Source: Clostridium sp. (lineage in GTDB: Bacteria; Bacillota; Clostridia; Clostridiales; Clostridiaceae). From it: a DNA stretch of 49,801 nucleotides. The stretch spans positions 1 through 49,801 of the forward strand of contig JALEZF010000098.1 in the NCBI GenBank assembly GCA_022773025.1. The letters are read 5' to 3'. The translations under genes were made by a program, and so were the position numbers. A model generated the notes under the pieces. The model made no database searches, was not told where the DNA came from, and worked only from the letters and a program-made list of their open reading frames with translations. Numbering within the stretch: the stretch's first letter is position 1; each line of letters starts with the position of its first letter. Of the stretch, positions 1-49,801 are shown in pieces.

Positions 1-73
1 GTCCCAGACAGGAGTCGAACCTGCGACGTTTCGCTTAGGAGGCGAACCCTCTATCCTGCTGAGGTACTGGGAC
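1..73 (-). tRNA. tRNA-Arg(CCT)
   Basis: The reverse complement folds as a complete cloverleaf: acceptor arms GTCCCAG and CTGGGAC pair over 7 bp, and the T arm contains GGTTCGACTCC. The anticodon stem is TTCGC/GCGAA with loop CTCCTAA, giving anticodon CCT for AGG codons. The discriminator base falls just outside the window edge. Confidence 0.95.
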
Positions 74-117
74 ATTCTTAAAAATCTATTCAATTTTATC
101 TAGTTATCATATCAAAA

Positions 118-177
118 GGCGTTTGTTCCACCTAGCCCTTAGGAGGGGGCTGTTCTATCCATTGAACTATGAGAGCC
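118..177 (-). pseudogene. degenerate tRNA-Arg-like remnant
   Basis: On the minus strand the 5' half looks like a tRNA. A GGCTCTC acceptor arm is followed by a D-arm-like stretch (AGTTCAATGGATAGAAC) and an anticodon-like hairpin AGCCC/GGGCT around CCTCCTAA. The loop has 8 rather than 7 bases. The T arm (GGTTCGA box) and the matching 3' acceptor strand are missing, so it should not mature into a tRNA. It lies 45 bp from an intact tRNA-Arg(CCT) with the same anticodon loop, which suggests a decayed second arginine tRNA or a fragment left by recombination. Confidence 0.5.
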
Positions 178-423
178 TATAACATTTTTATTGTATAGCA
201 AATCTTTTTTTATGTCAAATATTACTTTCTCATATTTTATTTTCACAAAGCCTTGTTGTGACTTTTCTGAAAACAATAGCTTTCCCTAAAGTTTTTGTGC
301 TAAAATGGTGATAATTAGGTATATAATTATCAATAAGAAGTTTAGAATTCTAAAAAAATCACATAATATAAATTATTATCATAAAAAAGCTGCTATAAAG
401 ATTTTAAAATTTAGGAGGTTTTC

Positions 424-750
424 ATGATGGATGAATTAAAGAAAGTATTATTGGCAGGAATAGGTTCAATTGCTTACACTTATGAAAAGTCTGCAAAGGT
501 TGTTGAGGAACTTGTTGACAAGGGTCGTATTTCTGTTGATGAGGGCAAAGAGCTTTCTCAAGAATTAAAAAGGACCTTTAAGGACAAATCCGAAGAATTC
601 AATGAAAAAGTTATGCCTTTAACTAAGGAAAATTTAAAAAATATCCTATGCGAAGAAGACTTTGTGTCTAGAGATGAGTTTAATGACCTTAGAGAACAAG
701 TCACTAAGCTAGAAGCAAAGTTAAACGCTATATTAAATTCTTTAGAATAA
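424..750 (+). CDS. phasin-like (PHA granule-associated family) small helical protein
   Basis: A 108-residue, charged, mostly helical protein. The N-terminal half (KKVLLAGIGSIAYTYEKSAK, then EELVDKGRISVDEGKEL) matches the layout of short phasin-family proteins. The C-terminal 35 residues (from about 'SRDEFNDLREQ') form a predicted coiled coil. Family members bind polyhydroxyalkanoate granules in some bacteria, but many clostridia carry this short version without a PHA pathway, so the role here is unknown. An AGGAGG box ends 5 bases before the ATG, and a second ATG follows directly. The gene lies 60 bp upstream of an ABC1/UbiB-type kinase on the same strand. This pairing recurs in clostridia and suggests a shared membrane or lipid-related task. 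Confidence 0.75.
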   Translation: MMDELKKVLLAGIGSIAYTYEKSAKVVEELVDKGRISVDEGKELSQELKRTFKDKSEEFNEKVMPLTKENLKNILCEEDFVSRDEFNDLREQVTKLEAKLNAILNSLE

Positions 751-759
751 ATTTTTATG

Positions 760-784
760 CCTAAGGCGATCTATTCACCTTAGG
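760..784 (+). other. intergenic hairpin between phasin-like and ABC1 genes
   Basis: CCTAAGG...CCTTAGG arms (extendable by GA/TC) enclose a short loop. No T-run follows on the plus strand, so this is not a standard terminator. It may attenuate or process the two-gene transcript. Confidence 0.4.
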
Positions 785-810
785 TATCATTCATTTCATT
801 AGGAGGAACT

Positions 811-2406
811 ATGAGCAAAAACTCTAACGACCGTTTCAAAGAGATAGCCAAGGTATTTTTTAAATATGGATTTGGATATCTTGTAGATTCAAAAATAAAA
901 AAGAAAACTCCTTCTCCTAAAAATCTGAAAAGGGCTTTTGAAGAACTTGGTCCAACTTTTATAAAACTTGGACAAATAATAAGCACTCGAACTGATTTAC
1001 TCCCTGAAGAATATATAGCTGAACTAAAAAAATTGCAGGATGAAGCACTTCCTGAAAGCTTTGAATCTATAGAAAAAGTATTTTTTGAGGAATTCGGAGT
1101 ATCCCTAAAGAATCAGTTTAAGTTTTTTGATGAAATTCCTATGGCATCAGCGTCTATAGCACAAGTCCACAAAGCTACTCTGCTAGATGGAAGGGATGTC
1201 ATAGTAAAGGTTCAACGACCTCATATAAAAGAAAAGATGGCTCTTGATGTTTCAGTATTGGGAAGGATTTTGAGACTTTCTAAAAATAGATTTGCAAACT
1301 CTTTCATAAATCCAGTTGAGGCTTTAAATGAGATTTGGATTTCTACTCAAAAAGAGCTTGATTTCACCATGGAAATGGAGAACACCCTAAAGTTTAAAGA
1401 ATTAAACAAGGATGTTGCCTTTGTCTATGTCCCATATGTAGTTGAGTCTATGAGTAGCGAGAAAATCTTAACCTTAGAAAGAATTGATGGAATAAAAGTA
1501 GACAATATCAAAAGCCTTGAGGAGAATTTTTACGATTTGTCTGATATAAGCAGGAAGCTTGCTTTAGGATTTTTAAAGCAAGTATTTAATGATGGTTTCT
1601 TTCACGGTGACCCTCATCCTGGCAACATATTAATAAAGGATAACAAAATTTGCTTTATAGATTTTGGAATTGTAGGCAATTTGAGTATACCTCTTAGAGA
1701 GGCTTTAAATGATGCATTGATTTCCATAGTTTTGAGAGATATAAATAGGCTTATAAGCGTGTTCCTATCCATAGGCATAAGAAAAGGCTATGTTGATAGA
1801 AATGCCCTTTACGAAGATATGGAGTATTTATTCTTTAATTATCTAAATACTTCTTTAGCTCATATAAATATCTCACTTATGCTAGACGATATAATTCAAC
1901 TCACTGCCAAACATAATATACAGCTTCCAAAAGAGCTAACCTTGGTGATGAAGAGCCTTGTGATTCTCGAGGGAGTCATGACTCATCTTTCTCCAGAAAT
2001 AAAAATTTTAGATATAGCTATACCTTATGTTAAGGAGAATAATGAATTTATTCCAAAACTATCTCACGATGATATGGTTATAAAGGCTTACACATTTTTC
2101 AACAGTTTATATAAGACTCCAGAAAAAATAGTTGAAGTCAGTGACAATATACTAAGTGGCAGAACAAAACTTCAGCTAGAACATAAGAATTTAGAAAAGC
2201 CCTTGATTCAAGTTAACAAGATGGTAAACAGGCTTGTATTCGGTCTTGTAATTTCAGCTATGATAATAAGTTCAGCTTGGCTCATTAGTTCAAATACTGG
2301 TCCAAAGGTTAATGGGATATCTTTCATGGGCATAGCAGGATTTTTGATGTCAGGTGTACTGGCACTTTGGCTTTTAATATCTATAATAAAATCTGGAATG
2401 ACCTAA
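811..2406 (+). CDS. ABC1/UbiB (AarF) family atypical kinase
   Basis: A 531-residue ABC1-family protein of usual length. Visible family motifs in order: the KxGQ signature (FIKLGQIISTRTDLLP, about residue 50), the Ala-rich nucleotide loop ASIAQVHKA (about 111), the VKVQRP lysine, the ExD segment (KELDFTMEMEN), the catalytic-loop equivalent GDPHPGN (about 268) and the metal-binding IDFG (about 285). Two hydrophobic helices occur at the C-terminus (about 470-530). UbiB-type proteins are membrane-bound ATPases/kinases that support isoprenoid-lipid (ubiquinone) metabolism. Clostridia lack ubiquinone, so the target here is not known. AGGAGG lies 5-6 bases before the ATG. The gene is probably co-transcribed with the phasin-like gene and ends in a strong terminator. 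Confidence 0.9.
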   Translation: MSKNSNDRFKEIAKVFFKYGFGYLVDSKIKKKTPSPKNLKRAFEELGPTFIKLGQIISTRTDLLPEEYIAELKKLQDEALPESFESIEKVFFEEFGVSLKNQFKFFDEIPMASASIAQVHKATLLDGRDVIVKVQRPHIKEKMALDVSVLGRILRLSKNRFANSFINPVEALNEIWISTQKELDFTMEMENTLKFKELNKDVAFVYVPYVVESMSSEKILTLERIDGIKVDNIKSLEENFYDLSDISRKLALGFLKQVFNDGFFHGDPHPGNILIKDNKICFIDFGIVGNLSIPLREALNDALISIVLRDINRLISVFLSIGIRKGYVDRNALYEDMEYLFFNYLNTSLAHINISLMLDDIIQLTAKHNIQLPKELTLVMKSLVILEGVMTHLSPEIKILDIAIPYVKENNEFIPKLSHDDMVIKAYTFFNSLYKTPEKIVEVSDNILSGRTKLQLEHKNLEKPLIQVNKMVNRLVFGLVISAMIISSAWLISSNTGPKVNGISFMGIAGFLMSGVLALWLLISIIKSGMT

Positions 2407-2456
2407 AAAGAGGTATTGCAAAATCTTATTTTGACTTTGCAATACCTCTTTTTTTA
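2404..2456. terminator. bidirectional intrinsic terminator
   Basis: AAAAGAGGTATTGCAAA pairs with TTTGCAATACCTCTTTT, flanked by A- and T-runs. It serves the ABC1 gene on plus and the TetR gene on minus, which converge here. Confidence 0.9.
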
Positions 2457-3020
2457 TGCCTCTATACCTTTAAATATAAAGTTCATAAGATTATCGATCA
2501 CCATGTCTATGTCAGTGTTCTCTGCATTTATAAGTTCATAAATGGCTGCAGAAAACAATGTTCCAAAGAAAGTATAAGCCATAAAGTTGCTGTCACCTTT
2601 CTTTACAACTCCATTATCCATGCCCTCTTGAAGAAACCTCTCTATAGTTCCTAGATATTCTTCTATGCATTTTCTTAATTCAACTTGTCTCAGTTCCTGT
2701 CCCCATACCTGACTCATTATAACCTTAAAGAAATCCTTATTTTCATAAATAAGTTCAAGCTGAAATTTACACATGGTTCTAATCTTCAGCATTGTATTTT
2801 CTTCTGCCTTCACAGCATCCTCAACAGCAACTCTCATCATTTCAAGACCATTACTTATTATATAATTGAATATTTCTTCCTTGCTTTTGAAATGATAATA
2901 TAAAGTACCTTTTGCTACTCCAGCATTTATAGCTATATCATCCATAGTAGCACCATTATATCCAGCCTTAGAGAAAATCTCTATTGCTGACTGAAAAATA
3001 ACCTTTTTAGTCTTGTTCAT
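2454..3020 (-). CDS. TetR/AcrR family transcriptional regulator
   Basis: A 188-residue protein with an N-terminal TetR helix-turn-helix. It reads AIEIFSKAGYNGATMDDIA, then AGVAKGTLYYHFKSKEEIF (about residues 10-48). The C-terminal part is an all-helical ligand/dimer domain with no recognisable subfamily. A GTG codon 9 bases further upstream is in frame. The ATG at 3020 is preferred because GGAG lies 8 bases before it, whereas GGAG would overlap the GTG. It is divergent from psd across about 150 bp and may control that gene or itself, but no clear operator palindrome was found. The ligand is unknown. Confidence 0.88.
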   Translation of the reverse strand: MNKTKKVIFQSAIEIFSKAGYNGATMDDIAINAGVAKGTLYYHFKSKEEIFNYIISNGLEMMRVAVEDAVKAEENTMLKIRTMCKFQLELIYENKDFFKVIMSQVWGQELRQVELRKCIEEYLGTIERFLQEGMDNGVVKKGDSNFMAYTFFGTLFSAAIYELINAENTDIDMVIDNLMNFIFKGIEA

Positions 3021-3171
3021 CCTAATCACTCCACATATATATGTTAATATTAATTATTCCCCATCTTAAATATATTTAATATTTATATACTGTTAGTATA
3101 CTCTATTACATATTAAAATCCTATAAATTTTGTGGTAAAATTAATATTAAGATTTTTAAGGAGAGATAAAT

Positions 3172-4068
3172 ATGATAAAGGTTTATAATAGATCCACTAA
3201 AAAATACGATGTAGAAAAAGTAGCTGGAGAAACATACTTAAAGTGGTGTTACTCATCTCCTGTAGGAATGAAATTCTTAGAACTTTTCATAAAGAAAAAA
3301 GCTTTTTCAAAACTATACGGAAAGTTCTGTGATAGCTCACTTAGCAAAAGAAAGATAACTTCCTTTGTAAAAGATTTGGATATAGATATGTCTCTTTGTG
3401 AAAAAAACACTGATGACTTTTCATCCTTTAATGATTTTTTTATAAGAAAGCTTAAACCAGAAGCTAGACCAATAGAAACTGCCCAAAATATCTTAACATC
3501 TCCGGGAGATGGAAGACTTACTGCTATGTCCAATATAGATTTGGATAATTTGGTTCAAGTTAAAGGTCTTACATATTCACTTAAGGAATTAATCGGTGAT
3601 ACTAAAGTTGCTGAAAAATATGCTGGAGGAGTATGTCTTATTTTGAGACTATGCCCAACTGATTATCATAGATTCCACTTTGTAGATGACGGAATCTGTA
3701 CCGAAACTAAAACAATAAATGGAGCTTACTACTCAGTAAATCCTATAGCCCTTGAAAAAATACCAAAACTATTCTGCCAAAACAAACGTGAGTGGAGCAT
3801 CCTAAAGTCAGAGAACTTTGATGATGTTTTATGTATAGAAGTAGGTGCTACTTGTGTGGGTACCATAATTCAAACTTATACCCCAAACACTCAAGTTTCA
3901 AAAGGCCAAGAAAAGGGCTATTTCAAGTTTGGCGGCTCTACTACAGTGCTATTTTTCAAAAAAGATACTGTAGAAATAGATAAGGATATATTAGAACATA
4001 GCTCTTTAGGTATTGAAACGCAAGTACTTATGGGAGAGAGTATCGGAAGAAAAATTCATAATGCATAA
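3172..4068 (+). CDS. psd: phosphatidylserine decarboxylase proenzyme
   Basis: A 298-residue class II phosphatidylserine decarboxylase. It converts phosphatidylserine to phosphatidylethanolamine at the membrane. The self-cleavage site that creates the pyruvoyl group is visible as FGGST, with Gly255-Ser256. Other family marks are [16 protein letters not shown], the TSPGDGR segment and the [11 protein letters not shown] histidine-rich block (about residues 162-172). Length is normal for the clostridial type. AGGAGAG precedes the ATG by 7 bases. The gene stands alone, divergent from a TetR regulator, with a terminator just after it. Confidence 0.95.
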
Positions 4069-4072
4069 TTTA

Positions 4073-4106
4073 TAAGGAGTCCTAATTATAGGATTCTCTT
4101 TTTTAA
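4073..4106 (+). terminator. intrinsic terminator after psd
   Basis: GAGTCCTAAT...AGGATTCTC hairpin followed by TTTTTT. Confidence 0.75.
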
Positions 4107-4212
4107 TATAAATTTAATATTATGAAAATCATGTTAATATTGACAAGTTTTATTAATAAGCTTACTATTTTTTTATACATTGCGTAAATAAATTAAAATT
4201 TGGAGGATTTAC

Positions 4213-5127
4213 ATGGAACTTGAAGTAAGAAATTTGCATAAGAGCTTTGATACAAAAGAAGTTCTTCATGGAATATCATTTTCAGCCAAAAGCGGTTCAG
4301 CCTTGGGTCTCCTTGGTAGAAATGGTGCCGGAAAAACTACAACCATTCGTATTTTAATGGATGTATTCAAAGCTACAGAGGGAGAAATTCTGCTTGATGG
4401 AAAACCATTTAAACCAGCAGAACACCAAATAGGATATCTTCCAGAAGAAAGAGGCCTATATCCAAAGAAAAAGATAAATGACCAAATAATCTATCTAGCA
4501 ATGCTTAGAGGTATCTCAAAGAAAGATGCCAAAGCTAGTATGAAAAAATGCCTTCAAAGACTTGGGGTTGAGGAATATGAAAATAAAAAACTTGAAACAC
4601 TTTCAAAAGGAAATCAACAAAAAATACAATTAGCTCAAACCTTAGTATGCAATCCTGAAATAGTAATATTGGACGAGCCTTTTAGTGGTTTAGACCCAGT
4701 AAACTCTCAAATTCTAAAAGATGTAATTAGAGAATTGATTGCAGAAAATAAAATTGTAATATTCTCAAGTCATCAAATGAGTTATGTTGAAGAATTCTGT
4801 GAAGAAATTGCCATCGTAAAGGAAGGTAATATAGTTCTAAACGGAAATTTAAGAGAAATAAAAAAAGAATTCGGCAAAAACAGGTTGATTTTAAGCGCTA
4901 ATAATCACTCATTAGAAGAACTTAAAGAAATATGTGAAGTCTCATTTCATTCTTTAGTAAATGTATCAGAGATTAAGAAGGAATTTATCGTATTAGAACT
5001 TATAGGTTCTGCTACTAAAAATGATTTGCTAAATTCAATTTTAACTTCGGATATTGATATTGAAAAATTCGGTGAGTATGAACCTACATTAACAGATATT
5101 TTCGTTTTAAAGGCAGGTGATGAGTAA
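4213..5127 (+). CDS. natA: ABC transporter ATP-binding protein, NatA-like
   Basis: A 304-residue ABC ATPase. It has Walker A GRNGAGKTTT (about residues 36-45), the signature LSKGNQQKIQ (about 135), Walker B VILDEP and a switch histidine (SSHQMSYVEEFC). A roughly 80-residue C-terminal tail follows the nucleotide-binding domain, as in NatA and related drug or sodium exporters. Its stop overlaps the start of the permease gene by one base (TAATG), so the two are translationally coupled. NatAB of Bacillus extrudes sodium. That substrate is inferred from family resemblance only, and a drug or peptide exporter is possible. GGAGG lies 7 bases before the ATG. Confidence 0.85.
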   Translation: MELEVRNLHKSFDTKEVLHGISFSAKSGSALGLLGRNGAGKTTTIRILMDVFKATEGEILLDGKPFKPAEHQIGYLPEERGLYPKKKINDQIIYLAMLRGISKKDAKASMKKCLQRLGVEEYENKKLETLSKGNQQKIQLAQTLVCNPEIVILDEPFSGLDPVNSQILKDVIRELIAENKIVIFSSHQMSYVEEFCEEIAIVKEGNIVLNGNLREIKKEFGKNRLILSANNHSLEELKEICEVSFHSLVNVSEIKKEFIVLELIGSATKNDLLNSILTSDIDIEKFGEYEPTLTDIFVLKAGDE

Positions 5128-6359
5128 TGAAACAGTTTTTTACCGTATTAAAATTTGAGCTTATGAACTATTTAAAGAGTAAGAGCTATATCACTACCAC
5201 TTGCATTATTTCTGCAATATTAATAATCGGATTAACCCTTCCTACAATGATAGATTTCTCAAATATATTTTCAAAGTTTGGTAGTTCTTCTGATTCTACA
5301 AATAGTTTTGCTATATATGATAAGGATGGCGTTATTTCTAATGCTGATTACTTTAAAGCTTTCTTCCCTGAAGCTGACTTTAAGATGGTTTCAAGTGAAA
5401 AGGAAATTGAGGATTTAGTAAATGATGATACTGTAGAAGCTGGTTTCGTTATAAATACACCAACGAGCTATACTTATTTAGTGAAAAATAGTAGTATGAG
5501 CGATTCAAACAAAACTATTTTTGAAGCCGCATTATCCAAACTTTATCGTGATGAGATTATTACATCTAAAGGATTAAATCCTATGGAAATGGATGCTTTA
5601 TATAACCTTCCTATAGAATCAGATGTAACTATCTTAGGTAAGGATTCTGTTAAGAACTTTGCTTATACTTATATATTAATCTTTTTCTTATACTTTTTAA
5701 TAATCTTCTACGGCCAAATGATAGCCGTTTCAGTAACTACAGAAAAGAGCAATCGTGCTATGGAAGTTTTAGTAACAAGTACAAGCAGTAACAGTTTGAT
5801 ATTCGGTAAAGTAATAGCTACAACTATAGCCAGTGTAATTCAATCAGGTACAATACTTTTATCTGGTATCTTGACCTACAAGCTTAACAGTGCTAACTGG
5901 GGTGGAAAGCTTGATATGTTATTTGATATCCCACTAAACGTAATTGGTGTATTTGCTGCATTTGGGATACTAGGTTACTTATTCTATGCCTTCATTTTTG
6001 GAGCAGTTGGAGCTTTAGTTTCTAAACCAGAAGATGTAAACTCAAGTGCAGGTACAATAACATTTATCTATGTTGCTGTATTCCTTGCAGTAATGTTTGG
6101 AATGACAAATAATCCTGAAAGTATGCTTATGAAGGTATTATCCTATGTGCCATTCAGCTCATGTATGGCCATGTTTGTAAGAGTATCCATGGGATCAGTA
6201 TCAACGATAAATATTTTAATCTCTTTGGCTATCTTGATAGCTTCTACCCTTCTTACAGGAGTATTTGGAGCAAAGATATATCGTCGTGGAACTCTAATGT
6301 ATGGAAATCCCGTTAAGCTAAGAAACGCTGTAAAGTGGCTGAAAAAAGAAAAGCACTAA
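5127..6359 (+). CDS. natB: ABC-2 type permease, NatB-like
   Basis: A 410-residue membrane protein of the ABC-2 (NatB/YhaP) type. One N-terminal transmembrane helix (about residues 20-42) is followed by a large extracytoplasmic domain (about 45-175) and then five to six helices. These include the conserved segment VTTEKSNRAMEVLVTS (about 202-217), the usual ATPase-coupling motif of this family. It is coupled by a 1-base overlap to the NatA-like ATPase and the unit ends in a terminator. Together they would form an efflux pump. The substrate (sodium, or a toxic compound) is inferred from family only. Confidence 0.85.
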   Translation: MKQFFTVLKFELMNYLKSKSYITTTCIISAILIIGLTLPTMIDFSNIFSKFGSSSDSTNSFAIYDKDGVISNADYFKAFFPEADFKMVSSEKEIEDLVNDDTVEAGFVINTPTSYTYLVKNSSMSDSNKTIFEAALSKLYRDEIITSKGLNPMEMDALYNLPIESDVTILGKDSVKNFAYTYILIFFLYFLIIFYGQMIAVSVTTEKSNRAMEVLVTSTSSNSLIFGKVIATTIASVIQSGTILLSGILTYKLNSANWGGKLDMLFDIPLNVIGVFAAFGILGYLFYAFIFGAVGALVSKPEDVNSSAGTITFIYVAVFLAVMFGMTNNPESMLMKVLSYVPFSSCMAMFVRVSMGSVSTINILISLAILIASTLLTGVFGAKIYRRGTLMYGNPVKLRNAVKWLKKEKH

Positions 6360-6415
6360 ATAAGTTAAGAGTTATTGATTTGCTACTTTAGATATATGGT
6401 AGCTGCTGAGATAAC

Positions 6416-6456
6416 GTTAAAAAATAGGGAGCCATAGATGGCTCCCTATTTTTTAT
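6416..6456. terminator. bidirectional intrinsic terminator
   Basis: AAAAAATAGGGAGCC pairs with GGCTCCCTATTTTTT. It separates the converging NatB-like and PTS genes. Confidence 0.9.
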
Positions 6457-6494
6457 TGTTTTTTATAGGATTATTTTGTATGATTTAAGGCAAT

Positions 6495-7913
6495 CTATAC
6501 ATTTGCAACTTCATTTTCTTTGATTACCATAGCTGTGATTATAAATCCTGCTATATATGAAATTACTAGTCCTAAGAAGTAATAAAGCATCATAGAACCT
6601 GTTTTCATAAGAGGTATTGCTACTAGTCCTGATGGCCCCCAAGCTGTAGCCATAACCTTCATAAGCATTACAAAAGCACCACCAAAGCCTGCCCCAAGAC
6701 CTGCTGTTATGAATGGTTTACCCATTGGAAGAGTTACTCCATATATTAGTGGCTCTCCAACTCCTAAGAACCCTGCTGGAAGAGCACCAGCTATAACTTT
6801 CTTTAAACGAGTATTTCCACATTTTTTTGCTTTAATATATATAGCTATTGCAGCACCAACTTGTCCAGCTCCAGCCATTGCAAGTACTGGGAATAGGGAG
6901 ACTCCCCCCATTTGTTCAAGTTGTATAGCATAGATTGGTATTAAACCATGATGTAGTCCTAACAGTACCATTGGTAGGAATACTGCGGCAAGTACATATC
7001 CAGAGATAACTGAAACTACTGGATTACTTGAATTTATAAGCAATGAAAGTGCACTTACTAACCAGTCAGAGATAAATCCTGTAGCTGGCATTATGATTAT
7101 TACAAATAATACTCCAACAACTAATAATGAAACTAATGGAGTTACAATAAGGTCTAAAACGTCTGGTACATGTTTACGTACTGCATTTTCAACCTTAGCA
7201 AGTATCCATACTCCAAAGATAACTCCGATGATACCGCCTTTTCCTGTTGTCAATATAGAGTTAAGAGGTACATCTGCATTAAAAAGTCCTAACGCTGTAG
7301 ATATAGTATTTATTTGTGCCATGATTGACATAGCACCAAGCATACCTCCAAGTGCAGGAGTTGCCCCAAACTTTCTTGCAGCACTAACGCCAGTGTATAT
7401 AGCAAAGTAGCTTAGGAATGCTCCTCCTATAAGTGAAAATACTGTTTGTAAAATAAATATGAATCCTTCTTTTGCAGCAATTTGTGCTGGCGCAAGCTGA
7501 CCTATAAGACTTGCAAAACCATTAAATAATCCAGCTGCTATTATTGCAGGAAGCATTGGTATAAATATATCAGCTATAGTTCTCAATGCTGACTTAAACT
7601 TATTTTGTTTTTGTCCAGCTTTTATAGCTTCTTTATTTTGCTTCCAGTCAGGTGCTTCGCCTTTAGCTACGCCTGCATCTTGAACAAAGAAATCACAAAC
7701 TTTTTTTGCCTTTCCAGGTCCTAGTACCACTTGAAGAGTTGAGTCCTCTACTACTCCAAGAACTCCATCTAGCTTTTTCAATTCAATAACATTAGCTTTT
7801 GTATGGTCTTTGAGGTTTATACGAAGACGTGTCATACAGTTAAATGCTGAGATTACGTTTTCTTTCCCACCAACCAATTCAAGAATTTTTTTCGATAGCT
7901 CTTGATTTGTCAT
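6495..7913 (-). CDS. PTS EIIBC permease, glucose-family, MurP-like
   Basis: A 472-residue phosphotransferase permease. The N-terminal EIIB domain (about residues 1-85) carries the phosphorylated cysteine in NCMTRLR (Cys26). The EIIC domain (about 110-465) has about ten membrane segments and the sugar-binding block GVGEPLIYGVTLP. The run SMAGAGQVGAA-like and the GPSGLVAIPLM stretch closely resemble E. coli MurP, which imports N-acetylmuramic acid. Length matches MurP (474). No EIIA domain is fused, so it must borrow one. No murQ etherase is nearby, and the adjacent genes point to amino sugars in general. Substrate is therefore a guess between MurNAc and a related sugar. Confidence 0.88.
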   Translation of the reverse strand: MTNQELSKKILELVGGKENVISAFNCMTRLRINLKDHTKANVIELKKLDGVLGVVEDSTLQVVLGPGKAKKVCDFFVQDAGVAKGEAPDWKQNKEAIKAGQKQNKFKSALRTIADIFIPMLPAIIAAGLFNGFASLIGQLAPAQIAAKEGFIFILQTVFSLIGGAFLSYFAIYTGVSAARKFGATPALGGMLGAMSIMAQINTISTALGLFNADVPLNSILTTGKGGIIGVIFGVWILAKVENAVRKHVPDVLDLIVTPLVSLLVVGVLFVIIIMPATGFISDWLVSALSLLINSSNPVVSVISGYVLAAVFLPMVLLGLHHGLIPIYAIQLEQMGGVSLFPVLAMAGAGQVGAAIAIYIKAKKCGNTRLKKVIAGALPAGFLGVGEPLIYGVTLPMGKPFITAGLGAGFGGAFVMLMKVMATAWGPSGLVAIPLMKTGSMMLYYFLGLVISYIAGFIITAMVIKENEVANV

Positions 7914-7942
7914 TCTAACACCCCATTTTCATAAATTTTTCT

Positions 7943-7966
7943 ACAAATTTATTTATACAAATTTAT
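7943..7966 (-). promoter_or_regulatory. direct repeat, possible operator of the PTS gene
   Basis: ACAAATTTAT occurs twice (7943-7952 and 7957-7966), spaced 14 bases start to start, 30-53 bases upstream of the PTS start codon. The spacing suits a regulator or an untranslated-leader element. The AT-rich background makes this weak evidence. The rest of the 7914-8228 gap holds only the terminator at its far end. Confidence 0.25.
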
Positions 7967-8098
7967 AGAAATCATTTTCTACTGTAATTATATTCTAATT
8001 TTTTAAAAATTATTATCCAACAACTCTTATATTTATTGAAATTTTATTTCTCAATATGAAATTTTATATGGTTTTGAAATATTTTAAGGAAACATTTT

Positions 8099-8152
8099 AA
8101 ATAAAAAACAAACAGACACGCCATAGGAGGTGACGTGTCTGTTTGTTTGATG
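8099..8152 (-). terminator. intrinsic terminator of the nagA/aldolase unit
   Basis: CAAACAGACACG pairs perfectly with CGTGTCTGTTTG (12 bp). On the minus strand a TTTGTTTTTT run follows. Confidence 0.9.
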
Positions 8153-8228
8153 TTGATTAGAACTAAATTTATATATTTTGAGAATCAATTATATAAAAAA
8201 GTTAATTGCTTAATTGCTTTGATTTAGG

Positions 8229-8756
<528 letters not shown>

Positions 8757-8864
8757 TTAACTTTTTAAAAAAATGCATTCTAAAATACATTTCAACTAAA
8801 ACCAAAGCTATTGCTCCAACTATTAAAGTATTTTCAAGAGTTTTGAAGTAATCTCCTAAAAGGA

Positions 8865-9782
8865 TTAGAACAACAATGTTGATGTTAGATGAGCACTTCC
8901 ATCTTCGTAAACCTCTATTTCATTTCCTCCAAACATAAACTTTGAACCTACTGGGAATCCCTTTGCCATAAGTGCATCAGATACCATGATGCTATATTCA
9001 GGTCCCTTAGCCATAAAGAAATTGTATAAAGCTGCAGGTGTTGAATGATTTCCATCACATATAATCTCTCCATACATTCCCCTAATCCTATACGCTGCTC
9101 CAACTAATCCATTTTGACGATGGTTGAAAGGTGTCATTCCATTGTATACATGAGTCTCAGACCTAGCTCCATGAGCAAAAGCCATAACTGCTTCCTCATA
9201 AGTAGCCGCTGAATGTCCAACACTAACCACTACCCCATTTACAGTTAAATAATCGGTCAAATTGTATTCATCATCTGTTTCTGTGGCCATAGTCACATAT
9301 TTTATAAGACCTTTGGCAGCTTTTTGATAATGCTTAAACTCTTCAACTGTAGGCTTCACTATATACTGCTCAGGTTGAGCTCCTTTATAAATCATATCAA
9401 GATACGGACCTTCAAAGTGTACTCCTAATATCTCAGCGCCTTCGTATCCTTCCTCTGCTACTTTTGCTACATTGCTTACCGCTTTCGTAAGAACTTCTTT
9501 ACTTTGAGTTATTGTTGTTGGAAGTAATGCTGTAACGCCTTCCTTAACTATATTTTTTGTCCACTTCCTAAGCCCTTCTTCATCGGCATCATTTATGTCA
9601 AATCCATAGGCACCATGACAGTGAATATCTATAAATCCTGGAACTATTCTTTTATTTCCATAATCCTCACTTACAGTTTTTTCATTGTATTTATAAATAT
9701 TAGATATTTTATTATCATCAATCTCTATTTGAGCTGGAACAAATTGATCTGCAATCCAAACCTTTTTACTTTGTATTATCAT
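8865..9782 (-). CDS. nagA: N-acetylglucosamine-6-phosphate deacetylase, C-terminally truncated
   Basis: A 305-residue NagA-like amidohydrolase; normal length is about 380-390. Metal and active-site marks are present: HCHGAYGFD (about residue 54), HFEGPY, GHSAATYEEA, ETHVYNG, CDGNHS and the catalytic aspartate in VSDALMAKG (about 268). The reading frame ends abruptly after GSAHLTS with TLLF and a stop. The final 75 or so residues (end of the barrel and part of the beta-sandwich) are missing. The sequence directly after the stop is an unrelated hydrophobic frame, then the broken aldolase, consistent with one deletion joining two genes. NagA removes acetate from GlcNAc-6-P or GalNAc-6-P. Activity of this form is doubtful. 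AGGAGG precedes the ATG. Confidence 0.8.
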   Translation of the reverse strand: MIIQSKKVWIADQFVPAQIEIDDNKISNIYKYNEKTVSEDYGNKRIVPGFIDIHCHGAYGFDINDADEEGLRKWTKNIVKEGVTALLPTTITQSKEVLTKAVSNVAKVAEEGYEGAEILGVHFEGPYLDMIYKGAQPEQYIVKPTVEEFKHYQKAAKGLIKYVTMATETDDEYNLTDYLTVNGVVVSVGHSAATYEEAVMAFAHGARSETHVYNGMTPFNHRQNGLVGAAYRIRGMYGEIICDGNHSTPAALYNFFMAKGPEYSIMVSDALMAKGFPVGSKFMFGGNEIEVYEDGSAHLTSTLLF

Positions 9783-9875
9783 AGTAACCCTCCTTGTCTA
9801 TTTTTACTATAGCTAAGTTTTCACAAGGAATATTTGCATTTTTTAACACACATATTACATGTTTTAGTAGTTGCA

Positions 9876-9903
9876 TTGTATTTAAAAAAGTCGCCGTTAT
9901 AAT
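9876..9903 (+). promoter_or_regulatory. sigma-A type promoter for agaS
   Basis: TTGTAT, 16-base spacer, TATAAT, ending about 42 bases before the agaS ATG. Confidence 0.6.
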
Positions 9904-9945
9904 AGAAAATATAAGACTTACATTTACAATAGGGGGATATATATT

Positions 9946-11121
9946 ATGAATATTTTCAATATCAACGAAGAAGAAATGAAAAACACCTCATCAACTTTCA
10001 CTTTAAATGAAATTTACCAACAACCTGCCACTTGGAAAAAGACTTGCAATCAAATTAAAGAAAATAAGGATTCAATCCAAAAGTTTATAGACCAAGTAAT
10101 CTCTTGTGAAGATTATGATGTTATTCTTACAGGGGCCGGTACAAGCGAATTTGTAGGAAATGCTTTATACTCTTATCTAAACAAATCGCTAAACTATAAA
10201 GTTAAATCTTATGCCACAACTGATATAGTCGCTACTCCTGAAAATTACTTATCAAAAACAAAGCCAACTTTACTTATAAGCTTTGGTCGTTCTGGAAACT
10301 CACCAGAGTCAATTGGAGCTGTAGATGCAGCTGAAGCAGTATGTGACAATTTGTACAACCTATTTATAACTTGTAATAAGAATGGAGCTTTATCAAAGAG
10401 AGCGGAAGAAACTAATCACTGCTATGCTATAAATTTAACTGATGAAACTCACGACCAATCTTTTGCTATGACATCAAGTTTTACAAATATGTACTTAGCA
10501 GCTTATTTATGCTTCAATTTAAGCTCAATAAATAATAATATTTCTATAATAGATAAAATTTGTGAAGCAACTCAAGACTTCTTAGATAATAACTACACGG
10601 CTGCACGTCAAATAGTTGAAGAGTATGATTTTCAAAGAATAGTTTACCTTGGAAGCAATGCTTTGAAGGGTATAGCACAAGAATCATCATTAAAAATGCT
10701 TGAACTAACAGCAGGTAAGGTTGTTACTATGTATGATACTCCATTAGGATTTAGACATGGCCCTAAGTCAATAATAGATGATACTACCTTAACAGTTGTA
10801 TATGTCAGTGATGATGAGTATACAAGAAAATATGAGCTTGATTTAATAAAAGAAATAAGCGGTCAAAGAAAAGGAAACAAATTAGCAGTTGTATATAATG
10901 GTGAATGTGAAGATATAAAATCTTTAGCTGATTACTCCTTCTCTTATGATTCAGTATCTAACGCTGACAACATAGAACTTGGACTTGCTTACATCACTTT
11001 TGCTCAAACTTTAGCAGTATTAAAATCTTTAGCTATTGGCTTAACTCCTGACAATCCATGTCCTTCTGGAGAAGTTAATCGTGTAGTTAAAGGCGTTACA
11101 CTATATCCATATAAAGCTTAA
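9946..11121 (+). CDS. agaS: AgaS family SIS-domain sugar isomerase/deaminase
   Basis: A 391-residue protein with two SIS (sugar isomerase) domains. The first has GAGTSEFVG and SFGRSGNSPES (about residues 65-120); the second has YLGSNALKGIAQESSLKMLELTAG and FRHGPKS (about 235-280). Length and the RHGPKS motif fit AgaS, the galactosamine-6-phosphate deaminase/isomerase of GalNAc and galactosamine use. The start has a weak GGGGG box 9 bases upstream. It is divergent from the truncated nagA and is followed by a terminator. It appears intact although its usual partners around it are broken. A GlmS-like glucosamine-6-P role is less likely because no glutaminase domain is present. Confidence 0.9.
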   Translation: MNIFNINEEEMKNTSSTFTLNEIYQQPATWKKTCNQIKENKDSIQKFIDQVISCEDYDVILTGAGTSEFVGNALYSYLNKSLNYKVKSYATTDIVATPENYLSKTKPTLLISFGRSGNSPESIGAVDAAEAVCDNLYNLFITCNKNGALSKRAEETNHCYAINLTDETHDQSFAMTSSFTNMYLAAYLCFNLSSINNNISIIDKICEATQDFLDNNYTAARQIVEEYDFQRIVYLGSNALKGIAQESSLKMLELTAGKVVTMYDTPLGFRHGPKSIIDDTTLTVVYVSDDEYTRKYELDLIKEISGQRKGNKLAVVYNGECEDIKSLADYSFSYDSVSNADNIELGLAYITFAQTLAVLKSLAIGLTPDNPCPSGEVNRVVKGVTLYPYKA

Positions 11122-11189
11122 TCAATATAAGAAACAGTCCCATTTTATTGCTCCATTCATGTATTTGGATGGGGCAAATCTTTCATTAG

Positions 11190-11246
11190 GCAAAAGGATT
11201 ATTGAAGGGTTAGCGTAAAGCGCCTGATTCAATAATCCTTTTTACT
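11190..11246. terminator. intrinsic terminator after agaS
   Basis: AAAGGATTATTGA pairs with TTCAATAATCCTTTTT around a GC-containing loop. Confidence 0.8.
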
Positions 11247-11421
11247 TGATTAAATAATAAAGCATTAAAGTTAATGCTAATGGAATCATTTTTGGTAATA
11301 TTCCATCCAATATATTTTATATAATTATTGGAGATTCTCCATTTGCAATTTCGTTTGCCAAAGCTGTTCCACCATAGTTAGAAGTTAAATCTGTATATTG
11401 AGCACTTATATTAGATTCCAT
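11242..11421 (-). pseudogene. PTS EIID (mannose family) remnant
   Basis: The frame begins with ATG at 11421 behind a GGAGGAGATGA box and overlaps the end of the EIIC frame, as EIIC and EIID genes do. It has two in-frame TAA stops. The second part, LDGILPKMIPLALTLMLYYL, resembles the C-terminal helices of mannose-family EIID. Most of the roughly 270-residue protein is missing. It is a leftover of a GalNAc-type PTS. Confidence 0.6.
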
Positions 11422-11874
11422 CTTCGTCATCTCCTCCTTGTACTGCTACACCAGCATAGCTTTTTATTTTTACATTAGTTTGGAAGTCATAGACAGCTAT
11501 AGCTACTCCTATTAATGCTACTATTAATAATGCTGATCCTGATAATCCTTCTATCTTTCCTATAATTGTTGTAACGGCAAATCCTGCAAAGTAAATTCCC
11601 CATAATTCTTTAGATAACATTATACGTAATAATATAGCGAATCCTACTTAACGCATCATTCCACCAGCTTCACTTAAACCGTTCATGAACCAATCATATT
11701 TTAATGATAATTCAGATAACCAAGTACCAGCTGCACTACCTACAATTACTCCAAGAACTACTACTCTGAAAAGAATAAACCTAGAGCAGCCATTACTTCA
11801 AAGTTAAACTTTACAATACCTGATTGATTTCCTTCTGCCGCATACTTGTCGGCTTTTGACATTAATGGTGACAT
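11411..11874 (-). pseudogene. PTS EIIC (mannose/sorbose family) remnant
   Basis: The last clean frame (11411-11620) reads LSKELWGIYFAGFAV, then GKIEGLSGSALLIVALIGVA and YDFQTNVKIK, ending GGDDEDGI. This is the C-terminal end of a GalNAc-type mannose-family EIIC. An in-frame TAA (about 11646-11650) follows an AGGMMR-like stretch. Further upstream the match continues in another frame after a frameshift, up to SPLMSKADKYAAEGN near 11870. The N-terminal 100 or so residues are absent. The transporter is dead by at least three lesions. Confidence 0.75.
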
Positions 11875-12041
11875 AATTGTAAATAAAAACGTTACACAGT
11901 ATTGACATATTAAATTGTATTGTTCACCTTCATTTTAACAAAAAGCTTATATTTACATTTTATTGTTCATATTTTCCAATAATTTGATAAATAAAAAGTG
12001 TAAATTCATCTGTTTTGTAATTTTACATATTTCGCTTATTC

Positions 12042-12071
12042 TTTACACTCCAATTTCAAATATTGTATAAT
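12042..12071 (+). promoter_or_regulatory. promoter of the AraC-family gene
   Basis: TTTACA, 18-base spacer, TATAAT, about 100 bases before the ATG. Nothing else was recognised between 11875 and 12174. Confidence 0.55.
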
Positions 12072-12174
12072 ATATACACCAAAATAGTTAGAATTAGTTG
12101 AATTATATTTTTATTTTTATATTCTATATCTCATAGATTTGTGAAAATTTTTATATTAAAGAGGTGATTAGGTT

Positions 12175-13344
12175 ATGTATGACAAAACGTCAAGTGCACA
12201 TTTTAGAAAATTCGGATCTATATACGACGAACCTATATCAACAGAAGATAGCAACTTAATCCGAAAAAAAGTTGTTACTAATGACAAAACTATATCTAAT
12301 ATGTACCATTTTTCTTGCCCAGTATATGTAGAACTCATCGATGGTATGGCTTCTATATTAATAGGTAATTCTTTAAATGATGAGCTAAAATTATTTGCTA
12401 TTCATAGGTATTTAAGGATTAATCCTAATGTATATTTCAATATTATTTCAATGACAGGAGAGACTTCTTGCTATTTCATTATTCCATCAGACTATCAACT
12501 CCAAATAGAGTTTTTAAATCCACCTTATGTATACAACAGAATACTATCTACTATCAGCATTCCTGAGATAATCGCCTATTATTACACTATAAAAAGCCCC
12601 AATTACAAATTTAAAGGTGAGCGCCATAATCTTTATGAACTTACCTTTATCGATAATGGAACTTTAAATACAACTGTAGATGGTGTTGACTACACCTTAA
12701 ACTCCTTTGATTTAATGATTTACGGCAAAAATCAATTTCATACCCAATCAGTAATCAATGAGTTTTCCTGCTCTTACCTAACTGTAATGTTTGATATGGA
12801 GTGTGATGATGCCAGCAAGATTTGCAATAAGATCTTCCACTGTAAGAAGGAGTTATATGATGCTGTAAAAACCTTTGCTAGCGATATTTCTTCCACTATA
12901 CCTTATTCCAAAAACCTTACTTTAAATCACTTTCATGAAATTATTGTAAGACTGTTTCAATATGATTATTTAAAACTGGATGAATCTAAACCATCTACTG
13001 AAGTGCAACAATATTTTCAGGACGAGCTTCTAAAAAATATTCTTGATTACATAGAGAAGATGACATACGAACCAATTACAATTGAAGAACTCTGTCATAG
13101 ATTTTCTATTTCTAGGTCATCCCTTCAAACATTATTTAAAAATAATTTGAAGATATCCCCTAAAAAATATATCAATGAATTAAAGCTCTCCAAAAGTAAA
13201 CAGCTTATAAAGGAAAACAAATATACCATAAGTGAAATAGCCTTTATGCTTGGTTTCAATTCAATTCACTATTTTTCAAGGACATTTACTCAGCATTATG
13301 AAATAAGTCCTAGTGAATATGCTAAAACTGTGTTCAAACCTTGA
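12175..13344 (+). CDS. AraC family transcriptional regulator
   Basis: A 389-residue regulator. The C-terminal 100 residues hold the two AraC helix-turn-helix motifs: TIEELCHRFSISRSSLQTLF, then SEIAFMLGFNSIHYFSRTF followed by ISPSEY. Before that lies a cupin-like sensing region (about residues 150-260), with a further N-terminal segment of about 140 residues of unknown type. GAGGTGAT lies 8 bases before the ATG. It lies next to the amino-sugar genes and a broken GalNAc-type PTS and could be their regulator. That is inference from position. Confidence 0.85.
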   Translation: MYDKTSSAHFRKFGSIYDEPISTEDSNLIRKKVVTNDKTISNMYHFSCPVYVELIDGMASILIGNSLNDELKLFAIHRYLRINPNVYFNIISMTGETSCYFIIPSDYQLQIEFLNPPYVYNRILSTISIPEIIAYYYTIKSPNYKFKGERHNLYELTFIDNGTLNTTVDGVDYTLNSFDLMIYGKNQFHTQSVINEFSCSYLTVMFDMECDDASKICNKIFHCKKELYDAVKTFASDISSTIPYSKNLTLNHFHEIIVRLFQYDYLKLDESKPSTEVQQYFQDELLKNILDYIEKMTYEPITIEELCHRFSISRSSLQTLFKNNLKISPKKYINELKLSKSKQLIKENKYTISEIAFMLGFNSIHYFSRTFTQHYEISPSEYAKTVFKP

Positions 13345-13351
13345 TTTATCA

Positions 13352-13396
13352 AAATAAAATGCACATCCTATATGCAGGATGTGCATTTTTTATTTT
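13352..13396. terminator. bidirectional intrinsic terminator
   Basis: AAAATGCACATCCT pairs with AGGATGTGCATTTT, then TTT; it lies between convergent genes. Confidence 0.9.
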
Positions 13397-13447
13397 AACA
13401 TGAATTTCAGTAATTGATATTTTATGTTTTATGTTATAAGAAATATA

Positions 13448-14806
13448 TTATTTATTTACAAGCTCTTTATTTTTAGAAAAATAATCTTGAGTTTGCTTAC
13501 GAACTTGAGGGAATAAAACAATTAATGCAATCATATTTGGTATTACAACTAGTCCCATTGCTAAATCTTGAATAGTCCAAACAAGACTTATCTTAGTGAT
13601 TGCCCCTATTATACATAGGAAAGGGAATATAAACTTACAAACTGATGTAACTTTTGGTCCAAATGCATATGTAAAGCTCTTTGCTGCATTAAACCATTGT
13701 CCCATAAGTGTTGTGAAACAGAATACAAGTAATGCAAATGTTGCTGCATGCTTTAATGGAGCCCATACTGTTCCAAAAGCTTCTATTGCCATTACAGTTG
13801 CTGGTGCACCTGAAGTATAAACTCCTGTTACTCCAATAACTAATGCTGTTATAGTACATACTATAATAGTATCTAAGAATACTTCTGTAACTCCAGTGAT
13901 TCCTTCTTCTACAGGATGAGAAACTATTGTAGATCCATGTGCAAATGGTGCTGTACCTTCTCCAGCCTCATTTGAGTACATACCACGAGTTATACCAAAT
14001 TGCATTGCTCTAGCAATTACAAATCCACCAGTACCACCTGCAACAGCTTCAAATGAAAATGCTTCTCTGAAGATAGTTGCGAAAACTCCTGGTACGTTTT
14101 GTATGTTTAATAAGATAACAAGGATTCCTACAACTATATAGAATATTGACATTACTGGAACTAAAGTCGTAGCTATATTTGCAACTCTCTTTAATCCACC
14201 TAAAGTAATAGTCATTAAGAAACCTATTAATAATGTTCCTGTTAACCATGTTGGTACACTATAGTTTGAACTAAGTATCCCTGAGATAGTATTAGATTGA
14301 ACTAAGTTCGCTCCCATCATCTTAATACACATAAGAACAGCTATTACAACACCTAGCCAAGGCATTTTTAATCCATCTCTTATGTAGTACATAGGTCCAC
14401 TTAAAAGATTTCCTTCTGAATCCTTACCACGATATAGTTGTGAAAGAACAATTTCTCCATACTTTAATGCCATACCAAAGAATGCAGCAAACCACATCCA
14501 AAATATAGCTCCAAGGCCTCCTGCTACTATAGCAGTGGCAACACCTACGACGTTTCCTCCACCAACATTTCCAGCAAGAGTAACCATCATAGCCTTAAAT
14601 GACGAAATAGACCCTTGACCTTTTTCACTATTTCTTGACTTAAAAGAGTCGATTAATGTTTTTTTCATTATAAATCCAAAATGTCTTACTTGAATAAATC
14701 CATTTGTAAATGTGTATAGAACACCAAGACCTAATAGTACAAATACAAGCCACTTACCCCATACCCATGAATTAATAAGGGCAAGTATATTCTCTAAATT
14801 TTCCAT
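13448..14806 (-). CDS. alanine/glycine:cation symporter (AGCS family)
   Basis: A 452-residue membrane transporter with about 10-11 helices. Family signatures are AGNVGGGNVVGVATAIVAGG (about residues 76-95), SGPMYYIRDGL, and the RGMYSNEAGEGTAPFAH block (about 273-289) that shapes the amino-acid site. It imports alanine, glycine or a similar small amino acid with sodium or protons. An in-frame start 10 codons upstream (14836) exists. The ATG at 14806 is preferred because it gives the normal N-terminus (MENLENILALI) and follows a GGAGAG box, at a slightly long spacing. A second, broken member of the family lies at 20.8-22.0 kb. Confidence 0.9.
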   Translation of the reverse strand: MENLENILALINSWVWGKWLVFVLLGLGVLYTFTNGFIQVRHFGFIMKKTLIDSFKSRNSEKGQGSISSFKAMMVTLAGNVGGGNVVGVATAIVAGGLGAIFWMWFAAFFGMALKYGEIVLSQLYRGKDSEGNLLSGPMYYIRDGLKMPWLGVVIAVLMCIKMMGANLVQSNTISGILSSNYSVPTWLTGTLLIGFLMTITLGGLKRVANIATTLVPVMSIFYIVVGILVILLNIQNVPGVFATIFREAFSFEAVAGGTGGFVIARAMQFGITRGMYSNEAGEGTAPFAHGSTIVSHPVEEGITGVTEVFLDTIIVCTITALVIGVTGVYTSGAPATVMAIEAFGTVWAPLKHAATFALLVFCFTTLMGQWFNAAKSFTYAFGPKVTSVCKFIFPFLCIIGAITKISLVWTIQDLAMGLVVIPNMIALIVLFPQVRKQTQDYFSKNKELVNK

Positions 14807-14887
14807 CCATCTACACTCTCCTCTGTAGTTTATCAAATTATAATTCTTTGTAAGTTTACACGATATATTTTAAATAGTAAATTTTTT

Positions 14888-15613
14888 TTAATATTCTTGC
14901 ATCACCTCTCCTATCATATCAGGGAAATTACTAATTACAATATCAATACCTTTTGAAATCATGTTTCTAACATCTTCTTTTGTGTTTACTGTATAAGTAT
15001 TAATTTCTATTTCATATTTTTTAATTTCTTTTACAACATCTTCTGTTAAATTTCTATATAAAGGGTGATAACACTGTATTCCAAGATTATGAACATACTT
15101 TCCTGCATCAATCAACCAAGTTTCACTTAAAAGCCCATATTTCAAATTAGGTGCTATTTTCTTCATTCTCATAATACTGAAATGATTAAAACTAGATATT
15201 ATTACTTTATCCTCTAGATTGTATTCTTTAATAAGTTGCCATACTCTCTCTTCAATACCTATATACTCTATTACTCCTGTCTTAAGCTCTACATTAGTGA
15301 TTATGTTTTTATCCTTTACTAGTTCAAAATACTCTCTAAGAGTAGGTATTTTATTGATTCCATACTGGCCTTTGTATATGTATGATGCATCTAGCTTACT
15401 TATCTCTTCATAAGTAAAATCCCTAACATCACCTTTCTCTCCAGTTGTTCGGACAACGTTTTCATCATGTATGATGACTACCTCATTGTCTTTTGTAAGC
15501 TGAACATCTAATTCTATACCATCTGCTCCTGCTTCAATAGCCTTTTCAAAAGCAATCATAGTGTTTTCAGGATACCTTCCACTAAATCCTCGATGTGCAA
15601 AGTTTTTAATCAC
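14888..15613 (-). CDS. glycerophosphodiester phosphodiesterase
   Basis: A GDPD-family enzyme of about 241 residues. It splits glycerophosphodiesters into an alcohol and glycerol-3-phosphate. Motifs: AHRGFSGRYPENT with the catalytic His-Arg (about residues 6-18), GIELDVQLTKD with the metal-binding Glu and Asp, VIIHDE with the second catalytic His, NVELK, and a C-terminal NTYTVN. No signal peptide is seen, so it is probably cytosolic. The start is uncertain. A GTG at 15613 gives the typical N-terminus (VIKNFAHRG). ATG codons at 15622, 15631 and 15643 are also in frame, and the GAGGGG box at about 15626-15631 suits the GTG best. Confidence 0.88.
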   Translation of the reverse strand: MIKNFAHRGFSGRYPENTMIAFEKAIEAGADGIELDVQLTKDNEVVIIHDENVVRTTGEKGDVRDFTYEEISKLDASYIYKGQYGINKIPTLREYFELVKDKNIITNVELKTGVIEYIGIEERVWQLIKEYNLEDKVIISSFNHFSIMRMKKIAPNLKYGLLSETWLIDAGKYVHNLGIQCYHPLYRNLTEDVVKEIKKYEIEINTYTVNTKEDVRNMISKGIDIVISNFPDMIGEVMQEY

Positions 15614-15854
15614 TTTTCTCATTCCCCTCATATATATTTGCATTAAAAAAAGCCAAACAAAACCAAGGCTATTCCTAGCCCTAATTTATTGCTTGACTCA
15701 TTTCTCTGCAATTCATTTTATTAAGTTATTCTTAAAATAACATAAAATACATAATTTTTCAACACTTACTTTGTATTTTATTCATTATTCGATATTTTTT
15801 TATTATTTTTATATCTTAAGGCTTAAATTATAACTTGGAATTTATTTTCTACTA

Positions 15855-15896
15855 TAAAAAAAGAATGACTACTAAAACTATAGTCATTCTTAAGTC
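15855..15896 (-). terminator. intrinsic terminator after tRNA-Arg(ACG)
   Basis: On minus, AAGAATGACTA pairs with TAGTCATTCTT followed by a T7 run. Confidence 0.85.
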
Positions 15897-15899
15897 TAT

Positions 15900-15974
15900 T
15901 GGCAGAGTGTGTAGGAATCGAACCCACAATGTGCGGTCCGTAGCCGCAAGTTATATCCGTTTAACTAACACTCC
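15900..15974 (-). tRNA. tRNA-Arg(ACG)
   Basis: Acceptor arms GGAGTGT and ACACTCT pair with one G-U. The anticodon stem is TGCGG/CCGCA with loop CTACGGA, giving anticodon ACG. The T arm contains GGGTTCGATTCC. The CCA end is encoded (15900-15902). Confidence 0.95.
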
Positions 15975-16051
15975 ATATTTAATTAATACACTAATTCTAT
16001 CACAAAAAAATCCTTAACGCAACATTTAAAAAACACTATGAATTGAAACAA

Positions 16052-16275
16052 TAAAAAAAGACTTGTAGTATAATTTATTTTAAGGAGAGAGTTAATATAC
16101 ACTACAAGTCTATGTTGGTTTTCACTTATATGGTTAGGTAATTTTCTCGGGTGATATATAATTACCTACTCTTAATATATTCTATATTTTCTGTCTAACT
16201 CCTTCTTATTTCTTCAATAATTTCAAATTTATTCGACACCACATCCTTAAATATTTACTTCTTCACCGATTATAA
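16052..16275 (-). ncRNA. candidate small structured RNA
   Basis: The roughly 560-base gap 15975-16536 has no gene. On its minus strand a TATAAT-like element (16269-16274) is followed by an AGGTAATT/AATTACCT hairpin (16136-16167). An 11-bp hairpin AGACTTGTAGT/ACTACAAGTCT (16059-16111) comes next, followed directly by T7, as in an intrinsic terminator but with a 31-base loop. A tiny frame ending EIIEEIRRS lies between them without a good start. No known RNA family was recognised and no convincing -35 box was found. The part 16276-16536 is AT-rich with nothing recognisable. Confidence 0.35.
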
Positions 16276-16536
16276 TACTTTTTATTTATAACAATGAAAT
16301 TTTTATAGATACTTAAGTATAAATTTACGGATTTAGTCATATTCTTTATATATATATCCGAATTTTGGTCAATACTATGTATATACGTTATTATTTATAT
16401 AATATATCTTAAATTATTATTATCTTTTATTTTTATACTGATTAGTCACTTTCTAAATTATAGAAATTATATTATAATAAGGTATAAATCAATATCCTAA
16501 AATATATACTTCTTTGAATTGTAAGGAGAGTGAATT

Positions 16537-17406
16537 ATGAATACAGTAATATTAGCAGATTCCAGTTGTGACTTACCAGTAGAATACATCAAAAACAATG
16601 ATTGTTTAGAAGTTTTAGGTTTAGTTTTGAACTTCAAGGGAAAGGACATAATCGATGATTTAAGTCAAACTATAAAGAATAGTGAATTCTATGATGACTT
16701 ACGAAATGGCGGCATGGCCTCCACAGGGCAAATCAATTCTTACAGATTTCATGAAACTTTTGAAAAATACGTAAAAGATGAAAAATCCATAATATATATA
16801 TGCTTCTCATCAGGTTTAAGTGGAACATATAATTCTGCACTTATAGCAAAGGAACAAATTCTCGAAGAATATCCTGATGCAGATATAACTATAATAGATT
16901 CCCTTTGTGCATCATTGGGTCATGGTCTTATAGTTTATTATGCTGTAGAATTATTAAAAACTGGTGCTTCTAAGGATGAAATCGTAAGCTTTGTAGAAAA
17001 TAATAAATTTAGAGTAAATCATTATTTTACTGTTAATGATCTAAACCACTTGAAGCGTGGTGGCAGAGTTTCAGCTACAGCTGCTGTTGTTGGAACAATC
17101 TTAGATATTAAACCAGTTTTGCATGTAGATCACGAAGGACATTTAATTCCTTTAAGTAAAGTTAAGGGAAGAAAAAAATCTATTAAAGCCCTTTTGTATC
17201 ATATGATTGAAAGAATTGAAAATCCTGAAGAACAAGTGATATTTATAAGCCATGGTGATTGTCTTCATGATGCCGAGTACTTAGCTGAATTAATTAGAAA
17301 AGAACTTACAGTAAAAAATATAATCATAAATCCTATTGGTCCAGTTATAGGGGCCCACTCAGGTCCAGATACTTTGGCATTATTCTTTTTAGGTAAAGCT
17401 AGATAA
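16537..17406 (+). CDS. DegV family (fatty-acid binding) protein
   Basis: A 289-residue DegV/FakB-like protein. The N-terminus reads VILADSSCDLPVEY. It also has the STGQIN loop, the CFSSGLSGTYNSA fatty-acid head-group site (about residues 89-101) and the LKRGGRVSAT block (about 172-181). DegV proteins bind a fatty acid and, in FakB, present it to the kinase FakA for phosphorylation and phospholipid synthesis. No fakA is in the window, so partner and ligand are unproven. AGGAGAG lies 7 bases before the ATG. It is monocistronic with a terminator after it. Confidence 0.9.
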   Translation: MNTVILADSSCDLPVEYIKNNDCLEVLGLVLNFKGKDIIDDLSQTIKNSEFYDDLRNGGMASTGQINSYRFHETFEKYVKDEKSIIYICFSSGLSGTYNSALIAKEQILEEYPDADITIIDSLCASLGHGLIVYYAVELLKTGASKDEIVSFVENNKFRVNHYFTVNDLNHLKRGGRVSATAAVVGTILDIKPVLHVDHEGHLIPLSKVKGRKKSIKALLYHMIERIENPEEQVIFISHGDCLHDAEYLAELIRKELTVKNIIINPIGPVIGAHSGPDTLALFFLGKAR

Positions 17407-17466
17407 AATTATTAATTTAGACATACTTATCAAATATTAAAAATAAAATTTCATTAATTGATTTCA

Positions 17467-17503
17467 AACAAAAAGTCGGCATTTTACTGCCGACTTTAAA
17501 TTT
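17467..17503. terminator. bidirectional intrinsic terminator
   Basis: AAAGTCGGCA...TGCCGACTTT hairpin between convergent degV-like and pepT genes. Confidence 0.85.
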
Positions 17504-17532
17504 ATTATTTACATAGAACTTTTCACTAATAC

Positions 17533-18762
17533 CTATAAGCTTTTCTCTACATACAAATTAACTATATTTAAAATTACTTGAACTGCTTTTTCCATAGCTT
17601 GAGTTGAGATATACTCATACTTTCCGTGGAAATTCTCTCCGCCAGTAAACATGTTTGGAGTTGGAAGTCCCATGAAGGATAATCTTGCTCCATCTGTGCC
17701 TCCTCTAATTGGAACTACAGTTGGTACTACATTTGATTTTTCCATAGCTTCAAAAGCTATATCAACTATGAATTTCACTGGTTCAACCTTTTCCTTCATG
17801 TTGTAATATTGATCCTTCATATCTAAAGTGCAAGTTCCTTCACCATATTTCTTGTTTATTTCCTCACACCATTTAGACATATTATTCTTTCTAGATTCAA
17901 ATGAATCCTTAAAGAAATCCCTTATTATAAACTTCATGGTTGTATGTTCAACTGAACCTGTTATGTTTGATAATAGATAGAAGCCCTCATATTTTTCTGT
18001 TTGCTCTGGAGTTTCTTCCTTTGGTATCATAGCGAGTAATTCTGTCGCTACAAGCTGTGAATTTACCATCTTTCCTTTTGCTGTTCCTGGATGAACATTT
18101 TTTCCCCTTATTTCAACCTTTGCTCCTGCAGCATTGAAATTCTCATATTCTAGTTCCCCTTCTCTTCCACCATCTACAGTATAAGCATATTTTGCTCCAA
18201 ATTTTTCTACGTTAAAGTGATCTGCTCCTTCACCTATTTCCTCATCTGGAGTGAAGGCAACCTTTATAGTTCCATGCTCTATTTCTGGATGATTCTTTAG
18301 ATACTCTACTGCTGTTATTATTTCAGCTATTCCAGCTTTGTCATCAGCTCCTAATAGAGTTGTTCCATCTGTAGTTATTAATTTATGACCTTTATAAAGG
18401 CTTAATTCTGGAAACTCTTTTGTAGTCATTACTATGTCTAATTCTTTATTTAATACGATATCGTTTCCATCATAGTTCTCAATTATCTGAGGTTTTACAT
18501 TTTTCCCTGAAAAGTCTGGAGATGTGTCCATATGTGCTATAAATCCTATAGTGCTTAGTTCCTTGTCAGTATTTGAAGGTAATGTTCCCATAACATATCC
18601 ATTTTCATCAACACTTACATCTTGTAATCCTATGGATTTAAGTTCCTGTACTAAAGCATCAGCTAAAACCAACTGACCCTTTGTGCTAGGTGTAACCCCC
18701 GATGAATCATCTGATTTTGTTTCATAACTGACGTAATTTAAAAATCTTTCTACTACCTTCAT
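17533..18762 (-). CDS. pepT: peptidase T (tripeptide aminopeptidase)
   Basis: A 409-residue M20B metallopeptidase that removes the N-terminal residue of tripeptides in the cytosol. The two-zinc site is visible: HMDTSPD (about residue 77), GADDKAG (about 140), FTPDEEIGEG with the catalytic Glu pair (about 172), the bridging aspartate region VDGGREGE, and the closing HGKYEY near residue 380. Length equals that of other PepT proteins. GGAGGA lies about 9 bases before the ATG. A DUF1189 protein gene lies upstream on the same strand. Confidence 0.95.
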   Translation of the reverse strand: MKVVERFLNYVSYETKSDDSSGVTPSTKGQLVLADALVQELKSIGLQDVSVDENGYVMGTLPSNTDKELSTIGFIAHMDTSPDFSGKNVKPQIIENYDGNDIVLNKELDIVMTTKEFPELSLYKGHKLITTDGTTLLGADDKAGIAEIITAVEYLKNHPEIEHGTIKVAFTPDEEIGEGADHFNVEKFGAKYAYTVDGGREGELEYENFNAAGAKVEIRGKNVHPGTAKGKMVNSQLVATELLAMIPKEETPEQTEKYEGFYLLSNITGSVEHTTMKFIIRDFFKDSFESRKNNMSKWCEEINKKYGEGTCTLDMKDQYYNMKEKVEPVKFIVDIAFEAMEKSNVVPTVVPIRGGTDGARLSFMGLPTPNMFTGGENFHGKYEYISTQAMEKAVQVILNIVNLYVEKSL

Positions 18763-18835
18763 ATTTAATCCTCCTTAATTTTAAAACGAGACTCTCCTTA
18801 AAAATTATGGAAAGCCTCGATGTTGTCTTTAACTA

Positions 18836-19615
18836 TTATTTTGTAATTGCTATTTGATTATATGCATTATACATATACAGGCATCCTATTGCCACATCTA
18901 TTATTATACCGCTGTACCATCCAAATATAAATAGTACTAATGTTAATAAATAAATTGGTGTTATAGTGTACATAGCTAAGTTATAACTTTCTGCAAATTT
19001 AGTATCTACTTTAACAAAAGCTTTAGCTATAATTAATCCTAATCCACCTATTATCAATGAGTATAAAATTGCTCTAAAGAATAATGTTATAGGATATGAT
19101 ATGAATGGTCCATATAAAAGTACTGTGCCATACTGCTCTGACATCTCCATAACACCTTGTTTATCTAGCTCTTTTATAGGTAGTGTATCATATTTTATAT
19201 GTTGAACATCTTGACCATAAGGCTTTAGGTAAAAGCTATCCTTTTGTAATAATAGACCTGTTTGATATTGTCTAAGATCATCTGCTGTTTTTTCATTTCC
19301 TGTATCTAGCATCAATATAAACTTCTCAGTCTTTATTTCTTCATAGCTGTTATTATTAACTGTAAGAGTATTATCTGAAAGATTCATCTCCTTTATGTTA
19401 TCATTAAAGGTAGATTTAAATTCTTTAGTGAATCCACTAGTTGCTATAGCCTGTTTTCCAGCCATTGCAGCTCCAAGAATTATTGATAAAATTAATAAAT
19501 ATACCATGCCCTTGCCTATAGAAAGTTTTGAAAACTTTACATAGCTTTTAAAATCATAAACACTCTTATACATTCTCTGGAATATATTCATATCTTGCTT
19601 TGTATTTTTGCTCAT
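18836..19615 (-). CDS. DUF1189 family membrane protein
   Basis: A 259-residue protein with the layout of DUF1189 proteins. A cytosolic N-terminus (KSVYDFKSYVKFSKLSIGKG) is followed by one membrane helix (about residues 37-53) and an extracytoplasmic domain (about 55-165). Three to four C-terminal helices follow, with the segment TITPIYLLTL. Function is unknown. Members recur in Firmicutes and have been suggested to relate to the cell surface. GGAGA precedes the ATG. pepT lies 73 bp downstream on the same strand without an obvious terminator between them. Confidence 0.8.
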   Translation of the reverse strand: MSKNTKQDMNIFQRMYKSVYDFKSYVKFSKLSIGKGMVYLLILSIILGAAMAGKQAIATSGFTKEFKSTFNDNIKEMNLSDNTLTVNNNSYEEIKTEKFILMLDTGNEKTADDLRQYQTGLLLQKDSFYLKPYGQDVQHIKYDTLPIKELDKQGVMEMSEQYGTVLLYGPFISYPITLFFRAILYSLIIGGLGLIIAKAFVKVDTKFAESYNLAMYTITPIYLLTLVLFIFGWYSGIIIDVAIGCLYMYNAYNQIAITK

Positions 19616-19719
19616 AGGTGTGTTCTCCTCTACTTTTATATTTTGTTACATTATAATAAAGATTATATCTCATATATAAACATTGTAAAGCAAGCTATCA
19701 ATTTGTTTATAAAATTTTC

Positions 19720-20676
19720 TTATTCAAATCTTGGTCTATATACTTTTCTATTCTCTAAGGACCAAATTCTCTCTGAAAACTCTCCTTCAGATGTTGATTT
19801 AAGTGCCTTTTCCATATCATACATTCTTGCATCCACTATATCTAAGTAATGAAGTATTTCAGCTTCTGGTATCATAGGTTTTACTGGACTTCCGTACTCT
19901 GGTTCATAATGGTGAGATAATACCATGTGCTTCAAAAGCATGGTTATTTCCTTAGAGATTCCTAAGCTCTCGCCAACATATTCAATCTTTCCAACTCCCA
20001 ATGATATATGTCCAAGCAATTGACCTTGCACAGAATACTCTTTTACGAAGCCTAAAGTGTTGCTGTCCATTTCATCCATCTTGCACATATCGTGAAGTAT
20101 TATTCCTGCATATAGTAATTCCTTATTTAGAAATGTATATATATTACTTAAGGCTTCACCACTCTTAAGCATTGTAAGTGTGTGATATAAAAGTCCTCCC
20201 CTTAGGGCATGATGGTTTTTCTTTGCTGCTGGATAATACATAAGCCTTTCTTTATTTTCTTCTATGAAGTAGCTTGTTATATCCTTAAGATCCTTATTCT
20301 TCATTGAATTTATATATCTATATATGGATTCAAGCATATCTTCACTCTTATAAGGTGCACACTGTACATATTCCTCTATATCTATGCCTTCCATATCTTC
20401 TAAATTACTTATTGAATCGACCTTAAGCTGCAAAGTTCCCTGCCATGCAAGCACTACTCCTGAAACCTTAGCCAAGAAATTTTCCTTTAGTCTATCTCTA
20501 TCTTCGTCTTTTGCATCCCAAAACTTTGCGTTTATTTCTCCCGTTTTATCGCATAAATATAAGTCGATATATTTCTTGTTATTTGAGTTTGTAGTCTTAA
20601 AATCCAATGATTTTATAAGATATATTCCCTCTATTCTCATTCCTTGATTAAAGTCCTTTATTTTTAAACAATCCAT
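19720..20676 (-). CDS. yhaM: 3'-5' exoribonuclease YhaM-like (OB fold plus HD domain)
   Basis: About 318 residues. An N-terminal OB-fold (about residues 10-95, including KKYIDLYLCDKTGEINAKFW) is followed by an HD-type phosphohydrolase domain with GGLLYHTL (about 160), LHDMCKMDE (about 193) and LSHHYEPEYG (about 255). This order is that of YhaM/CbfI, Mn-dependent 3'-5' nucleases that trim RNA ends after decay and can act on DNA. An in-frame ATG at 20703 exists. The ATG at 20676 is preferred because AAAGGTGAT lies about 10 bases before it. It stands alone. Confidence 0.9.
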   Translation of the reverse strand: MDCLKIKDFNQGMRIEGIYLIKSLDFKTTNSNNKKYIDLYLCDKTGEINAKFWDAKDEDRDRLKENFLAKVSGVVLAWQGTLQLKVDSISNLEDMEGIDIEEYVQCAPYKSEDMLESIYRYINSMKNKDLKDITSYFIEENKERLMYYPAAKKNHHALRGGLLYHTLTMLKSGEALSNIYTFLNKELLYAGIILHDMCKMDEMDSNTLGFVKEYSVQGQLLGHISLGVGKIEYVGESLGISKEITMLLKHMVLSHHYEPEYGSPVKPMIPEAEILHYLDIVDARMYDMEKALKSTSEGEFSERIWSLENRKVYRPRFE

Positions 20677-20832
20677 CTTGTACAAATCACCTTTCAAATT
20701 CATTTACAACTTATATTATACACCATAATCTCTTCATTTATAAAAAAAGCTGAGAGTTATTCAAAAACAATACATATAAAATATTATAGATAAAGAGCTG
20801 ACTTTTAAGAGCCAACCCTTTATATCTATAAA

Positions 20833-21969
20833 TTACTCTGATATTATTTTTTCTTTCTTTTCTTTTACTACATCTTCATAAAACAACTTAAAATTAGGAT
20901 CTATTTTCCCAATACTTAAATATCTAGCCTTATAATCCTTTAATAATTCAAAGAACTTTTTGCTCATTAATAGCAGTGCAAAAACATTTATAAATGTAGG
21001 AATTACTGAGGTAAAATCTCCAAATGTCCATATCTCAGCTGGAGTTCCCCCATATATTACAGTTACAACAACAACTAGGAATCCTGGGATTGGATATAAT
21101 AATTTTAAAAACTTCATTATTATAGGTTTAACTTTATTATTATCTGAAATAGCATGGTCCATAATCACTTCAAAATATGTGTACCATCCTGTTATGGTTG
21201 TAAATCCAAATAAGAATATAGCTAAAGCTAATAATACTCTTGCATTTCGCCCCATTACAGACTCAAATGCAGAAAGTGTAAGTGTTGCTCCTGTAAGTCC
21301 AGATGTATAATATCCAATAATTATTATTACAGAAGCAGTCATATAACATATACTTATTGTATCTACAAAAACTTTAAATGAACCAAGAACACCCTGTTTA
21401 ATTGGATGTTCAGTTTCTGCAGTAGCATGAATCATTGGTGATGTTCCCCATGCTGCTTCATTGCTAAACACAGATCTAGCAAATCCGAATCTCATTGCTT
21501 GTGCTATAGTTGCTCCTAAAAACCCTCCTGAAGCTGCTTGTGTAGTAAATGCCCCTTTAAATACCAAACCTAAAACATGTGGCATTTCTGAAACATTAGA
21601 ACCTAATATATAAAGAACACATACTACATAAAAAATACACATAACAGGTACTATATAAGATGCTATTTATCCTATTTTCTTAAGTCCTCCCATTATTACT
21701 GAATAATCACAAATCATAATTATAGCAGATGGAATTATATAGTTTAAATCAAATATAGAGCCTATAGCTTCTTATATCGTAAAGTTTTGTATTGTAATAA
21801 AATAAATCATCATTATACCAAATCCAAACATTATGGCTAGTGGCTTCCATGACTTCATTCCCTTTTCTTCTCCTAATGCTTTTTGTATATAATAAGTAGG
21901 CCCACTTTTAAAAGTACCATCAACTTTTGTTTCTCTATAATATACAGCTAAAGTTACCTCAGAACTCAT
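20833..21969 (-). pseudogene. AGCS amino acid symporter, broken by two in-frame stops and 5' loss
   Basis: A single reading frame runs through this stretch with two TAA codons (21772-21774 and 21667-21669). The sequence on both sides continues the AGCS family: EVTLAVYYRETK and SGPTYYIQKALG upstream, AMRFGFARSVFSNEAAWGTSP downstream, then about six helices. The first 100 or so residues (AGNxGxGN region) are missing. Upstream of 21969 the frame shifts into unrelated sequence (a scrap reading DIDEFLKGKFRTGMG, not identified). The stops are TAA, so selenocysteine readthrough does not apply. A decayed sigma-54 activator lies next to it. Confidence 0.85.
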
Positions 21970-22252
21970 CTCCCATTCCAGTCCTAAATTTTCCTTTTAA
22001 AAATTCATCAATATCTTTTGATTTAGGAAGAGATATTTTTTGATATATTCTTATATAAGCAATCTTAGTTTCAAAATAGAATATTTATTTTAAAATTTAA
22101 TTTAATTAATTAAGATCTTGCTGTATCTAGATTGTTTACAAAATAATCTAACATTATTTATAATATTTTTTAAGTTTATTTTTCACAAAAAAATAAAAAG
22201 GCAAAATTATTTTACTTTGTAATATTTTTTTCCGTTTTATCTATAAAACGCT

Positions 22253-22793
22253 TTATCTATAACTTATATTATATTTGTCCATCTTATATCTTAAATTTTG
22301 TCTTGATACTTTAAGCTTTTTATTCGCATCAGCAATATTTTTAGATTCTTTTAAAACTAAAGTTATGATCTTTTTCTCATAATTAGATACTAAGTCACTT
22401 AAAGAAGTCGCATTATCGTATTCTATATTGTAATTTTCAACCTCATTATTTTTTTATAGTAATTTAAGAATTCTGAAACATGCTTTATAGTTATAATATC
22501 AGAGTCAACAGTATTAAAAGCATTTTCTATAGTATTTTTTAATCCCCTTATATTGCCATACCAATTATTTGTTTCAATTATATTTTGTGTTAGCTGACTT
22601 ACTCCCTTTATGTCCATTTGCATTTCCTTATTGTAATGTTTTATAAAATATTCTTACCAACTATCTCTTTGCATTCAAAATATGTGTTTCCATGCCATTT
22701 AGAATATTCTACATATCCATTCTTATCACTTATAACTATTGCATCAGCTTTTTCATGAAGACTTATAGCTTTCTCAATATACTCGCTTAACAC
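22253..22793 (-). pseudogene. PAS-sigma54 activator remnant
   Basis: Three pieces in order. A GTG start at 22793 behind an AGAGGTGAT box gives a PAS-like N-terminus (ISLHEKADAIVISDKNGYVE, then HGNTYFECKEIVGKNI). After a stop and a large loss comes the end of the AAA+ domain, NNWYGNIRGLKNTIENAF (equivalent of NWPGNVRELKN). The C-terminus then has a Fis-type helix-turn-helix (NIADANKKLKVSRQNLRYK) ending at 22253. The ATPase core, with the GAFTGA loop, is deleted. Such regulators control sigma-54 promoters for amino-acid catabolism; the target here may have been the broken AGCS gene next door. The 22000-22250 stretch is AT-rich with nothing recognisable. Confidence 0.75.
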
Positions 22794-22979
22794 ATAATCA
22801 CCTCTATAAACAATTACCACTCAAATTTATTATTTATTGAAGATTCAAAATTGTTAATTATATCATACATTCATATTGTTATTGATTATTTTTACCACTA
22901 TGATATATCTAACTACATATTTAAAAACCCTATATTTTTGGATAGAATATAATTAAGTATTATTTAAAGGTGTGATTAC

Positions 22980-24200
22980 ATGGATATATTTATTCCTAAA
23001 AAAGTTCAGTTTATATTAAATACATTGATTTTAAATGGCTTTGATGCCTATATAGTTGGTGGCTGCGTTCGTGACAGTATATTAAATAAAGTGCCTAATG
23101 ATTATGATATAACTACAAATGCTTTTCCTGAAGACATCATGAGACTATTTGAAAAAACAGTTCCTACGGGAATTGCTCATGGTACTGTGACAGTTTTAAT
23201 AGATAAGGAACCTTTTGAGGTTACCACCTTTAGAACTGAAAGTGATTATTTAGATAATAGGCATCCTTCAAAAGTTTCTTTTGTTAGTGATGTTAAAGAA
23301 GATTTATCAAGACGTGATTTTACCATAAATTCTATGGCTTATAATGCTAAGAGTGGATTAGTCGATCCTTTCAATGGAGTTAATGATTTAAACTCCAAAC
23401 TCATAAGATGTGTGGGGGATAGCTCTCTCCGATTTAAAGAAGATGTCTTAAGAGTGCTTCGTGCTATTAGATTCAGCTGTCAGCTTAATTTTCAAATAGC
23501 TGATGATACCTTAAATGCAATCTCTGAAAACAACTGCTTATTGAAAAATATAAGTGCTGAAAGGATTCGAGATGAGCTTTCAAAAATGCTTTTAAGTCCT
23601 AGACCATCAGTAGCTATAAGTCATATGATAAACACCAAAACATTAAAAGTTATAGTTCCTAATTTGTATGAAACTTTAAAGATCTCAAACACTATAGATA
23701 GAATTGATGTGCTTTGCGATAAGCTTTATGTCAGACTTTGTTATTTTATGTTGCCCCTTGATGATTTTGAATTAACTGAAAAAACGCTAAAATATTTGAG
23801 ATTTGACAATAATACTATTAATTTGACTATGACATTTTACGATGCTATTCTGCAAAATTTTGATTTAAAAGATACAGTGAGTGTAAAAAGATTAATATAC
23901 AAAATTTCAAAGGAGCATATATTTGATTTTCTAGATTTGCTAAAAGTGATTTATATAGATGATATCTGTGAGATTAATTTAATAGAAAAGGCTAAATTTC
24001 AAATTCAAGATATAATTTCAAATAAAGACCCACTTTCAATAAAGGATTTAGCCATAAACGGAAATGATTTAAAGGAGCTTGGGATAAGAGATGGAAGAGC
24101 TATAGGCAATATATTAAATTTGCTCTTAGCCAAAACTCTCGAAATGCCACAAATTAATGTTAAGGAATCGCTTATAATACTAGCAAAACAATATATCTAA
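22980..24200 (+). CDS. cca: CCA-adding tRNA nucleotidyltransferase
   Basis: A 406-residue class II nucleotidyltransferase. The head domain has VGGCVRD (about residue 22), the catalytic DYDITT (about 37), and SRRDFTINSMAYN (about 105). The neck contains LRVLRAIRFSCQL (about 153-165) with the template Arg residues. The C-terminal body is divergent and shorter than in Bacillus. It adds or repairs the CCA end of tRNAs. Because the family includes A-adding and poly(A) enzymes, CCA specificity is inferred. At least three tRNA genes in the window encode CCA themselves. GGTGTGATT precedes the ATG. Confidence 0.9.
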   Translation: MDIFIPKKVQFILNTLILNGFDAYIVGGCVRDSILNKVPNDYDITTNAFPEDIMRLFEKTVPTGIAHGTVTVLIDKEPFEVTTFRTESDYLDNRHPSKVSFVSDVKEDLSRRDFTINSMAYNAKSGLVDPFNGVNDLNSKLIRCVGDSSLRFKEDVLRVLRAIRFSCQLNFQIADDTLNAISENNCLLKNISAERIRDELSKMLLSPRPSVAISHMINTKTLKVIVPNLYETLKISNTIDRIDVLCDKLYVRLCYFMLPLDDFELTEKTLKYLRFDNNTINLTMTFYDAILQNFDLKDTVSVKRLIYKISKEHIFDFLDLLKVIYIDDICEINLIEKAKFQIQDIISNKDPLSIKDLAINGNDLKELGIRDGRAIGNILNLLLAKTLEMPQINVKESLIILAKQYI

Positions 24201-24247
24201 ATAAACCTCCAGTATAATGATCATTAAATACTGGAGGTTATTATTTT
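24201..24247. terminator. bidirectional intrinsic terminator
   Basis: AACCTCCAGTA pairs with TACTGGAGGTT, with flanking A/T runs, between convergent cca and addA. Confidence 0.85.
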
Positions 24248-24251
24248 AATT

Positions 24252-27200
24252 CTAATCGTTAATTTTTATAGCTTCATCTATATAGAATAGATATAAATAT
24301 TTTTCTTTTACTTTCTTTCCCGTTATTCGTTCAAGGGCCATGGTGTAGTAATAAATTTGTGTTGTATATCGATTTATTACTTTTTCTCTATTTTCACCAT
24401 CTACATAGTCAGTCTTGTAGTCTATAAGAGTTATTCCATCCTCTTCATCTAAGAAGCAGTCTATTACCCCCTGTATTCTTATCATTTCATTTTCATAAAT
24501 GTCTACAGGTAATTCATTTATTATTGAAGTACTTGGCACCTCTATATAGAAAGGTTTTTCTCTATGCACTTCCTTTGAAGATTCTTTATAGCAGCTAAGT
24601 ATTTTTTCACCTAAAGGATTCCTAAAGAATTTTAGAATTTTATAAGGATTTACTGCTTCTGCCTCTTCATCTGTTAAGATTTCCTTTGCTACAAAATAGG
24701 TTATCTGTGATTTTATCTCTTCTAGTGTACTCACCTTGTCAAAGGATAGATGCTGCATAGCACTATGAAGTGCAGTTCCTCTCTCCGCAGGGGACAGTCC
24801 TTTTCTTTCTTGAAGAAACTTTGGCTTTCTTAAAGGCTGTTCTTTAATGAGATTATTTGCATCACTCTGCTCTTCTTCTAGTATGGCTGATTTCTTAAGC
24901 TCTGATACAGACATATTTGTTGGAATTGAGCCTGCCTTTTTAAATTTGTATTCCCAGTTAAGCCTCTTTTCAACTTCATTTTTATAATAATCATTTGTAC
25001 CCATATCTTCGAATACATCCACATCTTCTTCATCATCTTCCTGTGACTCTATATTGTCCTCTATGATGTCAGACTTTGAATAAAGCTTTACTTTCCATGA
25101 GGATTCTTCATCATCAAAAGGTCTATCTATATATCCATTAAAGCAATCCACAAGAGGAGTTCCATCATTATGAAGCATCAGAGCCATGGCTATCCAGTCT
25201 AAATAGCTTTTTCCATTAAATACTTCATTTGATGGCACAGTTTTACCTGCTGTACTCACAGCCTTACCCCACTTGTCTATGGACTTTTCAAGATTTGAGG
25301 TTGTTCCTGTAAGTATTAATTTTTCCTTTGCTCTTGTAAGTGCCACATATAAAACTCTCATTTCTTCAGATAAATTTTCAAGTCTTAATTTTTTCTTTAT
25401 AGCTTCTTTTGCAAGAGTAGGATATTTATATCTCTTTTCGTAATCAATAAAATCAGGTCCAAAACCTAAATCCTCATGGAATAATATGGTCTCATATATA
25501 TTCCTTTGATTAAACTGCTTTCCACAAGCCGAAAGTATCACAACAGGGAATTCAAGTCCTTTACTCTTATGGATACTCATTATCCTTACAACATCCTCAT
25601 TTTCTCCTAGAGTCTTGGCACTTCCCATATCTCCACTACTGCTACGAAGCTTATTGATAAAGTTTATGAAATTGAATAATCCTTTAAAGCTAGTGCTTTC
25701 ATATTGTTTTGCTCTTTGGAAAAGTATCCTTAGATTTGCCTGCCTTTGAACTCCATTTGGCATGGCTCTTACGTATCCATAATAGGATGTACTCATATAT
25801 AGATACCAGATGAATTCATCTATAGGCATGTGTATAGACTTTTCCCTCCATCTATCTAGAGCTTCAACCACATACTTTGATTTTTTTATAAGGGAGTCTT
25901 CTAAGGCATATCCATTTGGCAATATCTCTTCATCAAGACATCCATCAGCTATATCCCTTAGTACATCGTAAAAATATTTATTTTTATTTATTACTCTAAG
26001 GTCTATGAGCTCTTCAGGTGTAAATGCAAATATAGGTGATCTAAGCACTGCTACCATAGGTATATCCTGAAGCGGATTATCAATTATTTGAAGCAATGAC
26101 ATTATGGTTCTTATTTCGATAGTTTGAAAATATCCTGAGCTAGAGTCAGCATAAGCTGGTATCTCCTCTTTTGAAAGCTCCTCTGAAAACACCTCTGCCC
26201 ATCCTGTGGTGGCCCTTAAAAGTATTACTATATCCTTGTACTTTACCTGCCTATATTCCTTTATTTCCTTGTCATAAACCATGAACTGTCTTCCGTCTTG
26301 AACCTTGAATAAGTCTTTTATCTTCTTTGCTACAAGCCTTGCTTCAACTTGAATTTTATCTAGTTCTTCCTCATCAAGAACTTCATCATCACTAGATTCC
26401 TCTGTATCTTCCTCTTCAGATTTTCCTGCTAGATCTATTATATTTACATCTATATCTCCGCCAACAAAGAAGTTTTCTTCATCTACAGGCTCAAATACAG
26501 CACCAGGATTTAATCTTTCCTTGTCCGTATACTCCATTTCACCTACAGATGCTGACATTATCTTTTTAAAAATGTAGTTTACTCCGCTAAGGACTTCTTT
26601 TCTGCTTCTAAAGTTCTTGTATAGAAGTATCTTTCCTGAATTACCACCGTGGTCATCACTTATCTCTTCATAAGTATTATATTTTTCAAGGAAAAGTTCA
26701 GGCTTTGCCTGTCTAAATCTATATATACTCTGCTTTACGTCACCAACCATAAATACATTTGGATTATCAGAATTCTTTCTTGAGACCAAATCTATTATAG
26801 TCTCTTGCACACTGTTGCTGTCTTGATACTCATCTACTAGGACTTCATAAAATTTATTTTTGAATTCCAAAGCAACTGAGGAAGGAGTTATTATTCCCTT
26901 ATCATAGGTTTCATTTAATATTTTGAGACAGTAATGCTCTAAATCATTAAAATCAAGTATTCCCTTTTCTATTTTCTTTTCCTTGTATCTATCCATAAAC
27001 TCTATAACTAAATCAGTAAGAGCCTCCATTATTGGATACATACCTTTAATTGCTTCGTAGCTGTCCTTTAGTGAAAAAGAGAAGGTCTTTTGCATTTCTT
27101 TTACTTTACTCTTTATAGTATCTCTCACATTCTTAACTTCGTTTTTTATACTCTCATCTACATCTTTTCCCATTCTTAGAGTTCCAAAGGTTATACTTTG

Positions 27201-28052
27201 AAGCGCTCTTTGAAATTCATCATAGCCAGCCTTATATCCATCTATAGCTATATAAATGCTGCTTATAGTTTCACTTAAATTGTCTATTATTTTTGGTGTT
27301 GCCCCTTCTTCTTTTAGTATATCTATAAGACCATGTAGACTATTTATCATGGATTGAAGTTCTTCCTCTGCTCCGGACAAGATGATGCTCATCCATTTAG
27401 AATTATATAGATCATCCTCAGAGGATAAATTAAATTCTTTTGCTTTTTCCTTAAGCCATATTCTTGGATAAGGTCCACTCATAGAAAAATTATATAATCC
27501 CTCAACCATGTCTTGAAGCTTGCTGTCATCCTTATTTCCGCCAAAAGTTTCTACAACCTTATAGAAACCATCTGTCAGTGTCATACTTTCATATTTATCC
27601 TCAAATAATTCTCCTATTATATCCTGCTTCATGAGGATTATTTCTGTCTGGTCCCCTATTCTAAAATTAGGGTCCAAATCTATATGGTGAAAGTTATTTC
27701 TTATTACATCAAGACAAAAGGAGTGCATAGTTGTGATATTTGCTTTATTTAAAAGCGTAAGCTGCTTTTGAAGTCTTTTATTGTTTGGATTTTTGTCTAG
27801 CTTATCTGTTATAGCATTTCCTACTCTTTCTCTCATTTCTGACGCTGCCGCATTGGTAAAGGTTACGACTAGAAGTTTATCTATATCTACAGGGTTCTCA
27901 TCTCTAACTATCATCTTTATTATTCTCTCAACTAATACAGCTGTTTTTCCTGAACCAGCAGCTGCGGCTACAAGTAGGTTCTTATCATGGGTATCTATAG
28001 CCCTCTGCTGTTCTGCAGTCCATTTAGTTCCTGATTCTTTATTGCTCGCCAT
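24252..28052 (-). CDS. addA: ATP-dependent helicase/nuclease subunit A (AddA)
   Basis: A 1266-residue UvrD-like helicase fused to a RecB-type nuclease. Q motif KWTAEQQRAID (about residue 10), Walker A AAAGSGKTAVLVERI (about 29-43), VTFTNAAASEMRERV (about 63-77), motif II VDEYQDSN (about 395), GDVKQSIYRFRQA (about 422) and IMSIHKSKGLEFPVV (motif V, about 830). The C-terminal nuclease has GVIDCFLDEEDG and LIDYKTDYV (about 1205-1225). With AddB it resects double-strand DNA ends for RecA-dependent repair. Its start overlaps the end of addB by 14 bases; a GGAGGA box lies about 8 bases before the ATG. Length is typical. Confidence 0.97.
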   Translation of the reverse strand: MASNKESGTKWTAEQQRAIDTHDKNLLVAAAAGSGKTAVLVERIIKMIVRDENPVDIDKLLVVTFTNAAASEMRERVGNAITDKLDKNPNNKRLQKQLTLLNKANITTMHSFCLDVIRNNFHHIDLDPNFRIGDQTEIILMKQDIIGELFEDKYESMTLTDGFYKVVETFGGNKDDSKLQDMVEGLYNFSMSGPYPRIWLKEKAKEFNLSSEDDLYNSKWMSIILSGAEEELQSMINSLHGLIDILKEEGATPKIIDNLSETISSIYIAIDGYKAGYDEFQRALQSITFGTLRMGKDVDESIKNEVKNVRDTIKSKVKEMQKTFSFSLKDSYEAIKGMYPIMEALTDLVIEFMDRYKEKKIEKGILDFNDLEHYCLKILNETYDKGIITPSSVALEFKNKFYEVLVDEYQDSNSVQETIIDLVSRKNSDNPNVFMVGDVKQSIYRFRQAKPELFLEKYNTYEEISDDHGGNSGKILLYKNFRSRKEVLSGVNYIFKKIMSASVGEMEYTDKERLNPGAVFEPVDEENFFVGGDIDVNIIDLAGKSEEEDTEESSDDEVLDEEELDKIQVEARLVAKKIKDLFKVQDGRQFMVYDKEIKEYRQVKYKDIVILLRATTGWAEVFSEELSKEEIPAYADSSSGYFQTIEIRTIMSLLQIIDNPLQDIPMVAVLRSPIFAFTPEELIDLRVINKNKYFYDVLRDIADGCLDEEILPNGYALEDSLIKKSKYVVEALDRWREKSIHMPIDEFIWYLYMSTSYYGYVRAMPNGVQRQANLRILFQRAKQYESTSFKGLFNFINFINKLRSSSGDMGSAKTLGENEDVVRIMSIHKSKGLEFPVVILSACGKQFNQRNIYETILFHEDLGFGPDFIDYEKRYKYPTLAKEAIKKKLRLENLSEEMRVLYVALTRAKEKLILTGTTSNLEKSIDKWGKAVSTAGKTVPSNEVFNGKSYLDWIAMALMLHNDGTPLVDCFNGYIDRPFDDEESSWKVKLYSKSDIIEDNIESQEDDEEDVDVFEDMGTNDYYKNEVEKRLNWEYKFKKAGSIPTNMSVSELKKSAILEEEQSDANNLIKEQPLRKPKFLQERKGLSPAERGTALHSAMQHLSFDKVSTLEEIKSQITYFVAKEILTDEEAEAVNPYKILKFFRNPLGEKILSCYKESSKEVHREKPFYIEVPSTSIINELPVDIYENEMIRIQGVIDCFLDEEDGITLIDYKTDYVDGENREKVINRYTTQIYYYTMALERITGKKVKEKYLYLFYIDEAIKIND

Positions 28053-31000
28053 GCTCTAAATCCTCCTCCCCTGATATCTTTTCTTTCATAAGCTTCCATA
28101 TATCTTCTTTGTCTTTCTTTTGAAGTAGGCAGTATTTGTTGTCTTTTAGTGAATAGTCAAATTGACATATAGCATTAAATCTACAGTAAGAGCAACATGT
28201 GTACTTGCCATTCTTTACAGGCTTTATGGTTATATCACCTTTTAGCATATCTTCACAAAGCTCTACTACCTTTTCTCTTACGTATTCCCTTATAACTTTA
28301 AACTGCTCTCTTGTAGCAACTGATGAATTATTTTCTGATATACCATCCTTGCCCATGTAAGCAGGTATTATTATAGAATATCCTTTAATATCTTTATCCA
28401 TTTCTTTTATGACCTTTGGATCTTTTAGAAGAAGTCCACTCATTTTCAGCTCTTTTATAAGTCTCTGTTCTACTTCTTCCTCGCTGAGTTCTCCACTTGA
28501 AGATATCATAGGGTCGTCTATGGTGAAGTATAGTATAGCTCCAGGAACTACATCTTTCTTTAAAATCTCCTCTTCATTGCTTAAGATTGCATCAAGATAA
28601 ACAAGAAGTTGAAGCTGAAGTCCATAGTAAACTTCGTTTAAGTTAAAGGATTTTTTCCCTGACTTGTAATCTACTATTCTTATATACACTTCACCATTGT
28701 CCTCAAGGATATCCACTCTGTCTACTCTTCCTCTAAGGTATATATCATCCCCGCTTGGTAGTGAAAGCTTGATTGGTTTATACTTTCCATCTCCAAATAC
28801 AATCTCACTATCTAAAGTCTCAAAACTTCCTCTCTTAAAATGTTCACTTATTACAGATACAGACTTTGTAAGTATCCTCTTCATTTTTGAAACTAAATAT
28901 TTGTACTTAGCTGAGCTTTTTAAGATAGATTCATCCTTTATAACTTCATCTATCATTGATGAAATTGTACTCTCACTCCACTTTTTATCTAAGTCAGACC
29001 AATGTCTTCCTTCGTCCTTTACTTTGTTTGTAAATTTATCTAATATTTCATGGACAAAAGTTCCAAAGTCAGGACTTCCAAATTCATATATCTTTCTATC
29101 TTTAGCCTTTAATCCATACTGGACATAAAATGCAAATGGACATTGAGCATACTTTTCTACCCTAGATACATCAAATACGTAAGGCTTATCGTAAAGAGCC
29201 TTTATCTTTTCCCCTCTTATGGTTTGAACTTGATTGCTATATTTTAATCCGCTTAAAACTCTTTCAATTCTGCTATTCCAATCTTCTTTGTCTTTATACC
29301 ATTCATACGCATTTTTCCATACAGTGCTTACTTCTTCCTTGTCATCATAATAGCTTCGCATCATAGATATAAGTTCATTGAAAGTAGGTTCTGGCGCAAC
29401 AATCCTGTCTACTGCATCATCCTCTTTATCTTTTGATATATCACTTTCTTCCTTTAGCTTTGGAAATAGCTTTTTAAATCTAGAAATAAGTATAGAGCTC
29501 CTTTGGGCTTTTCCTTCAAAGTCAGCAATAGGATAAGTTAGCACTAAGTATTCGCTGGCCATAGTAAGGGTTGTATAGATAAGGAAATTTTCTTCAAACA
29601 TCTTGGTTTCTGTATCAGAGGCTAGAGTTACCCCCTCAGTTTTTAGAATTCCTCTATCATTATCAGATAATATTCCCTCTTCTCTATTTGCTCTAGGGAA
29701 TACTCCATCATTAACTCCAACAATGTAGAGTGCCTTTATACTATGACTCTTTATTCTCGCGATATCTCCTACTATGACTTGATCCAAGGCTATAGGAATT
29801 AATCCTACTTCTTGCTTTAAGAATCCCATACTTAGTATCTCTATAAATCTGTCTAAAGAAATTACTTCATCTCCCATTATCTCAACCATTTGATCTAAGA
29901 CAATGAATATAACATCCACTACTTGTTCATACTCATCTGCTCTTTCCGCATTTCCTTCAGATTTAAATGTTTCAATCCAATTATCAACCTTTTGAAAAGC
30001 TCCAACTTCACATAAAAATTCATATATGTAGGTACACAAATCTCTTACAGCGCATTTCTTTGAAACCTTACTTCCAAATGCAGTTAAAGGATTTATTACC
30101 CCATCTTTAATTTCATTTATTACATTTAAAACATCCCTAGTATACTCCTGTTTGTCCTTTGCTGCTGAAAGTCCGTGCTCCCAGAATTCAAGCCACTTCT
30201 TTCCCTTTATTCCGTAGGCAAGAACGAAATTTTCAAGTATATCAATCTGTTGCTTTGTGGAAAGCTGCTCCTCACATTCATCATGAGTTAAGTCTATAAG
30301 TCCAGTCTTTAAATATCTAAATACACTTTCATAAGACCAGTTCCTATTAAAGATATCAAAAACTGAAAGGATTAAAACAACAAGGGGATTATCAGTGACA
30401 TCTCTCTTCTCATCTAAAAAGTAAGGAATTCTATATTCATCAAATATTACCCGGGTGATTTTTTTGTAATTATCTAAATCTCTGCACACTACAGCTATAT
30501 CCCTAAATCTATATCCATCATCTCGTACCTTACTGATTATATCTCTAGCTACCCATTGTATTTCTTCATAATTATTTAAAGCTTTATATATTCTTATATT
30601 GTCTGGTTCCTCTCTATAAGGTACAAAAGGATACTTGAAAAAATACTTTTCCATATGACCTATATCATAACTGTTATTAAATCTATAGCAACATTCCTTA
30701 TTGAGATCTATTGGTTTGTCGTAGGCTATATTATTTTCTTCAGATATCTTTAGAAGTTTTCTTTCCGTATTTCTAGATACCCAGAAAATATCTTCAATTT
30801 CTTCTTTGAATTCTGAAGCTCCATCCATATCTAAAGTCACATTTACTCTCTTAGCCTTTTTCATAAGTTTAGTAAGTATAGAATACTGTTGAGGGTTAAA
30901 AGTGGAAAATTCATCCACCCATATTTCTGCACCATTAAATAATGAGCATTCATCTAGCTTTTCATAAAGCATTATAAGTTCATCTTCATCATCTACATAA

Positions 31001-31521
31001 TTTTTATGGATAGCTATTTCAAAATCTTCATAAACCCTATACAAATCCTCTAATTTATATTTAAGTTCCAGTTCATCTTCTTGAAGTTTTTCTATTGTAT
31101 CTCTTAAAATCTCTGGAGTGATATTGTATTTTTTAAACTCCGTTATAACTTCTGAAACTATATCTATAAAGCCCTGTTTAGAGCTTGATTTATAGAATAT
31201 CTTTAAGTCGTTTTCTCTTTCTCTTAAAATCTTATATAGTATCATGGCCTTTCCAGAATCATTAAGTCTTTTGTGGGTAAGACCACCAACTTCATTAAAA
31301 ACTCTGTGAGCCATCCTTTTAAAGCTCAGTACCTCCGTCTTAAACGTTCCTTTGTCTCCAAGTGCCCTAAGAAGATTTTTTTCTGCTTCAAAGGAGAATT
31401 GCTCCGGAACTAAAAGTATTAATCTATTGTCAAAACCCTTTTCTAGTTTTCTCTTTATATCATTAAGACAAAATTGACTTTTACCGCTGCCACCTCTGCC
31501 ATATATAAATCTTAAACTCAA
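28039..31521 (-). CDS. addB: ATP-dependent helicase/nuclease subunit B (AddB)
   Basis: About 1160 residues. An N-terminal Walker A motif, GRGGSGKSQF (about residues 7-16), and a long inactive helicase region are followed by a C-terminal RecB-like nuclease (GRVDRVD, VDYKSGKK). The cysteines of the iron-sulfur staple are visible: one in YAQCPFAFYVQYG (about 800) and three in TCCSYCRFNAICQFD (about 1115-1130). AddB pairs with AddA to process DNA ends. A longer frame starts at a TTG at 31539. The TTG at 31521 is preferred because AGGGGA lies 7-8 bases before it and it yields the family N-terminus (SLRFIYGRGGSGKS). Confidence 0.96.
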   Translation of the reverse strand: MSLRFIYGRGGSGKSQFCLNDIKRKLEKGFDNRLILLVPEQFSFEAEKNLLRALGDKGTFKTEVLSFKRMAHRVFNEVGGLTHKRLNDSGKAMILYKILRERENDLKIFYKSSSKQGFIDIVSEVITEFKKYNITPEILRDTIEKLQEDELELKYKLEDLYRVYEDFEIAIHKNYVDDEDELIMLYEKLDECSLFNGAEIWVDEFSTFNPQQYSILTKLMKKAKRVNVTLDMDGASEFKEEIEDIFWVSRNTERKLLKISEENNIAYDKPIDLNKECCYRFNNSYDIGHMEKYFFKYPFVPYREEPDNIRIYKALNNYEEIQWVARDIISKVRDDGYRFRDIAVVCRDLDNYKKITRVIFDEYRIPYFLDEKRDVTDNPLVVLILSVFDIFNRNWSYESVFRYLKTGLIDLTHDECEEQLSTKQQIDILENFVLAYGIKGKKWLEFWEHGLSAAKDKQEYTRDVLNVINEIKDGVINPLTAFGSKVSKKCAVRDLCTYIYEFLCEVGAFQKVDNWIETFKSEGNAERADEYEQVVDVIFIVLDQMVEIMGDEVISLDRFIEILSMGFLKQEVGLIPIALDQVIVGDIARIKSHSIKALYIVGVNDGVFPRANREEGILSDNDRGILKTEGVTLASDTETKMFEENFLIYTTLTMASEYLVLTYPIADFEGKAQRSSILISRFKKLFPKLKEESDISKDKEDDAVDRIVAPEPTFNELISMMRSYYDDKEEVSTVWKNAYEWYKDKEDWNSRIERVLSGLKYSNQVQTIRGEKIKALYDKPYVFDVSRVEKYAQCPFAFYVQYGLKAKDRKIYEFGSPDFGTFVHEILDKFTNKVKDEGRHWSDLDKKWSESTISSMIDEVIKDESILKSSAKYKYLVSKMKRILTKSVSVISEHFKRGSFETLDSEIVFGDGKYKPIKLSLPSGDDIYLRGRVDRVDILEDNGEVYIRIVDYKSGKKSFNLNEVYYGLQLQLLVYLDAILSNEEEILKKDVVPGAILYFTIDDPMISSSGELSEEEVEQRLIKELKMSGLLLKDPKVIKEMDKDIKGYSIIIPAYMGKDGISENNSSVATREQFKVIREYVREKVVELCEDMLKGDITIKPVKNGKYTCCSYCRFNAICQFDYSLKDNKYCLLQKKDKEDIWKLMKEKISGEEDLEHGEQ

Positions 31522-31716
31522 CTCTTCATCCCCTTTCAAACTTTTATAATGACCTTTAATATCTATTTTAAATTATTGCTACTAAAATTACACAGACTTT
31601 GAGTAAATTTATTTATTAAAATTTATTCTAACCATTTAAATCCAAAAAATTCAATGTATGTTATAATATTGAACATAGACTTTATTTAAATATTTCATTT
31701 TGATTTGGGGGTTCAT

Positions 31717-32985
31717 ATGAATAATAATGAAGATTTGAAAAAAGAAAAGGGAATCTACGAAAATCCTTTGTGGACAAAAGATTTTACCATAATAACCTTA
31801 GGTACGGTTATATCAAAGCTTGGAAATGCCATTTCCGGATTTGCTATGAGTCTTTTGGTTCTTGATTTGTACAAATCAACTCTTATGTACGCTTTATGTA
31901 TGTGTGTATTCAGTCTTTCAAATGCAGTAGTCCCAGCTTTGGCAGGACCATACCTTGACAAGTTCTCTCGAAAGAAAACTATATATACACTTGATTTTCT
32001 TTCTGCTGCTCTATACATGATATTTGGTATACTTTTATGGAAAAATAATAATGTAAGCTTTGTTATTATTATTTTAGGTTCATTAATATTAGGTATAATT
32101 AACAGCATTTACTCCGTTGCCTACGATAGCCTATATCCCCTTCTTGTAACCAAGGGAAACTATACAAAGGCATACTCAATCTCAAGTACTCTTGAGACCC
32201 TAACCATGTTTATGATACCTGTATCAGCTTATTTATATAACACCATAGGAATTGCTCCTCTTTTCATTTTAGATGCTTTAAGCTTTTTTATAGCGGCAGT
32301 CTTTGAAACTCAAATTAAAGCAAAAGAAGAATACATGGAAATGAGGACAGAAAAATTCACAAAGAATCAGTACAAAGATGATTTTAAACAAGGAATCGAA
32401 TACTTGAAAAGTGAAAAAGGTCTTCTTGCTATAACTATATATTTTGCCATCACAACCTTTGCTGGTAGTTCTTATCAAACTTTATCCCTCCCATACTTCA
32501 AAGAAACATATGCATCTGGCGAGTACATGTTTATATGGGTAATGGGTTTTGGTGTCCTTGGAAGGTTTATAGGTGGTGCCATTCACTATAAATTTAAATA
32601 TCCTACAGATAAAAAGTTTACCATAGCTCTTATAGTTTACTTTACAATTTGCTTTATAGATGGCTCTATGCTTTATTTTCCTATAATAGTAATGATGATT
32701 TTAAGCTTCATTGAGGGGATAATGGGTGTAACCTCATATAATATAAGAATTTCTGCCACTCAAAGCTATGTTCCACATGAAAAGAAAGGCAGATTCAATG
32801 GTATTTTTCTAATGGCTATAACAGCTGCTATGACATTAGGTCAACTTCTTGCTGGAGCCTTAGGTGATATACTGCCAAAACGTATTGTTGTTTCTGTATT
32901 TATGGTATTTAACCTTATTGGTGTTCTGGCAGTAATGTATAAGTATAGAGAGCATGTAAAACCTATATACAATAGGCAAGCTTAA
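31717..32985 (+). CDS. MFS transporter
   Basis: About 422 residues with 12 predicted helices. After helix 2 the major-facilitator loop reads GPYLDKFSRKKT (about residues 70-81). The family resemblance is to the EntS/MdtG-like exporters (MFS_3 type), which expel drugs or siderophore-like compounds; the substrate is unknown. A GGGGG box lies about 5 bases before the ATG at 31717, so the in-frame TTG at 31705 is unlikely. It is divergent from addB and transcribed alone, with a terminator after it. Confidence 0.88.
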   Translation: MNNNEDLKKEKGIYENPLWTKDFTIITLGTVISKLGNAISGFAMSLLVLDLYKSTLMYALCMCVFSLSNAVVPALAGPYLDKFSRKKTIYTLDFLSAALYMIFGILLWKNNNVSFVIIILGSLILGIINSIYSVAYDSLYPLLVTKGNYTKAYSISSTLETLTMFMIPVSAYLYNTIGIAPLFILDALSFFIAAVFETQIKAKEEYMEMRTEKFTKNQYKDDFKQGIEYLKSEKGLLAITIYFAITTFAGSSYQTLSLPYFKETYASGEYMFIWVMGFGVLGRFIGGAIHYKFKYPTDKKFTIALIVYFTICFIDGSMLYFPIIVMMILSFIEGIMGVTSYNIRISATQSYVPHEKKGRFNGIFLMAITAAMTLGQLLAGALGDILPKRIVVSVFMVFNLIGVLAVMYKYREHVKPIYNRQA

Positions 32986-33017
32986 GATTCTTGTTATATA
33001 TGATTATTATTTATAAA

Positions 33018-33063
33018 TAAAAAATAGATACCTTCATACTTAAATGCTGGTATCTATTTTATC
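33018..33063. terminator. bidirectional intrinsic terminator
   Basis: AAAATAGATACC pairs with GGTATCTATTTT between convergent genes. Confidence 0.85.
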
Positions 33064-33070
33064 ATATATA

Positions 33071-33598
33071 TTATTTATAGCTTTTCAAATACTCCTCTTT
33101 GAGAATACTCATTAAAATTACGTCTCTATAGTCACCTTCTACGAAATATCTTTTTCTCTTTACACCTTCTTTTATAAAACCACAACTTAAATAACATTCA
33201 ATAGCTCTTTCATTCAAATCAACCACCTCAAGCTCAACCCTATGAGCTCCTTTGTTCATGAAAAGAAATCTTAAGAGAGTTTTTATAGCATCTTGAGCAT
33301 ATCCCCTATGCCAATACTCCTTTGCTATAGTTACCCCTATTTCATAATTTCCGCCTAAATCCTTAGAATCCCTATAACTTATATACCCTACTGATACTTT
33401 TTCTTCATTAATCACAGCTAAGTACTTCTTATTTATATTCATTATCTTATAGAAATTTTCTAATATAAATTCCTTAGATGGCGGTATATGATAGCATCCA
33501 TCAAATCTAGTTATTTCTTCATCATTCCATAGTTCATGAAAAAAGTCTACATCCTTTTTCTCAACACTTCTAAGACGTACTTTTTTCCCTTTTAACAT
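33071..33598 (-). CDS. GNAT N-acetyltransferase (RimJ/RimL type)
   Basis: A 175-residue acetyltransferase. The N-terminus KGKKVRLRSVEKKDVDFF is typical of the RimJ/RimL branch. The acetyl-CoA loop reads KEYWHRGYAQDA (motif A, about residues 92-103), then LNERAIECYLSCGFIKEG (motif B, about 130-147). Substrates of this branch include ribosomal protein N-termini, spermidine and antibiotics; none can be assigned. AAGGTGAGTC lies before the ATG. Monocistronic. Confidence 0.9.
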   Translation of the reverse strand: MLKGKKVRLRSVEKKDVDFFHELWNDEEITRFDGCYHIPPSKEFILENFYKIMNINKKYLAVINEEKVSVGYISYRDSKDLGGNYEIGVTIAKEYWHRGYAQDAIKTLLRFLFMNKGAHRVELEVVDLNERAIECYLSCGFIKEGVKRKRYFVEGDYRDVILMSILKEEYLKSYK

Positions 33599-33754
33599 TG
33601 ACTCACCTTCTTTTTATAAAGTACAAGCCCTATGTAAATTATACCACTTTTATCCTTTATGAAAAACCTTTGATTATCAGTGCTATGCTATGTTTTAAGG
33701 CTTTAAATACCTTGTGAGTAAAATTAATTATTCTAGGTCACTATAGATATTTAA

Positions 33755-33802
33755 TATAAAAAAACACGCCTAAATACTAAATATTTATAGACGTGTATAT
33801 AA
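33755..33802 (-). terminator. intrinsic terminator after permease remnant
   Basis: On minus, an ACACGTCTATAAAT arm pairs imperfectly with ATTTAGGCGTGT, followed by T8. Confidence 0.65.
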
Positions 33803-33811
33803 ATCTATTTA

Positions 33812-34410
33812 TTATATGAAGAAATATACTACAAATAGAACTGATAATGCGTACATGACAGGATGAATTTTTTTCCTATCTCCTTTGAAAAGCATTATTA
33901 TAGTGTAAGATAAGAAACCAAATGCAATTCCTTCTCCAATACTATAAGTAAGTGGCATAAGAAGTATTGTGAAAAATGCAGGTATAGCATATTCAACCTT
34001 ATCCCATTCTATTTCAGAAAGTGACGCACATAAAAGTGATCCTACTATTACTAATGCAGGTGCTGTTATTTGTGCTGTAACAACACTTAATAGCGGCGAG
34101 AAAAATAAACTTACCAAAAATAAAATTGATACTACTACACTTGAAAATCCTGTTTTTGCCCCTACTGCAATTCCTGATAAAGACTCCATACATGATGTTG
34201 TGTTAGTAGTACCAAAAATTGCTCCAACACATGTTGCTACAGAGTCAGCAAGAAGTGCCTTTGAACCATTCTTTACACTGCCATCTTTCATTAATAAACC
34301 AGCCTTTGATCCTACTGCAACTAATGTTCCTGCTGTATCAAAGAAATCCATAAATAAAAATGTAAATACTACAATCATCATATCAGGTGTAAAAACATTG
34401 TAAGTCCGCC
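33812..34410 (-). pseudogene. NCS2 purine permease (AzgA/PbuG-like), C-terminal half only
   Basis: The frame encodes the C-terminal half of a guanine/hypoxanthine permease: FTFLFMDFFDTAGTLVAVG with the conserved Asp-Thr-Ala-Gly, then SVATCVGAIFGTTNTT and the GIAVGAKTGFSS block, then four to five helices. Intact members have about 430 residues; only about 195 remain. The matching frame opens just after a stop near 34410, and a terminator for the upstream gene lies right there. No start signal or N-terminal half exists, so it is a deletion remnant. The longest ATG-started frame is 33812-34381. Confidence 0.8.
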
Positions 34411-34433
34411 TATTATTTCTGTTTTAATTAAAA

Positions 34434-34475
34434 TAAAGCTGTGTAAACTATAATATAATCTACACAGCTTTTAAA
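34434..34475 (-). terminator. intrinsic terminator after the glutaredoxin-like gene
   Basis: AAAGCTGTGTA pairs with TACACAGCTTT, followed on minus by ATTTTAATT. Confidence 0.8.
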
Positions 34476-34476
34476 T

Positions 34477-34728
34477 CTATCTTAATGTATTTAAATCCTC
34501 TGGTGCTTCAAATAGAATTTCTTCACCATCATTGATTACTATACATGGTAAACCAACTCTTCCAGCTTTTTTAATCTCTTCAAATACAGGATTATTATCT
34601 CTATACTTTAAAAAGTTTTTAAGGTGAAGCATGCTTTCTGTAATATCAGCATAAAAGAATTTAATATCATTCTGTAAAAGCAACTCTTTTACTGGTGCGC
34701 AGCCTCCTCAGTGTTTACTTCCAAACAT
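34477..34728 (-). CDS. glutaredoxin-like selenoprotein (in-frame TGA as Sec7)
   Basis: Starting at ATG 34728 with AAGGT before it, the frame reads MFGSKH, TGA (34708-34710), GGCAPVKELLL and continues without another stop to 34477 (83 codons). The TGA sits exactly where the first cysteine of a thioredoxin-fold CxxC site is expected, giving U-G-G-C. The rest has glutaredoxin features: VKELL helix, the cis-proline motif GLPCIVIND, and EDLNTL. A 7-bp hairpin lies 16-34 bases after the TGA, the right place for a bacterial SECIS. Without Sec decoding, an unlikely internal TTG start at 34683 would be needed, losing the active site. A nonsense mutation of a Cys codon is the alternative. Probable role: thiol/disulfide redox in the cytosol. 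Confidence 0.75.
34674..34692 (-). promoter_or_regulatory. candidate bacterial SECIS hairpin
   Basis: GTAAAAG, loop AGTTG, CTTTTAC: a perfect 7-bp stem with a 5-base loop starting 16 bases after the in-frame TGA. It overlaps the coding sequence, as bacterial SECIS elements do. Confidence 0.5.
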
Positions 34729-34930
34729 AATTACCTTTTTCATATACAGTCTTACATCTTATCATCTGCTGCAACTTTTTAGCATACTCCAAATTTTTCT
34801 CAAAGCTTATCTTGTTTTCTTTAGGTGTAAGTTTTCTAGATTTAGAATAAAACATTCTCTCACGAATTATTAAAATTACTGTGAATAATAAAATTATAAT
34901 AACCAGTATCTTAATAGAACCCACTCCCAT
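34715..34930 (-). CDS. small membrane protein of unknown function
   Basis: A 71-residue frame with one strong N-terminal membrane helix (IKILVIIILLFTVILII, about residues 6-22). A basic, helical cytosolic tail (LEYAKKLQQMIRCKT) follows. Its last codons overlap the start of the glutaredoxin-like selenoprotein by 14 bases, so the two are probably co-expressed. The start is uncertain: the ATG at 34930 has no good ribosome binding site, though GGGAGTGGG lies just inside it. A 13-codon frame (MNDYNSLDGSGFY) overlaps the start region. Not recognised as a known family. Confidence 0.55.
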   Translation of the reverse strand: MGVGSIKILVIIILLFTVILIIRERMFYSKSRKLTPKENKISFEKNLEYAKKLQQMIRCKTVYEKGNYVWK

Positions 34931-35032
34931 CTAGACTATTGTAGTCATTCATATTAACTTTATTTTTGTTCTTTATAATATCTAAGCTGGCAGGTTAAAC
35001 AGTGTCTTCTTTAATCCTTTAAGTCTATCTGT

Positions 35033-35233
35033 TTATCCCTTTTTCACTAAATCTTTTCCTTGGGTAAGTCCACATCGCTTAATAGCAGCGCTTCCAAACT
35101 CTTCCCATTGGAGCCCTCTTTTTGATGCTTCATCACATAATAAGTATAACCATGCTGCACGTTGCTCAAGTTGTCCCCTTACAGCTTGAATTATAGCATT
35201 TTTATTCTTTGGATCATTTACTACTTTACTCAT
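35033..35233 (-). pseudogene. remnant resembling L-2-amino-thiazoline-4-carboxylate hydrolase family
   Basis: A 66-residue frame (NAIIQAVRGQLEQRAAWLYL, then EASKRGLQWEEFGSAAIKRCG) resembles the N-terminal quarter of the L-ATC hydrolase family as I recall it. The frame then ends in TAA and no further family sequence follows before 34980. No ribosome binding site lies at a good distance from its ATG. It is probably a truncated gene. Identification is moderate because only the first 60 residues remain. Confidence 0.45.
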
Positions 35234-35292
35234 TTAATTTCGGCACAGATATCTTCCCCAAGTAACTGTACCTTCCCCCCTTTTTATAATTT

Positions 35293-36468
35293 TTATATTA
35301 TTTCTGAGCTATTGATTAAAGAATATATATCTTTATAATACCTCATATTTACATCAATATTAAGAGGATTCTTTCTTAATGATAAAATAGGCTTATTTAA
35401 TTCAGAAGCATATCTTAATAATTCTATATTTTCCTTATTTAATTCTCCTATAGTAAATCCACTATCAATAACAGATTTAGAGTTTTCAATAGCCTCTCTA
35501 GCTTCATTAAATGTATTTATATCTATATATGAAAAACTATCTACACTTATTACATTTGCATCTAAACCACTTGCTACATAAAAATCTATATCATTCTCAT
35601 GAAGAATTCCAGTTGTAAAGTTTATCCCCTTCTTATGTAATGCCCTATAACAAAGCGTTCCTGAACCACTTCCCCCTAGTACGAATACTTTTGACTCATT
35701 ACTTGTACCTTTTAATTCAATACTTCCTAAAAGCATATTAAAACTACCAGATTCAATATCATAAAGTTCTCTAATTGTCTTATCATCAAGAATATCTTCT
35801 GGGAAACCACACTTTGCAATCTTATTATCTTTTACTAATATAATTATATCTGCTAATTTTATAGCAAGGTCTACCTCATGAAGTGATAATACTACCGTTA
35901 TTCCTTGTTCTACTGCCATCTTTCTTAATATACTTAAAAGTTCAAGTTTATATCTTATATCAAGGTATGATGTTGGCTCATCAAGAACAATTACTTCTGG
36001 CTGTTGACATATAGCTCTGGCTAACATAACTCTTTGTTTTTGTCCATCACTTAATGTATTAAATTCTAAATCTTTAAGTTCATAGGCAGATACGATTTTA
36101 AGGGAATTATCAATTATGCAATTATCTTCTTCCGTAAGCTTACCAAAGTGATTTGTATAAGGATAACGTCCTGTAGCAACAATTTCTCTACAAGTCATAA
36201 GATCTGGAGAGATTCTATCTGTAAGAACTACTGATATTTTTTTTGCAGTTTCTTTACCATTAAGTCTTTTTATATCTTGATCATCTATATACACACTTCC
36301 ATCTATTGTACTAAGATGCTTAGTTATGCTTTTTAATATTGTAGATTTTCCCGATCCATTAGGTCCTAAAAGGCATAAAATATTTCCTTTTTCTATACCA
36401 ACATTAATATCATCTATTAATATCTTTCCATGATATCCTACTGCTAAATGTTCAGTTTTAAAGTACAT
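35293..36468 (-). CDS. iron/cobalamin-type ABC ATPase with extra C-terminal domain
   Basis: A 391-residue protein. Residues 1-255 are a BtuD/FecE-type ATPase with Walker A GPNGSGKST (about 35-43), signature LSDGQKQRVMLARA (about 138), Walker B VIVLDEPTSYLD and switch His (SLHEVD). The remaining 130 residues are a separate Rossmann-like domain opening with VFVLGGSGSG, then a repeated alpha/beta pattern (VISVDSFSYID, VIDSGFTIGELN, NKPILSLRK). The usual family length is about 255-270. A similar C-terminal extension is known from archaeal corrinoid/iron transporter ATPases, with unclear function. It is the last gene of the riboswitch-led ABC operon, 2 bases after the permease stop. It energises uptake by the permease. 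Confidence 0.88.
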   Translation of the reverse strand: MYFKTEHLAVGYHGKILIDDINVGIEKGNILCLLGPNGSGKSTILKSITKHLSTIDGSVYIDDQDIKRLNGKETAKKISVVLTDRISPDLMTCREIVATGRYPYTNHFGKLTEEDNCIIDNSLKIVSAYELKDLEFNTLSDGQKQRVMLARAICQQPEVIVLDEPTSYLDIRYKLELLSILRKMAVEQGITVVLSLHEVDLAIKLADIIILVKDNKIAKCGFPEDILDDKTIRELYDIESGSFNMLLGSIELKGTSNESKVFVLGGSGSGTLCYRALHKKGINFTTGILHENDIDFYVASGLDANVISVDSFSYIDINTFNEAREAIENSKSVIDSGFTIGELNKENIELLRYASELNKPILSLRKNPLNIDVNMRYYKDIYSLINSSEII

Positions 36469-36470
36469 TA

Positions 36471-37487
36471 TTATCTCTTACTCCTTCTCTTAATCATAAG
36501 CCAAATTACTATTGGCGCTCCAAATATTGATGTCACCGTACTTATAGCCAGCTCTGTTGGTGAAAAAACAGTCCTTGCTATAAGATCACATATGAGTGTA
36601 AAACTTCCTCCAAATAAAAATGTTGCTGGAACAAGTATGGCAGATGAGGCTGTTTTAAACATCAATTTTGTTATATGTGGAACTGCAATACCTACAAATG
36701 ATATTGGTCCTGCAAATGCCGTAACACAGGCTGATAAAATACTAGATAAAAATACCAATAAGAATCTAAACCTTTTAATATTAATTCCCATGCTTTTTGC
36801 ATAATTTTCTCCAAGAAGATATGCATTTAATGGTTTCACTAAAGAAAATACAAATAAAACTGTAGGTATTATAATTATCACCGCTACTTTTAATATATCC
36901 CAAGTCACTCCCGAGAAGCTTCCCATTGACCACATTGTAAAATTACTTACCTTATTGCTTTCTGCAAAAGTTATCATAAAGTCTGTACCAGCACTACATA
37001 TATAACCTATCATCATTCCAATAACTAGCAACATAGATATATTTTCAACTTTTTTTGACACTAAAAGTACTAATATCATAGATAACATAGCACCTACAAA
37101 AGCTGCTAAAAACATTGTGTATGGATTTAAAAATTTGTTTGCAACTTCTAATGTTAAAAGCATAAATATTCCTACAAAAAGCTTTGCTCCTGATGATATA
37201 CCTAGAACAAAGGGTCCTGCAATTGGATTTTTAAAAAATGTCTGAAGTAAAAAGCCAGATATAGATAGCGCTCCTCCGAAAATAGCAGCAGCTATAAGTC
37301 TAGGAAGCCTTATCTTCCACAATACGCTATATTCCATAGTACCTACCATATTTCTAGTAAAAACTATATTTAATATTTCTTTTAAGCTTAAATCTACAGA
37401 TCCTGTATTAATATTTAAAAACATTGCTCCAAAAAGAAGCAAGATTAAAATTACAAACATTATTTGTGTTCTAATACGTTTAGACAT
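36471..37487 (-). CDS. FecCD/BtuC-type ABC permease
   Basis: A 338-residue permease with about ten helices. Family signatures: IRLPRLIAAAIFGGALSISG (about residues 59-78), NPIAGPFVLGISSGA and the ATPase-coupling loop FAGPISFVGIAVPHI (about 253-267). FecCD permeases move iron-siderophores, heme or cobalamin. The upstream cobalamin riboswitch argues for a corrinoid or related compound, though this is inference. An attenuator-like hairpin lies between the lipoprotein gene and this gene. AAGGAG precedes the ATG. Confidence 0.9.
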   Translation of the reverse strand: MSKRIRTQIMFVILILLLFGAMFLNINTGSVDLSLKEILNIVFTRNMVGTMEYSVLWKIRLPRLIAAAIFGGALSISGFLLQTFFKNPIAGPFVLGISSGAKLFVGIFMLLTLEVANKFLNPYTMFLAAFVGAMLSMILVLLVSKKVENISMLLVIGMMIGYICSAGTDFMITFAESNKVSNFTMWSMGSFSGVTWDILKVAVIIIIPTVLFVFSLVKPLNAYLLGENYAKSMGINIKRFRFLLVFLSSILSACVTAFAGPISFVGIAVPHITKLMFKTASSAILVPATFLFGGSFTLICDLIARTVFSPTELAISTVTSIFGAPIVIWLMIKRRSKR

Positions 37488-37517
37488 TAAAAACTCCTTA
37501 ATACCTAATTAATTTTT

Positions 37518-37582
37518 TTTATTTAAAAAATATTCCTCCCAAACACCTATCTTTTAAAATAAATGTTTGAGAAGAATACTAT
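37518..37582 (-). terminator. intercistronic attenuator hairpin
   Basis: On minus, AGTATTCTTCTCAAACA (37564-37580) pairs with TGTTTGGGAGGAATATT (37529-37545), using a few G-U pairs, and is followed by TTTTTT. It lies between binding-protein and permease genes and would leave more binding protein than membrane parts. Confidence 0.65.
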
Positions 37583-37586
37583 GTCT

Positions 37587-38759
37587 TTATTTACTTAATG
37601 GAAAATAGAATTCTGATGCCTTAGCTTCACTAATCGGTGTATGTATAGCTTCTGTCATATCTTCTATTATTTCTCCCATTCTATCAGCTGATTGCCAATA
37701 GTGAGATGCCAATCCCCATACTCTACCTTCTTTAATAGCTTTAATATCTGCTAAATAATCACCATATTTTAATATATCACTTATTGTTTTTACAGATGGA
37801 TCACTAGTTGTATCATATATAATAACATCAGCATCTATAGCATTCTTATAAAATTCTTCAACTGTCATCTTACTTGTACCACCCTTATTTGGTTCTACAT
37901 TTGCGAAAGAGTAATTTCCACCAGCGAGTTCAACCATCTTTGCACCATAATCGCCACCGTTTCTTACATAAACAGTTCCCTTAGATACGAATATTTGAAC
38001 TACTTTAGGCTTGTCTTTATTTTCATTTTCCTTACCTACTGCAAGAACTTTTTTCTCTTGCTCATTGAATTTTTCTGCTGCAACGTCATCTTTTCCAAAA
38101 ACTGCACCAAATAACTTCACCCATTCAACTTTTCCAAGTGGATGACTTTCTTCATGTTCACGAATAGCAATCCAAGGTATTCCTAATTCATCAAATTTAG
38201 CAGTAACCTCATCCCCACCGTGAGTTGATTTTGTTGTTACAAATATAACTTGAGGATTAGCTTCTTTAATTTTTTCATAATCTGGTGCCGTATTTTTGCC
38301 CACATATAATGTTTTTCCGCTCTCCATTTGGCTTTTAATTTGGTCCATATGCCATGATTTTTTATCAGTTGTTACCATTGTTACCTTATCAAGTTCATCA
38401 ATAGCTTTTACAGAAGTAGCATGAGTAGTTGAAAAAACTCCAGCTCTTTCTATAGGTTGCTTAAGTACTGTCATTTCCTTTTCAGTTTTTGGTGCTTCCT
38501 TACCTTCTGGTACAATCATTATCTTTCTTTCACTACCATCAGTTATAACTTTAAATCCATCCTCGTAGTAATCTACTTGAAAATTATTTGCATACTTTAG
38601 ATCAAGAGTCTTCTCAATCTTTAATCCTTTTAATTCTGATTCTTTTGTAACAGTCTGCTTATCTGCATCACCTGTTTTGTTTGTACAACCAACAGCTACC
38701 ATGGAAATAGACACTGTTGTCATAAGTATTGCTACTAGTTTTTTAATTTTTTTGTTCAT
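37587..38759 (-). CDS. substrate-binding lipoprotein of BtuF/FepB type
   Basis: A 390-residue lipoprotein: Lys-rich start, hydrophobic stretch and lipobox VAVGC with Cys25 as lipid anchor. The mature part is a helical-backbone binding protein (Peripla_BP_2). Typical segments: NPQVIFVTTKS (about residues 168-178), VEWVKLFGAVFG, VRNGGDYGAKMVELAGG, and DADVIIYDTTSD. An unusual N-terminal extension (about 40-120) makes it longer than BtuF. It would capture a corrinoid, heme or siderophore outside the membrane. A cobalamin riboswitch with terminator precedes it, which favours a cobalamin-related ligand. Confidence 0.87.
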   Translation of the reverse strand: MNKKIKKLVAILMTTVSISMVAVGCTNKTGDADKQTVTKESELKGLKIEKTLDLKYANNFQVDYYEDGFKVITDGSERKIMIVPEGKEAPKTEKEMTVLKQPIERAGVFSTTHATSVKAIDELDKVTMVTTDKKSWHMDQIKSQMESGKTLYVGKNTAPDYEKIKEANPQVIFVTTKSTHGGDEVTAKFDELGIPWIAIREHEESHPLGKVEWVKLFGAVFGKDDVAAEKFNEQEKKVLAVGKENENKDKPKVVQIFVSKGTVYVRNGGDYGAKMVELAGGNYSFANVEPNKGGTSKMTVEEFYKNAIDADVIIYDTTSDPSVKTISDILKYGDYLADIKAIKEGRVWGLASHYWQSADRMGEIIEDMTEAIHTPISEAKASEFYFPLSK

Positions 38760-38814
38760 TTTTTTCCCTCACTTAAAAAAATTATTATGTATTTTGATTT
38801 TTATATTTATAAAA

Positions 38815-38866
38815 AATCAAATAAAAAAGCCTGCATCATGACAACTCATAATGCAAGCTCGTAACA
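38815..38866 (-). terminator. riboswitch-controlled terminator (ABC operon)
   Basis: On minus, AGCTTGCATTATGA pairs imperfectly with TCATGATGCAGGCT, then TTTTTT. It lies between the riboswitch and the lipoprotein gene and is the likely expression platform. Confidence 0.75.
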
Positions 38867-38929
38867 CAAATCTACTTTCACTAAAAATAAAGTGTAAGCT
38901 TCATCTATGCACGCTCCTAGGATCCGAAG

Positions 38930-39120
38930 AGCATTAAAAGTGCCGTACATAGTAGGTTTTCTGACTTATGCTTAAAACTATCTTTTCCTTCCCCATGATA
39001 CTGGGTGGATTAATAAAGATAGTTTGATAATTTAAATTATCAAGCAAATACAGCAGCGGCTCTGTGTAGGATTCTAACCTAACTTCCCTCAACTTTATAT
39101 AAAAGTCCCTATGTATTTAA
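38930..39120 (-). promoter_or_regulatory. cobalamin riboswitch (ABC operon)
   Basis: On minus: AGGGAAGTTAGGTTAGAATC, CTACACAGAGCCGCTGCTGT, a B12-box-like CCCAGTATCATGGGGAAGG, and ATAAGTCAGAAAACCTAC near the 3' end. These follow the order of the cobalamin aptamer, with a variant core (AGAGCCGCTGCTGT instead of CAGCCCCCGCTACTGT). A TTGACA box lies upstream at 39178-39183, and a 14-bp hairpin (39190-39223) overlaps the nifB stop. Confidence 0.88.
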
Positions 39121-39221
39121 TATTAAGTTTTTTACAACTATATATCTTGTCTCTTAATTTTAATAATATAAATATTTTGTCAAGTAGTCAACATAATTAT
39201 TACTTTTTTGTAATAATTATG

Positions 39222-40034
39222 TTAAATATGTCTTTTTTCTAAAGCTGGTATTCCTATAGCATCAGCTCTACATTGGTTGCAACATTCGAACTGATTCATA
39301 TATTTCTTTGCTTCTCTTCTAATTTCTATAATTTCATCTTTATTCAAAGCCGTAATGCCCTTTAACATTCCCGCTGGAATTACAGAATTTATATTCATAA
39401 CAAATACTCCTAATTCTTTTAACTTCTTAGAAATATCCGTTATTTCTTTATGATTTATGTCAGGTACAACAACAGTATTAACTTTTACTGTCATTCCCTT
39501 TTTAACTGCCAATTCAATTCCTTTAAGCTGATTATCTAATAGTACTTTTGCACCCTCTTCACCTTTATATGTTATATCTTCGTAATTTACAAAGCTATAA
39601 AGTTTTGCACCAGTTTTAATATCAATAGTATTAAGTGTCACTGTCAATGCCTCCACACCTGCATCATAAAGCCTATCAACATATTTAGGGAGTAATAATC
39701 CGTTTGTACTGACACATTTTATTTTATCTTTGTATTTTTCATTTAAAGCCTCAAGCACTTGAAATGTCTCTTCATTCGCTAGTGGATCTCCAGGTCCTGC
39801 TATTCCAATAACTTTAATCACTGGATTCTCATTTAATGTTTTTTCTGCATATTCAATAGCTTCATGAACATCCAAAACACGCGATGTAACTCCAGGTCTA
39901 GACTCATTGGCACAATCATATTTTCTATCACAATATACACACTGTACATTACATTTTGGAGCAACTGCAAGATGCATTCTTCCATATTTAGAATGAGACT
40001 TATTATTAAAACATGGATGTTTATCTATATTCAT
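39222..40034 (-). CDS. nifB: NifB-like radical SAM protein, short form
   Basis: A 270-residue radical SAM protein matching NifB: HPCFNNKSHSKYGRMHLAVA at the start, the SAM cluster motif CX3CX2C (Cys28, Cys32, Cys35), DCANESRPGV (about 40-49), GIAGPGDPLANEET (about 98-111), NSVIPAGMLKG, and the C-terminal CCNQCRADAIG (about 252-262). NifB fuses two [4Fe-4S] clusters and inserts a carbide to make the 8-iron NifB cofactor, the precursor of nitrogenase cofactors. The NifX-like C-terminal domain of many NifB proteins is absent. Its start lies 14 bases inside the NifH-like gene behind GAGGTAAGAG. It is the last gene of the nitrogenase-like operon and implies a NifB-type cluster in the product. Confidence 0.93.
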   Translation of the reverse strand: MNIDKHPCFNNKSHSKYGRMHLAVAPKCNVQCVYCDRKYDCANESRPGVTSRVLDVHEAIEYAEKTLNENPVIKVIGIAGPGDPLANEETFQVLEALNEKYKDKIKCVSTNGLLLPKYVDRLYDAGVEALTVTLNTIDIKTGAKLYSFVNYEDITYKGEEGAKVLLDNQLKGIELAVKKGMTVKVNTVVVPDINHKEITDISKKLKELGVFVMNINSVIPAGMLKGITALNKDEIIEIRREAKKYMNQFECCNQCRADAIGIPALEKRHI

Positions 40035-40842
40035 CTCTTACCTCTTCAAAGAAGCTATCAAGCTCATCTTCTGTCATTGATTGTGGTATTGTACCTATAT
40101 TATCTTCCCATATATTTTCAGCAATTTTTCTTATACTTTGTGCAGCTATTCCCTCTGTATCATATTCAACTAAAGGAATTCGTTTAAGCTCAGCCATAGT
40201 TACAGCCTTATCCATAGGCATTCTTCCTATGACATTAGCATTAACTCTTCTAGCAAAGTTTTCTACAATATTTGAGTTAGTTACTACACTTCTTTCATTA
40301 AGTATTATTCCACCAAGTCTAACTTTTCCCTTTTGACCATACTTCTCTATACATGTACAGATATTATTTGCTGCATATAATGCCATGTAGTCGCAGGTAG
40401 TAACTATGTACACCCTTTGCGCAAAACTTTCCTTTATGGGCATGGCAAATCCACCACATACAACATCCCCTAAAACATCATAAATTACCATGTCATACTT
40501 GTCTTCATCTATTATGTCTAACTCTTCCATCTTATTCATAGCTGATACAACGCCTCTACCTGCACACCCATCCCCTGGCCTCGGACCTCCAGTTTCTACA
40601 CAATCTACTCCCTTATATCCCTTAAAAACTATATCTTCTTCTGAAAGATCTTCTCCTTTATCAAACATTGTATTTAGCACAGTAGGTATTTTTTTACCAT
40701 ATACATTTCTTGTAGAATCAGCCTTAGGATCACATCCAACAAGTAAAACTCTTAATCCTTTTTCTGCTAATGCACAAGCTATATTTGATGATATAGTGGA
40801 TTTACCTATTCCACCTTTTCCATATATACAAATCGACTTCAA
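40021..40842 (-). CDS. NifH-like nitrogenase reductase family ATPase
   Basis: A 273-residue NifH-family protein. P-loop YGKGGIGKST (about residues 7-16), switch region VGCDPKADST (35-44), and the two cysteines that would hold a [4Fe-4S] cluster between subunits: Cys93 in GDGCAGRGV and Cys129 in GDVVCGGFAMP. The Arg after Cys93, target of ADP-ribosylation in NifH, is kept. It would pass electrons to the alpha/beta-like partner at the cost of ATP. It starts with TTG (40840-40842), overlapping the beta-like stop as TTGA, with GGGAG upstream. It differs from true NifH (GGPRPGDGC instead of EPGVGC) and belongs with nitrogenase-like reductases. Confidence 0.93.
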   Translation of the reverse strand: MKSICIYGKGGIGKSTISSNIACALAEKGLRVLLVGCDPKADSTRNVYGKKIPTVLNTMFDKGEDLSEEDIVFKGYKGVDCVETGGPRPGDGCAGRGVVSAMNKMEELDIIDEDKYDMVIYDVLGDVVCGGFAMPIKESFAQRVYIVTTCDYMALYAANNICTCIEKYGQKGKVRLGGIILNERSVVTNSNIVENFARRVNANVIGRMPMDKAVTMAELKRIPLVEYDTEGIAAQSIRKIAENIWEDNIGTIPQSMTEDELDSFFEEVRDEYR

Positions 40843-42014
40843 TTGTACAAAAACTCCCTTCTATTTGTTCCTGTCATTGCTCCATTTAGAATATCTTCAA
40901 CAAGATATAAAACTCCTTCATATCCTATATATGACTTACTGCTTATAGATACTGTATCAAAAACTGGATATGTATACCTTATTAGTGGCAAGTCAAGCTC
41001 CATAGCTATATCTCCTTCATAGGAACTTCCAAATACCATAACAGCATTACTATTTTTTATATCATCTAAAATTTTCTCTTTTTCCTTTATTTCACCCAAA
41101 TTATAAAAGTCAGTATCAAGGCCTAGCTCTCCTTGAAGCATATCTGATAGCCCTTGGCCCCTAGTACTTTCTCCAACTACGCATACTGGCAGCCCATATA
41201 AGGAATGTAGATATTCATACACAGCTTTAAGTCTATTAGTTGCATATTCTTCTCCAGATTTAATTTCATCTTCCATATCTATATTAAATAATTGAGCTAT
41301 GCTCCTTATGAAGTTAGTTGTACCACATATACCATATGGATAATCAACGACTATATATGGTATATTAAATTTTTTCTCCATAAGCTTTCCTATTTGTTCA
41401 AAGCCTCTTAAAACCACGTTATACTCTGCTCTTGGAGCATTTATTATATTTTCATAGCTGTCATAGCTTAATACACTATTTATATGAATCTTATTTTTAA
41501 ACATATTTTTTATAGATGCTATGTCACTTTCTGCCATAAAATCATCCGAAAACATTCCTATCAAATTTATGGAGTCTTTTACCCTTTCTCCATCTACCAT
41601 GTTTTTTACTAAGGATTTTATTCCAGCCATATATCCCTTTATGATATCTCCTTTAAATCCAGCTGAAAGTATTGGTATTATTGGTATATCCGTTTCTATA
41701 TTTTTAATAACACCATTTATATCATCATTCATTATTTCAGGGGTACATCCAGTTACTATAAATAAGGCTTGTGGTTTATACTCTTCTAAACACAGTTTTA
41801 TAGCATCTTCTAGAGCTTTATCTCCTCCATAAATAATGTCATTTTCATATATTACTGAACAAGCTTGCTTTACATCATCTAAATGCGATGGTATATGCAT
41901 GGCCATAGTTCCCCAGTGACATCCAACCGTAGAGTGAATGAGTACTACCGTATTTTTTATTCCAATAACGCTTCTATAAGCTCCAAATATCATACATGAT
42001 GTTGAAGGTCTCAT
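40839..42014 (-). CDS. nitrogenase component 1 beta-like subunit (NifK-like)
   Basis: A 391-residue nitrogenase component 1 family protein. All three beta-side P-cluster cysteine positions can be aligned by eye: Cys7 in STSCMIFGA, Cys32 in STVGCHWG and Cys90 in VTGCTPEIMNDDI. The C-terminal region YPVFDTVSISSKSYIGYEGV matches the NifK-type FPIFDR...GYRG block. It is shorter than NifK (about 520), lacking N- and C-terminal extensions. The frame opens at 42050. The ATG at 42014 is preferred because AAGGAGG lies 8 bases before it, inside the last codons of the alpha-like gene, 2 bases after whose stop it begins. Confidence 0.9.
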   Translation of the reverse strand: MRPSTSCMIFGAYRSVIGIKNTVVLIHSTVGCHWGTMAMHIPSHLDDVKQACSVIYENDIIYGGDKALEDAIKLCLEEYKPQALFIVTGCTPEIMNDDINGVIKNIETDIPIIPILSAGFKGDIIKGYMAGIKSLVKNMVDGERVKDSINLIGMFSDDFMAESDIASIKNMFKNKIHINSVLSYDSYENIINAPRAEYNVVLRGFEQIGKLMEKKFNIPYIVVDYPYGICGTTNFIRSIAQLFNIDMEDEIKSGEEYATNRLKAVYEYLHSLYGLPVCVVGESTRGQGLSDMLQGELGLDTDFYNLGEIKEKEKILDDIKNSNAVMVFGSSYEGDIAMELDLPLIRYTYPVFDTVSISSKSYIGYEGVLYLVEDILNGAMTGTNRREFLYN

Positions 42015-42016
42015 AA

Positions 42017-43543
42017 TTATTTCCTCCTTAAAGTCCACAAATTTATCCATGTTTTATGAGATGCAGCTATATTCTCATCCTTTAACATTGGATAATATGT
42101 TTCATCATAATCAAATCTAGAAATTATAAGTCTTGTACCCTTTTTAGCCGCTTCAACTCTCTTTGCCATGGTCACTACAAGTTCCTTGAACTTAAGATAG
42201 CTATTAACATAATTATAATGTAAACTATGAAGTGATTTTGCTTCTGGTATGTCGGATAACAACTTCTTTCCATTTATAACGAAATCTACATCTTCCACAA
42301 CTTTTCTTATTTCACTAGAATCCTTATTATCTATAATAACTGCATCACAACCTGCAATTTCTAATGCTATCTTTAAATTATTTCTCATTTTTTCAAGAGT
42401 CTCTTGTGATATATCTTTATCTTTAACTACCTTTTCATTCATTTCTACCATTACATAAGATAACTTCATCCCAAATTCATTATTATAGTATTTAATCAAA
42501 TATGGAACTTCATTATATGACCTTGAATACAGAGCATATTTATATTGTGATAATATTCCTTTAGCTTCATTTAATTCATCTTCTATTTCTTCATATTTTT
42601 TTGATAATACCTTTTTCATTTCTTCAGACTTATTTAATCTTTCTGCTATAAGCATGTAAAATTTTTCTATTCCTTTTATACCCAATGTATCTGTTGGACT
42701 ATGAAAATGAATATAATCTGTACCAAATTTATTTTGCATTTGTTTTGCCCATCTTAATCTACGTACAATATTAAGCTTAGCTTTAGGTGCATTTTCAATC
42801 TCCTTTAAAGATGCACTAGGTATTAAAGTATTTATTTTTATGTCAGCTAATGATAGATATTCTTTAATATCCTGAAGACAATCATCTCCCCCGTAGCCCC
42901 ATCCAAAACTCTCTATATTTACAAGATTATCTTCTATAGTTTGAGGCTTCATTACCTCATTTACTATAGTACACATCACTTCATTAAAGCCACATCCATT
43001 ATGACTGTATTCCTTCTTTGTTTTATTTCCTATAACTGCATCAACTCTCTGAGTGATATTATTCTTAGCTTGACTTTTATCTATATGTGAAAAAACTTGA
43101 GATTTAATTCCTATAACTCGACATTTTTCATTTTCTTTATATTGTTCAACAACTGTTTTAATATCACAATTTATCATGTCGGAACATGTAGTAGGAAGTA
43201 CAAAAATAATTTCTGGATTATATTTTTCTAAAACTTTATCAATGGTATATTTTAGTTTATCTTCACATCCATATATCACTTCTTTTTCAGTAAGATCTGT
43301 AGATTCTATATTAAAAAAAGGCATATGTTTTCTTCTAATGGCATGCCTATAATGATAAGCACAACCTCTTGGACCATGTAGAATAGTTATAGAATTTCTT
43401 ATTTCACTTACCGCACCTATATTACCAGATATTTTTCCATTTAATCCATTGTGATGTAATACACTAGTTGGATACATACCAAAACTAAGTTTTTCTTTAA
43501 ATCCATTTCTAAGATACATACTTCTCCCCCATTGATTTTTCAT
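42017..43543 (-). CDS. nitrogenase component 1 alpha-like subunit (NifD-like)
   Basis: About 508 residues. Family marks: ILHGPRGCAYHYR (Cys61, equivalent of NifD Cys88), VIYGCEDKL (equivalent of VFGGDKKL) and LPTTCSDMINCDI (Cys120, equivalent of Cys154). The NifD Cys62 equivalent is an Asn. The cofactor-binding Cys275 region (NLVHCYRSMNYI in Azotobacter) reads NIVRRLRWAKQM, without Cys. The His442 region (MHSWDYSGPYHGF) has a plausible match, LHSLHYNYVNSYLKF (about 438-452). Alignment is by eye. The start is uncertain: GTG 43558, ATG 43543 or ATG 43519 (GGGGGAG 4 bases before it). First gene of the operon behind a cobalamin riboswitch. Confidence 0.88.
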   Translation of the reverse strand: MKNQWGRSMYLRNGFKEKLSFGMYPTSVLHHNGLNGKISGNIGAVSEIRNSITILHGPRGCAYHYRHAIRRKHMPFFNIESTDLTEKEVIYGCEDKLKYTIDKVLEKYNPEIIFVLPTTCSDMINCDIKTVVEQYKENEKCRVIGIKSQVFSHIDKSQAKNNITQRVDAVIGNKTKKEYSHNGCGFNEVMCTIVNEVMKPQTIEDNLVNIESFGWGYGGDDCLQDIKEYLSLADIKINTLIPSASLKEIENAPKAKLNIVRRLRWAKQMQNKFGTDYIHFHSPTDTLGIKGIEKFYMLIAERLNKSEEMKKVLSKKYEEIEDELNEAKGILSQYKYALYSRSYNEVPYLIKYYNNEFGMKLSYVMVEMNEKVVKDKDISQETLEKMRNNLKIALEIAGCDAVIIDNKDSSEIRKVVEDVDFVINGKKLLSDIPEAKSLHSLHYNYVNSYLKFKELVVTMAKRVEAAKKGTRLIISRFDYDETYYPMLKDENIAASHKTWINLWTLRRK

Positions 43544-43544
43544 A

Positions 43545-43578
43545 TTAAAAAAACCCACCTAAAAGGTGGTTTTTTTTA
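43545..43578 (-). terminator. riboswitch-controlled terminator (nitrogenase-like operon)
   Basis: On minus, AAACCACCT, loop TTT, AGGTGGGTTTTTTT. It ends at the start codon region of the alpha-like gene, and its stem also contains an AGGTGG sequence, so both transcription and ribosome access could be affected. Confidence 0.8.
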
Positions 43579-43734
43579 TTTTTAAATAGTATTTTTACTC
43601 AATAGTATAAGTTATTACCTTAAACTTAATAGTTCATCTGGCTTTATAACTTATAATCTAAATTTAATACACTAATATAAAACTATACTTTCTAGACTAT
43701 TATCTCCCACCGAAATAAATAGCTTATTTTCTTT

Positions 43735-43915
43735 ACCGGCAGGTCTCCTGACTTATGGCTAATAACCTTTGTTGTACCTTCCCAGTATCAATACCAGTGG
43801 TATTATCACAACATCGTCACCATTTTACAGTAGCGTGGGCTGTTATAGATTTTCACTATATTCCCTTTTAATATATTTATTAAAACTTAGTTCTATATAA
43901 ACATAACCAGCAAAT
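43735..43915 (-). promoter_or_regulatory. cobalamin riboswitch (nitrogenase-like operon)
   Basis: On minus, the classic aptamer order: AAAAGGGAATATAGTGAAAA, then ACAGCCCACGCTACTGTAAA, the B12 box ACCACTGGTATTGATACTGG, GGGAAGG, and the 3' piece ATAAGTCAGGAGACCTGCCG. A terminator lies about 160 bases downstream, just before the first gene. Confidence 0.95.
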
Positions 43916-43928
43916 TCTATTTGTTTCC

Positions 43929-43958
43929 ATTATATTATATCTTGTTGTTTATTGTCAA
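43929..43958 (-). promoter_or_regulatory. sigma-A promoter of the nitrogenase-like operon
   Basis: TTGACA, 18-base spacer, TATAAT on minus, directly upstream of the riboswitch. A second TATAAT overlaps 5 bases nearer the -35 box. Confidence 0.8.
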
Positions 43959-44006
43959 TTAATTGCGTAATTGTTTACAATAAGTCTTATTTTATCTAAA
44001 CATAAC

Positions 44007-44038
44007 AAAAAACGCATCCATTAAATGAATGCGTTTTT
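44007..44038 (-). terminator. intrinsic terminator after tRNA-Ser
   Basis: On minus, AAACGCATTCATT pairs with AATGGATGCGTTT (one mismatch) followed by T-run. Confidence 0.8.
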
Positions 44039-44128
44039 GGCGGAGAACGAGGGATTTGAACCCTCGCGCCGGTTACCCGACCTACGCCCTTAGCAGGGGC
44101 GCCTCTTCGGCCACTTGAGTAGTTCTCC
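44038..44128 (-). tRNA. tRNA-Ser(GCT)
   Basis: Class II tRNA with a long variable arm (CGGGTAACCG). Acceptor arms GGAGAAC/GTTCTCC, anticodon loop CTGCTAA, T arm GGGTTCAAATCCC, and encoded CCA at the 3' end. Confidence 0.96.
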
Positions 44129-44167
44129 GAATTAAATTTTCTATTTAATTATCTTTAAATAAAAAAA

Positions 44168-44258
44168 TGGCGGAAGAAGTGGGATTCGAACCCACGGTAC
44201 GCTCACACGTACGCCGGTTTTCAAGACCGGTGCCTTAAACCAACTCGACCATCCTTCC
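44168..44258 (-). tRNA. tRNA-Ser(TGA)
   Basis: Class II tRNA with long variable arm (GTACGTGTGAGCGTAC). Acceptor arms GGAAGGA/TTCTTCC, anticodon loop CTTGAAA, T arm GGGTTCGAATCCC, and encoded CCA. This TGA is the anticodon DNA, reading UCA codons; it is not the selenocysteine tRNA. Confidence 0.96.
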
Positions 44259-44439
44259 ATGTCGCCTGACATGATTTATTATATCAGCATGTAGTGTACA
44301 TGTCAACATATTTTATGAAAAAAATTTATTCAATTTAATAAATTTTTTTATTTACCTTAAACCCTTGATTTACAAAGAGTTACCCATATAAAAATCTAAT
44401 TAAAATTTTTTCAAATCCTATTCAACTCTAATTTTTTTC

Positions 44440-44475
44440 AAAAAAAATCAGGAACTCAAACCTGATTTTTTATAA
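44440..44475. terminator. intrinsic terminator after the ECF unit
   Basis: AAAAATCAGG pairs with CCTGATTTTT. It closes the minus-strand ECF operon. The 44259-44440 stretch holds nothing recognisable. Confidence 0.8.
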
Positions 44476-44491
44476 ATTTATTATTACTATT

Positions 44492-45215
44492 TTATGCTTT
44501 TGATCTGGGTAATTCGGACTTTATTTCACCTACAATTTGCAGTATCATAGGTATCAGGCAATAAAATCCATGTACAAAATAAAATATAAAGGATACAGGT
44601 GTTATTGGATTCATTATAATCTCGGGATTATACATTATATTGGTTTGATCAAAAGTATTCCCATTAAAATTACTGTCATAGACCAAAATACAGTGATTAC
44701 AAAAACCCTGTCTCTATTATCAAATCTATAGATTGACAATGCTGTTCGTCCTTTAAGTGTATATCCCCTACTTCGCATACTATCTGAACTTTCTACAAAG
44801 TTTTCTAATGTCCACGTTATTATCGTAGAAATGATACGAATTGAATTACAAATTCTCCTTAATATATTTCCCTGATTAGCCCCTCTTCCTATAGCCTTCT
44901 GTGCAGTATTAATCTTTCTTGCTCTAGCTTTTATTCGAGGCACGGTTCTCAAAATTATTGAGATAAATAGTGATAGCTTAGGAGAAATTCTTCCAAATAA
45001 ATAAATTATTTTATCCCTGGAAACTACTGCGTGAACACAGCTAAACCACATTATCACAGTTGCTATTATAACTCCTATCACAATACCATATACCAATGAT
45101 TCTAATATTACTTGATTTCCTATAAAATTTTGCGAAGGTTTGTAACTCCAAAATGATTATAGTAAGAATACCATAGAGAATATGCTCCTATGAATGGAAT
45201 CAATATTATATTAAA
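44492..45215 (-). pseudogene. second EcfT (CbiQ-like) gene, frameshifted
   Basis: Three reading frames together spell an EcfT membrane protein parallel to the intact one at 47.6 kb. Part 1 (about 45215-45125): IPFIGAYSLWYSYYNHFGVT. Part 2 (45125-44640): VSRDKIIYLFGRISPKLSLF and the ATPase-coupling motif SSDSMRSRGYTLKGRTA. Part 3 (to 44492): NPITPVSFIFYFVHGFYCL. Frameshifts lie at an A/T run near 45124-45131 and near 44640-44660. The first 60 or so residues are missing. A decayed duplicate at the end of the ECF operon, 3 bases after the S gene. Confidence 0.8.
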
Positions 45216-45217
45216 TA

Positions 45218-45961
45218 TCAAATCTCATACTCTACCATCCCATACTTGAGTTTTATTCTATCTAACTTTTCAAACATGGGTCCACTCACCAATATTAATG
45301 TAAGCATAGTTGCAAAGGCATGAACCATATTTACAGGAAGTCCTGAAAGATATACAGCTGAAATAACCGAAGTATCTATAGTGTCGCTCATAGTAAATAT
45401 AGCACATGTATCTAGAATCGGTCCTACTACAAGCATAATGATTAATACACCAAATATGCCTAAACTTATCTTTTTTCTTGTTAAGATACCTTTGCTATAC
45501 AAATATCCTGCTAAAAAACCAGCAATTCCATATGCAAACATCTGCCAAGGAGTCCACGGACCTTGTAGAAAAATAAAATTAGATACTAAGGCACTCATGG
45601 CCCCTGTTAAAAATCCCGCTTCAGCTCCAAAAGCCATTCCAGTAATTATTATTATTCCTGCCATTGGCTTAAAATGAGGAACCATTATAAATGCTGCACG
45701 AGATGCCACAGCTATTGCACACATAACTGAAAGCACTACTATTTCTCTAGCCTGAGGACGGCGCTTTTCAAAGGATAAGAAAAATGGAATCATGGAAAAT
45801 ATTATTATTACAACGCTAGTTAGATAATATTTTCTATCACCAAATTTCCAAAATACTAATATTGTAGCTGGAATACATATAAGAATTACTAAGGCAGTTA
45901 TTAACTTTCTTATATTAAAACCTTTTTGTGTTTTGTTATTGTTTATGCATTCATTTGACAT
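45218..45961 (-). CDS. ECF transporter S component, cobalamin-type (CbrT-like)
   Basis: A 247-residue membrane protein with seven to eight helices. The segment REIVVLSVMCAIAVASRAAF (about residues 73-92) followed by ITGMAFGAEAGFLTGAMSAL and FLQGPWTPWQMFAYGIAGFL (about 135-154) is typical of the ECF substrate-binding family linked to B12 riboswitches. It provides substrate specificity to the T and A parts encoded upstream; its start overlaps the A gene by 19 bases. The ligand is inferred as cobalamin or a corrinoid precursor from the riboswitch and family. Residues 1-20 are hydrophilic. Confidence 0.85.
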   Translation of the reverse strand: MSNECINNNKTQKGFNIRKLITALVILICIPATILVFWKFGDRKYYLTSVVIIIFSMIPFFLSFEKRRPQAREIVVLSVMCAIAVASRAAFIMVPHFKPMAGIIIITGMAFGAEAGFLTGAMSALVSNFIFLQGPWTPWQMFAYGIAGFLAGYLYSKGILTRKKISLGIFGVLIIMLVVGPILDTCAIFTMSDTIDTSVISAVYLSGLPVNMVHAFATMLTLILVSGPMFEKLDRIKLKYGMVEYEI

Positions 45962-47610
45962 AACTTGATTACCCCCTCATTAGTTGTGGCATTGTCAAAT
46001 ATATGTCTGCTCATTCTATTTGCTGCCGTTGTATAGAAGCTGTTAGCAGAGAAAAATCTATCTGGCGTATTGGTTGTTATTATATCTCCATCAAAGAACA
46101 TAGATACATAATCAGCATACTTTGCACAGAATTCAACATCATGAGTTACCATTAAAATAGTTACACCTTGAGATTGTAGTTTCTTTAGAATCTCAGCAAA
46201 CTTAAGTTTGAAAAAGCTATCTATTCCTTTTGTAGGCTCATCTAAAAGAAGCAACTTAGGATTTGTCAAAAGAACTTTTGCAAGTGCAGCTCTCTGCTGT
46301 TCCCCTCCTGAAAGGTCATAGGGATGAGATTCAAGAAGATCTTTTATTTCACAGGTTTCAGCAACTTTTAGTACTTGTGATTCTTTTTCCTCCCTAGTGC
46401 CTTTTAGCATCTCTTCAAGGTCTTCTCTCACTGTCTTTTTTACAAATAAGCTTTGAGGATCTTGAGGAAGCATTGCCATATTTCCATTAAAAAGTTCATT
46501 GTCAGTATATTTTTCTATGCGCTTTCCATCAATAATAATCTTTCCTCTATATGGCTTGCATATATTTGTTATAGACTTAAGTGTTGTTGACTTTCCTGTT
46601 CCATTACCTCCCACTATAGCGAAAAGGCTGGCCTTTGGGACGTCAAAAGATACTCCTTTAAGTATATCTGGAAGATCTTTTTTATATCTAAACCAAACTT
46701 CCTTTACAGAAAGAGCTGGATTTTTATCATCTTCCTCAATTATCTTTTCAGGTATTGATTTAACTTTTATAGATTTATCTTTAAAATGATTAGTAAGCCA
46801 GTCCCTACCTTCCCTTACCGTAAGAGGACAGCTTCCACTGCCGCCTGCCCCGTAGAAAATTTGAACTGGTGATGGCATTGCAGCAAACATATCATTTCCT
46901 TCTTCTTTAAGCATTTCACCAATTTTATGTGGTTCATCATCAGCTATAATCTTCCCATCATCCATAACAATAACTCTATCTGATGCATGAAGTATATCCT
47001 CTAGACGGTGTTCTGTTATAACAATTGTAGTTCCAAGCTCTAAGTTTATCTTTCTTACTGTATTTAGAAAGTCTGTAGCAGCAATAGGATCTAGCTGACT
47101 TGTAGGTTCATCAAGTATAAGAACTTCTGGCTGCATAGCCATAATAGATGCTAAATTTAACAGTTGCTTTTGACCTCCTGAAAGATCTGCAACGCTTTTA
47201 TGAAACCAAGATTGAATTCCAAAATAACTTGCCATCTCCGCTACACGTAATCTTATAGTTTTTTGGTCACAGCCCAGACTTTCAAGTCCAAATGCAAGCT
47301 CATGCCATACCTTGTCCGTTACGATTTGATTATCTGGATTTTGCATAACGTATCCAATCTTAGATGACTGTTCACGTAAATCTGACTCTTCAAGAGCTTT
47401 TCCTCTAAATAGAATCTCACCTTTGTGATTACCATGAGGTGTAAGCACACTCTTAAAATGTTTTAGTAGAGTAGTCTTTCCACTTCCACTCTTACCACAT
47501 ACAGTTATATATTCTCCCTTCTCTATAGAAAGGTTTATGTTTTCTAAAACCGGCTTATCTGGCTTTGTTAAATAAGCGAATCTTAAATCCTTGATCTCAA
47601 AAAGTGCCAT
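45943..47610 (-). CDS. ECF transporter fused double ATPase (EcfA-EcfA')
   Basis: A 555-residue protein made of two ABC ATPase domains. Domain 1 (about residues 1-240): Walker A GKSGSGKTTL, Q loop YVMQNPDNQ, signature LSGGQKQLL, Walker B VLILDEPTSQLDP. Domain 2 (about 300-530): GGNGTGKSTT, MLPQDPQSLF, LSGGEQQRAALA, LLLDEPTKGID. The Q-loop NPDNQ and LFVKKT-type segments are typical of ECF energisers. A linker of about 60 residues joins the domains. It drives uptake with the T and S proteins. AGGAGG precedes the ATG, inside the end of the T gene (28-base overlap). Confidence 0.93.
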   Translation of the reverse strand: MALFEIKDLRFAYLTKPDKPVLENINLSIEKGEYITVCGKSGSGKTTLLKHFKSVLTPHGNHKGEILFRGKALEESDLREQSSKIGYVMQNPDNQIVTDKVWHELAFGLESLGCDQKTIRLRVAEMASYFGIQSWFHKSVADLSGGQKQLLNLASIMAMQPEVLILDEPTSQLDPIAATDFLNTVRKINLELGTTIVITEHRLEDILHASDRVIVMDDGKIIADDEPHKIGEMLKEEGNDMFAAMPSPVQIFYGAGGSGSCPLTVREGRDWLTNHFKDKSIKVKSIPEKIIEEDDKNPALSVKEVWFRYKKDLPDILKGVSFDVPKASLFAIVGGNGTGKSTTLKSITNICKPYRGKIIIDGKRIEKYTDNELFNGNMAMLPQDPQSLFVKKTVREDLEEMLKGTREEKESQVLKVAETCEIKDLLESHPYDLSGGEQQRAALAKVLLTNPKLLLLDEPTKGIDSFFKLKFAEILKKLQSQGVTILMVTHDVEFCAKYADYVSMFFDGDIITTNTPDRFFSANSFYTTAANRMSRHIFDNATTNEGVIKLCQMNA

Positions 47611-48476
47611 ATTAATGCCTCCTTCAAATTTAGAAATGTTGGTATAATTAAAAATAACATATAAGCTATTACTCCTAAAAGAGAATAGATATTACTCATA
47701 GGTGATATATACATATTAGGTGTATATGAAGCTTCTACGCCACCCATTATACCGCACATAGCAACTATAAAAACTAAACTTGCCATAACTATCATCATAA
47801 TCTTATCTCGAATATCAAACCTATATATTGCAAAATTTGTCCTCTTTCCGCTTCCATATCCACGACTTCTCATACTATCTGCCGTAATAATAGAACCTTC
47901 AAGAGCCCAACTTGTAACTATAGATAGCAGAGCAAGTCCACTTTCAGCTTTCTCCCTATTTGTGCCATTTTCTACAGATTTCCCAACACATTTTCTAGCA
48001 TTTCCAATCTGTATTATCTTTTGTTCAAATCGAGGCACAAGTCGTAGTACCATAGTCAATATTAAAGAAACTGATGGTATTATTTTTCCAAAAATATAAA
48101 GAAATTTATCACTTGTCATCACCGAATTATAGCAGGCAAACCAGCACAAAATACTTATAAACATACTTGCAAGTGCCATTCCATAATAAAGTGCTTCTAA
48201 TGTATATGGTCTTCCAGAAAAGTAGGTAAAAATCACAGTCTGTCCATATGTATTGAAGAAAGGATTTATTACTGAAAGAGCAATGAAAACTGGCAATAGT
48301 CCAAAAATAAATTTTAATCCTTTTTTCTTATGTATAGTTAAATAATAACTAAATGCCATAAGACATGAACATAAAAGAAATACAGGATGTACAAAAAACA
48401 TTCCCAAGACTATTGCACATATAAAAAATATGAAATTTAGTATAGGATTATATGTTGAAAAAGCATCTCTTTCCAT
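47583..48476 (-). CDS. ECF transporter transmembrane T component (EcfT/CbiQ-like)
   Basis: A 297-residue protein with five to six helices. It begins with the family pattern STYNPILNFIFF. The long cytosolic coupling helices contain MVLRLVPRFEQKI, then the Ala-Arg-Gly-type motif SMRSRGYGSGKRT (about residues 200-212). This connects the S component to the ATPases. It starts one base before the end of the small upstream gene's stop region and overlaps the ATPase gene by 28 bases, so the whole unit is translationally coupled. Confidence 0.9.
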   Translation of the reverse strand: MERDAFSTYNPILNFIFFICAIVLGMFFVHPVFLLCSCLMAFSYYLTIHKKKGLKFIFGLLPVFIALSVINPFFNTYGQTVIFTYFSGRPYTLEALYYGMALASMFISILCWFACYNSVMTSDKFLYIFGKIIPSVSLILTMVLRLVPRFEQKIIQIGNARKCVGKSVENGTNREKAESGLALLSIVTSWALEGSIITADSMRSRGYGSGKRTNFAIYRFDIRDKIMMIVMASLVFIVAMCGIMGGVEASYTPNMYISPMSNIYSLLGVIAYMLFLIIPTFLNLKEALIWHFLRSRI

Positions 48477-48477
48477 T

Positions 48478-48810
48478 TTATTCGTGAAAATCCCCTTTCC
48501 CCTTTAATTCGGCATTAAGCCCTTGCTTATTTAAAAGCAAAGGCTTATTTTTTATCTTGTATATTATTAAATTACATTCCTCTGCTGGTATAATTTTAAG
48601 TTCTTCATCAAAGCTTCCCACTCCACTAAGTGTATAGTCTTCTCCAGCAATAAATCCATCAATAGATGACACTGATTTTTTTACCATACTTATTTTAGTA
48701 TCTGACTGCTCTACTTTAAAACTAAAACTTCCTGCGAACTTATCATCTTTTTTTTCAATTATATTATAGATCCCAGCTTTCATATCATTGATATGGAAAT
48801 ACTTCCACAT
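48478..48810 (-). CDS. unknown small protein, first gene of the ECF operon, possibly disrupted at its start
   Basis: A 110-residue frame rich in beta-strand-forming sequence (FSFKVEQSDTKISM, GEDYTLSGVGSFDEELKIIP, CNLIIYKIKNKP). No signal peptide or membrane helix. Not recognised. The ribosome binding site AGGAG (48829-48833) is 18 bases from this frame's only ATG. The ATG at ideal distance (48821) opens a different frame that stops after 15 codons. In the 110-residue frame, coding-like sequence (EYEDGND) runs upstream to a TAA at 48838. This suggests a frameshift or 5' deletion. Its place between riboswitch and ECF genes hints at an accessory to cobalamin uptake. Confidence 0.5.
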   Translation of the reverse strand: MWKYFHINDMKAGIYNIIEKKDDKFAGSFSFKVEQSDTKISMVKKSVSSIDGFIAGEDYTLSGVGSFDEELKIIPAEECNLIIYKIKNKPLLLNKQGLNAELKGKGDFHE

Positions 48811-48902
48811 ATCATTTCCATCTTCATACTCCTTTTTTTATAGTATTTATGATGTGATATGTACAAATACAATATAATACTTTAAAAGTTAAGGTATAAA
48901 GC

Positions 48903-48946
48903 CGAAAAAAAACAGTTTTCTTAATAATAAGAAAACTGACTTTCTA
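48903..48946 (-). terminator. riboswitch-controlled terminator (ECF operon)
   Basis: On minus, CAGTTTTCTTATTATTAAGAAAACTG: a 10-bp stem followed by T8. Confidence 0.88.
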
Positions 48947-48984
48947 TTTCACATTTATTAAACATAATAAAGATGACTGGTAGA

Positions 48985-49190
48985 TTGAAAGTTTTCCTTG
49001 AAACTTCAAGTCATTAACAGCATGATTAAAATATCCTGACTTCGGGGAACCATATTGCATAAACCTTCCCAACATAATGCCAGTGGTTAATGCGGCTTTT
49101 TTATCTCCTTACAGTAGCAAAGAAACTGTGATGGATTTTCACCATTCTTCCTTTAATCCTGCATATTTCTATTTTTTATATTTATATGGA
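48985..49190 (-). promoter_or_regulatory. cobalamin riboswitch (ECF operon)
   Basis: On minus: AAAGGAAGAATGGTGAAAAT, CCATCACAGTTTCTTTGCTA, CTGTAAGGAG, the B12 box ACCACTGGCATTATGTTGGG, AAGGTTTATGC and CCGAAGTCAGGATA. The order and conserved blocks are those of the cobalamin aptamer. Confidence 0.93.
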
Positions 49191-49216
49191 TTTTTAGCAT
49201 ATATATCCTCTACCAC

Positions 49217-49245
49217 ATTATATAGTAATTAATTAACATATTCAA
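49217..49245 (-). promoter_or_regulatory. sigma-A promoter of the ECF operon
   Basis: TTGAAT, 17-base spacer, TATAAT on minus, just upstream of the riboswitch. Confidence 0.75.
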
Positions 49246-49309
49246 GTGGTAAACATTTTTTTAATTTAATTTATCAATAAACATTTAATATAATTTATGT
49301 TATAAAATA

Positions 49310-49801
49310 TTAGTCATTTAGAAGATTTTCACCCTGTTTTAAATCCTCTAAGGTGTTGATTCCAAGCATTTCACAGCAATTTTTGCATATGAAAACATTC
49401 ACAATATCGCCGCTGTTTCTTATTATCTCAGGAACATCTGTAAGATAATATTCACCCTGACTATTAGTATTTCTAACCTTCTTTAATGCATTAAATAATA
49501 CACTAGAATGAATTATATCAGGTCCACAGTTAAGTTCCTTAATTTTTTTCTGCTCTTCGGTACAATCCTTTTCTTCTATAACCCTTAAAAAGTTATCATT
49601 TTCATCTCTTATTATTCTTCCATATGGAGGCTGCTCCTCAAAAATAGATGTAAGTACTGTACACATAGATTTTCTTGACTTATGATATTCTGCAAACCCT
49701 TCAAAAGTATCTCTGCTTATCATAGGCATATCACCGTATAAAATCATTATGTCATCATTACAATCCTTTAAATAAGGCTCAGCTACCATTACAGCATGGC
49801 C
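49310..49801 (-). CDS. GlmU-like nucleotidyltransferase, N-terminus outside window
   Basis: The 163 visible C-terminal residues begin GHAVMVAEPYL, the GTGHAV region of GlmU-type uridylyltransferases. MILYGDMPMI (the metal-binding Asp), PPYGRIIRD, VIEEKDC and the GEYYLTD block follow. This matches the pyrophosphorylase domain of GlmU, which makes UDP-GlcNAc from UTP and GlcNAc-1-P. The frame stops right after LGINTLEDL, where full GlmU would continue into its left-handed helix acetyltransferase domain. It is therefore a single-domain enzyme. Substrate unproven. The gene runs off the window edge. Confidence 0.85.
   Translation of the reverse strand, partial: GHAVMVAEPYLKDCNDDIMILYGDMPMISRDTFEGFAEYHKSRKSMCTVLTSIFEEQPPYGRIIRDENDNFLRVIEEKDCTEEQKKIKELNCGPDIIHSSVLFNALKKVRNTNSQGEYYLTDVPEIIRNSGDIVNVFICKNCCEMLGINTLEDLKQGENLLND

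Follow-up and report, generated by a model that had tools for sequence, protein, structure and literature searches.

The DNA analysed here, a stretch of 49,801 nucleotides from a Clostridium sp. that we call the window, carries an operon for a nitrogenase-like enzyme behind a cobalamin riboswitch. We tentatively suggest that the operon makes a reductase, driven by ATP, that acts on an imported corrinoid or another metal chelate and works in corrinoid salvage. Nitrogen gas is probably not the substrate, which would instead be an imported compound, perhaps a B12-like molecule.

The earlier note had read the operon as alpha-like, beta-like, NifH-like and NifB-like genes behind a promoter, a cobalamin riboswitch and a terminator, and this is borne out by two PF00148 matches, PF00142 and radical SAM/TIGR01290 matches, an exact promoter sequence, the RF00174 match and a stem with a T tail (Table 1). 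Read 5' to 3' on the minus strand, the promoter, riboswitch and terminator are followed by the genes D, K, H and B. The tight packing described there holds, as overlaps of 34, 4 and 14 nt; the 2-base gaps do not exist. The longest D frame opens at GTG 43558, within the terminator, and translation likely starts at ATG 43519, 4 nt 3' of GGGGGAG, to give 500 residues. D and K are the only PF00148 proteins of the host genome (G000) and H is its only strong NifH; no other nitrogenase was found there, so that gain or loss of function should be cleanly readable for this small, self-contained, B12-switched set.

Table 1. Positions of the operon, its leader and the neighbouring uptake features in the window
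Feature	Position	Strand	Basis and remarks
BtuD-like ABC ATPase	35293..36468	minus	PF00005; best NCBIfam match a corrinoid ABC ATPase, below cut-off
BtuC-like FecCD permease	36471..37487	minus	PF01032; best NCBIfam match BtuC, below cut-off
BtuF-like substrate-binding lipoprotein	37587..38759	minus	PF01497
Second cobalamin riboswitch	38934..39128	minus	RF00174, 55.9 bits; upstream of BtuFCD-type importer
B, NifB-like protein	39222..40034	minus	Radical SAM; best NCBIfam match TIGR01290 (nifB); 270 aa
H, NifH-like ATP-dependent reductase	40021..40842	minus	PF00142 (E 6.3e-103); 273 aa, TTG start
K, nitrogenase component 1 beta-like	40839..42050	minus	PF00148 (E 4.8e-71); 403 aa
D, nitrogenase component 1 alpha-like	42017..43519	minus	PF00148 (E 2.4e-47) and family alignments; 500 aa
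Intrinsic terminator, aptamer-to-D interval	43546..43569	minus	Stem with T tail at 43569-43555
Hairpin, loop GGUGG (43711-43707)	43696..43723	minus	Folding and complementarity read from the sequence
Cobalamin riboswitch aptamer	43721..43926	minus	RF00174
Sigma-70-type promoter TTGACA-N18-TATAAT	43929..43958	minus	Exact match
Third cobalamin riboswitch	49153-49029		Upstream of ECF-type operon

Exact matches to the promoter sequence number two in the window against 0.13 expected. The leader aptamer scores 104.5 bits against a gathering score of 31.5 (E 3.3e-25) and covers the full model, positions 1-189. The hairpin stretch has a folding energy of -7.7 kcal/mol (z -2.4), and its loop is possibly the P13/L13 kissing partner of CCACU (43800-43796). 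For the terminator-bearing stretch the folding z is -2.8; unconstrained folding gives the terminator, and the only antiterminator candidate seen by eye is a 5-bp GGUGG/CCACC alternative. The leader would behave as a cobalamin OFF-switch, letting the transcript through when cobalamin is scarce.

All four proteins score below the curated NCBIfam cut-offs compared here. H scores 356.0 bits with TIGR01287 (nifH; cut-off 394.35) and 328.2 against 402 required in the CfbCD models TIGR03282/NF033200, in which D (49.8) and K (43.3) fall under 268.4. The Nif/Vnf/Anf D/K/E/N cut-offs are unmet (the best is nifE, with 109.3 bits for K and 87.4 for D against 505.1), as are those of BchN/B/Y/Z (DPOR/COR). 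B scores 289.5 bits with TIGR01290 (cut-off 343.65); its match stops at model position 275 of 441, and it reads as a NifB without the NifX-like tail. It retains all ten Cys/His columns common to 11 aligned NifBs, including the radical SAM CxxxCxxC, HPC and C..CRADA. In the same alignment the last shared Cys is unaligned in L064, and position 251 is His in eight of the 11 and Cys in the window protein.

In the phylogeny, D and K group with relatives from Clostridia and the order of Phascolarctobacterium in a clade outside Nif/Anf and Mar, with MarD and MarK in other clades (SH-aLRT 98 and 100). This looks like a separate, undescribed branch; in this tree, which does not include Isr, Nfa, CfbD or group VI, it groups in no characterised clade. 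The family counts are of 15 D sequences for 18 loci because the tree was built without the duplicates (L040, L041, L036 and the copies L097/L099) and without sequences that were short or broken (L033, L067 K, L068 D, L086_3560, L096_387).

NifD Cys275, or MarD Cys270, is a ligand of the 8-iron cluster in nitrogenase and Mar, and its equivalent is absent from all 15 D proteins. All 15 also carry a class-specific insert of 24-27 residues in the cofactor-facing loop, which opens with an invariant S-H-x-D-K and closes with C-G. The P-cluster cysteines are complete in K (three of three in 11/11 sequences), and D keeps at least one: the MarD Cys91 equivalent is found in 15/15, that of Cys66 in none, and the Cys158 column holds no Cys in any. 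A second Cys may be kept in the D proteins of the window and L031, displaced by one residue from the Cys154 column. The predicted models have a mean pLDDT of 72.7 (D) and 80.7 (K), with much of the D insert below 50. In a Foldseek search the D model is most similar to C. pasteurianum NifD (E 1.3e-18), and DPOR appears no higher than rank 50, which sits poorly with a corrinoid substrate; by VIA-align, NifEN (Z 22.1), Mar (21.8), NifD (21.4) and DPOR (21.1) are tied for D, and DPOR is closest for K.

The earlier note had taken NifB in the operon as an argument for a NifB-cluster enzyme. The NifB residues are indeed kept, but because none of the 15 D proteins has the NifD Cys275/MarD Cys270 ligand, the gene does not settle the presence of an 8-iron cluster in D. 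We suggest that H, as the Fe protein, would pass electrons to the D-K complex, making a complete ATP-driven nitrogenase-like reductase. The bridging cluster is probably a [4Fe-4S] with one Cys ligand from D and three from K, and NifB would build an 8-iron cluster for either this position or the active site. Both the cluster content and the substrate proposed for D-K are inferred.

The absent cysteines also bear on the organosulfur bypass that the earlier note had raised, in which methylthio compounds would yield methanethiol as a source of methionine while MetH is short of cobalamin. By reading, L072 encodes a MetH-like protein, and riboswitches are known to control B12-independent isozymes. 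However, Mar membership was rejected on the separate clade (support 98-100) and on the lack of the Cys66 and Cys270 equivalents, with no Cys in the Cys158 column, in 15/15 D, and no recurring organosulfur or methionine gene was seen by eye in the ORF lists of the 18 loci. We therefore regard the bypass as quite improbable. Single cases are a gene resembling methionine gamma-lyase next to the decayed copy in L033 and an MsrA-like fragment after L043.

A census that scored a limited number of candidates per genome found at least 8 of 206 genomes of the family (by K), at least 7 of 225 of the order (by D), at least 6 of 63 from the order to which G233 belongs, and, in the sampled phylum genomes, at least 1 of 398, the window's own. 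The main clue to function is that a FecCD-class (siderophore/heme/B12) permease lies at most 5 kb away in 13 of the 18 loci. A cobalamin riboswitch accompanies only two, the window locus and L067. In the latter, which comes from another lineage, the riboswitch heads an operon for a TonB receptor, an importer, D, K and NifB. The permease tree holds locus permeases without outside references, and its L042 row stems from a wrong frame, that of the ATPase, the permease itself lying at 12842-13924. Because the importer link recurs, an imported corrinoid or tetrapyrrole, or another scarce imported substrate, is favoured among the options of the earlier note. D-K would then most likely reduce a metal chelate that enters through the adjoining FecCD-class importer; in the host this would be a corrinoid or other tetrapyrrole, and the enzyme would thus serve corrinoid salvage, for example by making imported or damaged corrinoid usable. 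The window holds two further cobalamin riboswitches. Besides the one in the operon leader, the host has six, which lie upstream of importers, exported proteins or corrin genes.

Several observations count against this reading: the riboswitch is found at so few loci, and one of these, L067, has K divided between two frames; L068 has a D in two pieces; the importer in the window has a riboswitch of its own; and NifB fits a simple DPOR-like enzyme poorly. HTH regulators, divergent from the importer at L038 and L039 (PBP_like type, confirmed for L039) and ~6.5 kb away at L031, do not suggest corrinoids. TonB plus Opp/Nik-type importers replace FecCD at L065 and L066. A rival reading is metal mobilisation, in which D-K would free metal by reducing metallophore complexes of iron, cobalt or other metals after import, and B12 control in the window would follow the demand for cobalt or corrinoid. 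It is favoured by the FecCD importers of Clostridia loci, by the TonB receptors found with Opp/Nik-type or FecCD importers in loci of Acidaminococcales type, and by AnfO and (by reading) tungstate-type ABC genes near L031. Cobalamin riboswitches in two classes fit iron poorly, however, and such reductions are usually carried out by flavin or ferric reductases; we consider metal mobilisation unlikely. An alternative-nitrogenase cluster within ~15 kb of four of the ten Clostridia loci likewise tells against corrinoids, and speaks for D-K as a NifEN-like scaffold or cluster carrier and not an enzyme, but in G000 there is no other nitrogenase that it could help to mature, and this role is very improbable.

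Two other roles would keep D-K within corrinoid metabolism. As a reactivator it would drive Co(II) to Co(I) with ATP, either to allow adenosylation or to restore inactivated corrinoid enzymes; low-potential ATP-driven chemistry suits this step and the host has a corrinoid regulon, but NifB would not be needed and the known reactivators are, to our knowledge, unrelated, which makes the role distinctly unlikely. A part in building the corrin ring, for example in reducing cobalt-precorrin-6A, is suggested by homology to tetrapyrrole ring reductases and by the three PF00590 proteins of G000 against seven in G001. We find it extremely unlikely: G001 has cbi genes without D-K, and replacement of a missing CbiJ was rejected because 13 of 15 genomes, G000 among them, carry CbiJ. 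G230 and G231, which have D-K, lack CbiJ and have zero and one PF00590 proteins; both are MAGs whose completeness is not stated.

The preferred reading, reduction of an imported chelate for corrinoid salvage, has a stronger form: a new nitrogenase-like class that reduces imported corrinoid, lacks the standard cofactor Cys, holds a NifB-made 8-iron cluster on new ligands in the insert and is induced by cobalamin shortage. In this full form we hold it to be doubtful. Known nitrogenase-like reactions are few (protochlorophyllide, chlorophyllide, Ni-sirohydrochlorin diamide, methylthio-alkanes and isethionate), and the operon asks what NifB does once the known cluster Cys is gone and why a nitrogenase-like enzyme should be tied to B12 and metal-chelate uptake.

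Cobalamin-riboswitch uptake operons (BtuFCD, TonB-BtuCDF) are alike in regulation and neighbours, but a nitrogenase-like enzyme is described in none among the matches listed; in plasmid searches the relatives among the matches listed were all distant, either of Nif/Bch type or unnamed nitrogenase component 1 proteins. For DPOR/COR and CfbCD an 8-iron cluster is not reported, and the K model is closest to DPOR, but D, K and H fall under all their NCBIfam cut-offs; these systems are not known to have a NifB partner, and CfbD is a homodimer. Isethionate reductase shares the BHDK make-up and has one D P-cluster Cys (Cys88 type) and three in K (PMC11423573), the pattern of the window family; IsrB is reported there as BciD-like (PMC11423573), whereas the window B carries NifB residues. 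The L082 pair, with an Isr-like cysteine pattern (a candidate only, as the tree has no named Isr), groups with Mar/group IV, in a clade apart from the window family. Methylthio-alkane reductase MarBHDK likewise combines H, D and K of nitrogenase fold with a NifB-type radical SAM enzyme, and has six P-cluster cysteines (PMC12552129). The window D differs from MarD in its cluster cysteines and its active-site-loop insert, and MarBHDK lies among sulfur genes, whereas the window operon lies with a B12 riboswitch and an importer.

The operon is real and unusual. The cobalamin riboswitch, terminator, promoter and four-gene set claimed in the earlier note are all present on the minus strand, and the genes run in the order D, K (nitrogenase component 1 alpha- and beta-like), H (NifH-like) and NifB-like with successive overlaps of 34, 4 and 14 nt; the best candidate for the start of D is the ATG at 43519, preceded by GGGGGAG. 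Cobalamin OFF switches usually place an aptamer and then a terminator ahead of the start codon, and by analogy we infer that the operon leader works as one. The loop of the hairpin listed in the table pairs in principle with CCACU of the aptamer (43800) and is also complementary to the 5' arm of the terminator. Directly after the NifB stop lies a long, perfect AT hairpin (39188-39225) without a T tail; a 126-nt stretch folded around it has a z of -3.7.

Regulatory features of the operon leader and of a second cobalamin-controlled locus in the same genome
Feature	Position	Strand	Remark
Promoter	43958-43929	minus	
Cobalamin riboswitch	43926-43721	minus	RF00174, 104.5 bits
Hairpin, loop GGUGG	loop 43711-43707	minus	between aptamer and terminator
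Terminator with T tail	43569-43555	minus	upstream of D
Two tandem cobalamin riboswitches (L069, G000:C78:1-13000)	contig 9520-9706 and 10314-10502		

The host genome (G000; 3.15 Mb, 114 contigs, 98.2% complete) has seven cobalamin riboswitches, the operon's own included, and because of what the other six precede, the co-regulated genes look like genes of corrinoid capture, uptake or synthesis. Behind the tandem pair at L069 are large exported proteins (703-9277): the first gene matches no family over the cut-off, the second and third bear DUF4430, and the fourth frame matches an alpha-toroid/cobalamin-binding family weakly (E 0.05). Possibly they are transcobalamin-like proteins that capture corrinoids at the surface. 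The riboswitch at L070 precedes an 826-aa exported protein, a DUF4430 protein and genes that are like the window's ECF genes, judged by their starts. Another (L071, L076; G000:C92) precedes a BtuFCD-type importer and corrin genes (CbiG-C/CbiJ, CbiD, CbiET, CbiA, CbiB, CobD-like and CbiC), and the remaining two precede the window's BtuFCD importer and its ECF operon. The ECF operon begins with a small 110-aa protein (48478-48810) with no family over the cut-off. PF02310 has five matches in the genome, four of them over the cut-off; reading the frames by eye puts MetH, glutamate mutase and a lysine aminomutase among them.

Searches with K and with D and one named scan gathered at least 18 D-K loci from 17 genomes. 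One is the window, ten are from Clostridia, and seven are of Acidaminococcales type, from the order of Phascolarctobacterium. Profile scores are two-peaked, with members at 288-778 bits and other nitrogenase-type proteins at no more than 188. We placed the family in a 93-row tree (quick method, SH-aLRT) together with 47 unlabelled rows and with Nif, alternative nitrogenase, Bch and Mar (methylthio-alkane reductase, from the PDB). All 15 K rows fall in one clade (99), as do the 15 D rows (100); both clades lie outside Nif/Anf (100 on both sides), outside Mar and its group (100 and 98) and apart from the pairs found beside alternative nitrogenase. This tree, which covers part of the phylogeny called for in the earlier note, gives no grouping with Nif/Anf or Mar, and the operon belongs to a separate nitrogenase-like family, rare in the samples searched. 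The window is the first branch in the Clostridia half (91 and 86, not starred), and the Bch rows have very long branches that leave their position unsure. Labels of the reference nitrogenases come from NCBIfam; the alternative-nitrogenase reference D passes VnfD and fails AnfD, and its K is below both K cut-offs. A D-K pair with the cysteine pattern reported for isethionate reductase (Isr), L082 (G188:C1:4191500-4195600), was placed in the Mar/group IV clade.

The operon NifB keeps all 10 Cys/His columns common to 11 NifBs, and its identity with an annotated Chlorohelix NifB is 47%; the seven Acidaminococcales-type NifBs form another group in this 11-row comparison. NifB adjoins D-K in the window and in all seven Acidaminococcales-type loci (8 of 18), a pairing that may have arisen or been renewed twice. 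H adjoins D-K only in the window; in L068, L037 and L031 the distance is 4.0 to 8.9 kb. Of the host genome's four NifH matches one is strong and three are weak, and D and K are its only two PF00148 proteins, so the operon NifB most likely serves the D-K complex. The same-genus genome G001 has no PF00148 protein. A second, distant H-D-K nitrogenase-like set occurs in Acidaminococcales-type genomes (L068 1-3792, L094, L095), followed in L068 by a FecCD-like frame, with a divergent MerR-like regulator (read by eye).

The candidate role best supported for D-K is that of a reductase driven by ATP and linked to the uptake of corrinoids or other metal chelates; the form in the window is under B12 control. 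By raw count, a FecCD-class permease lies within 5 kb of D-K in 13 of the 18 loci (window, L031, L032, L034-L039, L042, L043, L064 and L067). In L068 the D gene is split in two; related binding proteins lie within 5 kb there, and a CobN-like chelatase over the TIGR02257 cut-off (10571-14287) adjoins D-K-NifB. L065 and L066 combine a TonB receptor with an importer of the Opp/Nik type. No importer was found in L033 (D cut to 110 aa) or L044 (5-kb contig). L033 (8854-10304), with K nearly whole and hfq-like and methionine gamma-lyase-like flanking genes, is apparently a decaying copy. In a family-internal permease tree (16 rows, without outside references), the window permease pairs with BtuC of the host's own cbi operon (82), and the permeases of Acidaminococcales-type loci (98) and most of those from Clostridia (100) group elsewhere; because the permeases fall in separate groups, the link with D-K probably formed more than once. 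In L067, a cobalamin riboswitch (101.5 bits) heads an operon of TonB receptor, FecCD, ATPase, FecCD, binding protein, D, K (two frames) and NifB; none of the other 16 loci, several of which sit on short contigs (5-12 kb), gives a cobalamin match that reaches the gathering score.

Two observations count against a pure B12 role. An alternative-nitrogenase cluster lies within about 15 kb in 4 of the 10 Clostridia loci (L031, L037, L038/G229, L042/G231), with only shorter flanks read for the remaining six. In L039 the importer is divergent from the gene of an HTH + PBP_like protein (Pfam), a regulator type that presumably senses molybdate; L031 has such a protein at a distance of about 6.5 kb from D-K, and L038 has one too, by resemblance of its start. 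We also considered D-K as a step in corrin synthesis. Of 15 genomes, 13 have CbiJ. D-K seems not to be tied to corrin synthesis, because G230 and G231 have D-K with 0 and 1 PF00590 proteins and no CbiJ, although both are MAGs and a complete genome would be expected to have more than 0. The host has late corrin genes (L071, L076), and early corrin methylases seem absent. Its PF00590 proteins number three (by our reading a CbiET, an RsmI and one of YabN/MazG type), whereas G001 has seven, the four extra ones lying within 6.4 kb (G001:C1:2879061-2885414), so that either real loss or an assembly gap may explain the difference. Among the matches listed, in a search with most subscription journals outside its scope, no paper was recognisable by title or abstract start as describing an operon of a nitrogenase-like enzyme with a cobalamin riboswitch. 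Those matches include a paper on the HmuS de-chelatase (PMC12583661).

The active site of D departs from that of NifD. At the loop matching NifD Gln191-His195, which we take to face FeMo-co, all 15 D proteins carry an insert of about 24-27 residues that opens with an invariant S-H-x-D-K and closes with an invariant C-G, and in all 15 the NifD Cys275 position falls inside a 3-4 residue deletion. The Cys88 equivalent is kept (15/15), Gly occupies the Cys62 position (15/15) and the Cys154 column has no Cys (15/15); the window and L031 may nonetheless keep the Cys154 equivalent, because a Cys sits one residue further on. In K, the three P-cluster cysteines are invariant in 11 of 11 aligned proteins. 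The pattern of one cysteine in D and three in K points to a bridging [4Fe-4S] cluster in the predicted complex. Mar is reported to bind its 8-iron cluster by MarD Cys270 and His429 (PMC12552129), and Isr to have one P-cluster-type cysteine in D and three in K (PMC11423573), a pattern that the D-K family likewise shows.
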